A stretch of DNA of 64,000 nt from Siphonodentalium dalli (lineage: Eukaryota > Mollusca > Scaphopoda > Gadilida > Siphonodentaliidae), in the NCBI GenBank assembly GCA_032622095.1, contig CP136065.1, positions 206,252,151 through 206,316,150 on the forward strand, given 5' to 3'. The notes under the pieces are model-generated. The model was not told the DNA's origin and did not search any database. It saw only the letters and a list, made by a program, of their open reading frames with translations. The stretch's first letter is position 1. The number at the start of each line of letters is the position of its first letter. Positions 1-64,000 of the stretch are shown piece after piece. The position numbers were made by a program, and so were the translations under genes.

Positions 1-419
1 CTATGTTAATTTTCAGCTTACTATGCAAAGAATAACGACAAATAGTTGCAAACACCATTATTTGTATGACGCAAACACAAACAGAATAGAATCCATCATT
101 TTACGTTTAAAACAAGTACAAAATGTCATAATTCAAAATTATCTTTATTATCTCCCATTTTTGGCTGATGGGGAGCATGGACACTCTTCATATGAGATGG
201 TCATTTGAATTTTTGCAAGGGTGATAAAATTTCACAATGTGTTTAAACTTCCTCTTGGAAAGTCAATAATTGGCCACCAAAATCTCCTATGAAGGCACAT
301 GGATCCAATCGAATTATTTTATGGTATTAAAGACGTACAAATGGTGGCTTTATGGTGTCAAATCAGACAGCAAATCTTTAACATGAGTGTTCCTGTTCTT
401 TACAAGTTACATGTAGATA
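1..419. other. No gene recognised
   Basis: AT-rich sequence downstream of the EMC7 stop codon. I see no conserved coding, no RNA gene and no clear repeat boundary. The short open frames here look like chance. Confidence 0.5.
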
Positions 420-667
420 TTAACCCTTTCTATACTTAATGGATACTCCCATTCAGTTATAAAAGAATACATCGAAATGGTCTATTATATATCTGGAGGG
501 ATGCTAAGAAAATACGAGCAGACAACAGATTTACATAATGATAATACACGTGTAGAAGAATTCATATTAATTTTTGAGAAATGTTTAGATAATAAGTTCA
601 ACAAACGAGTTGAACATTTTCTATTGGAACTACTCGTCAATGGGTATTTATAGTATAGAAAGGGTGA
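420..667. mobile_element. Degenerate TTAA-flanked MITE, CCCTTTCTATAC termini
   Basis: TTAA followed by CCCTTTCTATAC at 420-435 is mirrored by GTATAGAAAGGG near 653-664, followed by TGAA where a TTAA would be expected. A TTAA target with CCCTTT ends is typical of piggyBac-like non-autonomous elements. Related sequence ('AATAAGTTCAACAAAC') recurs at 2220-2360 and at about 36597-36690. Confidence 0.5.
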
Positions 668-842
668 AATAATATTAAGGGTGAAATAAAATTAGAGAGG
701 TCTCATGGTTATATTTCACTGGAATGTGCAAAAATATAGAATCAACAACTAAGTCAATGTCATCATATTATTCACAATTCATTGGTGAGCAATCTGTTCT
801 TATTGGCTATATATACTAATGCATGGTATTACTATATTTTCT

Positions 843-1226
843 TTAACCCTTTACCCAACAAAATGGCCAAAACCGGCCAAATAAAGCTTCAACAGCCTAA
901 AATATCTTCGGTCTGTCTCAATAGAACCATACAAATATGGATATCATTGGAACCGGCTCCTTGACCACATTGTGATAGTTACAGTTATGCCCTGTGCCAA
1001 TGCATTCTCTTACATATGCGAGTCGACCATAGGTCGCCTCGCATATATAAGAGAATGCATTGGCCTAAACACTTTTTACCATTTTTTCTTACATTCTTTA
1101 ACAATTTTATAATTTTTAATGTGTTAAGCCAATGCATTCTCTTATATATGCGAGGCGACCTATGGTCGACTCGCATATATAAGAGAATGCATTGGCACAG
1201 GGCCCTTCTGTTGGGTAAAGGGTTAA
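843..1226. mobile_element. Twin-palindrome TTAA MITE, copy 1
   Basis: The element is flanked by TTAA on both sides (843-846 and 1223-1226). Its inverted ends are CCCTTTACCCAACA and TGTTGGGTAAAGGG. Inside are two near-perfect ~68-bp palindromes (about 999-1066 and 1130-1197), each starting CCAATGCATTCTCTTATA. They are separated by an AT-rich spacer of about 65 bp. The TTAA duplication and CCCTTT ends point to a piggyBac-type non-autonomous element; no transposase is present. Confidence 0.85.
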
Positions 1227-1860
1227 TAGTTTGCACCAAAATATAAATTGTATCCCCACTGCCAGAAGTCCAAACATCTTATTACACTGTCAGAAAATCA
1301 TTACACCTTTAAAACTATGCCATTTGTCTGAATTCTTCGGTATTCAAACTACCCTTGCACTTTATTTAATTGAAAAGTTTGGTCAAGTTGTGGTTTCGGA
1401 AAAGTTGTAGGCCACATGATGTCTTTAATTGTAGGTATGGTTGTAGCAAACTGGTGTAGAAAATATAAAACAATAATTAACTGTTCTGAGTAGCAAACAA
1501 TGTTTCTCCTTTTGTGAGATGCAAAGATTATTTTCATTTGGCTAGCGCCTCTAGATAATAATCGTATGAACTCACTCTGAAGAAACTTTGTATGCTACTG
1601 AAACAGTTAACTATTGTCTATTTATTTATGCTCAGCACCTTTATTTTCAGAATTAAAACATTAAAAAGTGGATATTTGCATACAAGTTATTTGGCATGGC
1701 ATGACAAACAAGTGTGATGGCGACATCCAATGTCAATTGAACAAGATGTTATGCACCTTATATTTAGTGCTCTGCCAATAATCTGTCTTCAGTGTGCGCA
1801 ATGAATATAAATCAACAAGACTCATTTCCCCCAGATATATATATATTGCACTCTTGGGTA

Positions 1861-2119
1861 TTAACCATTCCATGACTGGAGCTTCCTGAAATTTTACAAA
1901 AACCCTGTGCCAATGCATTCTCTTATATATCTGAGTCTTCCATAGGGAGCCTCGCATATAAAGAGATTACATTGGCCTAACAATATTTACCATAACCTTG
2001 TAAGCCAGTGGATTCTCTTATATGTATTCGAGGCTCCCTGTGGGAGACTCACATATATAAGAGAATGCACTGGCACACGATCTTTAATGTTGCACCAGCA
2101 CAGCTCCCGTCATACTAAT
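1861..2119. mobile_element. Twin-palindrome TTAA element, subfamily with GGAGCT ends
   Basis: Starts at TTAA (1861-1864), then CCATTCCATGACTGGAGCT. The right end reads AGCTCCCGTCATACTAATG. Two diverged palindromes of the CCAATGCATTCTCTTATA type lie inside, so the core is shared with the CCCTTTACCC copies but the outer ends differ. Confidence 0.65.
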
Positions 2120-2219
2120 GCACATGAGCTGATATCAGTCATTGCCAACTAGACAATTTCTGGCTAATAGTCGATAAAATATGTCCCCCAGGTCTTCACA
2201 TGCTGACCAATTGCATTTA

Positions 2220-2360
2220 AATTTTAACACTTTCTATACTAAATACTCATTGACGAGTAGTTCCTTTAGTAAATGTTCAGATAATAAGTTCAACAAACTC
2301 CACCACTCCAATATATACTTTTATAACTGATGGGAGATTCCATTTAGTCAACAAAGGGTT
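2220..2360. repeat. Fragment of the CTTTCTATAC repeat
   Basis: TTAACACTTTCTATACT followed by CATTGACGAGTAG and AATAAGTTCAACAAAC. It is the same family as 420-667 in another arrangement. No intact ends. Confidence 0.4.
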
Positions 2361-2556
2361 GAAAGACCAGGAAATTAGATGCAGCTAGCATATATATGGT
2401 GAAGCAATCTCAACAACTTGTCTATTTCGGCTTTCACATGGAAATAACCTCTCCCATAAATAGACACCATATCTTCCAGACCCTTTCAATCATGTGATTG
2501 ATCATAAGAATAGTAACGGGAATTTGTCTGTTGACTGGGAAACTAGTCTGTTGAAC

Positions 2557-2948
2557 TTAACCCTTTACCCAACAAACCGGCCAAATAAAGCTTCAACAGC
2601 CTAAAATATCTTCGGTCTGTCTCAATAGAACCATACAAATATGGATATCATTGGAACCGGCTCCTTGACCACATTGTGATAGTTACAGTTATGCCCTGTG
2701 CCAATGCATTCTCTTATATATGCAAGTCAACCATAGGTCGCCTCGCATATATAAGAGAATGCATTGGCCTAAAAAAAATCCTTTTTTTTAACACTTTTTA
2801 CCTTTTTTTCTTACATTCTTTAATAATTTTATAATTTTTAATGTGTTAAGCCAATGCATTCTCTTATATATGCGAGGCGACCTATGGTCGACTCGCATAT
2901 ATAAGAGAATGCATTGGCAAAGGGACGTTCTGTTGGATAAAGGGTTAA
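2557..2948. mobile_element. Twin-palindrome TTAA MITE, copy 2
   Basis: TTAA at 2557-2560 and 2945-2948, with CCCTTTACCCAACA-type inverted ends. The internal order matches copy 1: a unique left part (GGTCTGTCTCAATAG), palindrome, AT-rich spacer, palindrome. The right end carries one change (GTTGGATAAAGGG). Confidence 0.85.
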
Positions 2949-3524
2949 ACTAATTATTACTATTTATTACTATTTATCATTATTTATGCTGTTTATTGAA
3001 CTATATATTTATCTGTTGTAAATCTCTGCATTCTCCCAAATTGCGCTATGTAACAAGTCAAGGTCATCATCTTATTACCAGGGCCGTAAATTGTAGCTGT
3101 ATACAAATATGGTGTCTATTTATGGGAGAGTTTATTTCAAATGGGAATGCATTAATGGTCGAGCCGATGAAACTGATGGTGGAGTTGATACTAAGGACAT
3201 AAAATAAATAATTTAAACTTACAAAGTGACATAATGAATGATGAACGGTAAATCCACAAAGTAAACATTCAGCCATACTAAGAGATCCTCTTCTAAGGTT
3301 AATTAAATTGCAATCATAAACGACATATCCAACAATTATGATGAGGCAATAAAAGGAAGTTGAAAAAAATACATAGAGAAAACTGTAAACTTGAAGAATA
3401 AACAATTCCATAGGTCTATAAGGAATTGAGGATTTATAAATAAAAGTTCACAACATGGAAATTTCTTTCACTAATCTAGCAAAGATAACAAATCATATGT
3501 TGTGGCCTTAAAGTCAAAAGGCCA

Positions 3525-3990
3525 TTAAAGGTACTCAATCCGATCAGACGCTCCTGAATTACTATTTTTTTGGCTTCGGGGGTAAAAAATATTTGATCCG
3601 AGTCGAGAAACCCACCCATCAAAGCTCAGAGTGATCAGATATCGATTTTGGAAGTTTGTTATTTCTCGAGATGTGTAATAATATGTGGCCCAAGGAGGTT
3701 CTTGGAGGTCAAAGGAGGTTCTTGGACAAAATTGCAGATGAAGATGGATAACTCTAAAATCAAGTGGTAATACGGTCAAATTTCATGATACTTAGTGATA
3801 ATACGGCCATATTTTGTTGAACAAAATGTTGATAAATAACAAGTTTTGGGAAATTTTATACCATAGACATGGTTAGCATTATATTGTTGCAATAAATCAA
3901 TTCTGATAACTAAAGTGTATTTTGAAGAAATGTTGTTGTTGTTGTATCTTGATGGTATGGGGAGCGTCTGATCAGATTGAGTACCTTTAA
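3525..3990. mobile_element. TTAA-flanked MITE, AGGTACTCAATC termini
   Basis: TTAA at 3525-3528 and 3987-3990. The inverted ends begin AGGTACTCAATCCGATCAGA and end TCTGATCAGATTGAGTACCT. Internal sequence (GGGGGTAAAAAATATTTGA and neighbours) recurs diverged at about 41870-42130 and 56640-56775. No coding sequence; another cut-and-paste derivative that uses TTAA. Confidence 0.7.
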
Positions 3991-4676
3991 GTCGTTTTTG
4001 GGGCAAAATCAGATTTATGCACGCAAACATTTTCCTGACACAGCTTCAGCTTGTGTCAAAACATCGCACCTCTTGCTTTGTTATCCCTGTTAAGACTTTC
4101 CTGTTGATCTATGAATAAAAAATAGCCAGATGTGTCCTATCGATACTAAAACATCTTATCTTGACAACAAATACAATGAACAACTAGTAGCTCTGGCAAA
4201 AACTTAAAAAAAAATATTTGCATGATTACTTGCAGCATATTAGGTCGGCTAGGGATGAAGTTATATATTCTCAAAGGGTGTGTTTTGACTCTCTTCATAC
4301 ATTAGTTACACTTTATAAACAACGGCCAAATTAAAATAAATAATTTTTTTGTCTCTCCTGAAAAATTACCAAAAGTTCCGTTTGACTATACATCGATGAT
4401 ATAATCTTTGCATACATTGGGTTGATGAATTTGTTTTTAATTACTGATGAATTTCAATCATTTTGAACAACATAAGCTATCCAGGCTGCCGAGTCAATTT
4501 TATTTATTCTCATATAGTCAAATAGAAAATGCTAGATTCGCCAGTCCATTAGATTTATATGGATACATTGACAAATATATTGAACCTCTGCAAATAGAAT
4601 TAGTTATTTGCTCAGTTTCAAATTCCCACATAGATGTTAGAGCAAAAAATAATACAAGAATTTAAGTATAAATAAA

Positions 4677-5440
4677 ATGTGGCTGATGCCCATTTCCCCC
4701 GAAAAGGGGTGGCTTAGCCTTTTTGGGGTATTGGCTCTTTTTCAGAGTAAAGAAGTCAAATTCTGGCAAAAATTTTATTCAAATCTGACGATGTTCTCAG
4801 AAGGTGAAACACTTATCAAATATCAAGATATTTTTAAAATAGCCCAGGTTATCATTTAGAAAATGCAAAAATTATGATTCTAAGTCGAACAAAGGTACAT
4901 AACTCAGTCAAAAATCATTGGAATGTGTCCAAATTTGAATTTGACCTCAGTTTTCTGAACTGTGAACCATTTACAAAATCAAAAACATTCTGTTGGAACG
5001 TTGTTCAAATTCTTATCCGGAGAACCAAAAAATTATTTCTAAGTTGAAAAGAGACATAACTCCGTCAAAACTCATCGAGTGTGCTTTTTCGCACATGACC
5101 TACATTTTCTCAAATGTGAACCACATACAAACATGAAATTCAGTTGAATACTGCTCAAGTTATCATCCGGATAACCAAAAAATTTATATTTCTTCGTCGA
5201 AAAAGGGGGCATAACTAAAATATTAACTTGACATGAATCTTCTCAAATGTGAACTGCATTTCTAAGTCGACAAAGGGGTATAACACTGTAAAAAAGCATC
5301 GGAGAGTGACCAGATTTGAACATGACCTGCACGTTCTCAAACAACAACTACATACTAAATGCCATTGAAATTCTGATTAATATTGTGAAAGTTAAGATCC
5401 GGAAACCTGGACACATGGACAGACACACGGCTCCACGGAT
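4677..5440. repeat. Degenerate ~154-bp tandem repeat
   Basis: Phrases such as ACATAACTCAGTCAAAAATC (4896) and ACATAACTCCGTCAAAACTC (5050) recur at about 154 bp, with weaker copies near 5211 and 5279. The left edge has CCCCCGAAAAGGGG and the right edge a GGACACATGGACAGACACACGG tail. The same edge style is seen at 11590-12020 and 50581-51090. Confidence 0.55.
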
Positions 5441-5538
5441 GCAAGGAGAGACATGTTGATAATAATAGTACTCCAAACATTTTTGTGGGAAAATAAGGTA
5501 GGTTATTGGGTGGTTGTCTCTCACACTTCCATGTGTGC

Positions 5539-5937
5539 TTAACCCTTTACCCAACAGAAGGGCCCTGTGCCAATGCATTCTCTTATATATGCGAGTCGAC
5601 CATAGGTCGCCTCGCATATATAAGAGAATGCATTGGCTTAACACATTAAAAATTATAAAATTGTTAAAGAATGTAAGAAAAAATGGTAAAAAGTGTTAAA
5701 ACAAGTTTTTTTTTAGGCCAATGCATTCTCTTATATATGCGAGGCGACCTATGGTCGACTCGCATATATAAGAGAGTGCATTGGCACAGGGCTAACTGTA
5801 ACTATCACAATGTGGTCAAGGAGCCGGTTCCAATGATATCCATATTTGTATGGTTCTATTGAGACAGACCGAATATATTTTAGGCTGTTGAAGCTTTATT
5901 TGGCCGGTTTTGGCCGTTTTGTTGGGTAAAGGGTTAA
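5539..5937. mobile_element. Twin-palindrome TTAA MITE, copy 3 (inverted)
   Basis: TTAA at 5539-5542 and 5934-5937, CCCTTTACCCAACA ends and both palindromes. It is in the opposite orientation to copies 1 and 2. It lies 363 bp beyond the EMC7 stop codon and supplies the first AATAAA I find downstream of that gene. Confidence 0.85.
5895..5900 (-). promoter_or_regulatory. Candidate EMC7 polyadenylation signal
   Basis: AATAAA on the minus strand, about 400 nt past the EMC7 stop. I see no canonical AATAAA or ATTAAA in between. It lies inside MITE copy 3, in the context GGCCAAATAAAGCTTC. Use of this site is an inference. Confidence 0.35.
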
Positions 5938-6247
5938 TATGACCTAATAGCACATAGCCTCAGCTTATGGAGATGTGACTACTCCTTCGTTGTTGTTGAC
6001 AAAATTATGGAGATGCCCTACCATCAATCTTATCTGATATTGTGTGACTGACATGTCTCTGGAATGTAGCCTTGAGACTTCTTTTCTCTGTGGCTAGAGA
6101 ATGGGATGGAGTTTGTTGAGGAAAAGTAAATAGTTTTCTAAAGTTGAAAAGTAAACTGAGGACGGTTTTCAAATGCAGTCTAAATTTAGTTATTCTTCTC
6201 GGAATAGGAATCTGAATGGTGTCTATCATTTCATTCTTTTGGTGTTT

Positions 6248-6351
6248 ACTGCTGGTTTAGGGTTGCTGCCGTCCTCTTGGCTTTGATTTTACTACTGGTT
6301 TAGGTTTGCCGCCGTCCTCTTGGCTTTGATTTTACTGCTGGTTTAGGTTTA
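6248..6351. repeat. 43-bp tandem duplication spanning the EMC7 stop codon
   Basis: On the forward strand GTCCTCTTGGCTTTGATTTT occurs at 6271 and 6314 (spacing 43), and GCTGGTTTAGG occurs at 6251 and again near 6338, with ACTGGTTTAGG at 6294. On the minus strand the unit encodes the KPKPAVKSKPRG tail. The copy nearest the 3' end is untranslated. Confidence 0.8.
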
Positions 6352-6443
6352 CTGCCTCCTCCGAATAGATTTGATAAGAACTCTGAAGCTGAGAAGTCTG
6401 GCATTTTGTTTCCTTGTAAAACATTCATCTGTTGCTGCATTTC
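6300..6443 (-). CDS. EMC7: EMC7 coding exon 4 (C-terminal tail, stop)
   Basis: Acceptor TTTTTTAG ends at 6444 and the exon opens GAAATGCAG. It encodes 47 residues: EMQQQMNVLQGNKMPDF, then FLSNLFGGG, then a basic KPKPAVKSKPRGRRQT tail, with TAA at 6302-6300. The motif order matches the cytosolic tail of EMC7. The stop falls inside a 43-bp tandem duplication (see 6248-6351). Since 43 is not a multiple of three, the second unit is read in another frame and closes the protein. Confidence 0.9.
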   Translation of the reverse strand, partial: EMQQQMNVLQGNKMPDFSASEFLSNLFGGGSKPKPAVKSKPRGRRQT

Positions 6444-9400
6444 CTAAAAAACAGATTTTGGAAATTATTTGTATGTAAGTTCATTGAAATACCGGTATTC
6501 GTTGAATTACAAAACCGGTATTAGTAAGTGACCAAATGTTTATTCAGATTCAATTGTGATATAAAATATAACATACCGGTAGATATAATACAAATATAAG
6601 TCTGTAGACAACTGTTCTCAGAACATCTATTGATTGCTTTTAAAAATCAACACATCAGAATAAAATAATGAAAGTGTCAATGACACTGCAGCTCAACTTG
6701 CAAAGGGAATAATTTAATGTATTACAGTCAATGGAGCGATTAGGAATGTGGAAAGTTGAATGACTAATACTAGTTTATCAACATGAAGAGATATATATAT
6801 ATATAAAAGTAAAATCTAAGATGGTTGCTGGCGGCTATATTTTCCAATAAAATTCAAAAACATTTGATAGCTTTAGTCATGTAAAGAGTAAAATCCAAGA
6901 TGGCTGCCGGCAGCCATGTTTTTAGGCCGATTGACCCCAAAATTACTCGTTCCCATCTACATGTCAATTGTAACATCCATGACAAATTTCATGATGATCA
7001 GATGAACAGTATGACCTGTAGCCCGTGCTAATGGATTGAATTTTGAAATCCAAGATGGCCACTGCTGGCCATGTTTTTTGTCTAAATGACCCCAAAATGA
7101 CTCGTTCCCATCTACATTCCAATTTCAACAGCCATGACAAATGTTATGATGATCAGACTAAAGGTACGACCTGTAGCCCATGCTAAAGGATTTAGTCATA
7201 CAAAGAGTAAAATCCAAGATGGCTGCTGGCGGCCATGTTTTTTGACCGAATGACCCAAAATGACACGTTCCCATCTACATGTCATTATTAACATTCTTGA
7301 CAAATTTTATGATGATCAGACTAAAGGTACGACCTGTAGCCCATGTTAAAGAATTTAGTCATACAAAGAGTAAAATCCAAGATGGCTGCTGGTGGCCATG
7401 TTTTTGGGCCAAATGACCCCAAAATTACTCGTTCCCATCTACATGTCAATATTAACATCCATGACAAATTTCATGATGATCAGACGAATAGTACGAACTG
7501 TAGCCCGTGCTAATGGATTAAATTTTTAAATCCAAGATGGCTGCTGGCGGCCATGTTTTTTGTCCGAATGATCCCAAAATGACTCGTTCCCATCTACATT
7601 CCAATTTCAACAGCCATGACAAATTTTATGATGATCAGACTAAAGGTACGACCTATAGCCCGTGCTAAAGGATTTAGTCATACAAAGAGTAAAATCCAAG
7701 ATGGCTGCTGGCGACCATGTTTTTTGTCCGAATGATCCCAAAATGAATCGTTCCCTTCTACATTCCAATTTCAACAGCCATGACAAATTTTATGATGATC
7801 AGACTAAAGGTACAACCTATAGCCCGTGCTAAAGGATTTAGTCATACAAAGAGTAAAATCCAAGATGGCTGCTGGCGACCAAGTTTTTTGTCCGAATGAC
7901 CCCAAAATGACTCGTTCCCATCTACATTCCAATGTCAACTGCCATGACAAATTTTATGATGATCAGACTAAAGGTACGACCTGTAGCCCGTGCTAAAGGA
8001 TTTAGTCATACAAAGAGTAAAATCCAAGATGGCTGCTGGCGGCCATGTTTTTTGGCCGAATGACCCCAAAATGACTCGTTCCCATCTACATGTCATTATT
8101 AACATTCTTGACAAATTTTATAATGATCAGACTAAAAGTACGACCTGTAGCCCGTGCTAAAGAATTTAGTCATACAAAGAGTAAAATCCAAGATGGCTGC
8201 TGGCGGCCATGTTATTGGGCCGAATGGCCCCAAAATTAATTGTTCCCATCTACATGTCAATATTAACATTCATGACAAATTTCATGATGATCAGACAAAG
8301 AGTACGGCATGTAGCCCGTGCTAATGGATTGAATTTTGAAATCCAAGATGGCCGCTGGTGGCCATGTTTTTTTTCCGAATGACCCCAAAATTAATCATTC
8401 TGGTCTAAATGTTGATGTCAACAGCTATGACAAACTTCATAATGATCCGACCAAAGGTACGACCTGTAGCCTGCATTGTTGACGCCTTACGTACACACGC
8501 ACACACGGACGACAAAGCCATGGCAATAGCTCAAACTTTACAAAGTAAAGTTGAGCTAACAATGTCTATGTGTTTATATATGTATATATGTGTTTATATA
8601 TACATATATATGCATGTATATTTATACATATGTATGTATGTTTGTGTGTGTAGGTATATGTATGAGTATGTATACGTATATATGTTCGCTTCGAATCTTT
8701 AGATAAGTCTATCGAGATCTGTATTGTTCTATTCCGGACATGTTAATGCAATATTGGACCGTAACTGATTATTATCTGTATTGTATTCTGTCTTATGTAT
8801 ACCCCGGAAAGTTCTAATTTGTATATAGTGTATATATGTTTTCTCATGTACCATGTATTATAACGGCTGAGAATAAAGCATTACTTACTTACTTACAGAT
8901 ACAAATGTAAATGTAGGGACAGACAGATGGACGATGTCAATCCAGTATACAACCCATTCTCTTCGAGAGTGGGGTATAAAAATAAATGGACAGATATTTT
9001 TTGTTGATAAATACACAAAACTGTAAATGTGTTTTTGGATGTCAGTTGATGACACAATTAGTGCTGGGACGGTTGGGGTTTTTTCCTAACCGGTTAACCA
9101 CGGGCATTAGCCTAATCATAACCGGTTAACCGCGACCATCATTACCCTAAGAACGAGATTGAATACACTGATCACTATATCGGCAAAACAAGTGTTTATT
9201 AAGCGTCCCGGAAACGTTGATATACATGCCATCACAAACAAAGTCTTGGTCGTACAATGCGGTCCCGTTACGGTGATCAAATAGTGGTAAATGTGTATAA
9301 ATTAATTCAGTTTTGAGCCCAAACAAACTAAAATATAATATATATTAGTAGTGGGCTAGTATATCGATGTTTACGAGAGTTCCACACCGCATAAACAACG

Positions 9401-12400
9401 CTTGCTTGCAAAACCTTCAGCGACGAAATATAGTTCCTTCCTCGTGTATATCCCGGGCATGATTAGCCCAAACATGTGTAGTACAAGGTACTGAAGGTAG
9501 GTATACTGTTGTTTAGTAATGTTTACTAGTGTTTGGGTATAGGTAGGTATTAATCACATGTGACCCCACGATGTTACTTCAATTATTTAATAAACAAATT
9601 CAAACAAAATTAAATCGTCGTGATTCATTACACAAGCCCCAGCCAGTGTTTAGGAAATAAAGTTATCGAACACATCACTAGCTATATACTCTGAGTTCCC
9701 ACTCCCAGTGGGCCTATGTGTTTTTTCTGGATATGGGATGTTGATCCAGAATAAACGAATCGCGTTCGGCAGGCCTTGCATTCCGCCCATTTCTTCTTTT
9801 TTTTTTCTCGTCATCTTCCATTAGGACTAAATGTCCCCAAACGTTCGATTTCCGTTTATGTATGTCTTCTGCCATCGCTTTGAGACAAAATAATCATAAT
9901 GACAAAGGGGGGGGACGGTTTCAATAAAACAGACAAACTATTGATGACGTAGTAAAAGTCTAGAATTGATTGCTTTGATGTATACCGCGGTGCGCGTGAA
10001 ACCGGAACGTCATGTAATGCCGCCAAAGGAAATTGGCATTGAATGTGTAGCAAGTTATTCGCAGACTGACACAGAGTGTAGTTGTTGGTTTCATGTCTAT
10101 AAAAGCCGCTGGTGATCAAATGGGCTTGTGTTGTGGGGTATATGAATACAGAATCTACTGTCAAAATCGCTTCCAAGTGGCTTCTTATTACTTACTCTCG
10201 TTACTTAAACTTCCGTAAATGATTTCGGTAACATTTACACGTAGTACTACCATGATAGTATGATCGTTATCAAAAGTACGGTTATCCGGTTGTGGCCTCC
10301 TCCAACCGGTTGACACACCTAACCGAACCGTAACCGGATATCCGGACAACCGTCCCAGCACTAGACATAATGTCAATTGATGACATAACTGGGATGGTTA
10401 AAGGGTTGCATGAGAAACCATAGGCCTTGAGTGTTATCCTTTCCGCAACAGCAAGAGTGTCATAAATAATTGAGCAATAAGACACATATATAGTTCTATG
10501 TGTATTACATGCCCAAATAGCATCCCAGGCATGTAATAGAACATGAATTTGGAATGATTTTGTTCTGAATTATTTTTTCTGCTGTGTTCTCTGACATTTG
10601 ATGACCACCAAACATTATTCTGGGCGATACAGTGTGTCAATATTGATTGCATTGGTGATTCAAGATTCCCACTGAGCAATTATGAGTAAGAATTCAAACA
10701 CTATGTACTCTGTCTGCCCAAGCATAAATAGGGTATCTGGCTGGAACAGAAGAACAATCTTATTGGTACAGAGAATGTAAGTCACATGGAGATGTATCTG
10801 CCTCTTTCTCTAGTTGATGGCAGCAGAATGATGAGGTTCTTCAATCCAGGGGAATAATGATGTTAATCATATCGAAACCCATTCACTGCACAATGCACTA
10901 GGAGCAGCACAGGGGAATAATGATGTTAAGTATATCGAAACCCATTCACTGCACAATGCACTAGGACCAGCACAGGGGAATAATGATGTTAAGCATATCG
11001 AAACCCATTCACTGCACAATGCACTAGGAGCAGCACAGGGGAATAATGATGTTAAGCATAACGAAACCCATTCACTGCACAATGCACTAGGAGCAGCACA
11101 GGGGTATAATGATGTTAAGCATATCGAAACCCATTCACTGCACAATGCACTAGGAACAGTACAGGGGAATAATGATGTTAAGGATATCGAAACCCATTCA
11201 CTGCACAATGCACTAGGAGCAGCACAGGGGAATAATGATGTTAAGCATATCGAAACCCATTCACTGCACAATGCACTAGGAGCAGTACAGGGGAATAATG
11301 ATGTTAAGCATATCGAAACCCATTCACTGCACAATGCACTAGGAGCAGTACAGGGGAATAATGATGTTAAGCATATCGAAACCCATTCACTGCACAATGC
11401 ACTAGGAGCAGCACAGGGGAATAATGATGTTAAGCATATCGAAACCCATTCACTGCAGAATGTACTAGGATCCAGCAAAGCTTTGCGATTTGAATCAGTT
11501 TGCGAATCAGGTTGCCAATTTTTGGCATTCTAGTGGTGAAAAAGAACAACAAGGTTGACGATGCATTGTTCTAAATTTCAAATTTAATAAAAGGCCGCCT
11601 GGCCACAGTGTCCCCCGAAAAGGTGGCTTCATTTGGAGCTGGGGCTTTGTAGAATAACCCCAGTAAAAATAGGCAGACGGAACTCAAATTCGAACTTGAC
11701 CTGTATTTTCATATGAGTAATCTATATACCAAATTTGAAAACAGTCAGATAACTAAAACTAAAGTTATCATCCAGAAACCAAAATAATCGGCAAATTCTA
11801 AATTGACAAGGACCATAACTCCGACAAAATTGGGCTGACCGAACCCAAATTTGAACTGACCTGTATTTCCATGTGGGTATTAAATCCACATACAAAATTT
11901 GAAAACAATCAGACAACTAAAACAAAAGTTATCATCCAGAAACCATCCGGGTCACCCTGACACATGGACACAAGCACGGACACCGCTGATTTCTACAGTC
12001 CAAGAAAAAAAATTCGGGGTACAACTACAGGTCTATTATAATATTAAGTTCAGTTGAGTTGCATTGAGTTGTACCATACATCCTAACATTGCGAAAGTAA
12101 TAGTGTATTTCTCACATGCAGATGTAGTTGCAGACTAACAATATTCATGACTATCGAAACACATACTGACTGAAACTTCAAGTGATTATAATATAACACG
12201 ATAAATTTATAATACCATCTGACGTCCTTGTAATTGCATACCCAATTTTCCCCAAATAGGCATAGTAATACTGCTGAAATGGTCTTTATCCCATGGCATT
12301 CGGCTCTAAATTTCCCTGGTTCACAAAACTGGTATTATGTTAATGTTACCCAGGTTGGCTCATGTATATATTCAAATCAAGATTCAATTCGAGAGTCTCA

Positions 12401-15400
12401 CCCCCGATTCAAGATTCGATTCGACTGCTAACCCACAATTCGTAGGGCCCTAGAATGCACTATATAAATGCATTAAATTACCAATTCCTTTGATGTTTTG
12501 GATCTGTGAAATTAATAAGCATCAATCTATTAGACTTCAACCTGACCAATTTGTGTGAAGTTGTGAACAATGAAAAGTAATCTGAAAATGAATGTTTGGT
12601 GTAATCAATAGGGAAATAGTTTCCAGCTATTGTGATTACTATTAGTATTTTACTAATGACCATTTTTTTCTGATAAGTTTATTTTAGCATGTGTGCATGA
12701 ACCTTGACCTCATTCATACCTTTTGTGTATCTGGATCGGCTGCATTCATCATTTTTGGTAAAACCATAATCAACAATAATGGCAACACCATTGTTAATAC
12801 CTGGAAAAGAAAAGTTTATTATTAGTAATATTTGCCGAAAGACCAATGTAAAAACTTAATTTTAGCAAACTGTTGTAAACAACGATTTGATTATCACCAG
12901 CCAATATCTACATGCATTAGCTTACAGTATTACTTATTGCTTAATTTTGAATTGTGTTGTGTGTACAGGGTTTTGTAAATTAAAAATTCACAAGTTATTC
13001 CAGTAATAAGTCTTTTATTGAATGCCGATGTCCATTCTTTGTAGTTTCATGGTAACTTTAAAAAAAATTAAGGAAGGAGGAAAATTCTCACAAAGGTCTT
13101 TGATGATCTATGCTATGCACCAGAGGCTGGCCGATCGAAGTCGAGACGTTATTTGATATCGACATTGGCTCCCTCATTGAGTTTTGAATATGTCAAAGAG
13201 TACTGATTCACAGGGCCCTACTGTAAGTATGTGAAATACATATATATATAAACTTGATTGGCATCAGAAAGTCAGAATAGAATTTATCATTTTTTCATCA
13301 AGTTGTTTTTGTATGAAATCGCTTGGCAAATTATTAGAAATATGGCAATTTTTCTGAGCAACATCGACGAGTACTATTGGTAAATATTCTACACAATTTA
13401 GAGCCCTGCAAATCATTTCGGTGTGATTCAAAACTGTTTGTCTAATTCTATTCAATTTGAAATTGACTGTCCTGATTTGAATTTATTCAAATCATTTCAA
13501 CCATGGTTTCTACAGATTAAAATGATAATTTGTTTTTACTTCAAGGTACTAATGAACAACCACACACACAGATAACTGTGTGAAAAATTATCTATAAAAA
13601 AACTGCACAATCTGTAATAATGACTGCCGGGATTCCAGGAATTGCGGGTCACAAAGGCATTGCATACATCTGCTCCATATACTACATTACCAGTAGGTCA
13701 AGGAATTCAAAATGATACAAATGGCAGCTTTAGTATACCGTATGGAGAATGACGATGTTTGCCGAATATGAAAGTTTGTGAAATGTGAACATGAGCTGCA
13801 TGCATCTTCTAGTAATACGGCCTTTCTGGTTGAATCTGGTATTATCAAAATTAGTGGTAGATGATTTGTTGGCAAATTGTTGCCCAGTTGAAACATTAAT
13901 ATGGTTGGATATACATACAACATCCAATGATGATTAATTATCTGTATAATTTTTTAAATTCATTACGGCTACAATTTCAAGAGTCCTCGAATTGTTCTGC
14001 ATCTTGATACACACAAGACAAAAATTTGATTCAAAATGAAAACCCTCGTTTCGCAGGATCCTAGGACAATTATGTTTTGATTAGACTCTGATGAATGGGG
14101 CATTTGCAGCTCGAATTGAATCTCAATTACAAAAAAAAATAAAAATAAAACTCTATTAACTCATGAAGTTTGCCGCGTGTTCGTGTATTGACTGGCAATA
14201 CGTGTATATTTGCTTAATTCTGCTAAATGTTTATGAAATGAAATGAGGAAATAAATGTTGTAACCAATATTTGAAATATAAACAGTCTAGTTTTGATATC
14301 CCTCATCCCAAATTATGAAGGCTCAAATAATCCAAATCAGTTAATGTTTGCTCCATCAAAGATTTTAACCCTAAAAATACATGTACTGTTTACACAGTGA
14401 ACTAAAATAGGGATAACTATGCAGTGTTTTGTGATATTGAAAAAGGAGCACAATACACCATGGTACATGTGAATTACTAGTAAGTTAATTTCAATCATCC
14501 TCACCATTGGGTTGAATAGAAAATCTGTTATTTTCCACTGTTCCCTCATTTGGAAATAATTAGCCCGTCCTCGCTCCTTGAATTCCATTGGATATGAGGT
14601 GACCTTGACCATTGAAGGCTGCATAGGGTTGAGCTTTCTCGCTCGTATTTTTCCTTTTGAGTTGATATCAATCCGAGCTGGTTCAAAAAGGTATGATGGG
14701 TTTGTAACCTCAACGACGTAGCTTCCAGACTGAAGACCAGCAATGCTGAAAGTACCGTCGCTCCTGTAGAAGAAAACAAGATAAATCATGAGCAAATATG
14801 AATTTAACTCTTTCATAACTGGAGCTCCCTGAAATTTTGCGAAAACACTGTGCCAAACATTCTCTTATATATGTCATATATGCGAGTCTCCCATAGGGAG
14901 CCTCGCATATACCAGTATAAGAGAATACATTGGCCTCACAATATTTACCTTGACAGCCAGTAAATTCTCTTATATATATGCGAGGCTCCCTATAGGAGAC
15001 TGGTATATATATGTATAAGAGAATGCACTGGCACAGGATTTTTAATGCTGCACCAGCACAGCTCCTATCATGAAATTATGGATAAAATAATACTAGTATG
15101 GGTACACCATGTACAGGTACCGGTATGTAAACAGCCTGATCTGCACCAACAAATTTCATCTGGCTGCTGAATTTTGATTTTTGTTGATGGCGACGCCACA
15201 ATTAAAGAGTCACGCCTTTCAGTATTTATTTTTATTAACCTAATAGTTGGAGTTGGAGTGATATTAATGCATTAGTTGGAGTTATATTAATTATTTTATC
15301 ACTGGTCAACAATCGATAATTGGAAGTGTATAAAAAGTGTCACACAAAATCACAACCTGCCTATTTTCTGTTGACTGCTATCTGTATTTCGCTCATTTTA

Positions 15401-18400
15401 AAAAGATTCCACCTACATGTAACTGCCCGCAATTTGCTGCTAATTCCAGCCAAGATTTCTTCTTGAATAGTTCGCATTTATCGATTAAAGTTAATGTTAA
15501 CTTGATTTTAACATGTTGAGCGACTTATTTCTGACGTGTGTTTGTACATAGTTGTCAGTATCTCAGATTAGATCATCAGACGATGTCAATTGTGTACAAA
15601 AACACGCGCCTGCAAAAAATTCACTAAAATGTGTTGAAATATGAGCTAACTTCTACATAATTGAGATCAATGACTGATCAATGTTCGGACGTCTTTGTTG
15701 GAATCGACAGGTAATGACTGGAATTTTCTTAGAGATTAATGAGTGCAGTCATCTAAAAAATTAAGGTAACCACATTTGTGTGACAAAGACTCAAGGTAAT
15801 ATCATTCTATCTAATGAGCACAAAGTCATTATATAAAATGAATTTTCATGAGCATGACTCTTGTATTATGATGTCGCCTTCAACAAAAAAAGTGTATTTA
15901 GCACCCAGATCAGTAGTGATGGTGCAGATCAGGCTGTTTGATTACACCGTGTCATGTACGATGGGAGAAAAATCTAAATCAAAGTCAAAATTTTGTACAG
16001 TAATAAAATAATCTATTTTGATACATCATGGTTGACAGGTGAATTTGGGTATAAGATATACCCTGGTAGTTGAATTAATATATCACAGATGAATCCTAAT
16101 TTGTGGTTTTGTGAGGCCTAAAAGAAATGACTGATATGCACACAATATAACCAATTATTATTATTATTATTATTATATATTCATTTAAGAAACGCATTCT
16201 ACAGCAATTAGTTTCAATGCGCATTTACATACACAAATATACACAAACAAGATAACATCGCGCATATTTACACATAAAAAGCAATACAGGCTTCACCAAT
16301 ATATGGCAGATAACTCGGAAAGATGACTAAAAAAGGCACTACAATTAACAATAACAAATCCAGTAGATTAAAAGACCTGATTAAAATATTAAGTTAATAT
16401 CAATTTCCAACTGTAACGGATAAGCCTAAAAATATAAAAAGTTAAAAAAACAGATTGTGCACTTATAACGAATAACACATTTTGAACAGGTGAGTTTTAA
16501 GAGCTGTTTTAAAAGATAATACTGAGTCAATCTTCCTCATATCAACGGGTAGGCTGTTCCAAATAGAGACTGAGACATTTTGGAATGAGCACTTTCCATA
16601 GTTCACATTTAGTTTATCGGGTATATGAGACAGTTGGACTCCAATGTGTCCCCTTGTGTCATACCACAGGACATATTTCATATGTATAAAGGTATAACAA
16701 TGTTTACTTGTCAATTTTGATGGGACAGTACTAAGAAATTTAAATAATACACACTCGGACCGATCTAACACTAAAAGTTGGATGTCAGTATGTATGTAGG
16801 CCGAAGCTAACATTCAACGTGCAGGAACGATGTGTTCCATTTAGAATATAGAATACACTTTATTTAGTTTTTACTGAAATGCTCCGGATTCTGAACGAGC
16901 ACACCTGGCTCTGCACATTGCACGCTAGCTCCAACCTGCAGACACAGTTAGATGAACTGAGGAAGTGATCAAAACCGACATCGCTAGAACCCATGCTTTG
17001 GAGTCCGCTGGTTACGTTGCTGCTGTTAGGTTACGAAAAATGACCGGGATAATTTAATCATACCCACAGATTCTATCTTCATGTCGTAAAATATATATAT
17101 CACTCCATTTTTTTCAAAGCATCTGATCTATGTTTATTATAATTTAGCTTGATATTTAGAACTAAAACATTGCACCTTTATTCTATTCCTTCAGTCTATC
17201 TGCTGAGTGTTATATTCCGGCACGTTATGCATCCGAACTATCTGCAGAGTCTTGAATAGTGAGTCGTTTAACTTCAACGGGCACGTTTCCGTATACTGGG
17301 AACAACGCAAGGCCTTCACCACCGGTGATCTATAACCTGGCAATTAATTTTTATCTAATAACATGGGTAGAAAATGGATGCAAAACAATCAGCAAATCTA
17401 CTCTCTGATTCTTCTATTGGCCGATACAACAAAAGTAGGTCCACTAGTGTTTCCACGACATTGAAAACATTGACTGCATTTTCCCCTCGGCGGATCAGGA
17501 CCCGTTCCCCAAAACCTGGCAGAAAGCCTGGTATAATAAAAATTGTGTGAATGATGTTATGATTTGGTTGTCCTTTTTCCCGGATGTTGCCTATGAGGCT
17601 TATTTCCGCATGTGCGTATTTCGCACATGTGGGCTGTTAATTGCTATTTGGTGTTAATAAATGAAATTATCCTATTAAAATATTTTCTTATCATTTATAT
17701 AAATCTCTTTATAATGACAACTAAATTATTGAGTGTCTAACAAGTTATGGGTTTCATTTAGGATTATCTGCGCTCATGTGTACAGATCTATTTGGCAAAT
17801 GAGTGTGTGCCATTGTGTGGGCTTCATTCAGGATTATCCCTTTCATGTGTTCCTGTAATACATGAAATTATTCATTAGAAACCAGTCATTTTTAGATAAA
17901 CAATCCATTGATAAATGATAGTTATCTTTTCATGACAAAGCCTCTCAAATAACAAATTCTCAGTCACTTTGTTAAAGGATTGCTATCCTGATGAATACAA
18001 AAAAGCACAATCGGAAAACACCCCCTATCTTAAACACTGACCCAAGTCCCATAACTATTGCGTAATAAATAAGCCGAAAAATATAGAAATAATACCTCCA
18101 TCGGTTCTCCGTCGCTAAACTTCATATGACGTTATATGAGCTGACAAACTTAAAATGCAGAATCAGAGTTAATTGTGTCTATCTGTATGATGTCACCAAT
18201 ATTATGTAATCACGGGTGGCGAGTTGTAATGTTAAAAGCACAGAATCAGCAGCACGTGCGTGTCTAATAGAAAAACTATATGGCAGCATGTCAACAATTG
18301 AAATTAAGTCTTGTACATACATAGTATGTGGTGTAATTTGGGCCAGAGGGGAGTCATATTGTCAAAGGTTGTCGGGGCCTTCAATGAAGTGTTTATTTAA

Positions 18401-21400
18401 TCAAAGAGACAATGTTGTCTCAAAACAATCATTGCTATTAAATTGCGACACTCACTCACTACTTGTCTAATTAATGCACATGTGAGGTAGTTTGTACGAA
18501 ACAGAAAATGATTGGATACTCACTAATTTAGTGTTACAGATTTTTCTGCGTGCATAAGACAAACCCCGTTTATTTTTATTGGAGGGTTAAATGAGCATGA
18601 CAACGAGCCTTTGAAGTGTAGACATCAATCAGTTACCACGTGTCATCGGTCAGAATTCTGCGTATTCTGAGAAGTCTATTTTCACTTTCAGATTTCATAT
18701 GGAATATGGGTGGTCAAATTGGGTTTGAGACAAAAATCCTGATGATGGATGCGACCACTTTTACGGGGATTCAGGGAGCACAGGGGCATGTTGTTAAAAC
18801 AAGTAAAATATAATTTAAAAATATATCAGTTTAAAACGAACGCATCACTTTAAACAAGAGCATCACTAGGGCGTGGCAAAATACGCCCGTGATAATTTTA
18901 AAAAATATTTGTTTTAATGGCATGCTGCTGTGGCGGGGAGGGGAACTTTGTTCTCATTTCATTTATTAATTATGCCAAAATCTGAAGTCAGGCGATCTTT
19001 TCTACATAACTTCAGTTTACACAATGCAGAGAACAGTAAATAAACTATCAATTAAAACAATAAAAGAAAACCATCATTAGGTACGTATTTTTTTATTAAA
19101 ATCACATTTTGTTGATGAAATATGCTTGTAGTTCTCCGTGCGATGCTACCATACAATGCCATCTTGCTGTAGAGGTTTACGCCATCACATGAGGGTTTTT
19201 TCCATCCCGCTATAGTGGTTTACGACATTGTGAATTTCCTGTTTCATTTACTTACTTCACACCATCTGTATTCACAATACAATTTCATGCTGACTCATCT
19301 AGTCAGAGATATTCCACAATACAGTACATTATGGAATTCCAGTACTAATTTGGAGTTATAAGGGCTTATAATCTTCCTTTAGTTGGCGTATTCTTGCCTC
19401 CAATACAATCCGCTTCCTACTCTGTCTTGATGGTCATTCAATGTTTTGTTTTTGTGGGTTCCCATAACATGTTAAATGTCATTACGTATGACAATATTTC
19501 TTAATACCTAGTTACATCAGTCCATACATGTACATGGGTCATACGGTAAATGCTAGTTACGTTCAATGTTTGCAATGCAGACCATCAAGAAGGAATGGGT
19601 CCTCGTTTATTAGTGATGTACCGATTATCGGTATCGGCTATTGGATCGGGCCGATATATGTGGTATCGGCAAAATATCGATATCGGCAATTTTTTTTATC
19701 CCGGCCGATACTGACAACCAATACCTGTCACTTCCTTTGTGAACTTTGTGACACCAAATCCTACTTTAATAGTAAATAAATGACGGAAATTTATAGAAAA
19801 ATAGCTACTATTTTTACGCACAGGTCAGCCCTCGCTCACATACGGTGATGTATCCTGTCTAGGCTTTCCGCCAGGTTTTGGGGAACGGGTCCTGTATCCG
19901 CCGAGGGGAGAATGCAGTCAATGTTTCAATGTTGAGGAAACACTAGTCGACCTTCTTTTGTTGTATCGGCCAATAGAAGAATCAGAGAGATTTGCTGATC
20001 GTTTTGCATCCATTTTCTACCCAAGTTACTATGCTATCAACCGCAATAACTTTAAAACCTAGAAAATTTATTACCCCGCTGGACAAAACAAGTGTCCATT
20101 GGCACCGCGGTGTATTTGTCGTTCGGCCGCATTGTCAGAGTTTGTAACTGCAGATGTGCTAACTTGAGCACTGCGGCCGAACGGCAAGTACACCGCGGCC
20201 GAATGGCAATTAAATTGCAGCCGGACGGCAAGTACACCATGGCCGAAAGGCAACTACAACGCGGCCGAATGGCATGTACACCGTGGTTAGATTTCTGGTT
20301 TGTATCATATTTTTTCAGTTTAATGAACGTACACCACGGCAACTACACCATGGCTGAATGACAAGTACACCACGGCCCAACTGTAGTTAGCCGGTGGAGC
20401 CGCAGTGTAATTGCATTTCGGCCGTGGTGGCAACGCTATTAAACCGCACTGCGGTTAAGTGGACACTTGTTTTGTCCAGCAGGGTAGATAAAAATTAATT
20501 GCCAGGTTATAGATCACCGGTGGTGAAGGCCTTGCGTTGTTCCCAGTATACGGAAACACGCCCGTTGAAGTTAAAACGACTCACTATTCAAGACTCGGCA
20601 AATAGTTCGGATGCATAATGTGCCAGAATATAACACTCAGCAGATAGACGATTAGCAGGTTGGAAGCAATGAAGGAATAGAATAAAGGCACAATGGTTTA
20701 GTTCTAAATATCAAGCTAAATTATAATAAACATAGATAAGATGCTTTGAAAAAAATGGAGTGATATATATATTTTACGACATGAAGATAGAATCTGTGGG
20801 TATGATTAAATTATCGGCAGTCATTTTTCGTAACCTAACAGCAGCAATGTAACCAGCGGACTCCAAAGCATGTGTTCTAGCGATGTCGGGTTTGATCACT
20901 TCCTCAGTTCATCTAACTGTGTCAGCAGGTTAGAGCTAGCATGCAACGTGCAGAGCTGGGTGTGCTCGTTCAGAATCCGGAGCATTTCAGTAATAACTAA
21001 ATAAAGTGTACTCTATATTCTAAATGGAACACATCGACCCTGCACATTAAATGTTAGCTCCGGCCTACAGACATACTGATAGGTTTGCCACGATTATTCG
21101 ATTAATCGACTAACCTTCGGCAGGTGTGGTAGTCGACGGTTATTTACTTTCGTCGACTAATCGCCTGAGGGGGGGGGGGGGGTGGGGGGGGGGGGGGGGG
21201 GGGGGGGGTGGGTATGGTTGTGTAACTTGTGTATTAAAGCAGTACTTTTCATTAATGTCATGCCTGGAAGTAACTGTTAACTGCGTATGCAGCACAATTC
21301 CTCTGCTACTGTGCTAGATACATTTCCGAAATGGTTGGTGGTTACGTATATAATATAAACTATTAATTTGTTTCATTATTTCTTGCAATTCTTTATTGAA

Positions 21401-24400
21401 AATGTCCAGGTTATACACGGCAGTAATTGTGACTGCATCCCCGTCCCCCCCAGGGTCCCCAACAAAAGCTCAAATATCTCCCACTGTCTACCTACGGGTA
21501 TGTCCTCGTTAATTTCATTGTAACTTTGTAAGTGCACACCTTTCGCCGCAATTTTACCGATTTATGTAATGCACGTGACCTGCCGAAATACGTAGTGGCG
21601 GCTTGGGAGTCGCGATCGAGATTAACTTTACTTCGTGCAATTTTGCACAGTTACTGTCACGTCGTGTATGCAGTTTGCTCTAACTTTGCCAGAAACATCG
21701 GCAATATGGGCACTTGGCAGTACTTAATAGTAAGGGCCTGTTAAAAACTACATCGGGACGAATGAGACTATGAGGGCATGAGTATTCTTTGTTCTATACG
21801 AAATAAAACAGTGTAAAACACGGAGCATCGACAGTTATACATTGACAGTTTATAACTGTCTTCAAAATGGATGTAAAGAAGTCATCTTAATTTCGCATTT
21901 ATCAATTGTTTACCTGGATGTAATACAGGGCGCATATATTACCGATTAATCGACTAACCGTCGATTATAGCTGCCGATTAGTCGATTATGAAACTCATAG
22001 TCGTGGCAACCCTACATACTGACATCCAACTTTTAGTGTTAGATCGGTCCGAGTATGTATTCTTGCTAGAAATCAAATAAAGTTGTCAACTATTTAAATT
22101 TCTTAGTGCTGTCCCAACAAAATTGAGAAGTAAACATTGTTATACCTTTATACATATGGAATATGTCCTGTGGTATGACAGAACGGGAAAAATTGGCTGG
22201 GGGGATGTGACCCTTAAAGGGACCCCCTGCCCTACTAGCGGAAAGCCTGCCTGTCTACCCATGATGACAACATCGACAGGAGACTGTTGGTACACTCATG
22301 ACCCAAATAAACTATACAAAACGTACAGTAGTACAGTACACTTAACAGTTAAAACATAAACTCTATGCAATGTCTTGCGAGTGCCGAGTAGCACACGTTG
22401 AAAGCAAATGACTGACACCCCTGACGTTTGCGGGAGAATGGAATCTTCCAATGACTGACATACCATTCGGTTGCCACCATTTATTTATTTGGGGTGTGGA
22501 ATTTATTCTGCACCACGTGCTACAGTATGTCCCAATGTAGGAAGGATAACTCTAAATTCACACAAAGTGTCTCGGGCCAGAAAGACCATGTGTTATTAAC
22601 AACATTTAATGCTTTTGATTCAAATTGATGGACGTTCTGGTATACGATGTTTGAAGATTGAGGAGGTGACTTACATGTTAGATGGAACCATCCAAACCAA
22701 TCAGAATGCTCTATGGGTGGGACGTAATACTACTTATTTATGTGGGCAGTAGCCTCTATACGGGCGCCTGTGGCGCATAAGATACTATGGGTGGCGGGAT
22801 GGGGGGGGGGGGGGGGGGGGGGTGGGCTCTCATAATACTACTTATTTATGTGGGCAGTAGCCTCTATACGGGCGCCTGTGGCGCATAAGATGTACTATGG
22901 GTGGCGGGATGGGGGAGGTGGGTGGGCTCTCATAATACTACTTATTTATGTGGGCCTCTATACGGGCGCCTGTGGCGCATAAGATACTATGGGTGGCGGG
23001 ATGGGGGGGTGGGTGGGCTCTCATAATACTACTTATTTATTAAACGGAAGTTCAACTTCTGAAAAAGATTGAGTTTGTTTGACTCGGACGGATTATGGAG
23101 TGATTACGTAAGGGAGTCAAACATATATTGAGGATATCTGTCGATTGCAATGGAATGTTATAAATTGTTTTGCCAGGGTTTGGGGAATGTATACTAAACC
23201 GTTATTGGGCCCAGGTTATCAGTTCTTTGCCAATAATACAATTTAAACGAAAAATTGATACGGAATTTTGTTCTGTTTCTCCCAAACTTTTTTCACATAC
23301 AAGAGATATTGGTATTTATATCGGATCGGCCGATATTAAATCTATCAAAAATATCAGCTATCGGCTTTTAGCGATAACCCCCATATCGTTACACAGGTCG
23401 GACACAGGTGCCAAATGAGCTAAATAGCTAATTTGAGCTCACGTAGCTAAATTAAGCTAAATTTTTAATGTGATTTCAGTCTGTTCCTTCAGTTCAACAC
23501 CTATCGCAAAATATCGCGCTGCGAATTTAATTTTACTGGATCAACATAACATTGATCTTCACAAAAATAACTTGCGGTCATCTACTCACAACAGTCTTGA
23601 TATATTTTAAGTGACATTTGCTTAAGGATTTACCCATGTTTTCATTAAAATTCGGACGAGAAAATAGTTTTTAGTTGACTTTTCATCCGGTAAATGTTGC
23701 CTTGTCAGCTTCGCCATGCCATCTTTGATCTTATCCCAAGATTGAATGAAACAAACATTTTGATTGGCTCCTCAAAATGGTCTCGTTAAGAGCGTACGGA
23801 AAGCCACGTGCTTAACCATATCGACAAAATAGAAAACACAGCAAGCGATGCGTAAAATTATACAGTAGGATACGAATGTATTAACCGCTCGTGCTTCCGT
23901 ATTTCTTCCTCTCCTAATGGGAGTCCAGTCACTTTGGGAAAAATATTTCTCGTAAATGGATTCCAGCGGATTATCCAATCGGACAAGACGTTGTAACCTT
24001 GTGTCCTTAACCTTCTGAAATACATTCCAGGTAAACTCATATGCAGAAGCGGCAGTTTTATGTACTCTTGAGTGCCTAATAAAAGTACAGGGTGGAATAA
24101 TAGTACAGGTTGGAAAATGTCGCGTAACTGAATAATAGTACAGGGCTGAATAAACGTACAGACTGGAAATATTAGTACCATACATCCCAACAAAATGCAC
24201 CATCTGACTGGTTTACTGATGCCATGTGACAGAAATAGTTTCGATGGATAGCCAGGTCTGTGAATCTACAGTGTGCTGATCACTGTCAACAATCAGAGTT
24301 CATTTATCTATGAATAACACAATTTAAGATTGGTGAATTATTTCTTTTGGTTAATTTAATAAACGTACAGGACCAAATAATGATCGTACAGGTGGGAATT

Positions 24401-26031
24401 TTACCTCAATTTTAATAATCGTACATGTATGTTTATTAGGCACTCAAGAGTACACAATTCGTAAGTTCGATAAAAAGTTTAATCTATCTCATAAAAGTGT
24501 TAATCAAAATCGCCTTTGATCTCACCGCAGCTGTTTTAATTAGTTGTACCGAAGGTGTTTCTGTGAAATTAAAACCACATTGCGATATTTCGCGTTAGGT
24601 GTTGAACTGAAGGAACAGACTGAAATCACATTAAAAATTTAGTTAAGATTTAGCGTGAGCTCAAATGAGCTATTTAGATCATTTGGCACCTGTGCCAGAC
24701 ACATGTTACATCACTATCGTCTATAATATAATTTAAAAACCTACCGAATATCGAACCTTCGGAATAGCAAACCTTCGGAATAGCGAACCTTCGGAAAAAG
24801 AGATATGACATTGAATGATTGATTGATGATTGACAATATTACAATAACATGATTTTTGAGGGCATTATGGTTTCTTAACGGCCCGATAGGAATGATTAAC
24901 AGCCAGAGGGCCTATAAGCGGCCCGAGACGAAGTCGAGGGCCGCTAATAGGCACGAGGGCTGTTAATCATTCCGTGAGGGCCGTTAAGAAACCATAATGC
25001 CCGAAAAAATATCATGTTATTACTATTATTTCCACACACTATCATTATGTAACTTTTGCTTCTTTTTTCAAGCCAGTCTTCGAAGCGTCTCACTCCGTAA
25101 ATTGTCGATCTAGATGTGCTATCCGATCTAGCACTATTTTCAAGAACATTTAGTTGATTTTCATCTAATTCACTGGATTGAGACATTTTTTTAATTTACA
25201 TAAATACGCATGGATCGTCTGGTTTGTGTGCAAACAATTATCACGTGATCAAAACAAAAATCATGTGACGAAAATACATCGAAATTAGGCAAAATATCAC
25301 CGGCATCTGAGACCAAATAACTCGCGTAATAATGCTTAAATTTAAATAATATATACCTGTGTTTACCTTAGGATACTATTTAGTTAGGTATGTGTTCTAT
25401 GTAATCGGGTATTTCTTTGTTAAAAAGCTTTATTAGAATAAAGAAATTCCGAAAAATTCATCGGCAGTTTGGTCACGACTCACGTGACATGTCGGGCCAT
25501 CTCGAGCTAACGACAAGCATATCCCATTAGCGCCCTGGGGCCATAATGAACTTACATATTCACGTAATTTAGTTAGTGTTATGGGATTTTATCGCAGGAT
25601 AAAACGTCATTAATATTCTAATTTCTAGAGAACGCCCTTATAAGTTATAGGTGGAAATAATTGACATGAATGACCCCATAAAAAATATGGCCAAAAAACC
25701 TGGGATGGTTAGTGAGAGGATGACCAGTCAATATCCTAAGAAACTTCAGCCCAACGTTCATTTGACATGGGATTTCCCTGGTTGGGATTATTTAGTTGAA
25801 AAATAACGGTTACCGAAGAAACCCGATGTGTTCTCCTCCGTCAACCAAAATTCTGGTGAATGGCATCCAATCTTTATTTTTTGCTACGGCTACATCGACT
25901 CTTCCTTCAACACTAAAGCCAAAATCGTTATCTAGTTCGTCGACAGGAGTAGTTTCTTTAGCTTGAGCAGAATATAGTTGCGAAGCTGCCACAAAATAGC
26001 AAATTATTTCGAAAATTTGTCCCAAATCCAT
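6300..26031 (-). CDS. EMC7: ER membrane protein complex subunit 7 (whole gene, 4 coding exons)
   Basis: Joins 26031-25814, 14763-14505, 12800-12720 and 6443-6300 (phases 2, 0, 0) to give 233 residues; human EMC7 is about 242. EMC7 is the single-pass luminal beta-sandwich subunit of the EMC, which inserts tail-anchored and multipass proteins into the ER membrane. Visible: an N-terminal signal peptide (residues about 1-24, ending SAQA); the luminal domain with ILVDGGEHIGFLR at 61-73 and GSYVVEV near 87-93; one membrane segment at about 160-176 (MVLPLLLIMVLP); and a cytosolic tail with DPDTQKEMQQQMNVL and FLSNLF. Every junction has GT-AG borders and keeps the reading frame. The identification rests on family motifs recalled from known EMC7 proteins. 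The gene is divergent with CBR1. Introns are 11.0, 1.7 and 6.3 kb and full of repeats. Confidence 0.93.
6805..8465. repeat. ~160-bp satellite array, about 11 units, AAGATGGC core
   Basis: AAATCCAAGATGGC (or a close variant) recurs near 6811, 6891, 7045, 7210, 7372, 7529, 7692, 7855, 8020, 8184 and 8339; after the first, shorter step the spacing is 154-165 bp. Each unit also has CATGATGATCAGAC and ACGACCTGTAGCCCGTGCTA. It lies in EMC7 intron 3. Related units in opposite orientation occur at 57100-57880 in CBR1 intron 7. Two unit subtypes (GAATTTTGAAATCC and CATACAAAGAGTAAAATCC) are interspersed. Confidence 0.9.
8470..8900. repeat. Repeat end module and TATG/TATA microsatellite
   Basis: After the array comes GGACGACAAAGCCATGGCAA, then TAGCTCAAACTTTACAAAGT, then a (TATG/TATA)n tract at about 8560-8690 and an ACTTACTTACTTAC end at about 8879-8897. 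A diverged inverse copy of the CCATGGCAATAGCTCAAAC module is at 55975-56010. Non-coding. Confidence 0.6.
9051..10371. mobile_element. hAT-like element, TAGTGCTGGGACGGTTG termini
   Basis: The inverted ends are TAGTGCTGGGACGGTTG (from 9059) and CAACCGTCCCAGCACTA (to 10363). The flanks GACACAAT (9051-9058) and GACATAAT (10364-10371) match at 7 of 8 positions, consistent with the 8-bp duplication of hAT elements. The subterminal regions are rich in AACCGGTTA. The 1305-bp interior has no recognisable transposase, so it is probably non-autonomous. Confidence 0.8.
10856..11475. repeat. 63-bp minisatellite, about 10 units
   Basis: AATAATGATGTTAAGCATAT and ACCCATTCACTGCACAATGC recur every 63 bp. Because 63 is a multiple of three, the minus strand stays open for 203 codons as a 21-residue repeat (core CSEWVSICLTSLFPC). 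There is no signal of a real gene around it; it lies in EMC7 intron 3. Confidence 0.9.
11590..12020. repeat. CCCCCGAAAA-edged dispersed repeat with ~160-bp internal units
   Basis: CACAGTGTCCCCCGAAAAGG at the left and a degraded ATTCGGGGTACAAC at the right. Between them are two units with 'AACTCAAATTCGAACTTGACC', 'TGAAAACAGTCAGA' and 'GTTATCATCCAGAAACC', then a GGACACAAGCACGGACACC tail. Related to 4677-5440 and 50581-51090. Confidence 0.55.
12021..12719. other. Intron sequence, nothing recognised
   Basis: End of EMC7 intron 3 near exon 3. AT-rich and unique-looking, with no conserved coding frame. Confidence 0.5.
12720..12800 (-). CDS. EMC7: EMC7 coding exon 3 (membrane segment)
   Basis: 81 nt, phase 0 at both ends. 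The acceptor is TTTTCCAG just before 12800 and the donor GTATG follows 12720. It encodes 27 residues: VLTMVLPLLLIMVLPKMMNA, then ADPDTQK. This is the hydrophobic span and the conserved LPK...DPD stretch that follows NPM at the end of exon 2. Too short to stand out as an ORF; found by continuing the protein. Confidence 0.92.
12801..14504. other. EMC7 intron 2, no feature recognised
   Basis: 1.7 kb, AT-rich. Overlapping short open frames at 13687-13927 show no family motif. There is a small CACACACACA run at about 13561. No clear transposon ends. Confidence 0.5.
14505..14763 (-). CDS. EMC7: EMC7 coding exon 2 (luminal beta-sandwich domain)
   Basis: 259 nt. The acceptor TTCTACAG ends at 14764. 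The first base completes the Arg codon split from exon 1 (CG+G), giving GFLR|SDGTFSIAGL. Motifs: SGSYVVEVTNPSYLFEPARI, then DINSKGKIRA, then YFQMREQWKITDFLFNPM. The exon ends ATG before donor GTGAGG. The order and spacing match the known EMC7 core. The frame runs on into the intron, so the splice site was chosen by continuity with exon 3. Confidence 0.95.
14804..15078. mobile_element. Twin-palindrome TTAA element 41 nt upstream of EMC7 exon 2
   Basis: TTAACTCTTTCATAACTGGAGCT at the left (14804), a matching but decayed AGCTCCTATCATGAAATTAT at the right, and two diverged palindromes (14860-14935, 14955-15032). Same subfamily as 1861-2119. On the minus strand it lies just upstream of the exon 2 acceptor, near where the branch point should be. 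Confidence 0.7.
15079..16150. other. EMC7 intron 1, nothing recognised
   Basis: Mostly unique AT-rich sequence. No conserved protein motif on either strand and no clear repeat ends. Confidence 0.5.
16155..16815 (-). pseudogene. LINE reverse-transcriptase C-terminal fragment with (AAT)n tail
   Basis: The minus-strand frame at 16813-16463 encodes a 116-residue fragment. Its end, VSIWNSLPVDMRKIDSVLSF followed by KTALKTHLF, is the usual last part of many non-LTR retrotransposon ORF2 proteins. An untranslated stretch follows, then an (AAT)n tract on the minus strand at about 16155-16178, which suits a LINE 3' tail. No catalytic domain remains. A second truncated copy on the plus strand is at 22015-22181. 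Confidence 0.7.
16657..17530. repeat. Left arm of a large inverted repeat
   Basis: Nearly the whole segment recurs inverted at 19861-22181, for example GATGCAAAACAATCAGCAAA here and TTTGCTGATCGTTTTGCATC there. It includes part of the LINE fragment. The right arm is split by two younger insertions. Confidence 0.8.
17531..19602. other. EMC7 intron 1 between the inverted arms, nothing recognised
   Basis: About 2 kb of AT-rich sequence. A short imperfect palindrome (CGCATGTGCGTATTTCGCACATGTG) lies near 17608-17632. No gene. Confidence 0.5.
20079..20488. mobile_element. GC-rich MITE with GGACAAAACAAGTGTCCA ends
   Basis: Left TACCCCGCTGGACAAAACAA (20081) and right TTGTTTTGTCCAGCAGGGTA (20467-20486). 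The interior is a run of near-repeats of CACCGCGGCCGAATGGCAA in both orientations. It interrupts the inverted arm, which shows it is the younger insertion. Confidence 0.75.
21072..22022. mobile_element. Non-autonomous hAT, TAGGTTTGCCACGAT termini, perfect 8-bp duplication
   Basis: CATACTGA at 21072-21079 and again at 22015-22022. The element at 21080-22014 starts TAGGTTTGCCACGAT and ends GTCGTGGCAACCCTA. Subterminal ATTAATCGACTAACC repeats occur on both sides. It contains a G-run at 21168-21213 interrupted only by T. The target is the LINE copy, and the sequence reads through when the element is removed. A relative starts at 49679. Confidence 0.9.
22727..23040. repeat. ~100-bp tandem repeat with G-runs, 3.2 units
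   Basis: AATACTACTTATTTATGTGG starts at about 22727, 22833, 22936 and 23028. Each unit has CTCTATACGGGCGCCTGTGG and GGGTGGCGGGATGGGGG. The first unit has 22 consecutive G (22801-22822). Confidence 0.9.
23860..24055 (-). other. Coding-like fragment inside the 1.3-kb TIR element
   Basis: The minus-strand frame encodes TAASAYEFTWNVFQKVKDTR followed by LQRLVRLDNPLESIYEKYFS. Amino-acid composition looks protein-like, but I do not recognise a family. It could be a leftover of this element's own protein or a captured exon. Confidence 0.25.
24061..24454. mobile_element. MITE with TGTACTCTTGAGTGCCTAAT ends
   Basis: Left TGTACTCTTGAGTGCCTAAT (24061) is mirrored by ATTAGGCACTCAAGAGTACA (to 24454). Short inward repeats of AATAATAGTACAGG and related forms lie inside. 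Nested inside the element at 23394-24704. Confidence 0.8.
24838..25026. repeat. ~190-bp palindrome
   Basis: GGGCATTATGGTTTCTTAAC (24860) pairs with GTTAAGAAACCATAATGCCC (24983-25002). The arms extend outwards to AATAACATGAT and ATCATGTTATT. The centre is a GC-rich GGCCCGAGACGAAGTCGAGG segment. Likely a hairpin MITE; it abuts the coding-like fragment at 25060-25186. Confidence 0.8.
25060..25186 (-). pseudogene. Coding-like 5' fragment (integrase-type N-terminal region?)
   Basis: An ATG at 25186 opens MSQSSELDENQLNVLENSAR, continuing to STIYGVRRFEDWLEKRSK. The 'STxxxVxxFxxWLxxR' pattern is like the N-terminal helical part of Crypton/DUF3504 tyrosine recombinase proteins. It is cut short before the palindrome at 25026. 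Assignment is tentative. Confidence 0.35.
25814..26031 (-). CDS. EMC7: EMC7 coding exon 1 (signal peptide, start of luminal domain)
   Basis: ATG at 26031. 72 codons plus CG of a split Arg codon, then donor GTAACC from 25813. A hydrophobic start (MDLGQIFEIICYFVAASQLY) ends at a plausible SAQA|E cleavage site. Then come DFGFSVEGRVDVAV and WMPFTRILVDGGEHIGFL, which match the conserved start of the EMC7 luminal domain. This start is chosen because it gives a proper signal peptide. Confidence 0.93.
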
Positions 26032-26154
26032 GATGAGTTGGTGCTAAATTAAATCTCCTATTTTCGTGTATGAATGTATCAAAAACACGAAGTTCCGCCG
26101 AAACGAAAGCCGGAATGTCGGTCGTGGTGTGAATAAACAAGAACAAGACGCGAC
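26032..26154. promoter_or_regulatory. Shared bidirectional promoter and 5' leaders of EMC7 and CBR1
   Basis: Only 123 bp separate the two start codons, which point away from each other. No TATA box is seen. There are ETS-like GGAA cores on both strands (CCGGAA at 26109-26114 and TTCC of GTTCCGCC at 26093-26096), and local CpG content is higher than in the AT-rich surroundings. The promoter may extend into either first exon or intron. Confidence 0.75.
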
Positions 26155-26181
26155 CATGAGTGTTTTGAAAAAAGTTGCAGT
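26155..26181 (+). CDS. CBR1: CBR1 coding exon 1 (9 codons)
   Basis: ATG in context GCGACCATGA encodes MSVLKKVAV, then donor GTAATT. It joins in phase 0 to VTGSNKGIG of exon 2, restoring the usual SDR start (xxVAVVTGxxxGIG). Found by extending the protein upstream; the 15.3-kb first intron hides it from ORF calling. The supporting evidence is the fit of frame, first beta-strand and promoter position. Confidence 0.82.
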
Positions 26182-29100
26182 GGTAATTATTTTCAGTTAA
26201 AAACTTTATAATTGTTATGGATATCCTTACATAATTTTTGGCAGACGGATTTGTATCTATTGAACATTGTGCATGACATAGACATTACATATATATATCA
26301 CCACCGTTAACTTAAAACTATTTATTTTGACTCCACATGTTATTAGCTGCCCAATTCAGTGCAGATCTTGCTGACTCATGCTGAGTCATGCCAAACATTA
26401 ATCCGATCATGTTCAGTGGCCATTATGCCATTTATGGATACATTTGCATGGTCTTGAAAGCCATAATTATGTGTATGTATATTGTATAATTGACATAAGG
26501 TGGGACTTGGAGGTCCATATAACTATAGCTCTCAAATTTATTATTACCCTATCTTGACTTTACTAAATGGATTCTCTTATTCGGTTATAAGGGTATACAT
26601 AATTACATTGGAATTATGGGAGGCCCTTTTCACATTTATTATTTATTTACGCTAAAGCGCAAATATTTGCGCTTACGCTTAAGCGCAAATAACCTCTATC
26701 ATTTGCGCTTAAGTGCTTAAGCGCAAATCATTTGCGCTTAAGCGCAAATAGATCATATTTGCGCTTAGCGCAAATAAAAATTAATATTCATTGATTCCCC
26801 CCTGAATTAAATTTAAATGGCACAGGTCTAAACACATCACTCAAGTCTATATAGGCCCACCATATGAGGGAAGCAATCCCTCAGTAACTCCTAGATCCCT
26901 TTTATGACATGGAAATGGTATAGATCTGTGCAGGATATGTCTCATTTATAAAATATACTTGATCTCTGTGATGGAGACACAATTTCTTGGGGACAGGGAT
27001 GCTGATAATATGAAAATAGGGTTTTTTCCCCCTATTTCAAGTCAATAAGTACACCATATGAAGGAAGCAAGCCCCCCGGTAACCCCTAATTCCCTTTTTA
27101 TGGCCATGGAAATGGTATATATCTGTGCAGGAGATATCCCTTTAATAAAATATACTAGAGCTCTGGGAGTGAGACACCAATTCCTGGGACACCAGGGACA
27201 GAGATGCTGATATGCAAATGAAAATATGTTTTTTCTTCAACTTCGAGTCTGTATGGGGCTATTACTATGGGCCCATCATAATTTACTATGAGATGGACTC
27301 AATCATTCACAATCAGAGGGAAGTAAGAGAGTGTTTTCGGTATTTGCGCTTAAGCGCAAATAAATTGATAGACACGTATTTGCACTTAAGCGCAAATGAT
27401 TTGCGCTTAAGCGCAAATATTTGCGCTTAAGCGCAAATAAATAATAAATGTGAAAAGGGCCTCCCATATGGAATTGTCTAAATTATTCATTTGGAAAGGG
27501 TGCTCAGGATATATTACCAGATGACTATGGGAGGCCAAATTCACATTTATTAATAATTGCGCTGAAGCGCAATTCAATTGCACTGAAGTGCAATCCAATT
27601 GCGCTGTTCAAAGCGCAATTCGATTGCGCTGAAGCGCAATCCAGCTTGATTCATATCAATTGCGCTGAAGCGCAATTATTGTTACAAGCTTACACCCCTG
27701 AATAGATAGGTTATTCCATTAATTCAATTGCGCTGAAGCACAGTTATTAATAAATGTGAATTTGGCCTCCCATAGATGACAGTATGACAAAAATATATTG
27801 TGCAGAAGTATTCTATGGGAGGTCAAATTCACATTTAATTAGTGATGTTCCGATAATCGGAATCGGAATCGGCCATCGGCCGATAATAGCCCATCGGATA
27901 TTAATCGTACCTCGCAGTTGAACATCGGCTTTTACCGATTGTCAAAATAAATAAAAACGTTCTAGTATCTAAGTGCAATGTGCACGCTTTAATAAACATA
28001 CGCAATACAACTGTAGTATTGAATGTAAAACGCAGTTGTAACAGCCTAAAAAGAAGCCATTGGCATCATCAAAGCAGTCTGATATGATGATATATTATAA
28101 GAATGGCAATACACATGCCCGACATCCCGTGTAATATGAAGTTATTGGTTCAATCGCGTTGACACGAAATAGATTCAAAGAAAGCTTTAATTAAAAAGCT
28201 GACCTGATTACAGTGAGGCTTCCTCTAGAGCATGTGTCATGTGACGTCACATGCTATGTCAATAACTTGAAGCACACACTGAATGAATTAATACAGTTGT
28301 TATCAGAACTGTCTTCAATAACGATCAACGTTAGTAGCAGGGTTGGGTCAATTACATTGAAATGTAATTAATTACAATTACATTGAAATATGTCAATTAC
28401 AATTACAATTACATTGGAAATGCAATGTAATTAATTACAATTACAATTACATTGGTTCAATTACAATTACAATTACAATTACTTTTGGTTAATGAAAATC
28501 GGGATTCGGGAAGAGCTTCAAGGAGGAAAGTCATTTATTGATATACATAACATATAAAAGCAAATTAATGTAACACAGTGAAACAATGTAAACAAACCAA
28601 TAAAACAACTACATGTAGAGCACAAATTGTTCATTTGATGTGGTGGTTACACCTGACCATCATCATTCTTTCGAATTGCAGCTAGCAGGCTTAACCCAGG
28701 AAAGTTTGTACAATTAAGTCGCACAGGGGCGGCGGAAGCTACACAAAAGTGGGGGGGGGGGGCATCATTTTTAATATACTACATGTATGAGTTAAAAACT
28801 GTTCAAATGTACGCCGCAATATTTTGCAAAGACTGTTTAGTATGATGTTATTCGTGGCTACCTTTATGAAAGTATAAAACAAGAGTTTAAATTATGGTAG
28901 GCTGCCGCCCCTGAAGTCGCCAGTATGTGAGTGGACTGATATCACTGGGCACGCACGGTTCCTGCAGATATTTCGTAATCACTGTCAGTTGTGAGGATCG
29001 GTGTAGTTGGCACTTCATCCATGAAACTGAAGAGGGCGCGCTCATATTGATCACTATGTTTCCGCTGAAACAAAAATAATTAACATTAAGATACATCATT

Positions 29101-32100
29101 ATGTATAATTTGCCTACATACTAATAGCAGAGATTAAAACAATCAAGCCAGCTAGGGTTGTAAATCACACACAATGACATAATCAGGATTATGAAGTAAA
29201 ACAGGCCACCTGCCTAAGGCTGCCTTTGTTAGGGGATTAACGCATTGATAAAATACTGCAGTGGAGTCATATAATTAGGACAGCAAGACAGATTAAGTGC
29301 ACAAAACTGACCAGATATGGAGGTGAATACAGTTAAGCTCAAAACAAATAGACTAAATGATGTTTTGTTATGAATACAAAATGCATTTATTATTAATGTT
29401 ATAAAACAATTATTGTTTTAAAATGAATGTATTACCTTTAAAGATATATTCCGGGAATGTTCAGAAACAACAATAATGTTTATGAAAAAATAAATATTTT
29501 TTTTAATTCAATACATGTACTTGTATTAATTATGTACATATTGTCATGATGATATACACATTATTGTAGGTGTATTAAAACATATACATATAATAATAAC
29601 AATAACATATATAAATAATATAAAATAAAATTCAACATGACTTAATACCTTTAGATGTGTGATGAAATTTGAAGTTGCTTTTGCTGAACCCGAAATCAGT
29701 GTTGGACAATGTTTACATGTAGCTTTGAATTTGTCAGAAATATCATTGGGCAAGGTAAAATGTTGCCTAATGAATAGAAGAAAAATATGAGGATAATGAC
29801 CCCATGTGTATAACACTAGTCAAGTAAATGCTGATGTGTTAACTTGTTATATTGGTCTGTATTTTTGGAATGTAATTGAAAATGTAATTGAAATGTAATT
29901 GAAATTACACCCCTTTTCTCAATGTAATTAATTACATTCAATTACATGTAATTGAAAAAACCTTCAATTACAAATTACATCCAATTACTTGGGAAAATGT
30001 AATTAATTACATTCAATTACAATTACAAATTACAATTACCCCAACCCTGGTTAGTAGGGGCATAATTAGCGTTTTTGTCTGTACAACGTATGCTATGAAA
30101 TACGCTTAGCTCCACGTTGAACTTGCGAAACAAAAATTGAGCAGGCGGAACTATAAAAGCTTCCGAGTTGTTAAAAGATAAGACCAATGGAAACTTGGGA
30201 AATCTCAGACAAATATGACAGCAATTATTATCCATCAATCAAAATTTAGTTAATAATCATCGCCATTCCATACATTGTTGCAACTTACAAGTATTCAATC
30301 AAGACTTTTACTCCGCATGCAAGTGTTCCACACATGGTCATAACGTTACTCTGAGTCGGCACCTTTGATCTCTTTGTCAAAACAACTACCGGTATACACC
30401 AAAGGAAGCACACAACCGACGTCGGCAGAAATACTGTCACGACAGTGTGTATATATTGCTTTGATGTATTTGGCTTTGAAACTATGCGGGATATGGAGTG
30501 CATTGGGTGTATATAAGTCCATTATAGGAACAAACGCACAATATATATAAACATCGGAATCGGAATCGGAAATCGGCCGATTGTGCCTCCAGTTATCGGA
30601 AATCGGTCCGATAAGCTTTTTCATTATCGGAACATCACTACATTTAATAGATAACTAGCTGCATGATGTGCCCCGACTTCGTCTGGGTATTTAGCTGTAT
30701 CTGTACATGTAATGTTTCTGTGCAGTAGCTAATGCTGGCTTTAGCCAAGTTTAGGCACACTGAGATGAGGTGTGTGATGTTTTTCCAGGAGGCTGCAACT
30801 GGTGGAACTCTCCTGGAGTACTAGTAGCGATCCTACTTTTTCAGAGTGCCCTTACGAATTCCTCCGAATCGCTAGCGCACACAACAGAATCCTAAAGTTG
30901 GTTCCAGTCAATTGTCGTTTTTACGAAAAAGGAGTGTTTGTACTGGTCGCAGCTAGTACGCCTGAGTTGGAATGGCCATTTATTATTACAAACCTCCTTT
31001 TCGAGTATGTTGGTAGAGATGTAGTCCGAGAAATTTGTTGCAGTTATCTTTCTGCTTTCCTTTTTTTGAGTTAGGAAGTCATGCACATCAAGAGCTGGCA
31101 CCATCCCCTTCACTATCTTGTGGAACTGGGTCAGTCTTATTTCCTGGCGTCTTTCTTGGAGTGATGTTAGTTCCAGTTCATCAAGCATGTTGGTTACGGT
31201 TTTTGAGGGATTTCTTTGTGATCGTCTCACTCTCAGTCTGGGCAGCATATACAGCATCTAAAATGAACGTACTTGGTCTGGACTTGTTTGTGGATGTTGC
31301 AAAATTGAGTCTGATGGGGAATTGCAAGTTTGAAATGATTGCCTAATTCAATGCTTCATTATAGACAAAGGTCCATAAACATGCCTATATGACTGTATAT
31401 GAGCGAGGTCAAGGACACGGTCGCACATGAAATTGGACCCTCTCATATTGTTCCCGGGATCAAAGTAGGCCTACATACAAAATTTTAGTCGGATCGGTTG
31501 AGCAGATTTCGAGTCTATAACACACAAACATAGTACATACATTTTCATACACACAGGCAGAAGTTCCAAAATATATAATAGACTAGCCGATGAGCCCGAC
31601 GTTGTCCGGGCTATTAAAAAACAAAGCTGGCGACGCACGGGCTCGGCGACCCGATAAAATTCGTATCCGGGGCAAGATACATTCACATACCAAATTTAAG
31701 TCGATAGCTCCACCCGTTTCCGAGATCTGGTCTGCGCATGCACGAAGCTGGCGTCGCACGGGCTCGGACGACCCGATAAAATTCATATCCGGGGCAAGAT
31801 ACATTCACATACCAAATTTCAAGTCGATAGCTCCACCCGTTTCCGAGATCTCGTCTGCGCATGCGCGAAGCTGGCGTCGCACGGTCTCAGCGACCCGATA
31901 AAATTCGTATCCGGGGCAAGATACATTCACATAGCATATTTCAAGTCGATAGCTCCACCCGTTTCCTAGATCTCATCTGCCCATGCGCTGCATGGGCCCG
32001 CCAATACGACAACGTCAACCGCCTGGTCAAACTACACACACGTACCAAGTTTCGTCCCGATCGGTCGAGAATCGTAGATTTGTATAAATGACATACAGAC

Positions 32101-35100
32101 AGACAAACAAACAGAGGTCTTCAAAATATATATGAGACTAGCAGGTTAGCCCGCCACTGGCGGCATTCGTCTCATGGTTTTGTTCAAAAAAGCAATTGCA
32201 ACAGCTTCCGAGACACGTGTGCTGCACCTAGGTGTAAAATTTCGTCGAAATCCGCCAGTTTTATACAATTTGACCTTGAATTGATCATTTTCAAGGTCAA
32301 GGTCAGGTCGGGGTCACAATTTGATCCGTCCATGACACTTCCAGCACAAAAGTACCCATAGGTAGCAAGTTTGAGCTCAATCGGTTCGAGTCTATAAAGG
32401 ACACGCACATATAGATAATTTGTGGGTACCCGTTTGAAGGTCAAGGTCACCTCGCGCGGAAAACTGACCCGATGAAATCTCCCCCGTTCCTTGGAAACCC
32501 TAAGTACGAAATAAAGTACGAAAGTTCGTCTCGAGACGGTCAATGGAGCCGTATGTATACTTGTCGTGTATATAGACGCTCTTTATCAACGACACTGCGG
32601 ATATGAACGCTCTTTAACTATCAACGCGATTAACCCCGCAGTGCGTTTTTTGTGACTGAGAGTGGAGAACAGGTGCTCTGAGCTTCTCCAAAACGCCGCG
32701 ATGACCATTCCCGTGGGTTTTTACCCTTTAATAGATAGGAAGTTTGAGGTAAATCGGTCCAGCCGTTTTCGAGTCTATAAAGGACAAACACATATATATA
32801 CAAAGTCTCAAAATATATAGTGACTAGCCGATGAGCCTGACGTTGTCCGGGTTATTCAAAAACCAAATTTCAAGTCGATAGCTCCACCCGTTTCCGAGAT
32901 CTGGTCTGCGCATGCGCGAAGCTGGCGTCGCACTGGCTCGGCGACCCGATATAATTCGTATCCGGGGCAAGATACATTCACATAGCAAATTTCAAGTCGA
33001 TAGCTCCACCCGTTTCCGAGATCTCGTCTGCGCATGCGCGAAGCGGGTGCCGCACGGGCTCGCCAATACGACAACGTCGACCGCCTGGTCAAACTACACA
33101 CACGTACCAAGTTTCTTCCCGATTGGTCGAGAATCGTAGATTTGTATAAATGACATACAAACAGAGGTCTTCAAAATATATATGAGACTAGCCGATGAGC
33201 CCGACGTTGTCCGGGTTATTCAAAAACCAAATTTCAAGTCGATAGCTCCACCCGTTTCCGAGATCTGGTCTGCGCATGCGCGAAGCTTGCGTCGCACGGG
33301 CTCGGCGACCCGATAAAAATCGTATCCGGGGCAAGATACATTCACATAGCAAATTTCAAGTCGATAGCTCCACCCGTTTCTGAGATGTCGTCTGCGCATG
33401 CGCTGCACGGGCGTCGCATGGGCTCGCCAATACGACAAGGATGACCGCCTGGTCAAACTGCACTCACGTACCAAGTTTCGTCCCGATCGGTCAACCCGTT
33501 TTCGATTCTATAAAGGACATACAGACAGACAAACAGAGGTCTTCAAAATATATAAGAGACTAGCCGATGAGCCCGACATTGTCCGGGCTATTCAAAAACC
33601 AAATTTCAAGTCGATAGCTCCACCCGTTTCCGAGATCTGGTCTGCGCATGCGCGAAGCTGGCGTTGCACGGGCTCGGCGACCCGATAAAATTCGTATCCG
33701 GGGCAAGATACATTCACATAGCAAATTTCAAGTCGATAGCTCAACCCGTTTCCGAGATCTCGTCTGCACGAAGCGGGCGCCGCACAGGCTCGCCAATACG
33801 ATGTCGACCGCCTGGTCAAACTACACACACGTACCAAGTTTCGTCCCGATCGGTCGAGAATCATAGATTTGTATAAATGACATACAGACAGACAAACAGA
33901 TGTCTTAAAAATATATAAGAGACTAGCCGATGAGCCTGACGTTGTCCGGGCTATTCAAAAACCAAATTTCAAGTCGATAGCTCTGCCCGTTTCCGAGATC
34001 TGGTCTGCGCATGCGCGAAGCTTGCGTCGCAGGGGCTCGGCGACCCGATCAAAATCGTGTCCGGGGCAAGATACATTCACATAGCAAATTTCAAGTCGAT
34101 AGCTCCACCCGTTTCCGAGATCTCGTCTGCGCATGCGCTGCACGGGCGTCGCACGGGCTCGCCAATACGACAACAACGACCGCCTGGTCAAACTACACAC
34201 ACGTACCAAGTATCTCCCCGCATAGGATAGCCAATAAATCTCCCCGCATAGGAAACCACTCAAAAGTATTGTTCCCGTATATCTCTCTGCAGATGCTAAT
34301 AACGTTGAATGGTAAACAAACGCTCTTTATAGCGATGCGTCAAAAACAAACGCTCATTAAATTATCACTTGATTAACCACCGCAGTGCCGTTTTTTGTGA
34401 CTGAGCGTGGAGAATGGGTGCTCTGGGCTTCTCCAAAATGTGACGACGACGATTCCCGTGGGATTTTACCTTTGGATAGGAAGTTTGGTCTCGATCGGTC
34501 AACCTGTTTTCGATTCTATAAAGGACATACAGACAGACAAACAGAGGTCTTCAAAATATATATGAGATTGGACTCAAGTGTAATGCCATTATGCTAAAGC
34601 AAGCTATTACACTTAAGCGCAATGTCATTATGCTTTAAAAGCATAATTAGTTTTCATAGTCTTAATTTACTACCTTACACATATAATGGTATCATCTAAG
34701 GTAAATATTCTGGGTGGAACTGCCTAAAATAAATATTTATTAAGAATTGGCTGCATCCATTTCAGCTTCAGGGGAGTTTTGAGAGATAGTATTTGAATTA
34801 CGCTTTTAGCACAATGGCATTACTTACATGTACATCTCTACCCTGTTGCGTTTAATTAAGAGCAATAGCCATAACAAGTTTTCACCCCTCGAAGATCAAA
34901 TGAAGTTCATACTCTGGTTGGGCTGGTTGTTTTATGTTTTCTAAAAGAATCTTGCCAGACAATCATCCTGCAGACTATACTATAAGAACTAAGGGGGTTT
35001 TGTTTATTGTGATCTTTAATTGCGCTTAACCCTTTCAGTGCCAGGGGCCGATCTCATCAGCCTTAATTTACGGTCTGTATAATCGGCCCTAAAAAAAATA

Positions 35101-38100
35101 AATAAATAAAGCATGCTATAGCGAATTTAAAAACAAACTGGATAAAAGCTTAGGGGCATGTTATAACTCAAAACTATCACCAATTATTCATAGTAATAAT
35201 TTTGATGCCCATGAAAAACGTAAGATTCCCTGGCACTAAACCTACAAAATAAGTCTGGCACTGAAAGAGTTAAAGAATAAAAGAAAAAATTATTAAAATT
35301 GTAAAAAAGTGTAAAAAATAATAACAAATGATGAAAAATTGTTAGGCCAATGCATTCTCTTATATATGCGAGGCGACCTATGGTCGACTCGCATATATAA
35401 GAGAATGCATTGGCACAGGGTATATGGGTTGATACAAAAATCGGACTTGGCACTGAAAGGGTTAAAGATATGGTAAGCGTTGGCAGTAGGTATTGCTGTT
35501 AAAATAGTCACATCCGTTAAAACCACCATAAACAGAAAGAATATTATAGACAAATATTTTTCTTATACCAAACATAAATATCGCATAAATTGCATGTTAT
35601 GTTCATGGTGGTACTCTGTTCTGGGCAATTCCATGCAGAACTGGACACAACCAGTCAACCACCAAAATTTCAAATTCATTCTCATGTCGTGTAGTCTTCT
35701 TCATAGTAAAGGGAAATTACTGTAATTTCATAACAAATAATGGACTTCAGCCTGGTTTGAGGCTGAACAAATTCTTGCCTCTCAGTAAATGATGGGGAAA
35801 ATTCTCCAGATTTTTTCCCTATTATCCTATAATTTAAGAAGCAGTGAATTTGTTCCATTTTATAATCTTGACCGATGAATTGTTACCAAATTGTTACCAG
35901 ATGTGATATTCGAATGGGCCAGTGGATAAGATAGAATCAACCTAGCGGCATGGCCGTTTGAAAATTGTCAATTTTTATGTAACGTCAGTCACATATTTCA
36001 TCTATATTATCCTGCCTGGAGAGGATTTTAAAGATAAACCATCACCCATCTAGTAAAAGCATGTCCTTGTAATGCAGAATAACACATATAGCTGGAATTA
36101 TCAGATCGATCAATGTAACTTACTTTCAGTGTGTAATTTCAAAGTATGTGTAACATCAGTCACGTGTAATGTGGGTGTAACGTCAGTCACGTGGCATGGG
36201 CGTATAAATTATTGCAAGCATTAGGCATTTTTTCAATGAAAATGCATTCGCATAGGGTTGACCTTGTTGTGTTTTATGATTTAATGAAGGTATATAAAAC
36301 TGATTCTACTTATACAAAATACACATTAATTGTGGGCGACATTAGACTTCGTCAGTGTCAGAGATCTTTCAACGTTTATACCTTCTTCAAATAAAACTCA
36401 ACAAAATAAACCCTTAATTCCTTCAAAAGTTAAAATAACTCAGATGAGTGTACCATTTTGCCATCTTCACTCCCACATAGGCGCATAATTTTAAAAGTAT
36501 ACTTTTTTGCAAGGGTCTCATATTACTTCTGATGAAATAAATTAAATATATCACATATTAATACTAATATAGATAGGTAAATATGGTTCCCATATTAACC
36601 CTTTGATAACGGGAGACTTGTTGATGAGTAGTCATTTGGAGGGATGTTCAGATAACAAGTTCAACAAATAGTCTATAATCTGAACATCCTTATATGGGAA
36701 TGGCCTGGGTTTTCTGAGTGAGACAGACTATACCCACACACTGTTCAGTTTAAGTTACCGATATACATGTACAATCGTCAACCGCTAGTAGCAACTTAAT
36801 AGTGAGGTGCCCAGTGTCAGTATATAGCAACTTAATAGTGAGGTGACCAGTGTCAGTATATAGCAACTTAATAGTGAGGTGCCCAGTGTCAGTATATAGC
36901 AACTTAATAGTGAGGTGCCCAGTGTCAGTATATAGCAACTTAATAGTGAGGTGACCACTGTCAGTATATAGCAACTTGATAGTGAGGTGACCAGTGTCAG
37001 TATATAGCAACTTAATAGTGAGGTGACCACTGTCAGTATATAGCAACTTGATAGTGAGGTGACCAGTGTCAGTATATAGCAACTTAATAGTGAGGTGACC
37101 ACTGTCAGTATATAGCAACTTGATAGTGAGGTGACCAGTGTCAGTATATAGCAACTTGATAGTGAGGTGACCACTGTCAGTTTTGATATCAGAGACTGAT
37201 TCAGCATGTTGAAAAACTGACGAAACTTGTGTTGTTATTGACAAGGTTAACAAGATATAAGTGCCAATGCAAAGCTTTTTTCACCAAATGTCACATTCAA
37301 ATGATTCTGAACTTTTAAAGCCATAGACAGGATTTTTTGGCTCTAAACCTAAAAAATAAGCCTTGCAAGGAAAGAGTTAACCAATCTTAAGTACTGCAGC
37401 ACCATGGTCCGAACTTGCTACATAGTAATCTTGGCTTAAATTGACATACTGTAAAACCAGGTGTCAAAACATACAAAGTTTAACTTTTTTAACTTGGCAT
37501 TTTCCAACATATATTTTGTTTGCATTGTTTTAAGGGCTGTAACATACTGGCATGTGAAAAAATCATACCTGATAAACATATTGCTCATCAAAATTTACAG
37601 CCTACATGTACATGGACACAACTACCTTGAACAAAACAAAGTAGCACTTGTAAGTAAAAATTTACCTTTGTCTGGTATCAAAATGTTAATGTAACGTCAG
37701 TCATGGTAACGTCAGTCACAGAAAAAAAAGGATGGCAATATTAAATGATTCCATCAATTAGCAAATACTTTAAGTTCTATTGAAGAGTATCCCTGTACAA
37801 ATTTTGGCAAACAAAAACTAATTCCAGAATGCCTGTAGTTTTGGAGAAAGGTAATATCTATATGGGTGCTCAAAATCCATGTCTTTTTTGTGTAACGTCA
37901 GTCACAACGTCATTTTCCCACATCTTTAATTAATCATGAAGGGAACTAGCACATTGGTATTATCACCTTGAAGCATCACCAAGAACTAACTTTATGACTA
38001 TTTTACAAGTATGAAGAACATAATGTTCCAGTTTTATTGGCTAATGAAGGAATGGAAAATTCATGTCGTAACATCAGTCACACATGGAATTGCCCTTCTA

Positions 38101-41100
38101 TGTAAATAAACGATATGTTATGTAAACAAACAGTACATAATGACATAAACACTCAACACCGGGCAGACCCCACGATTTGAACTTTGGTTAGAAATGCCAC
38201 CAAGTTGTTTACAATATTCCGGTGTAGTGCTCACTAATCTTCGCCTCTCACAAATTTGGTGTTGAATGGGTCACTGTGAATCACTCTCCTAAACAATTGC
38301 CAGGGTGTTGAGTGTTTTGCATATCACTCACTATTTGCATGTTGTATATAAACAATCGCTCGGCTCACACAAAGTGTGATTTGTGGATAGTATCGCATTC
38401 ATACTATTACTATACTATATTATTAGTATATTCTTGAGGAAATTTTCACAATTTGGTAACTGTTATTTCTAAATTAGCAACCTACTAGCTGGGGTACCCG
38501 GCATTGCTCGGGTGAAGAATGCATAATTTATCAGTTGCCCTTCAAGTCATATAAAAACATTATTACTCAATACTCTTCCGGGTTATAACGTTCAGCACCT
38601 ATTGCATGACTCCTCGGATAAAGTTACATCTATATTTTAAGTTGATAATAAATGCCCTTTATTTCTAAGTATTAATGCCTCTTTAAGATATTTGAGTCAA
38701 CAGTGCCTGTCCCGTGACATTCCCTGCATCATTATACTTTTGTGCACGAACATATTGTCTGGGCTGATAATAAACGCTCTTTATTGACAGTATAATGTTT
38801 TAGTGCCCCTTTATGTCATCTGAGGTCAAAGGCGCCTATCCCATGACAATCCCCTGGTCAGGTGACCCATCTGTATGAATTTCTGTAAGAAAGTAGAGGT
38901 GCCACGATTATTGATTTTGATAATCGATAATCGGTCATCAATAATTGACTATAATCGATTATTCGTACCTAATAACATCAGTGGAAGTATTCCATAATAT
39001 GGACTATTGGCTGGGTGCTGGTTAACTGCACTGTCGCTGGTTGATTGAGGCATCGGCTGATGTCATTTTTATGTTAATAAAGTGCATCATAAATCACTGT
39101 TAATGACCAATGAACACAATGTATTCAATACCAGCACAATTATCGGTGATGTTATAGTTATAATATTTGTGAGTTCATTAGAACGAACGTAGCTATTAAT
39201 TTCAGTGTTATGAATAGCCAAGCATACAAACAATATAAAAGTAGGAATGCAGCACGGATTGCCGACGGTTCCTAAAAAAAGGAAACTATAAGTCTCATCA
39301 AACTTCGAGAGAGTGGATAACAATCACAAAGGTGCCCCCACCCGCAAATTGCAGGACTCAGAATAAGTTAAGTATTTGATAATATCGAGTTTCATTCAGC
39401 ATTCACTGCATGATACGCGAAAGCCTGTACTAGTAACATCTAAGTATACTTATGCAAACAAAGTATGCTCGCAAATGATGTCACGGAGATCATCGTGGAT
39501 TAAAATGCCGTAGTTTCCCTCACAGTGGTTTCCAGAGAATGTCAATCAACTCCCCATTGGTTCAAACAGATTCAAGGGCAAGTGCATTCAGTTCATTGAA
39601 CACCGTGACAGTCGGCACATTTCAAAGCTGTAGTGCCGCATTTCAAGTATAAATATACAACGATGTCGCCATAAGTTCAAAGCTGTAGTGCCGCCAATTT
39701 GTATAATATACAACGACCTGAAAAGTAACCATGTCGCATCATCAAATGAACTGCCGACTGTTTGCAGCATAAGTTAGTAGTACTGATGTTGTCAGAATCT
39801 CTTTGATATGCGACCAAAGGTTGTTAACCCATAGGCTGTAGATTATACTGTGTAAAACAAACACGGTATTCAATAATACCCGGCATTTTCCGATGTCAAA
39901 ATAAATAATGCAGATTAATCGACAATAGAAATGGTAATCGATTATCGGCTTTATCAATGGTTCATCGATTATACAATTAATCGTGGCACCTCTATTGATA
40001 AGGAATGCTCTTTGTTGTTCATATTTGCCCCTTCAAGTCGTCTGAGGTCAACAGCATCTATCTCATGACACGCTACATGTCAATTTTCCCAGTGTTTAAA
40101 TTTTCACTGATCAGATTGCAACCATATTGAGTGTATAATTAATTATTTAGTTATATTAATCATTATGCGCTTTTAAGACATGTGAGGTCAACATGACATA
40201 TCTAATAAGATTCCCCGGGTCAAATTACCCATATGTACAAATTTTCAGCTCCGATGATCCAACTGTTTGGTCGTCTCTATCCAAAATATATACAAAAATT
40301 AATTAGTAGTGCCCTTTTAAGACATCAGAGCTGCCCTATCAAATAATTCTCTCTGGGTCAAAATACCCCTATATAAAACAATTCAGCTCCGATGGTCCAG
40401 CCGTTTGGTCGCATATAAGCAGGCAAACAAACGAACAAACAGAATTGAGTTTTATTAGTATTGATAATGAAGGCCATTCCTTGCTTTAAGCGCAATTGCT
40501 GCTCACATAATGTTACATGAATTGCTCGTAAGTCCAATTATTTAATAAATGTGAAAAGGGTCTCCCATAATATGGTTCACATAATGCCGACCGTTCGTCA
40601 TTCATCCCTATAGACACATGCTATCCTACACGATAACTTAAGTATTTTTTATTGGATTTGTTCGTATTTTATGTGCAGATTTATGACACATCCCTCACCT
40701 GTATAATTTTTGGTATCGATCGATTGGTATATTTTGAAATAATTAACACTTTCCATCCACCAATGGACATGTTCTATTCTATTTTTTGTGGGATTGTGTT
40801 CTTAATTTCTGTGCCGGTTTATGATGACACACTCTTCACCTGCATAGGTTTTTTTATATCAATTGGTTGATCGGTTTAGAAAAGAATTAACCCATCACAC
40901 GCATGCTATCCGATGCAATAAATCAAATACTTTTCTTCTGATCTGCCTCATATTCTTACCTAAGTTTGGCTATCCAATGTGACCAGTCAAATATTTTTCA
41001 ACCAGTCACTCTCATAATTCACATCTAGATTAACTATGACACACTCTTCAGCTGTATATATCTTTGTATCGATGTATCGTTTTTGACCCTACCTATAACC

Positions 41101-44100
41101 ATATCATGAAAACATGCTATCCATATCAATACTTTATCTGATTAGTCTCATATTTATACCTATACAAAGAAATGATGGAAACCTTTCCAAGCATCTCCAC
41201 ATTATGTGTTCAGGTATATATTCAGTATAGATCTAGTTAGTAGTGGGTTAAACATCTGTCGATCCAGATATTATAGTGATATTTTTAATGGTGAATATAC
41301 CGCTAGGTCGGTCAGAATGCACTGGTAGACAGAGATCCGAATTACAACAAATTGCTGAAGGCTGTTATATCTAGTATGTAGAACTAGCTCTCACGATTAT
41401 CGGATTTCTTGATTGTTTATAATTTAAGTTGATGAAGGGTGTAATTTCCACACCATCTGAAATATACCATAACAACAAACATTCCAATATCAAAGGTAAC
41501 CTTTCTTTTCAGGTGACCGGATCAAATAAGGGAATAGGCTACGCTTGCATCAAAGCACTATGCAAGGAATTTGATGGTGATGTCTTCCTCACCTGTAAGT
41601 CTTGCTACAGTCATTAATAATCTCGATCAATGTATTCTCTGTATCTGCATGAGTTTGGATATCGAATGTTCCAACTAATGTTAAGAATGTGTTTGACAAA
41701 TCATGAATCGGCCATCAAATCTTGTCATTAGGGTTGAATGGTAAAATTATGAAAGGGGTCATGAGTATAATCTTCAGGTCAGACAGTTCTGATATACAAC
41801 ATTTTCCCAATGCTGAATATCTTTCCCACCTCATTCCTCACCCTTATAACATGCTTTTTAACAACATGTTGTTCAATGAAATTTGACCATATTATCAACA
41901 CAAAGCCTCTTGATTTTAGAGTTATCCATCTTCATCCGCAATTTGGTCCGAGACTGTTGGCTCATCGACTTTTTACTGAGCCACTAATGAGCCTCGATGG
42001 TGAAAAACAATGGTTGTCAATATCAATAGCTAATAACACCGAGCTTTGATAGGTGGGTTCCTCGACTCGAATCAAGTATTTTTTACCCCCAAATCCAAAT
42101 AAATAGTAATTGAGGGGAGCTTAATCAGATTCAAGCCTTGAAATAGGGTGCCTGTCATTTGCAGAATGAGGTCCCCAGAGGATGAATTTAGTGATACTAC
42201 CCCGCATAGTGGGCTAGCATCACCAAATTCACCCTCTGGGAACCTCATTCTGCTGAGTTGTAAGCAGAATGAGGTCCCCAGAGGGTGAATTTGGTGATGC
42301 TAGCCCGCTATGCGGGGTAGAATCACTAAATTCACCCTCTGGGGACCTCATTCTGCAAATGACAGGCACCCTATTTCAAGGCTTAATCAGATTATGCGCC
42401 TTTAAACATTACTGTGGGTATTGTCTGATATAATGAAGCCTTGGTAGTATTTTTAATAAAAATCCATCATGACATTAACTGCTGGTTGAACTAGCCCATT
42501 TACACAAGGTACTGCCATCTTAAAACTGACTTCTACTGTAAATAATGCAGGTCAGTGACTGATAAGGCTTAGCACAGTTATACTACCATAAGAGATCGAT
42601 AAACAATAATAAAAAAAAAAATTCTTCGCAGTTCGGGTTGATAAAATTAGGGGCGGTGGTCTGGATGGGGGGGGGGGGGGGGGGGTGGTGCTGGTTACCA
42701 GAAACATCACTATTTATTTTCAGGGCTTCCAGGTAAGAGTGATTCAAGAAGTGAAGCACTGTACTCTTTTCGTTCTCAGTGTGAGTGTTCATTGCTTCAG
42801 TGAGCATGAACTAATTCTCATTTCTTATTAAAATGTCCAATTATTGCTCGGAAATGCACATTGATATGTCCCCCAACTCAGTACTGATTTTCGCCCATGT
42901 CGGTGTTCGAACCCATGGCAAGTCCAGATTGCGATGATGTTATCCAGAAATGATGCACTGTACTCTTATCGTTCTGATTTTCAGCCAGAAATGAGGAACG
43001 AGGCCAGGCTGCTTTGGCAGATTTGAAGAAGGAAAATATCAGCCCAAAATTTCACCAGCTAGATATTGATGATAAATCCAGTATAGAGCGATTGAGAGAT
43101 TTTCTAAAAAAAAATTATGGTGGACTGGATATTCTTATTAACAATGCTGGTATTGCATATAAGGTTAGTTGATTATCCTATTTCTTATAACTGATCTTGT
43201 TGATATTTGGTATTTGACAATTCTCAACCATGTCTTGATCGAGTTCAAAAACTAGACAAGGCTGCCTACTTTGGGCAGGCTACGGCCCTTAAATTGTTCA
43301 TTTTTACAAATTTTGATCGCGATAGCTCAATAACTGGCGAGGACTCCTCAGGACTGTTTGCTAGGGAATATATGTTGCAGTAATGCCCTAAATAATTGAC
43401 TCCTTAACCACAGCTATATCTCACTGAGAGCTTTCCAATGAATGGCAACAAGCCATATTTCCGACTAAATCCTGAAAAGTTACCCATAATTCTGCTATGG
43501 TTAAGGAGTCGATTATTTAGGGCATTACTATATGTGACCCGCCATATCAAATCCAGTCGTAAGCCGGGATTTTTTTTACCCTGTGCCAATGCATTCTCTT
43601 AGTATATGCGAGTCGACCATAGGTCGCCTCGCATATATAAGAGAATGCATTGGCCTAACAATTTTTTATCATTTTTTTTAAATAAATGTTTCTTACAATT
43701 TTTAGGACATAAAATAAAAAACATCCATTACCCTGCAGGGAGCCCCACACATATATAGAAGCATATAGAAGAGTGTCGTCTGCTCATGTTTGTCTGGGGC
43801 TCTGTATGGGTGAAATTATAAAATTGTTAAAGAATACAAGAAAAAATATTAAAATTGTAAAAAATTGCTAGGCCAATGCATTCTCTTATATATGCGAGGC
43901 GACCTATGGTCGACTCGCATATATAAGAGAATGCATTGGCACAGGGTAAAAAAAAATCCCGACTTACGACTGGATTTGATATGGCGGGTCACATATGGTA
44001 TGTCAGAATGTCAGACTTCACTAAGTTCACCCTCTGGGGACCTCATTATGCTACAGACACAATACATGTATATCCAGACTTGCCTATATCTCTGATGGTC

Positions 44101-47100
44101 TTGTTTTTCCGAAAAATGATACAGCATTTTGTATTGAATATAAGTATTCTATATGAAAATGAAATTCAGCCCTGTTAAAGAAAACATTTGGGACTTTTAT
44201 CAAGCATCGGAATGCAATGTCTGTATATATATACAGTAATGCTCTAATTAATCGACTCCCTAACCGCAGCAGAATTATGGGTAACTTTTCAGGGAGAGCT
44301 TTCCGATGAATGGCAACAAGCCATATTTCTGACTAAATCCTAAAAAGTTACCCATAATTCTGCTGTGGTTAAGAAGTCGATTACTTAGAGCATTACTGTA
44401 GTTCATTCAGGAGCTGGAGCTCTATTTGTGGCTTTAGCATCATTTTGCACTAAATTAGTGAGGGAGCTAGGCAATATTATAGCATTGCAGTTTCTGATTG
44501 GATGGGACACCACTGGGAGATTCCGGGTGTGTCTCTCTATGTTAGCGACATTTGCTGTGTGTTATTAACTTATTAGATTCACTATCTGTGGCTGCATTGT
44601 CTCACCTGTAATATGACATTTGCATGGTTAGCTGTGGTTGGTGGTGTTGCCCTTGTCCCTTGTCCATTTGCAATCTCCATATTGGTTGGACAATGATAAT
44701 GTGTCATAACTCCCTATTGCCGGGGGTAATAATATGTATATTGTGTCTCAGAGCATGTTGGTGGATTAATCGCTATATAGAACTAATTAATAATAATTAC
44801 ATGTATATGCAATTTTTTTATTTCTGTATTCCAGGGGAATTCCCCTGCTCCATTTGCTGAGCAAGCAGAAGTGACTGTCAACACCAATTTCTTCTCAACG
44901 CTTAATGCATGCAACATCTTATTTCCCATTCTTCGACCACATGCGAGGTAATCTACTAGAATGACTGTATTTTGAATATGATCTTATTTTCAGTTCTGTT
45001 ATTCAAACTATAGTGCTAAGTCACAGTGATATGACAATAGATACAAGTACTTAAGATATTCTACAGTTACATTTTCAATGTGATCAGATTTTTCCTGTTA
45101 ACTTGAGTCCAACATTTTGATTTCATGTAATTTATGTACATTAAAGATTCCCTGTCCAATTTGACACCATAAAACCATGGCTAACCTCCACCTGTACATT
45201 TTTTCTGCAAGAAAATATGTCAGACTGCTTTCAATTGAGCCACATGATATGGAACTCAAAGGCCATGCACTTTTACCCCCCCCCCCCCCCCCCCCAATTT
45301 GGTTATTCCAATATGCAGCCCTGGGAATTAGCCTAGGCAATAGGCAATGCCTAGGTAAAAGCAGAGGCAAAATCAGTTTGCCTAGGCAATATAAGTTCAT
45401 TGGGTTACTAAAATTGATTTGTGTCTATCAGAAATAGAACCTCTTTAGCCAAAATGACTTCCTTAAATCACTCTTTACATATATTGTCCTAAAATTGTTT
45501 CCATGGCACTGGGCCATTAACTAGCTAAGGGCACTAGTTTTGGAGATGATTTGTGGAATGTATATATATGATGAGTAGTGGCCTGGAAATGTTCTCCAAA
45601 ATAACTAAGCATTTCAGGTTATTATTGAATCATATTAATTTGAGATGGCAATATTGTTGCAAAATTGCCTAGGTAAAATCTGTTTTTGCCTACGCCAATT
45701 TCTTTCACCTAGGCAAAAATATTGCCTGGCAAATTTTCCTTAATTCCCAGGGCTGCAATATGGAATCCCTATGGGATGCTAGGATGTGAGGGGTATTAAG
45801 AAGAATTTCTTTGGTCATTCCTATATGGAATCCCTATGGGATGCTAGGATGTGAGGGGTATTAAGAATAATTTGTTCTATCTGACAAGTCATTACAAAGA
45901 CTGTACTGCTTAAAGATGTCCTGTCCAATTTGAAACCATAAAACCACCATCTGTATGTGTTATATTCCCAAAAATAATTAGAATGGACCCATGAGTCTAT
46001 TAATAGGAGAGTTTGATTGCCAGATATGGCCTTTCTAAAGAGGAAGAGATTAATTATATACCAAACAAAACTAGGTCAAGGTCACTGACCTTAGGTTACC
46101 ACCCAACCCGGAATTTCTCTAGAGAGAGAGAGTACAAGTACAAGATCCACTCAGTAAACATATCTGATTGCTGATCGTGACAATTCACCTGAAGAGCTTA
46201 ACCCTTTACCCAACAGAACGGCCCTGTGCCAATGCATTCTCTTATATATGCGAGTCGACCATAGGTCGCCTCGCATATATAAGAGAATGCATTGGCTTAA
46301 CACATTAAAAATTATAAAATTGTTAAAGAATGTAAGAAAAAATGGTAAAAAGTGTTAAAAAACAGATTTTTTAGGCCAATGCATTCTCTTATATATGCGA
46401 GGCGACCTATGGTCGACTCGCATATATAAGAGAATGCATTGGCACAGGGCATAACTGTAACTATCACAATGTGGTCAAGGATCCGGTTCCAATGATATCC
46501 ATATTTGTATGGTTCTATTGAGACAGACCGAAGATATTTTAGGCTGTTGAAGCTTTATTTGGCCGGTTTTGGCCGGTTTGTTGGGTAAAGGGTTAACCCA
46601 AGCAAAATCAGTTACACTATATTTTAATACGAAAAATATTGATACACCAACTACCAAATTGCTTTAGTTGCTTTAATGATACTTAACAAGCAATTTATTT
46701 ACGACAATTCATAATGACTTACGCTTTACTAAGACAGTTAGGCTTCCCTTGCTAAACTATAATCTTTTTAAAGAGGAAGATTTGACACATTGTGAATTTA
46801 GTAGCCTAACAAAAATTCCAATGATCGTCTCTTATAAAGAGCGTCCATGATTCCGTCGCCCAAAAGCGGACAATAAATTGCGTTCTCAAATATGAGCATT
46901 TGTGATTTTTGGCGAAATACTTTTGGATGATTTTGTGGATTTGCGCGATGCTTGTGCCATATGAATGATAGCCATTTCAGGTTTTTTTCCCCATTTTATT
47001 TGTGTCTGGTAAGCTGTAAATTAACTAAGGATATTTAGTTAGTTCCCATTTTACTTGTGTCTGGTAAGCTGAAAATTAACTAAGGATATTAGTTAGTGAC

Positions 47101-50100
47101 ATTGCCACCACCTATATACTTAGTCCAAGTCTTCTCGTACTAAAACCAGCTAAGATATTGGGATGGCGAGATGCTGGTATTTAGTCCGAGTTCGCCGCCA
47201 TAGGTTTCTTATAACACGAGTTAAGCGTTAGTGACCCGCTCAAATAAAACCACAATTATATGAAATAAAATACAATTGCGACAATAAACGGATTTTTGAT
47301 CTGAAACCCACATCAGTTGTGAATTGAAAGCGGTAATTTAATGTGAAAAGAGACATTTACCGCAGTGTTGACATATTTTTTAAAGTATGCGAACTCAGTT
47401 GACCTCGCGAACTGTGTTCGGCATTTTCCGGTGAAAATATTCCGTAGATTTTCGACTAACCACGCACATGGCGATGAATTCTCCATTGTAATCGTAATTA
47501 TGTGTGTCAATAAATAAATAAATAAATAGATTAAGTAAACATTGAAGATATGAATGTAATACATTAAATAAATTACGGGAATTACAACCCTCTCACAGTG
47601 TAAACACAACGAGCATTAGAATAAATATGGCGGCTGCCATCTTGTTTGTATCGAAATTCGTCTCCGCCAAAACATACTCTGGACTATGCCGAAGTTCTTC
47701 GGGACACTTCGGCTTTCAGTTAAAACGTAAACAAACATATAAAAAAAGCGATGTTAGTGGCAATCAACCGGAATATTCTATGTGTAATTTAACATGAAAG
47801 TTAGATTATTATACACCATTATGACCATAAGATGTCACTCTTTCCGATGTATATAGCATCATGTATTGATTTGTGAGGTAATTCGAGTAAAATACACCAC
47901 ACATTCCCGCCACAAACCCTGGGCGTAACTCGTGTTATAAGAAGCCTATGGTGGCGAACTCGGACGAAATACCGACATCTCGCCGTCCCAATATCTTAGC
48001 TGGTTTTAGTACGAGAAAACTTGGACTACTATATACTCTGACCACTATCGACAGCGGATGTGGCATCTAACCAATGTGCACATACATTATGACTAAATAA
48101 GGAATTTTAATTAAAGACATATTGTGGACTTGTTTCATTGATTTGTTTGTCAGCAACATAGACAGTAATGTTGGAGGCGAAGTTTGATTAAATGGTTGTT
48201 CCTAGAATAAAATTTTCATTTCTTAAAAAGCCATCTTATTCCGGGGACATGTGGGCTAGCAGCCTTTTATCAATCCTGTCATATAATGGTTGATTTCTGT
48301 TTCAGAGTTGTCCATGTATCTAGTAGAGTGTCACAGATGGCATATCATAAATGTGGTGATGCAGTGAAGGCCAAATACAATAATTCCGACCTGACTATGG
48401 ATTCTCTAATCGGACACATGAATCAATTCATCAGGTGTGTTTTACTATGCAGGGACTGTACTGGCCTGACAGCTAATTTCTGTGGTGATTGTTGTTTTGT
48501 TTCAGAGCTGTCAATGTATCAAGTATTTCGGGACAGATGGCATTTGGTGAATGTGGTGATGCAGTGAAAGCGAAATTCATTAATCATAATCTGACCATGG
48601 ATGTTCTGGTAGGACACATGAATCAGTTTATTATGTGTGTTTTTATACTGTATGTTGGGTGATTCTCCAGGTGTTATACTGACATTCAAGCACATTGTTA
48701 TATTATTATGGAAGTTTTTGCAATGTAGTGTTTTCTATCAAATCTGTTACCCTCATACTACAACCAAAAATTATACCAGCTAGACAAACAAGTTTTTGAA
48801 GTCTGTACAAATAAGTGTGGTGTTGTATTGGACATGATTTTGGACCTCCACAAAGAGTTGTGAAATCACTCCTTAAAAACACTCTGGTATTCAACCTGGG
48901 TGATTGGAACCAGGTAATTTTACTCTGGTTAAATTCATCTATTGAATGGTCACCATATTATACACACACATGTAGACCATGTATTTTTACTCAAGTAAAA
49001 TGTTCCCACCCATGTATTACACCAAAGAGTATTTTACCTCGATATTAGAGTAAATTACCACGGTAGTACTGATGTGTGCTTTCATTTGAGATATCAGATT
49101 GGAGGCTTTATGAATCACACATATGATACTTATTTATAAAAATATTCTTATCCCATTATGTTAACTTTTGAGTACTGGCTATAGTAGTTTTTCCACTGAT
49201 TAATGGAACGAAATATGATTTTATTCTCACAAAAGAGACTAAAAAACACCTCAGCTGAGAAATGTGCTATTGTAAAATAGAGTTATTGCTCATATCCATG
49301 TAAAATTACTCCAGTAAAGCCAGGTAAACCAGAGTATATCATTGTTAACCTGACTTTACCATCATTTACTTGGAATTTACAAGGGTATGCCCATTCTAAA
49401 TGGTATTTATATATGTGGCTTTTACCAGAGTATATCATTGTAAACCTGACTTAGCATGCTTTTACTTGGAATTTACAAAGGTATGTCATTTTTACATGGC
49501 TTTTACCAGAGTATATCATGAAACCTGACGTTAACCAACTTACCAGAGTAGAGCCTGTAAACCATGGTTTACCGGGCTATTACCAAAGTGTTTTTTTATG
49601 AGGGATGAGCGCTTTCAATGGTGGGTACAGACAGAGGTGTTATTCTTATATTGTTCTAGACTTGTCCTTGTTTTTTATTAGGCTTGCCACGATTATTTGA
49701 TTAATTGACTAACCTTCGACAGGTGTGGTAGTCAACGATTATTTACTTTCGTCGACTAATCGCCCAAGGGGAGGTGTGGGTATGGTTGTGTATTTAATCA
49801 GTACTATGCACAAATGCCATGCATAGAAGTAAAAGTTAGCAGTGTATGTAGCGCAATTTACTGCCCGAAAGGCTATTCTGTCGCCACTTCTGAAGCGGCT
49901 TCCTTTGATGTCGCAGCCAAAGTTTGGCGGTCATCTTCAAAGAGTTTGGTGTGTGATATGTTCTCACAGTCAGTGGTGGGCCAGCGGCATCCTTTGCCTT
50001 TATGTCGTGTTACGGCCTTGTCATTGTTTATAAATTATGTTTAACTATGAATTTATGTTCCTATGGATTGGTAATTAGCGATCATTATATCCAAGATGGA

Positions 50101-53100
50101 CGATATGTATTAATTGGACTGTATCTATATTTCATTTTTCAAATTTCATACTGTAAAATGTTCACCATTATTGACAAAGTTCGCGGAACATAGAATGTTC
50201 AAAGTTACTGGACAGTTAATCAGTAACAAGTTTGTGTCATCACTTATTAGTGCTACATGCATTACATTCTCCAACGTGGTAACATATATACCACCCCCCC
50301 CCCCCCCCCCCCCGCTACCGCGCTGCAAAATGCGATGCGATGCGGCGCTACACACACTTTGAATAACAAAACTAAGTACAACAGACACCTTAGCCAGCGA
50401 AATAAAATTAAGTGCTATATATATGTCAGGTGAGGCAATCGATACATAATGGGATTTCTGCAAAACTAACTATAGTCCATACCCTTGTAAATTCCAAGTA
50501 AAGGCATGATGTGCCCCACTTACATTACATTAAAGTGGGTACACCATGCCTTTACTTGCATGGAATTTACATGGGTATGTCTTTTTGTCCCCCGAAAAAT
50601 AAATTTTCAGGGGACTATAAAAACAGGCTCTGTCGTACCGTCCGTCCATTGTACCTTCCGTCCGTCCGTCACACTTTTGAGTACCTTCATGGTGTAATCA
50701 ACTCCTCCTACAGTTTTCATCCTAGAGATTTGAAACTTCAGAATATTGTTGCCCATATATTGAAGATGTGCAACATGTATATAGATGACGGAAAAGTTAT
50801 TTTTTGACAAAGTTATTGACCCTTTTCAACTTAGAAAATTTCAACATTTTTTATAATTTTCTGTATGAGGGTACCTTCATGGTGTAATCAACTCCTCCTA
50901 CAGTTTTTATCGTAGATATTTGATACTTCAGAGTATTGTTACCCACATATTGGAGATGTGCAACATGTAAATAGATGACAGAATTTAAAAAAAAAATTTT
51001 ACGGAGTTATTAACCCTTTTCGATTTAGAAAATTTCAACATTTTTTAAAATTTCTTTAGCAAAGCGGCATCGACTTGCCACATTTTCGGGGGACACTGTG
51101 GTCGGCTGACCTTTTATTTACATGGGTGTACATGGCTCTTATTAGAAGTACATGTACAAGTTTAAGCACAGGTCTACCTATCTGAATATCATAACATTGG
51201 AGCCCACATGGATCTAAATGTATGCATAAAGCACATGGTTGCTATAGCTCTACTGCCATGCTATTTGTATGTTTGGTTTGTAGGCAATCATAGAATTCTG
51301 ATTAAATCAGCCTTGGATATAATAATTAACACCTTGTTTTTAACAGAAAAAGTGCAGATTACTTATTTTGATAAGAGTTAGAAACAAAATTGATGTAAAT
51401 AAAAAAAATTACACCAACCTCCTGACTAAGATGCAAGACCTCGGTACTCCATCCATAATCTATTCTGATTTATTTGTTGCACACAGTGAAGCAAAAGCTG
51501 GTACTGCAGAAAAAAATGGATGGGCAACAACGAGCTATGGCATGTCAAAAGTTGGTGTTACATGCATGACCATTATACAAGGCAAAGATATATGTAAAGA
51601 CTCAAGAGAAGACATCTTAATCAACTGTGTATGTATAATGTGTATGGACAAACTGTATCACTTATAGGCTCATGCTTTATTTACTGTCTATGTATGATGT
51701 GTATGGACAAACTGTGTCACCCAGTCTCATGCTTTATTAACTGTGTATGTATGATGTGTATGGACAAACTGTGTCACACAGTCTCATGCTTTATAAACTG
51801 TGTATGCATGATGTCCAGGGACAAATTATCATGCTTTATTACTTCTTAATGTAGGGCTTGTAATTTGGGGCGAAGGGAAAAGTTATGTTGACCTGTTATC
51901 AGGTCCTCTCAAGTTCTCATGGTGATCCAATCACAGAAGTGAGTGCCCCATAATTATAACAGGATTATGGTTTCTACCCAGGACCACATAAGCTGTAGCA
52001 CCTATCCTGCATTGGGGTCATTACCTAGAACTTAGCAGTTTACTCAAAAATATAGGTTTTTAGCTCACTCCTCATCCGTATGTCTGTCTAGCCATATCCA
52101 TCCATCTGTCCATCCATCCATTCTTGAATCATCTTCTCTGGAACCATAAGACTGAATGTGTTATATTTGGTGCGGATGTTCGATGGGTGGCTCACATTCA
52201 GATTTCTTCAAATGAGGTCACTGGGTCAAATAGTTGCGAAGACAGGGCCATAACTCTTTCCCTCCATAGTAATTCTTAAAACGACTTCTTCTCCAAAATA
52301 CCATCGGGCCGATTGTGTTCATATTTAGAAGAATCCTTAGGTGACTGGGGTCAGATTTGTCGGAGCCAGGGACATAATTCCGAGAATTTTTTTTTTTTAG
52401 ATTTAATTCCTTGCTCAATTTAATCAAAATAAAAAAATTCAACAACAAAAAATTAAATTCAACAAAAATTAATTTAGATTTAAAAAAATACCCCTTGCTC
52501 AATTCTTTTTTGTTTTATGAAAATTTAATTTTTAATTTTAATATTTAAATTTTTAAAATCTATGTTAAAATCCAGGGTACACGGACTCATCTCACTAAAT
52601 TTAGTTTTAATTTGTCCAGGGGTCTATTACCCTTGCCAATTGAAGGGTGAAGTAAGTACATGTACCCCTATTTCAAATGTTGTGCTTTCACACTCCTAAT
52701 GCCACAATATTATTTTTGAGAAGTAATCTCTTTCACTAACAGTATAAAGCTTGTCTGCCTGTCATTCTCTCTAATGTCTCTTGTGTATGAAATTAGTTCT
52801 TATATTATCTGACAGTATTTGATAAACATATAACAGAAACGGCTGGATAATGTTTGTTTGTTTCATTCGTTTCAATTTAAATTAGATTAATTCCCATGTG
52901 GTGTCGTCTATGCAGTTGTACGGGCAGGTGTTACAATATTATGTTTATATAGGCTATTAACTCCTTTTCATATGTGATAATGATGTGTCTTATTTATTAT
53001 GCTGATGATTTCAAGTAACAATCATCAGAGTTGCCATGTTGATAACCCTTCCGTAATTGTGTAACTTATTTAAAGGAAAATGAACTCACTTCAACTTCTA

Positions 53101-56100
53101 TAATATAACCTTTGTAAGATCAATGGATCTCATAGATTGTGATTTACATTTGGTTCAAATAGGGACAGAGATAGGAGATTTAACATACCTGCAGTCATCC
53201 TATCTATGCTATGAATTCATGTTTGGTACTTATATAGATTCCTATACCGGTATTACATGTAATAAATTTTATAAATTTTGGCATTATCAGTAAGGTTTTG
53301 ATAAATTTCCAACAGTTGGAGATCTTGAAGTACAGTTGTAATTTAGTTTGGTCCAGTTGGGAGGTAATGGGCAATGATCTATGGGGGAGGGGAGGTTGTG
53401 CATTAGGAATATCAAGGTGGACACCCCCATATCCCCTCCCACCGTTCAACGAAGACCCCCTACCTGTATCCCTGTCAAGAACTACTTGTTTTAAAGAGAT
53501 TTGACAAGTACTGACTATTGTGGTCTTCAGAGTCCCAATCTTCTCTGTCATTACAGTCTGGTGAGCGACACCAGAATCATTGACTGTCTTGTTTACCTGA
53601 AATTCTTTCTCAAACTCATGCTGGACTGTTGTTTTGAAGGTGCAATCTGAACTCTGTTGATCCAAGTAAAGTGTGCGTAAATTTTGTCTGGCTATTGTTT
53701 TTGGATATGTGCACAATGAGGCGACCATGATGGGCGAGTCCATTGTCGCCGTGGTGGGCGAGTCCATTGTCGCCGTGGTGGGCGAGTCCATTGTTCCCGT
53801 GGTTGGAATGCTCACAATTGTCCATAATTTTAGTGTCAATGTTGTTTATATAGTGTTACTTGTCTATCATATATACATTCCAGTGGTGTATAAATTGGTT
53901 ACCACCTTCAGTCGGAGTCATTCGTTGAAGGAAATGACCTGCTTCGGATTGGCAACAACCTCAACCTCCCACTTCAGGGGGCTCGATTGTACCGTCTGCT
54001 CTCAGCAGGCCATTCCCTTCCATGAATGACTCCGACCTCATGTGTGAACCAATACATATACCACTACACACCATCTACCATTGAGCCTTATGGCATATAA
54101 ATCATTCATTATTGTTAATCCTCTTTAACGTTTTATTACATTTGGTGGCACATTGTTTGAGAGTGCACTTCTGTGAGTACCTTTTGTTACCCATTAAGCT
54201 GTATCACCTAATCAATTAGCATATTATCAATACTTATCTGGTTTGAGGGATATCCAATGTGCCGTTCAGATCGTAGAATGGTCATTTCAATAAGACATTA
54301 TATTTTTGCATGCACATTAACACTTCCATGATTGAGCTTCCTGAAATTTGGGTAAAACCCTGTGCCAATGCATTCTCTTATATATGTGAGTCTTCCATAG
54401 GGAGTCTCAAATATATAAAAGAATACATTGGCCTAACAATATTTATTTTGACCTTGTTAGCCAGTGCATTCTCTAATATATGTGAGGCTCCCTATGGGAG
54501 ACTTGCATATATAATGACACACTTATCACACTTGTTTGTCATGTCACAAGGTATTATATCGAATAGCGCATGGGTCCTTGTAACCTCACATCACAGAAAA
54601 CTTGTGCGACACATCAGACCCTGTCCACACACCAGTATCTCCTTATCCACTACACATATAAATCAGATGGTGTTATTTTACAGTGCTGTCCAGGCTATGT
54701 ATCTACCGATATGAGCAGCTTTAAAGGTCACAAGACTGTTGAAGAAGGTAGGTACCGTAATCATTTTATTTCTTATCTCAACCAGTGTTGGCGCTGTCGG
54801 TAGCCAAATTAGCCAATGGCTAATCTTTTTCGAATTTGGCTAATAAAAATTTCATTTGGCTAAACTTTTGGCTAAACTTTTTTTGAACCCAAATGGAGAC
54901 TGATAGCATGGAGCCAGAAAGCTAATTAATAAAAGCGCTCAATAGATCGACATTCAAGACGAAGTTAGGTGACGAAAGCATTTCATTATTGTCGTACTTA
55001 TGAAATATCGTACAAAGGGAAACCCGATCGACAACTCTATCAACCAAGCGATCATAAAGTGATATGCAATCATCTTTAGTTTTCACAAGACGGACAAACA
55101 AAGACGCATGGACATTAAACCGACCGTGGTTGAATTATGACAATGTGAAGAAAGCAATGTTTTGTAAAGTGCATTGACGCCGGTATACAAGCAATTTGTT
55201 CGTAACATGTGCAGGCTGTTTTAATCTGGAGAAAGATTACGTCACTCTGCACGAAGCAGCAAAAGGTCATTATTAATTTTTACATTTAATCCCCTAATCC
55301 CCCAGTCAGCCCATTGTCTGTCTGGTCACTCACGGCGCGCCTGTACAATGCATGTTTATGATGACGTGTATTTATGACGGTCAATGTTTATGAGCACCAA
55401 GTGTAAGACAATAGCTTAATCAGCCAAATGTGAATCACGACAGATATTTTGTGGCTATTTGTCGTCAATACCGATACAGTCAAAATAATATGCATGCTTT
55501 TATGACAGATTGTAATTTGATGATGGCGTAACAATATTAAGTTATTAGTTTCCAGATGTCACTTAGATATTTTCGCAAGGATAACTATTTAATGATTTAA
55601 AAATAGATATTGATATAAAAACAAAACAAAATGACATTAAGAAGGACAATACCGGGTTACCCCCCCCCCCCCCCCCAAATCACTCTTTCACATAAAGATT
55701 AATAAATTTTTAATAAATGATATATATAAAAATACTTGTAGTTCATCAAAATTATTTAAACTATTGTGTATTTTACCTTTGTCTGTTAGATTTTACGTTT
55801 TAGTCATTAATTGTGAACCGACCAGAAAACGATGATTTAATTTGGCCAAAGTTGTTTTTAATTTGGCCAAAAAACATTTGGCTAAAGTTTTTTTGATTTG
55901 GCTAATAAAATTTTCATTTGGCTAAACTTTTGGCTAAAGTTTTTTTCGGTCCAGCGCGAACACTGATCTCAACTTGATAAAGTTTGAGCTATTGCCATGG
56001 GTTGTCGTCCGTCCATGCATACGCTGGGTATATTAAGTGGTATTACTTTTAAGTGGTTATCACTTAATTTGGACACTCCTTGTGTGTTCAGAAAGACATA

Positions 56101-59100
56101 AAGTGTAATTTAAAACGTCTTAAAAAAGTACCACTTAAGTCGGACAGTGCATCCTTAGTGTGTCATGTTTGGACCATGGACAATGAAAATCATTATGGAG
56201 TTAACTCCCTTGCATCATATGGACTAATTTACATTCGTGTAACATCCTTCGCTTCCATAACTAGAAATTGGAAAAATTATTTTTGAAGTTATTTTGCTCC
56301 TTTCGGCTGTTGTTTGGTGATATACAGCACTAAAATCATGATTTAGTATCCACAACTATACTTCCAATTCACATAATTATATGTAATACATTTTTAATAA
56401 TTAAATGTATTTAAATGTAGACGATCTGATTCGATGGTCCCCATATCATCAGGTTCCAACAATAACAACATTTGTGGAAATGGCACTTCAGTTATCAGAA
56501 TCGATTAATTGCCTAAAAATAATGCTAACCACTGTCAAACAAAATTGCGCAAAAAGTGTTATATATCAATATTTTGTTCAACGCAATTTGGTTGGTCGGC
56601 ATTTGTCGAATAGTAGCCAAGCTGCCAAATATTCCAAGTGGTGAAAAACAACAGATTTCAAAAAATTTTATCTGATAACTCTGGGTTGTGATGGGTGGGT
56701 TCCTGGACTTGATTAAATATTTGTTACCCCCGAAGCCAAAGAAATAGTAATTTAGGAGCGTTAATTCTGATTATGCATTTAAACTTTACATATAATATTA
56801 GCATCGCTATCAACAAAATTAGCCAACTTGAAATGTCATAAATTGTTTGCCAGCGCTTCCTTCTGGAGTAAATTGAAGAGTTGAATCATTGTGTGTACAT
56901 GATTCATTATACAAAATAAGATCATGACGTAAAACACCAGCTAAATAACTAACTGCTTATCTCCGATTCATTTGTTTTACATGTAAAGTTGTAAACCACT
57001 CAAGACTTGGACAAATACAGTGATATTCCACTTAATGACATTGTATATGTAAACTCAACAAAAAAAATACCTTTAAGTCTCAAATGTGGGAAGGGGCATG
57101 CATCTGTCTATAATTTCCGTTATCACACCCTACAGGTCACATCTCTCATCCGATCGTCACCAAACTTCATATGCATCTTTGGGGTGTTTTTCCGAAATAT
57201 GTTAAAAAAAACATGGCTGACAGCAGCCATATTGGATTTAAATCCACTGCCACACTCTGCAGCCCACATTTAATGGAGAATTGTTTTGAAACTTTACAGG
57301 CATGTTTAGGATCACCTCTAGATGGGAGCTATCAAATTTGAACATCTTGGATTCTTATCTTTGCATGACTAAATCATTTCGCACATCCTACAGACCACAT
57401 CCCCTCATCCAATCATCACCAAACTTTGTATGGATCTTCGGGGTGACCTCCAAATGGGAGCCATAAATTTTTTTCCCGAATTGCATTGAAAAACATGGCT
57501 GCCAGTGGCCATCTTGGATTTTACTCTCTGGGTGACTAAATCCATTGGCACACCCTACAGGCCGCCTCCCTCATCTGATGATAACCAACCTTCAGATGGA
57601 TCTTCGGGGTGACCTCTAAATGGGAGCCATAAATTTTTACCGAAATATGTAAAAAATCATGGCCCCCCCCAGCAGCCATCTTGGATTTCAAATTTGAATC
57701 CATCGCCACATCCTGCAGCCTGCATGTATTGGAGAATTGTTTTAACAGTTTATAGGCACGTTTAGGATCACCTCCAGATGAGAGCAATGTAGTTTGAACA
57801 ATTTTCAATGAAAAACATGGCCACCAGCAGCCATCTTGGATTTTTGGATGTTGACATCTGGAATTACTTAGACATTTCAACTTTCAGCGTGCCTTATCGC
57901 TCCATTTACTGTAACACATGAAATTATCCTCTCCCCAAGTTGAGCGACGCTGTCATTGACACTTTCATCATATATATCTTATCTTATAAGATGTATTCAG
58001 GGTTCCAGCCCTCGAGGTAAACTTAAACAAACAAATCTTATACATGTACGCTATCTTATTGTGTAAATGCGAATGTGTGTCTCTCTCAATGTATGTTCCT
58101 TATATAGGCGTCCACATTTCTGCACCGATTTCAATGAAAATTGCGATAGGTATGTATTTTCAGCTCTGCTGGTAACATGGGCTGGGTCCGTACTATGTCC
58201 GACATCACCTTTTGATGTTACGGCATCATATCCGTAATGCCGAATAGACCTTATCGAGATAGCGAATGTATGTGTGTGTCTCTCTAACTCTCTCTCTCTA
58301 CACATTACCAAACAGAAACAACACAAATGCATTTTATCTTCTACCTTATCTGAACAAAGAATGACACATACCCAGAGAAAGGATAAGGGACGCTTTAGCA
58401 AACAACAGTTCCTAATTTATTGTATTATTTCTATTTTAATTTTGCCAAACTTTAGGTGCAATGCCGGATACATCCACTAGAAGACATATAAATGCAAAAA
58501 ATATATAATTTTGTGATTGAAAAATTAACAAAATAATTTTTGGTGTCCCACTAAAACATCAAAATAAATGCATAAAAAATGTTTCATAGAATAAATAACT
58601 AAAATATGTACATAATTGGTCATTGAGATTATTAAAACTTTCTGTGGTGAAAATTTCCCAGAAGATGCTAGTTATCAGCATACAGCTTTTAACCCTTTCG
58701 TGGCGGGAGCTGCGCTGGTGCAGCATTAAGATCCTGTGCCAGAGCATTCTCATATATGAGTCTCCCATAGGGAGCATCGCATATATAAAAGAAAGCACTG
58801 GCTTACAAGGTCGAAGGTAATTGTTAGGCCAATGTATTGTCTTATATAGCGAGGCTCCCTATGGGAGACTCGCATTTATAAGAGAATGCATTGGTACTAG
58901 AATTTAATATATGACCGGGAATTTACAACACAGGAATCGGGAATTGACAACACAGGAACCGGGAATTAAACCCCTTCAGAACTGGGAACCGGGAACGTTC
59001 CCGGGAAATGTATGCACAAGTTGTACAACATGGGTTATGCTCAATTTGACTAGTTTGGGTGACAGGGATTGTAACAATGATAATTTAGGTTAACTAAAAG

Positions 59101-62100
59101 ATATTCAAAATTGTTATATTTGACCTCCTTGGGCCACATTATGGTATACAACATAACACAACACAAGTTGGAAAACATAAAACCATCATTCGGACTTCCC
59201 GAATTTCAAACAAAATGTCAAAATATTGCCGACGTTGCGAACTTCTTGTGTCTCTTCTACCTCTCATAGTACCAATTTTTACAAGATTCTTGTAAATTCA
59301 GAGAAATGCACATATATATCAAGGAATTCGCCAGCCGCAACACAGACTGATAACATAATACCAGAATCGTGTTCAAACTGATCCATAAATGATAATTAAT
59401 TTCCAGATTTGCGTGGGACTATCTTGTCTACCTATACTATATTATTATATCTCACATTGCATTGGCATATGAATGATACATTTCACAGACATATCTGGTG
59501 TACCGCATTAAACGTAAATTCAATTGTTTTATACAATATGAGTTTCATGTTTTGCGCATTAAAGGGGTGCTGTGCACTAAATCCGGCCATTTCTGGGACC
59601 ATCTCCTTTTATATTCAACATAATATATGCAACAGATGAATAAATTTGAGCCATGAATGAGTGCAAGATACATATGTGTTATATACACAATGTGTTTGTA
59701 ATGATTCATGTATGGCGACGAGGCAAGTTTTCGTGGCCATATAGCGACGAGGTCGCCGAGTCGCTATATGGACACGAAAACTAGCCCGAATCAAATAATG
59801 TTAAAACATTGGAACTATTTGTTTATAGTACGCAAGAATATACGTTGGAATGTCGTTTTGATTTTTCACGCGATTGATGTGACGTCAGTTCATTCATCAT
59901 TTTGATCAGTCAACGACGTCACGAGCGCCTTGTATCGCAACTGCAGTTACGATACGGATGCTTTTATCGCCCATTCGTTATCGCCCATTGTATCAGGGAA
60001 TTTCATAGGAAATGGTAGATAAACTCATTTATCGTATGAACGATACAAACAACATGGTAATTATAATGAAAATGAATTTATGACTCCAGTCATAAATTCA
60101 TTTTCATTATAATTACCATGTTGTTTGTATCATTCATAGAGCAGATGGGTGACTTATGCACTAATCCATGGCTCAAATTCATTCATTTGTTGCATATATT
60201 CTGTTGAGTATAAAAGGAGATGGTCCCATAAATGGCCGGATTTAGTGCACAGTACCCCTTTAACTCAGTGATATTATTAGATTAATTTAATGGCAGACAT
60301 CACTTTAACTGGTACTGTGACAGAGGTGAATATCAGTAAGAAAGATACAGTAAATGCTCTAATTAATCGACTCCATATTCCGATGAATGGCAACAAGCCA
60401 TATTTCCGTCTAAATCCTGAAAAGTTACCCATAATTCGGCTGTGGTTATGGAGTCGATTAATTAGGGCATTACTGTAACTTAATTGTACTGTGACAGAGG
60501 TGAGTATCAATAAGAAAGATAACTCTTGTAGATATTGGTTGGAATGGTTTGCTATTCGTTTGTATGGATATTTTGATAATATGAGCAGACAGCAGGCTGA
60601 GAAACACCCTATAGATTCCCATTCATTTATTTATCTGGATATTCAACAATTAGCCTATGCTGCTGTTTTTTATGTTTACCCATACCATATATGGTAAACG
60701 TAGTGTCGTTGTCCGGATTGACCACTCGTCGTGTGTCCGTCCGTATGTCTGTCTGTCTGTCCGTCTGTCCGTCAGTAGACACTTTACGTGTAATGCGATA
60801 ACTCAAACATTTTTTACCTGATCAAAACAAAATTTTGTATATGGGGTTTTCAGCCCAAAATACAGATCGAGTTCGAATATGGGTTTAATCCAACTTTTTT
60901 TGACAGAGTTATGGCCCTTTTTCGACTTAGAATTCACGCATTCTGCCAAAACTCAAACATTTTTTATCTGATCGGAACCAAATTTGGTATGTGAGTTTCT
61001 CGGCCCAAAATACAGATCGAGTTCGAATATGGGTTTGATCCGACTATTTATTACGGAGTTATGGCCCTTTTTCGACTTTGAATTCTGCCATAACTCAAAC
61101 ATTTTTTATCTGATCGGAACCAAATTTGGTATGTGAGTTTCTCGGCCCAAAATACAGATCGAGTTCGAATATGGGTTTGATCGGAGTTTTTTTTACGGAG
61201 TTATGGCCCTTTTTCGACTTAGAATTCATGAATTCTGCCATAACTCAAACATTTTTTATCTGATTGGAACCAAATTTGGTGTATGAGTTTCTCTGACCAA
61301 CATACAGATGTACTTCGATAAATCAACCATTTTTCATCTGATAGGAAAAAAATTTGGTATGTGAGTTTCTCAACTCAAAATACAGAACGAGTTTGAATAT
61401 GGGTTAGATCCAATTTGTTATACCAGAGATATGGCCCTTTTTAAACTAAGAATTATCCAGATTATAACCCAAGTAACTTACAATTAATGAATACCTGCTT
61501 CTCTGTGAGCAAGATAAAAGACAATATAGTTTATTGCTTTGAGAGTTATTTATAGCCCTCATATATTAGCTCTGTATAAGAGACACAGTTAGTGAATTAT
61601 TGGATAAATTGATTTAGCTATCTTTTTAACCACAACTTAGCCATGTGAATTTATTTAACTAGACCAATGGAGCTCTCTAAGTCCTTGGTTGATGGGACTA
61701 CATTGGATCAAACAGGGCAGAGATAGGTGATTTAACCCCTTTTACCAATTCCATGTCTTTTAACCTTTTCCATTAAATAAATAATTATATTATTTTGATA
61801 TCTCACATGGCAATTTGCAACAACATGAATAGAACTGCTCACACTATGATAGTGGTGACGAAATGTTATATTAACCCTTCTATATTGACTCATACATTCC
61901 AATAATTTGTGTTATTACTGGTTATTATGTACATTTGTCATATACTACTTTAGATCATAACAGTATACTCTATAATTCAACATTAAAAGATTATGATTCT
62001 GATCTTAACAATTTACTATCGCCAAGGGATGGGTTAAACATCTGCCGATCGTGATCGGCCTCTCATTTGTTCACCTTACTAGCAGAACAATGATCCAAAT

Positions 62101-62324
62101 GATTCAAAGTAATGAAGTAACTTCTATCAGTTTGAAATGGTTAATTCATTATCTTTTAGGAAAAATTTGCTGTTGTGTTGCCATAGTGATGAATACGGTT
62201 ATTTCTTACAGGTGCTGATTCCCCCGTTTATTTGGCTATGCTGCCAGAGAACACAAAAGGTTTACAAGGGAGCTTTGTTGCAGAGAGAAAGATCCTAGAC
62301 ACTTGGGCAAAAGCTTCTTTTTAG
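26155..62324 (+). CDS. CBR1: Carbonyl reductase, CBR1-type SDR (whole gene, 8 exon positions)
   Basis: Joins 26155-26181, 41513-41594, 42985-43163, 44835-44947, 48306-48434 (or 48506-48634), 51487-51628, 54684-54747 and 62212-62324: 849 nt, 282 residues (human CBR1 is 277). It is a cytosolic NADPH-dependent reductase of the SDR21C type, acting on carbonyl compounds. Visible: TGSNKGIG cofactor motif (11-18); NNAG (89-92); catalytic Asn114, Ser140, Tyr194 and Lys198 at the same positions as in human CBR1; FHQLDIDD (59-66); and CCPGYVSTDM (225-234). All borders are GT-AG and all phases agree. The exon with Ser140 is duplicated. The exact substrate cannot be told, and CBR1 versus CBR3 orthology is not meaningful outside vertebrates. 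Confidence 0.93.
26609..27474. mobile_element. TATGGGAGGC-end element with 6-bp duplication and GCGCTTAAGCGC palindromes
   Basis: The flanks TGGAAT occur at 26609-26614 and 27469-27474. The inverted ends begin TATGGGAGGCCCTTTTCACA. Subterminal clusters of ATTTGCGCTTAAGCGCAAAT lie at both ends (about 26650-26775 and 27340-27440). The interior is a ~210-bp direct duplication (CACCATATGA...GAAATGGTATA...CTGTGCAGGA). A 6-bp duplication is unusual; IS3EU or Dada are possible superfamilies, but no transposase is present. Confidence 0.8.
27520..27780. mobile_element. TATGGGAGGC-end element, short form with GCGCTGAAGCGC palindromes
   Basis: GATGAC flanks at 27520-27525 and 27775-27780. Ends TATGGGAGGCCAAATTCACA and its complement. 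The interior is almost entirely ATTGCGCTGAAGCGCAAT units. It shares ends with the 26615-27468 element but carries a different palindrome. Confidence 0.85.
27814..27839. mobile_element. End fragment of a third TATGGGAGG element
   Basis: TATGGGAGGTCAAATTCACA followed by TTTAAT, where the 2.8-kb hAT inserted. An unpaired right end of the same family is at about 40530-40573 (AAATGTGAAAAGGGTCTCCC). The flanks of these two ends do not match, so they are probably not one element. Confidence 0.6.
28915..29070 (-). pseudogene. hAT transposase C-terminal remnant (dimerisation region)
   Basis: The minus strand reads RKHSDQYERALFSFMDEVPT in one frame, then shifts by one to YLQEPCVPSDISPLTYWRLQ. The motif 'YLxxPxxPxxxxPLxYW' is typical of the hAT C-terminal dimerisation domain. 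The frameshift near 28980-28990 and the flanking stops show that it is dead. Confidence 0.75.
29649..29759 (-). pseudogene. hAT transposase BED zinc-finger remnant
   Basis: The minus-strand frame encodes FTLPNDISDKFKATCKHCPT, then ISGSAKATSNFITHLK. The C-x2-C plus ATSNxxxHLK layout is a BED-type finger. A donor-like GTATTA follows HLK, suggesting the original coding exon ended here. Confidence 0.75.
30649..31257 (-). pseudogene. LINE ORF2 C-terminal fragment
   Basis: The minus-strand frame at 31257-30892 encodes LDELELTSLQERRQEIRLTQ, then FHKIVKGMVPALDVHDFL, ending YKHSFFVKTTIDWNQL. This is the familiar tail of non-LTR retrotransposon polymerase proteins. The part to the left (30649-30890) would be its 3' untranslated end and has ACTAGCTGCATGATGTGCCC. 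Catalytic domains are absent. Confidence 0.75.
31258..31579. other. CBR1 intron 1, repeat-like, no gene
   Basis: Contains GGTCAAGGACACGGTCGCAC and ATCGGTTGAGCAGATTTCGA phrases that resemble the tails of the satellite that follows. No conserved coding. Confidence 0.4.
31580..34567. repeat. GC-rich ~367-bp tandem satellite, about 5 units, plus a divergent insert
   Basis: GACTAGCCGATGAGCC starts near 31582, 32821, 33187, 33558 and 33923. Three consecutive steps are 365-371 bp. Each unit has an internal ~120-bp duplication (TCAAGTCGATAGCTCCACCC, then TCTGCGCATGCGCGAAGC) and ends GACATACAGACAGACAAACA. The piece at 32132-32820 is a related but different tail (AAGGTCAAGGTCACCTCGCG). The many open frames here result from GC content. 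Confidence 0.85.
35026..35465. mobile_element. TTAA element with CCCTTTCAGTGCC ends and one palindrome
   Basis: TTAA at 35026-35029 and 35462-35465, with ends CCCTTTCAGTGCCAGG and GGCACTGAAAGGG. It holds a single 68-bp palindrome (35345-35413) of the CCAATGCATTCTCTTATA family. Another GGCACTGAAAGAGTTAA end lies inside, at about 35257-35273, so it may be two elements joined. Confidence 0.7.
35470..36596. other. CBR1 intron 1, nothing recognised
   Basis: Unique-looking AT-rich sequence with several GTAACGTCAGTCAC or near copies (about 35980, 36150, 36180), repeated later at about 37690-38090. These 12-14-mers recur but no element ends are seen. Confidence 0.45.
36780..37180. repeat. 36-bp minisatellite, about 11 units
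   Basis: AGCAACTTAATAGTGAGGTG recurs every 36 bp. Units alternate between GACCAGTGTC and GACCACTGTC over part of the array, giving a 72-bp higher order. Two minus-strand frames stay open (12-residue repeats TDTGHLTIKLLY and TLVTSLSSCYIL) because 36 is a multiple of three. In CBR1 intron 1. Confidence 0.9.
37181..38485. other. CBR1 intron 1, no gene recognised
   Basis: AT-rich. At 37315-37380 is a fragment similar to the CCCTTTCAGTGCC family (CTAAACCTAAAAAATAAGCC, then GAAAGAGTTAA). Scattered GTAACGTCAGTCAC copies. Otherwise nothing. Confidence 0.45.
38486..40470. repeat. Retroposon-like dispersed repeat (ACTAGCTGGGGTACCCGGC ... ACAAACGAACAAACAG)
   Basis: The start ACTAGCTGGGGTACCCGGC is followed by several phrases of the form GCCCTTTAAGACATCTGAGGTCAA and CAGCTCCGATGGTCCAGCCG, then a GCAAACAAACGAACAAACAG end. 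It is interrupted by a hAT-like element (38894-39994). No coding sequence. Confidence 0.6.
38894..39994. mobile_element. hAT-like element, TAGAGGTGCCACGATTA termini
   Basis: The inverted ends are TAGAGGTGCCACGATTA and TAATCGTGGCACCTCTA, with subterminal TAATCGATAATCGG. The flanks (TAAGAAAG and TTGATAAG) do not match, so the duplication is lost or the ends were rearranged. The ends resemble those at 21080 and 49679. No transposase seen. Confidence 0.7.
40574..41512. other. End of CBR1 intron 1, no gene
   Basis: AT-rich sequence up to the CTTTTCAG acceptor of exon 2. Loosely repeated CACACTCTTCACCTG / CACATCCCTCACCTG phrases are visible at about 40685, 40828 and 41040, suggesting an old ~150-200-bp tandem repeat. 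Confidence 0.45.
41513..41594 (+). CDS. CBR1: CBR1 coding exon 2 (NADPH-binding Rossmann start)
   Basis: The acceptor CTTTTCAG ends at 41512 and the donor GTAAGT follows 41594. 27 codons plus T: VTGSNKGIGYACIKALCKEF, then DGDVFLT. This holds the TGxxxGIG cofactor loop and the second beta-strand of an SDR. The last base joins CC of exon 3 to make Ser37. Confidence 0.95.
42133..42384. repeat. 252-bp near-perfect palindrome in CBR1 intron 2
   Basis: AAGCCTTGAAATAGGGTGCC (42133) pairs with GGCACCCTATTTCAAGGCTT (to 42384). The arms carry GCAGAATGAGGTCCCCAGAG and CTAGCCCGC and meet near 42258. It sits inside a diverged copy of the 3529-3986 repeat (which resumes at 42385 with ATCAGATTATGCGCCTTTAA). 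A piece of the arm recurs at about 44020-44050. Confidence 0.9.
42385..42984. other. CBR1 intron 2, 3' part
   Basis: Holds a G-run (42667-42685) and a repeated phrase GCACTGTACTCTT at about 42755 and 42955, the second leading into the exon 3 acceptor. No gene. Confidence 0.5.
42985..43163 (+). CDS. CBR1: CBR1 coding exon 3
   Basis: The acceptor GATTTTCAG ends at 42984 and the donor GTTAGT follows. 179 nt encode RNEERGQAALADLKKENISP, then KFHQLDIDD, then LRDFLKKNYGGLDILINNAG and IAYK. It contains the adenine-pocket LDIDD and the NNAG motif. Ends in phase 0. Confidence 0.96.
43378..43529. mobile_element. CAGTAATGCYCTAA hairpin MITE, copy 1
   Basis: CAGTAATGCCCTAAATAATT at the left and ATTATTTAGGGCATTACT at the right. 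The core ATGAATGGCAACAAGCCATA and TAAATCCTGAAAAGTTACCC is shared with copies at 44234, 60358, 62372 and 62793. CAGT ends with TA targets fit a Tc1/mariner- or pogo-type MITE. Confidence 0.8.
43531..43995. mobile_element. TGTGACCCGCCATATCAAAT element with twin palindromes
   Basis: TA flanks and long inverted ends beginning TGTGACCCGCCATATCAAAT (43533) and its complement (to 43993). They lead straight into the CCAATGCATTCTCTTATA twin palindromes (43587-43655 and 43872-43940). Here the palindromes have completely different outer ends from the TTAA copies. Confidence 0.8.
44232..44400. mobile_element. CAGTAATGCYCTAA hairpin MITE, copy 2
   Basis: The element at 44234-44398 is flanked by TA, with ends CAGTAATGCTCTAATTAATC and its near complement. 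It contains GATGAATGGCAACAAGCCAT. In CBR1 intron 3. Confidence 0.85.
44401..44834. other. CBR1 intron 3, 3' part, nothing recognised
   Basis: Unique-looking sequence up to the TTCTGTATTCCAG acceptor of exon 4. Confidence 0.5.
44835..44947 (+). CDS. CBR1: CBR1 coding exon 4
   Basis: The acceptor TATTCCAG ends at 44834 and the donor GTAATC follows. 113 nt encode GNSPAPFAEQAEVTVNTNFF, then STLNACNILFPILRPHA, plus AG of a split Arg codon. Asn114 of the SDR tetrad is in VNTNFF. The Arg codon is completed by an A present at the start of both exon 5 copies. Confidence 0.95.
45309..45762. mobile_element. Small hAT-like MITE, CAGCCCTGGGAATTA termini
   Basis: The element at 45316-45755 has ends CAGCCCTGGGAATTA and TAATTCCCAGGGCTG, with CAATATG on both sides (7 bp). 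Inside, GCCTAGGCAA-like repeats occur near both ends. A C-run (45276-45295) lies just outside. Confidence 0.8.
45758..45885. repeat. ~65-bp direct duplication
   Basis: ATATGGAATCCCTATGGGAT, then GCTAGGATGTGAGGGGTATT, occur at 45758 and again at about 45823. Confidence 0.85.
46198..46596. mobile_element. Twin-palindrome TTAA MITE, copy 4
   Basis: TTAA at 46198-46201 and 46593-46596, CCCTTTACCCAACA ends, two palindromes and the CTCAATAGAACCATAC unique part. Same orientation as copy 3 and nearly identical to it. In CBR1 intron 4. Confidence 0.88.
46597..47112. other. CBR1 intron 4, no gene
   Basis: Contains a ~58-bp direct duplication at about 46985-47098 (CCCATTTTACTTGTGTCTGG, then TAAGCTG and AATTAACTAAGGATAT). 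Otherwise unique. Confidence 0.5.
47113..48036. mobile_element. ~0.92-kb element with ~115-bp inverted ends
   Basis: TACTTAGTCCAAGTCTTCTC at the left and GAGAAAACTTGGACTACTAT at the right, with arms continuing through ACCAGCTAAGATATTGGGA and AACACGAGTTA. The interior is unique and has AATATGGCGGCTGCCATCTT at about 47623. No transposase and no clear target duplication. It ends about 270 bp before exon 5a. Confidence 0.75.
48306..48434 (+). CDS. CBR1: CBR1 coding exon 5a (catalytic Ser, version a)
   Basis: The acceptor TTTCTGTTTCAG ends at 48305 and the donor AG|GTGTGT follows 48434. 129 nt encode (R)VVHVSSRVSQMAYHKCGDAV, then KAKYNNSDLTMDSLIGHMNQ and FI plus a split codon that becomes Ser with exon 6. 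It carries the SDR catalytic serine (Ser140 in VSS). A second exon of identical length and phase lies 71 nt downstream. Relative to the usual VNVSSI consensus this version has His137 and Arg141. Confidence 0.88.
48506..48634 (+). CDS. CBR1: CBR1 coding exon 5b (catalytic Ser, version b)
   Basis: The acceptor TTGTTTTGTTTCAG ends at 48505 and the donor AT|GTGTGT follows 48634. 129 nt encode (R)AVNVSSISGQMAFGECGDAV, then KAKFINHNLTMDVLVGHMNQ and FI, with the split codon becoming Ile. 28 of 42 residues match exon 5a. There is no stop, and the catalytic serine is kept. VNVSSIS is nearer the family consensus than 5a. The donor lacks the usual G at -1. If both copies were included the frame would still hold (325 residues), but two copies of this segment would not fit an SDR fold. 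Confidence 0.85.
48635..49249. other. CBR1 intron after exon 5b, nothing recognised
   Basis: Unique-looking AT-rich sequence. No coding motif. Confidence 0.5.
49250..49570. repeat. ~110-bp degenerate tandem repeat
   Basis: CCAGAGTATATCATTGTTAA recurs at about 49330, 49425 and 49508. TTTACTTGGAATTTACAAGG recurs at about 49367 and 49460. Related phrases (TTTACTTGCATGGAATTTAC) return at about 50480-50580, on the far side of the hAT piece, suggesting the repeat was interrupted by it. Confidence 0.7.
49679..50420. mobile_element. hAT-like fragment related to 21080-22014
   Basis: TAGGCTTGCCACGATTA at 49679, then ACTAACCTTCGACAGGTGTG and GTGGGTATGGTTGTGTA, collinear with the element at 21080. No matching right end was found. 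A C-run (50294-50313) lies inside. The right limit is approximate. Confidence 0.65.
50581..51110. repeat. CCCCCGAAAA-edged dispersed repeat with two ~195-bp units
   Basis: GTCCCCCGAAAAATAAATTT at the left and ATTTTCGGGGGACAC at the right act as inverted edges. Inside, GTACCTTCATGGTGTAATCA occurs at about 50679 and 50872, each followed by ACTCCTCCTACAGTTTT. A CCGTCCGTCC run is present. Same family as 4677-5440 and 11590-12020. Confidence 0.7.
51487..51628 (+). CDS. CBR1: CBR1 coding exon 6 (catalytic Tyr-Lys)
   Basis: The acceptor TTGCACACAG ends at 51486 and the donor GTATGT follows 51628. The first T completes the split codon from 5a (Ser) or 5b (Ile). It encodes EAKAGTAEKNGWATTSYGMS, then KVGVTCMTIIQGKDI, ending EDILINC. 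The YxxxK pair (Tyr194, Lys198) is intact. The open frame runs upstream to 51368 without family similarity, so the start was set by splice fit. Confidence 0.93.
51623..51845. repeat. ~58-bp tandem repeat that begins at the exon 6 donor site
   Basis: AACTGTGTATGTATAATGTG at 51623 spans the exon 6/intron border. Near copies follow at about 51682, 51739 and 51797, with CAAACTGTGTCACxCAGTCTCATGCTTTAT between them. So the exon end plus 5' splice site is repeated about four times. Confidence 0.9.
51846..52029. other. CBR1 intron 6, nothing recognised
   Basis: Short unique stretch between two repeats. Confidence 0.4.
52030..52400. repeat. Dispersed 'TTTTAGCTCAC...GGCCATAACTC' repeat
   Basis: TTTTTAGCTCACTCCTCATC, then (CCAT)n-type CCATCCATCTGTCCATCCAT, AAATGAGGTCACTGGGTCAA, AGGGCCATAACTCT and ACTTCTTCTCCAAAATACC. 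This style is common in mollusc genomes (recollection, not a search). The AT-rich tail runs to about 52560. Confidence 0.6.
52560..53200. other. CBR1 intron 6, nothing recognised
   Basis: AT-rich, no coding motif and no clear repeat. Confidence 0.45.
53204..53839 (-). other. 211-codon open frame, unrecognised, antisense in CBR1 intron 6
   Basis: The longest open frame in the window. It begins near three 8-residue repeats (TMDSPTTA) encoded by a 24-bp DNA repeat at about 53737-53795 (GTGGTGGGCGAGTCCATTGT). I recognise no domain and no splice context. The overlapping plus-strand frame is also open. It may be an old element or chance. Confidence 0.2.
54317..54515. mobile_element. Truncated twin-palindrome TTAA element
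   Basis: TTAACACTTCCATGATTGAG, then palindromes at about 54363-54431 and 54461-54513 of the diverged GAGGCTCCCTATGGGAG type. The right end is missing. It lies 170 bp upstream of exon 7. Confidence 0.65.
54684..54747 (+). CDS. CBR1: CBR1 coding exon 7
   Basis: The acceptor GTTATTTTACAG ends at 54683 and the donor GTAGGT follows 54747. 64 nt encode CCPGYVSTDMSSFKGHKTVE plus E and a split Gly codon. Joined to exon 6 it makes NC|CCPGYVSTDM, where the family usually has NACCPGWV. This is the segment after the active-site helix that helps close the substrate pocket. Confidence 0.94.
54775..55973. mobile_element. Non-autonomous hAT, CAGTGTTGGCGCTG termini, perfect 8-bp duplication
   Basis: ATCTCAAC at 54775-54782 and 55966-55973. 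The element at 54783-55965 starts CAGTGTTGGCGCTG and ends CAGCGCGAACACTG. Subterminal regions are built of TTTGGCTAAACTTTTGGCTA repeats on both sides. A C-run (55660-55676) lies inside. It inserted 35 nt past the exon 7 donor. Confidence 0.9.
55974..57099. other. CBR1 intron 7, repeat fragments, no gene
   Basis: At 55975-56010 is AAAGTTTGAGCTATTGCCAT followed by GTCGTCCGTCC, an inverse copy of the module at 8500-8560. At 56640-56775 is a diverged copy of the 3529-3986 repeat. The rest is AT-rich and unrecognised. Confidence 0.5.
57100..57880. repeat. ~155-bp satellite, 4-5 units, inverse of the EMC7 intron 3 array
   Basis: GCCATCTTGGATTT or close forms at about 57224, 57350, 57505, 57673 and 57828. 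Each unit has CTACAGGTCACATC and ATCATCACCAAACTT. It is the reverse complement of the AAATCCAAGATGGC units at 6805-8465, more diverged. Confidence 0.85.
57881..58688. other. CBR1 intron 7, nothing recognised
   Basis: Includes a CT-rich run (CTCTCTAACTCTCTCTCTCT near 58280). No gene. Confidence 0.5.
58689..58900. mobile_element. Twin-palindrome TTAA element, CCCTTTCGTGGCGGGAGC end
   Basis: TTAACCCTTTCGTGGCGGG at 58689, then two diverged palindromes (58733-58802, 58829-58893) with GCTCCCTATGGGAG centres. The right end is decayed. A third outer-end type for the same palindromes. Confidence 0.65.
58901..59558. other. CBR1 intron 7, nothing recognised
   Basis: Begins with a short run of ACCGGGAATT repeats (58913-59000). 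No gene. Confidence 0.5.
59559..60263. mobile_element. TTAA-flanked 697-bp element with ~105-bp inverted ends
   Basis: TTAA at 59559-59562 and 60260-60263. The ends AGGGGTGCTGTGCACTAAAT and ATTTAGTGCACAGTACCCCT continue as paired arms for about 105 bp (to ATGAATGAGTGCA). Inside is a perfect 90-bp hairpin (60042-60131). Kolobok- or piggyBac-type by target choice; no transposase. Confidence 0.85.
60042..60131. repeat. Perfect 44-bp-arm hairpin
   Basis: The left arm starts GATACAAACAACATGGTAAT and the right arm ends ATTACCATGTTGTTTGTATC, with a 2-bp centre (CC). I find no mismatch across the 44-bp arms. Confidence 0.95.
60356..60477. mobile_element. CAGTAATGCYCTAA hairpin MITE, copy 3 (short)
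   Basis: The element at 60358-60475 is flanked by TA and starts CAGTAAATGCTCTAATTAAT. It contains ATGAATGGCAACAAGCCATA once, without the second half found in longer copies. A short direct repeat (ACTGTGACAGAGGTGA, AGTAAGAAAGATA) flanks it on both sides. Confidence 0.8.
60690..61450. repeat. ~145-bp tandem repeat with GTCTGTC microsatellite
   Basis: Starts at a GTCCGTCCGTATGTCTGTCT tract, then four units with CTCAAACATTTTTTATCTGA, CCAAATTTGGTATGTGAGTT, ACAGATCGAGTTCGAATATG and GAGTTATGGCCCTTTTTCGA. In CBR1 intron 7. Confidence 0.85.
61451..62211. other. End of CBR1 intron 7, nothing recognised
   Basis: AT-rich sequence to the TTTCTTACAG acceptor of exon 8. A TTAACCCTTCTATATTG phrase at about 61872 recalls the 420-667 family. 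Confidence 0.5.
62212..62324 (+). CDS. CBR1: CBR1 coding exon 8 (C-terminus, stop)
   Basis: The acceptor TTTCTTACAG ends at 62211. GT completes the Gly codon; it encodes ADSPVYLAMLPENTKGLQGS, then FVAERKILDTWAKASF, and ends TAG at 62322-62324. The 'A-x-T/S-PVYLAxLP ... G-x-FVxExK ... W' pattern is the usual CBR1 C-terminus, with 5 extra residues after the Trp. Confidence 0.95.
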
Positions 62325-62690
62325 TTCATAGCATCAAAGGACTCAGACTAGATTTAGATGCCAGCTTTATACAGTAATGCTCTAATTAATCGACCTCTTA
62401 ACCAAAGCAGAATTATGGGTAACTTTTCAGGATTTATTCGGAAATATGGCTTGTTGCCATTCATCGGAAAGCTCTCGTCGAGAGCTGACGAGAGCTTTCC
62501 GATGAATGGCAACAAGCCATATTTCTGACTAAATCCTGAAAAGTTATCCATAATTCTGCTTTGGTTAAGACGTCGATTAATTAGAGCATTACTATACTTG
62601 ACATGTATTACATTTGACTGTATGCTATGATTTGTTTATTGTACAATTGCTACATCAGGTAGAATAAAGAAAAAAGTGAAATACAAAGAG
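62325..62690 (+). other. CBR1: Predicted CBR1 3' UTR with AATAAA
   Basis: AATAAA at 62663-62668 (context GTAGAATAAAGAAAAAAG) is the first clear signal after the stop. Most of the interval is a hairpin MITE (62372-62594). The end of transcription is inferred. Confidence 0.55.
62370..62596. mobile_element. CAGTAATGCYCTAA hairpin MITE, copy 4, in the CBR1 3' UTR
   Basis: TA-flanked element at 62372-62594. It is a full-length hairpin: GGAAATATGGCTTGTTGCCA pairs with TGGCAACAAGCCATATTTCT around a GCTCTCGTCGAGAGC centre. If transcribed it would fold into a ~100-bp-arm stem. Confidence 0.85.
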
Positions 62691-62790
62691 TAAATATAAG
62701 TCATGCTCCTCCTATAGCGGAGGTTTCTTCTTACTGACGAGGACAGCTGACGAGGAGGTGAATTTTCTCACAAAATCTATCTGCTTTTGG

Positions 62791-63007
62791 TAAAGTAATG
62801 CCCTAAATAATCGACTCCTTAACCACAGTAGAATTATGGGTAGTTTTTCAGGATTTAGTCGGAAATATGGCTTGTTGCCATTCATCGTAAATCTCTCACT
62901 GAGAGCTTTCCGATGAATGGCAACAAGCCACATTTCCGACTAAATCCTGAAAAATTACCCATTATTCTCCTGTGGTTAAGAAGTCAATTATTTAGGGCAT
63001 TACTGTA
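62791..63007. mobile_element. CAGTAATGCYCTAA hairpin MITE, copy 5
   Basis: TA-flanked element at 62793-63005, with AAGTAATGCCCTAAATAATC and GGGCATTACTG ends. The long stem includes ATATGGCTTGTTGCCATTCA and its complement. Confidence 0.85.
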
Positions 63008-63174
63008 AATCTAGGGCATTGTAATATAAAGTGAGCTTCATCTTCTTCTTCCACCATATTGCATTGTTTACGGATGCGTACGTGGCGCGGTGTCGGCTCT
63101 GGTTTTGTGTGTCTGCCCATCTCTATATCCAGTCTATGGGCACTTGTTACTATTCAACTATTCGACTGTATTAC

Positions 63175-63690
63175 ATTCACGGTGGGGAATCACGTGGTTT
63201 CGAGTTGATGAGTATCACGCATTCAAAATGGCAGAGGCGATCTCAAACGCCACCAGATGCTCGGAAAATAGGTAGTAAACTAAGACATGACATATTACAT
63301 AGTATTTTGACAGCTACGAGCAGATGTTGAACTATTTTCGAAACAAGCTGATACCTCATTTATGTCCAAATTCACATTTGTTTGCTCTAACATTCTGACC
63401 ACAGTTGTCAGTCGAAGGATTTTCCAGGGTGTATGGATGGGTGTATTCCACGCACCTCCGACTGGCAACTTTGGTCAGAATGTTATAGAAAACTACTAAG
63501 TATTTCAGAATAAATAAGGTATCAACTTGTTTCAAAAATAAACCAGCATATGCTCGTAACAGTCAAACTGCTATGTTTTGTGTCAGTTCCTCGTCCATTA
63601 TGATTTTGTGCGTTTGCACATTTTGAATGCGTGGTACTCACCAACATCGAAACCATGTGATTCCCCACTGTGACATTTGACTCTATTTAA
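63175..63690. repeat. ~500-bp imperfect inverted repeat
   Basis: GGGGAATCACGTGGTTTCGA at 63184 pairs with CATGTGATTCCCC near 63654-63666. CATTCTGACCACAGTTGTCA at 63391 pairs with GGCAACTTTGGTCAGAATGT at about 63464. Also paired: ACGCATTCAAAATG and CATTTTGAATGCGTGG. Downstream of CBR1; origin unknown. Confidence 0.75.
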
Positions 63691-64000
63691 TCAGACAATC
63701 AGGCATTATACCGTTGTTGGTCACATTTGTGTGAGACAGAGATTTAACATCTGCTCAGAATAAAATTGTCATTCAAGGGTACAGGTCAAAATGGTGGCAA
63801 TTCAATTCTTAGTAAAAGCAGTCACCGAAATTCAACACAAAATTATGGTAAACATTGGAAAAGGACATAGCATTGAAATATATTCAGAAAATTATATTTA
63901 TACTAAAATATTTTTACTTATTACGCGGTCAGTGATGTTTCTAAGTCTCTAAGTTTTGTTTGAACAATGTTTTCAACATGCAAAATGTTGTTATTGGAGA
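63691..64000. other. No feature recognised
   Basis: AT-rich end of the window. No coding or repeat signal seen. Confidence 0.5.

What the first reader, a model, noticed from the sequence alone, without database searches (positions are those of the whole stretch)
48306..48634. Duplicated catalytic exon in the carbonyl reductase gene, a likely mutually exclusive pair
Seen: two 129-nt exons exactly 200 bp apart, each with its own acceptor (TTTCAG) and donor (GTGTGT), the same phase, no stops, and 28 of 42 residues shared. Both keep the SDR catalytic serine (Ser140). They differ beside it (His137/Arg141 in 5a, Asn137/Ile141 in 5b) and at the exon 5/6 junction (Ser or Ile). Known: in human CBR1 the residues next to this serine line the substrate pocket. 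Inferred: choosing one copy would give two reductases with different substrate or stereo preference. The 71-nt intron between them could hinder joining 5a to 5b.
Basis: partly seen in the sequence, partly recalled or inferred. Interest (0 to 1): 0.85.

Follow-up and report, generated by a model that had tools for sequence, protein, structure and literature searches.

The report
Swappable catalytic exon in carbonyl reductase
An animal's carbonyl reductase gene carries two side-by-side versions of the exon that builds part of its active site, and a neighbouring sister gene carries the same pair, so one gene can probably make two enzymes with different substrate pockets; the splicing itself has not been observed.

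Summary
In detail: two 129-nt exons, 200 bp start to start, AG/GT borders, same phase, open, 28 of 42 residues identical, Ser140 in both. I completed the gene: nine exons, 26156-62324, give a 282-aa CBR1-type reductase with either copy. A tandem sister gene beginning about 5.5 kb beyond the window carries the same intact pair, so the exon duplication (dS about 0.7) predates the gene duplication (dS about 0.07). Neutral simulations keep the pair this similar in 0.7-0.8% of runs. The intron between the copies is 71 nt here and 46 nt in the sister gene; its likeliest branch point lies 42 and 17 nt from the 5a donor, under the ~50-nt limit. Exon choice changes residue 142, a reported specificity determinant of CBR1/CBR3: Ser in 5b, Val or Gly in 5a. 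The three 5a residue differences between the genes are at 142, 143 and 146; 5b has none. Most likely a mutually exclusive pair enforced by steric hindrance that alters the substrate pocket. Splicing and activity are untested. New member of a known kind.

The parts
26156..26182 (+). exon 1, MSVLKKVAV, phase 0, donor GTG|gtaatt
   Evidence: found by a motif scan; the sister gene has MSGLKKVAV in the same setting, in an 88% identical stretch
41513..41594 (+). exon 2, cofactor motif TGSNKGIG
42985..43163 (+). exon 3, contains NNAG
44835..44947 (+). exon 4, contains Asn114
48306..48434 (+). exon 5a, residues 135-176 plus split codons at both ends; VHVSSRVS with Ser140, Arg141, Val142
48435..48505 (+). 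71-nt intron between 5a and 5b; candidate branch point CTAAT with its A at +42, 29 nt before the acceptor
   Evidence: consensus prediction only (other yUnAy matches at +10 and +35)
48506..48634 (+). exon 5b, residues 135-176 plus split codons at both ends; VNVSSISG with Ser140, Ile141, Ser142; donor TAT|gtgtgt
51487..51628 (+). exon 6, Tyr194 and Lys198 (SYGMSK)
54684..54747 (+). exon 7, CCPGYVSTDM (Tyr229 where human CBR1 has Trp)
62212..62324 (+). exon 8 with the stop codon

Best explanation
This is a CBR1-type carbonyl reductase gene whose catalytic-serine exon was duplicated in tandem. The two copies are most likely spliced mutually exclusively and give two active reductases that differ in the substrate pocket. 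Shown by sequence: the pair, a complete gene model, the same pair in a tandem sister gene, moderate constraint since the duplication, and the very short inter-exon intron. Inferred: the branch point used for 5b lies so close to the 5a donor (42 nt here, 17 nt in the sister gene) that 5a cannot be joined to 5b, so exon 4 joins one or the other and either joins exon 6. Inferred: exon choice sets residues 137, 141-143 and 147-149 near Ser140 and so changes substrate preference. 5b looks like the conserved form; 5a is the form whose pocket residues differ between the two genes.
For: Exact pair and borders. 282-aa models with 5a or 5b and no internal stop. Best solved relative is CBR1 (1wma) for both isoforms, 300 bits with 5b and 300.2 with 5a. 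Sister gene about 32.5 kb downstream with the same pair, open frames and GT-AG borders. 5a against 5b: dS 0.66-0.75 and dN/dS 0.30-0.37 in 4 of 4 comparisons; the rest of the coding sequence between the genes (last codons of exon 8 left out) dS 0.065-0.071. Neutral simulation: 14 or fewer residue differences in 0.77% of 23,845 runs; if only 5a drifts, 0.67% of 12,011. Between the genes 5b has 0 of 42 and 5a 3 of 42 residue changes. CTAAT at +42 and +17, 29 nt from the acceptor in both genes; a steric threshold of about 50 nt, and OGDH branch points at 25-41 nt, are in passages of PMC7969005. Position 141/142 is named as a specificity determinant of CBR1/CBR3 in the abstract and passages of PMC2741203.
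Against: No RNA evidence. Base rate: the human survey started from 6,541 candidates and confirmed 1,399 with at least one junction read per exon, 855 with at least three; many others lacked data (passages of PMC5740500). 129 nt is a multiple of three, so joint inclusion and skipping stay in frame. The 32 differences between 5a and 5b are nearly flat over codon positions (9, 11, 12). Between the genes 5a has 3 nonsynonymous and 1 synonymous change, dN/dS 0.78, and is not significantly more conserved than nearby intron (4/129 against 36/626, p 0.16; 5b 2/129, p 0.028). 5b donors match the recalled consensus at 6 of 9 positions in both genes, 5a donors at 8 of 9. M141Q or M141A alone lowered CBR1 activity only modestly. 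No base-pairing signal around the pair. Branch points are predicted by consensus only.
Confidence: 0.7

Rival explanations
1. Alternative but not exclusive: both exons are sometimes included together, giving a 325-aa protein with a 43-residue insert that carries a second copy of the serine segment.
For: Joint inclusion keeps the frame in both genes. A 71-nt intron is not in itself impossible to splice (general knowledge).
Against: The intron is only 46 nt in the sister gene, with the likeliest branch point at +17. A duplicated strand and helix inside the Rossmann core is unlikely to fold (inference).
Confidence: 0.12
2. One copy is a relic that is rarely or never spliced in.
For: Weaker 5b donor matches in both genes; 5a between the genes not significantly more conserved than intron, dN/dS 0.78 on four changes.
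Against: Open frames and GT-AG borders in 4 of 4 exon copies; neutral drift of 5a from 5b gives 14 or fewer residue changes with no stop in 0.35% of 12,011 runs; 5b unchanged between the genes in 42 of 42 residues.
Confidence: 0.1
3. Work split between genes: after the gene duplication one gene uses mainly 5a and the other mainly 5b, so the choice is made by gene rather than by splicing. (Not exclusive of the main reading for the time before the gene duplication.)
For: 5b donors differ (TAT|gtgtgt here, TAG|gtttgt in the sister gene) and the inter-exon intron is 25 nt shorter in the sister gene.
Against: All four exon copies are intact; both 5b donors match the recalled consensus equally, 6 of 9.
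Confidence: 0.15
4. The second gene is an assembly artefact (an uncollapsed allele), so it is not independent evidence; the exon pair itself would still stand.
For: Same order and strand and neighbouring position; similarity runs on about 2.8 kb past the stop codon.
Against: 5.75% mismatch in intron near the pair, gaps left out; 16 residue differences up to position 255 with 5a, one beside catalytic Tyr194; intron 1 about 15.3 kb against 3.0 kb. I would expect less between alleles (inference).
Confidence: 0.1

Closest known systems
coq-2 exons 6a/6e (helminths, annelids, molluscs)
   Same: Mutually exclusive exons that replace part of an enzyme's core, reported to switch substrate use (abstract and passages of PMC7434440). 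A matching exon pair is in this genome.
   Different: Another enzyme family; the exons are 3.4 kb apart here, so no short-intron block; the exons were deleted and tested in C. elegans, nothing was tested here.
OGDH exons 4a/4b
   Same: Mutually exclusive exons separated by a short intron whose branch points lie close to the upstream donor (passages of PMC7969005).
   Different: Sets calcium sensitivity, not the substrate pocket; branch points mapped there, predicted here.
Oyster alternative oxidase exon 10
   Same: Tandem duplicated exon in a mollusc enzyme, with changes beside functional sites in one copy and the other copy conserved (abstract and passages of PMC5589949).
   Different: Terminal exons with an alternative acceptor, not internal mutually exclusive exons.
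Human CBR1/CBR3 gene pair
   Same: Two carbonyl reductases whose specificity depends partly on the residue at 141/142 (abstract and passages of PMC2741203).
   Different: Separate genes rather than alternative exons; the major determinant Trp229/Pro230 lies in what is here the shared exon 7.

Membership tests
Mutually exclusive exons (criteria from passages of PMC5740500) | neighbouring internal exons with sequence similarity and similar length | tested here: met
   129 nt each, 28 of 42 residues identical
Mutually exclusive exons (criteria from passages of PMC5740500) | same reading frame, no in-frame stop, GT-AG borders | tested here: met
   in both genes
Mutually exclusive exons (criteria from passages of PMC5740500) | junction reads from each exon bridging the other | not testable with these tools
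   no RNA data
Mutually exclusive exons (criteria from passages of PMC5740500) | no reads joining the two exons, unless the join shifts the frame | not testable with these tools
   no RNA data; the join would stay in frame
Steric-hindrance type of exclusive splicing | branch point less than about 50 nt from the upstream donor | tested here: inconclusive
   likeliest consensus match at +42 and +17, the other matches at +10 and +35; not mapped by experiment
Competing RNA-structure type | complementary elements flanking the exons | tested here: inconclusive
   no signal: best ungapped stems reached by 10-52 of 60 shuffles in six comparisons; the region folds worse than its shuffles, z +1.88; only two genes and at most 300 nt of flank compared
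Frame-shift (nonsense decay) type | joint inclusion breaks the frame | tested here: not met
   129 = 3 x 43; joint inclusion gives an open 325-aa frame
U2/U12 incompatibility type | minor-class splice sites at one exon | not tested
   no U12 model was run; the donors of exons 1-7 listed begin GT and the acceptors of exons 2-8 end AG
CBR1-type monomeric carbonyl reductase (SDR) | cofactor motif, Asn-Ser-Tyr-Lys tetrad, full-length match | tested here: met
   TGSNKGIG; N114, S140, Y194, K198; 1wma E about 1e-88 over residues 7-273
CBR1-type monomeric carbonyl reductase (SDR) | NADPH-dependent carbonyl reduction | not testable with these tools
   no assay

The most novel reading that the evidence does not exclude
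Two tandem genes times two exons give four reductases, in which 5b keeps a conserved pocket while 5a is a fast-changing specificity cassette (142/143/146: Val-Ser-Ala in one gene, Gly-Thr-Thr in the other), and exclusion is enforced physically by an intron too short to splice, down to 46 nt.
Probability: 0.35. Interest if true: 0.68.

Novelty: new member of a known kind. Interest (0 to 1): 0.52.

Why it matters
Enzymes that change substrate by swapping an exon inside the active site are few in what I read; coq-2 is the clearest animal case I met. Carbonyl reductases act on xenobiotics, steroids and eicosanoids (start of the abstract of PMC2741203), and the swapped exon holds the catalytic serine and a reported specificity residue. 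With two genes and two exons in one animal, the claim can be tested with ordinary RNA data and four recombinant proteins.

Tried and rejected
Competing RNA structure: no stem stood out from shuffles, and all 100 shuffles fold at least as well as the region. A third exon copy: tblastn of both exons over 104 kb at E 1 or less found the pair in each gene and otherwise two chance-level matches to 5a, E 0.56. Further CBR1-type genes: a genome search with the whole protein gave 26 matches from 30 candidates, 16 of them in these two genes. The next best, on C8, has two matching pieces but no exon-5-like match in the 15,001 bases read; I take it for another short-chain dehydrogenase. Nine weaker matches (E 0.0076 and above) were not followed, and the tool scores only its best candidates, so further genes are not excluded. 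A single-exon relative to root 5a and 5b was therefore not found. Against human CBR1, 5a matches 15 (this gene) and 13 (sister gene) of 42 residues and 5b 17 of 42, so which copy is ancestral is not settled. Pfam gave nothing for the exon 4-5a-6 fragment and a sub-threshold adh_short for the exon 4-5b-6 fragment. An all-against-all comparison of open frames at the COQ2 locus was swamped by repeats. Naming the animal by its chromosome lengths in print failed. A search on shortest introns in molluscs gave a listing that I did not follow.

Literature, all in the held open-access library and judged by titles and starts of abstracts: carbonyl reductase with mutually exclusive and exon (12 papers), general terms on mutually exclusive exons and short-chain dehydrogenases (20 of 333 shown), carbonyl reductase with alternative splicing and mollusc (1 paper), tandem duplicated exons with reductase, enzyme and oyster (10 of 22 shown), carbonyl reductase with exon duplication (none). 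I saw no paper on a duplicated CBR exon. In the main text of a survey of human tandem duplicated exon substitutions (PMC9741552) 'CBR' does not occur. Tandem duplicated exons as such are common: passages of PMC9013439 cite about 10% of animal genes.

Full report
What is there. Two 129-nt exons, 48306-48434 (5a) and 48506-48634 (5b), start 200 bp apart and are each bordered by TTTCAG and GTGTGT. They share 97 of 129 nt and 28 of 42 residues; the repeated stretch extends only about 10 nt outside the exons on either side.

The gene. I found the other exons by motif and by comparison with a sister gene: 26156-26182, 41513-41594, 42985-43163, 44835-44947, 51487-51628, 54684-54747 and 62212-62324. 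With 5a or 5b the product is 282 aa without internal stops; with both it is 325 aa and with neither 239 aa, all in frame. The best solved relatives are carbonyl reductase 1 (1wma), a carbonyl reductase/20beta-hydroxysteroid dehydrogenase (1n5d) and carbonyl reductase 3 (2hrb); 1wma scores 300 bits with the 5b isoform and 300.2 with the 5a isoform. PMC2741203 uses 1wma and 2hrb as the human enzymes. The tetrad Asn114, Ser140, Tyr194, Lys198 is present.

The sister gene. A genome search found a second gene on the same strand about 32.5 kb downstream, which I fetched. It has the same nine exons, a 283-aa product and the same 5a/5b pair. Intron near the pair differs at 36 of 626 aligned bases, 5.75%, gaps left out; the larger matching blocks over the genes are about 85-94% identical. 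Synonymous divergence between the genes is 0.065-0.071 outside exon 5 (last codons of exon 8 left out), against 0.66-0.75 between 5a and 5b. If rates are alike, the exon duplication is roughly ten times older than the gene duplication, and both genes kept both exons. An uncollapsed allele is unlikely but not excluded.

Constraint. dN/dS between 5a and 5b is 0.30-0.37 in four comparisons. In neutral simulations matched for nucleotide divergence, 14 or fewer residue differences occurred in 0.77% of 23,845 runs, or 0.67% of 12,011 when only 5a drifted. Against this, the differences are nearly flat over codon positions (9, 11, 12), 5a between the genes has dN/dS 0.78 on four changes, and it is not significantly more conserved than nearby intron (p 0.16; 5b p 0.028). 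Constraint on the pair is moderate, and clearer for 5b.

How exclusion could work. The inter-exon intron is 71 nt here and 46 nt in the sister gene, 25 nt shorter. In both, CTAAT lies 29 nt before the acceptor, putting the branch adenosine at +42 and +17 from the 5a donor. The other matches to yUnAy are at +10 in both genes and +35 here. All are under the threshold of about 50 nt cited for simultaneous binding at donor and branch point (passages of PMC7969005). Frame shift cannot be the mechanism, and I saw no base-pairing signal. Steric hindrance is the best-supported mechanism; the branch points are predicted, not mapped.

What the choice changes. Exon 5 covers residues 135-176. In this gene the 14 differences are at 135, 137, 141, 142, 143, 147, 148, 149, 158, 159, 161, 162, 167 and 169; junction residue 177 also differs, in this gene only. 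Residue 142 aligns with Met141 of CBR1 and Gln142 of CBR3, which PMC2741203 names among the determinants of specificity, although single changes there had modest effects on CBR1. It is Ser in 5b, Val in 5a of this gene and Gly in 5a of the sister gene. The three 5a differences between the genes are V142G, S143T and A146T. Three random changes among 42 would span five residues or fewer in 2.0% of cases (post hoc, small numbers). 5b shows none. This suggests that 5a is the variable pocket and 5b the conserved one.

Context. The same genome holds an exon pair like that of COQ2: a 6e-like exon (C1:89071070-89071201) and a 6a-like exon (C1:89074604-89074738), 44% identical, each with AG/GT borders. 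The locus was found with the Pfam UbiA family; the name COQ2 and the 6a/6e labels are from recalled sequence features, not from an alignment with published exons. That pair is reported in helminths, annelids and molluscs that make rhodoquinone (passages of PMC7434440), which points to such an animal; the species was not identified. It is the closest functional parallel: exon choice changing an enzyme's substrate.

Verdict. The pair is real, old, retained in two genes and built as a mutually exclusive pair would be. Splicing and activity remain to be shown. It is a new member of a known kind, of moderate interest, and readily testable.

Noticed in passing
G000 C1:89071070-89071201 and 89074604-89074738 (L019/L020): COQ2-like gene with 6e-like and 6a-like exons 3.4 kb apart, resembling the rhodoquinone/ubiquinone switch exons; suggests a rhodoquinone-making lophotrochozoan.
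   Followed up: partly
window 51616-51825: A 57-bp minisatellite overlaps the donor of exon 6, so a donor-like GTATGT recurs downstream into intron 6; the array has about 3.6 copies, and shifted matches at the same place in the sister gene suggest the same array there.
   Followed up: no
window 47112-48045: Inverted-repeat element in intron 4 whose ends mirror each other (seen by eye); no sister-gene match was listed over this stretch.
   Followed up: no
window 46219-46446: Nested palindromes containing TGCATTCTCTTATATATGCGAG (by eye); the same words appear beside the COQ2-like exon, so probably a dispersed repeat family.
   Followed up: no
window 6872-8471, 10847-11470, 31624-34218, 36789-37181: Long tandem arrays: 164 bp x 9.9, 63 bp x 9.9 (96%), arrays of 122 bp and 363 bp, and 36 bp x 10.9.
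   Followed up: no
residues 92 (exon 3) and 193 (exon 6) of both genes: Ser193 here is Gly in the sister gene, next to catalytic Tyr194, and Gly92 of NNAG is Ala there. The two genes may differ in activity apart from exon 5.
   Followed up: no
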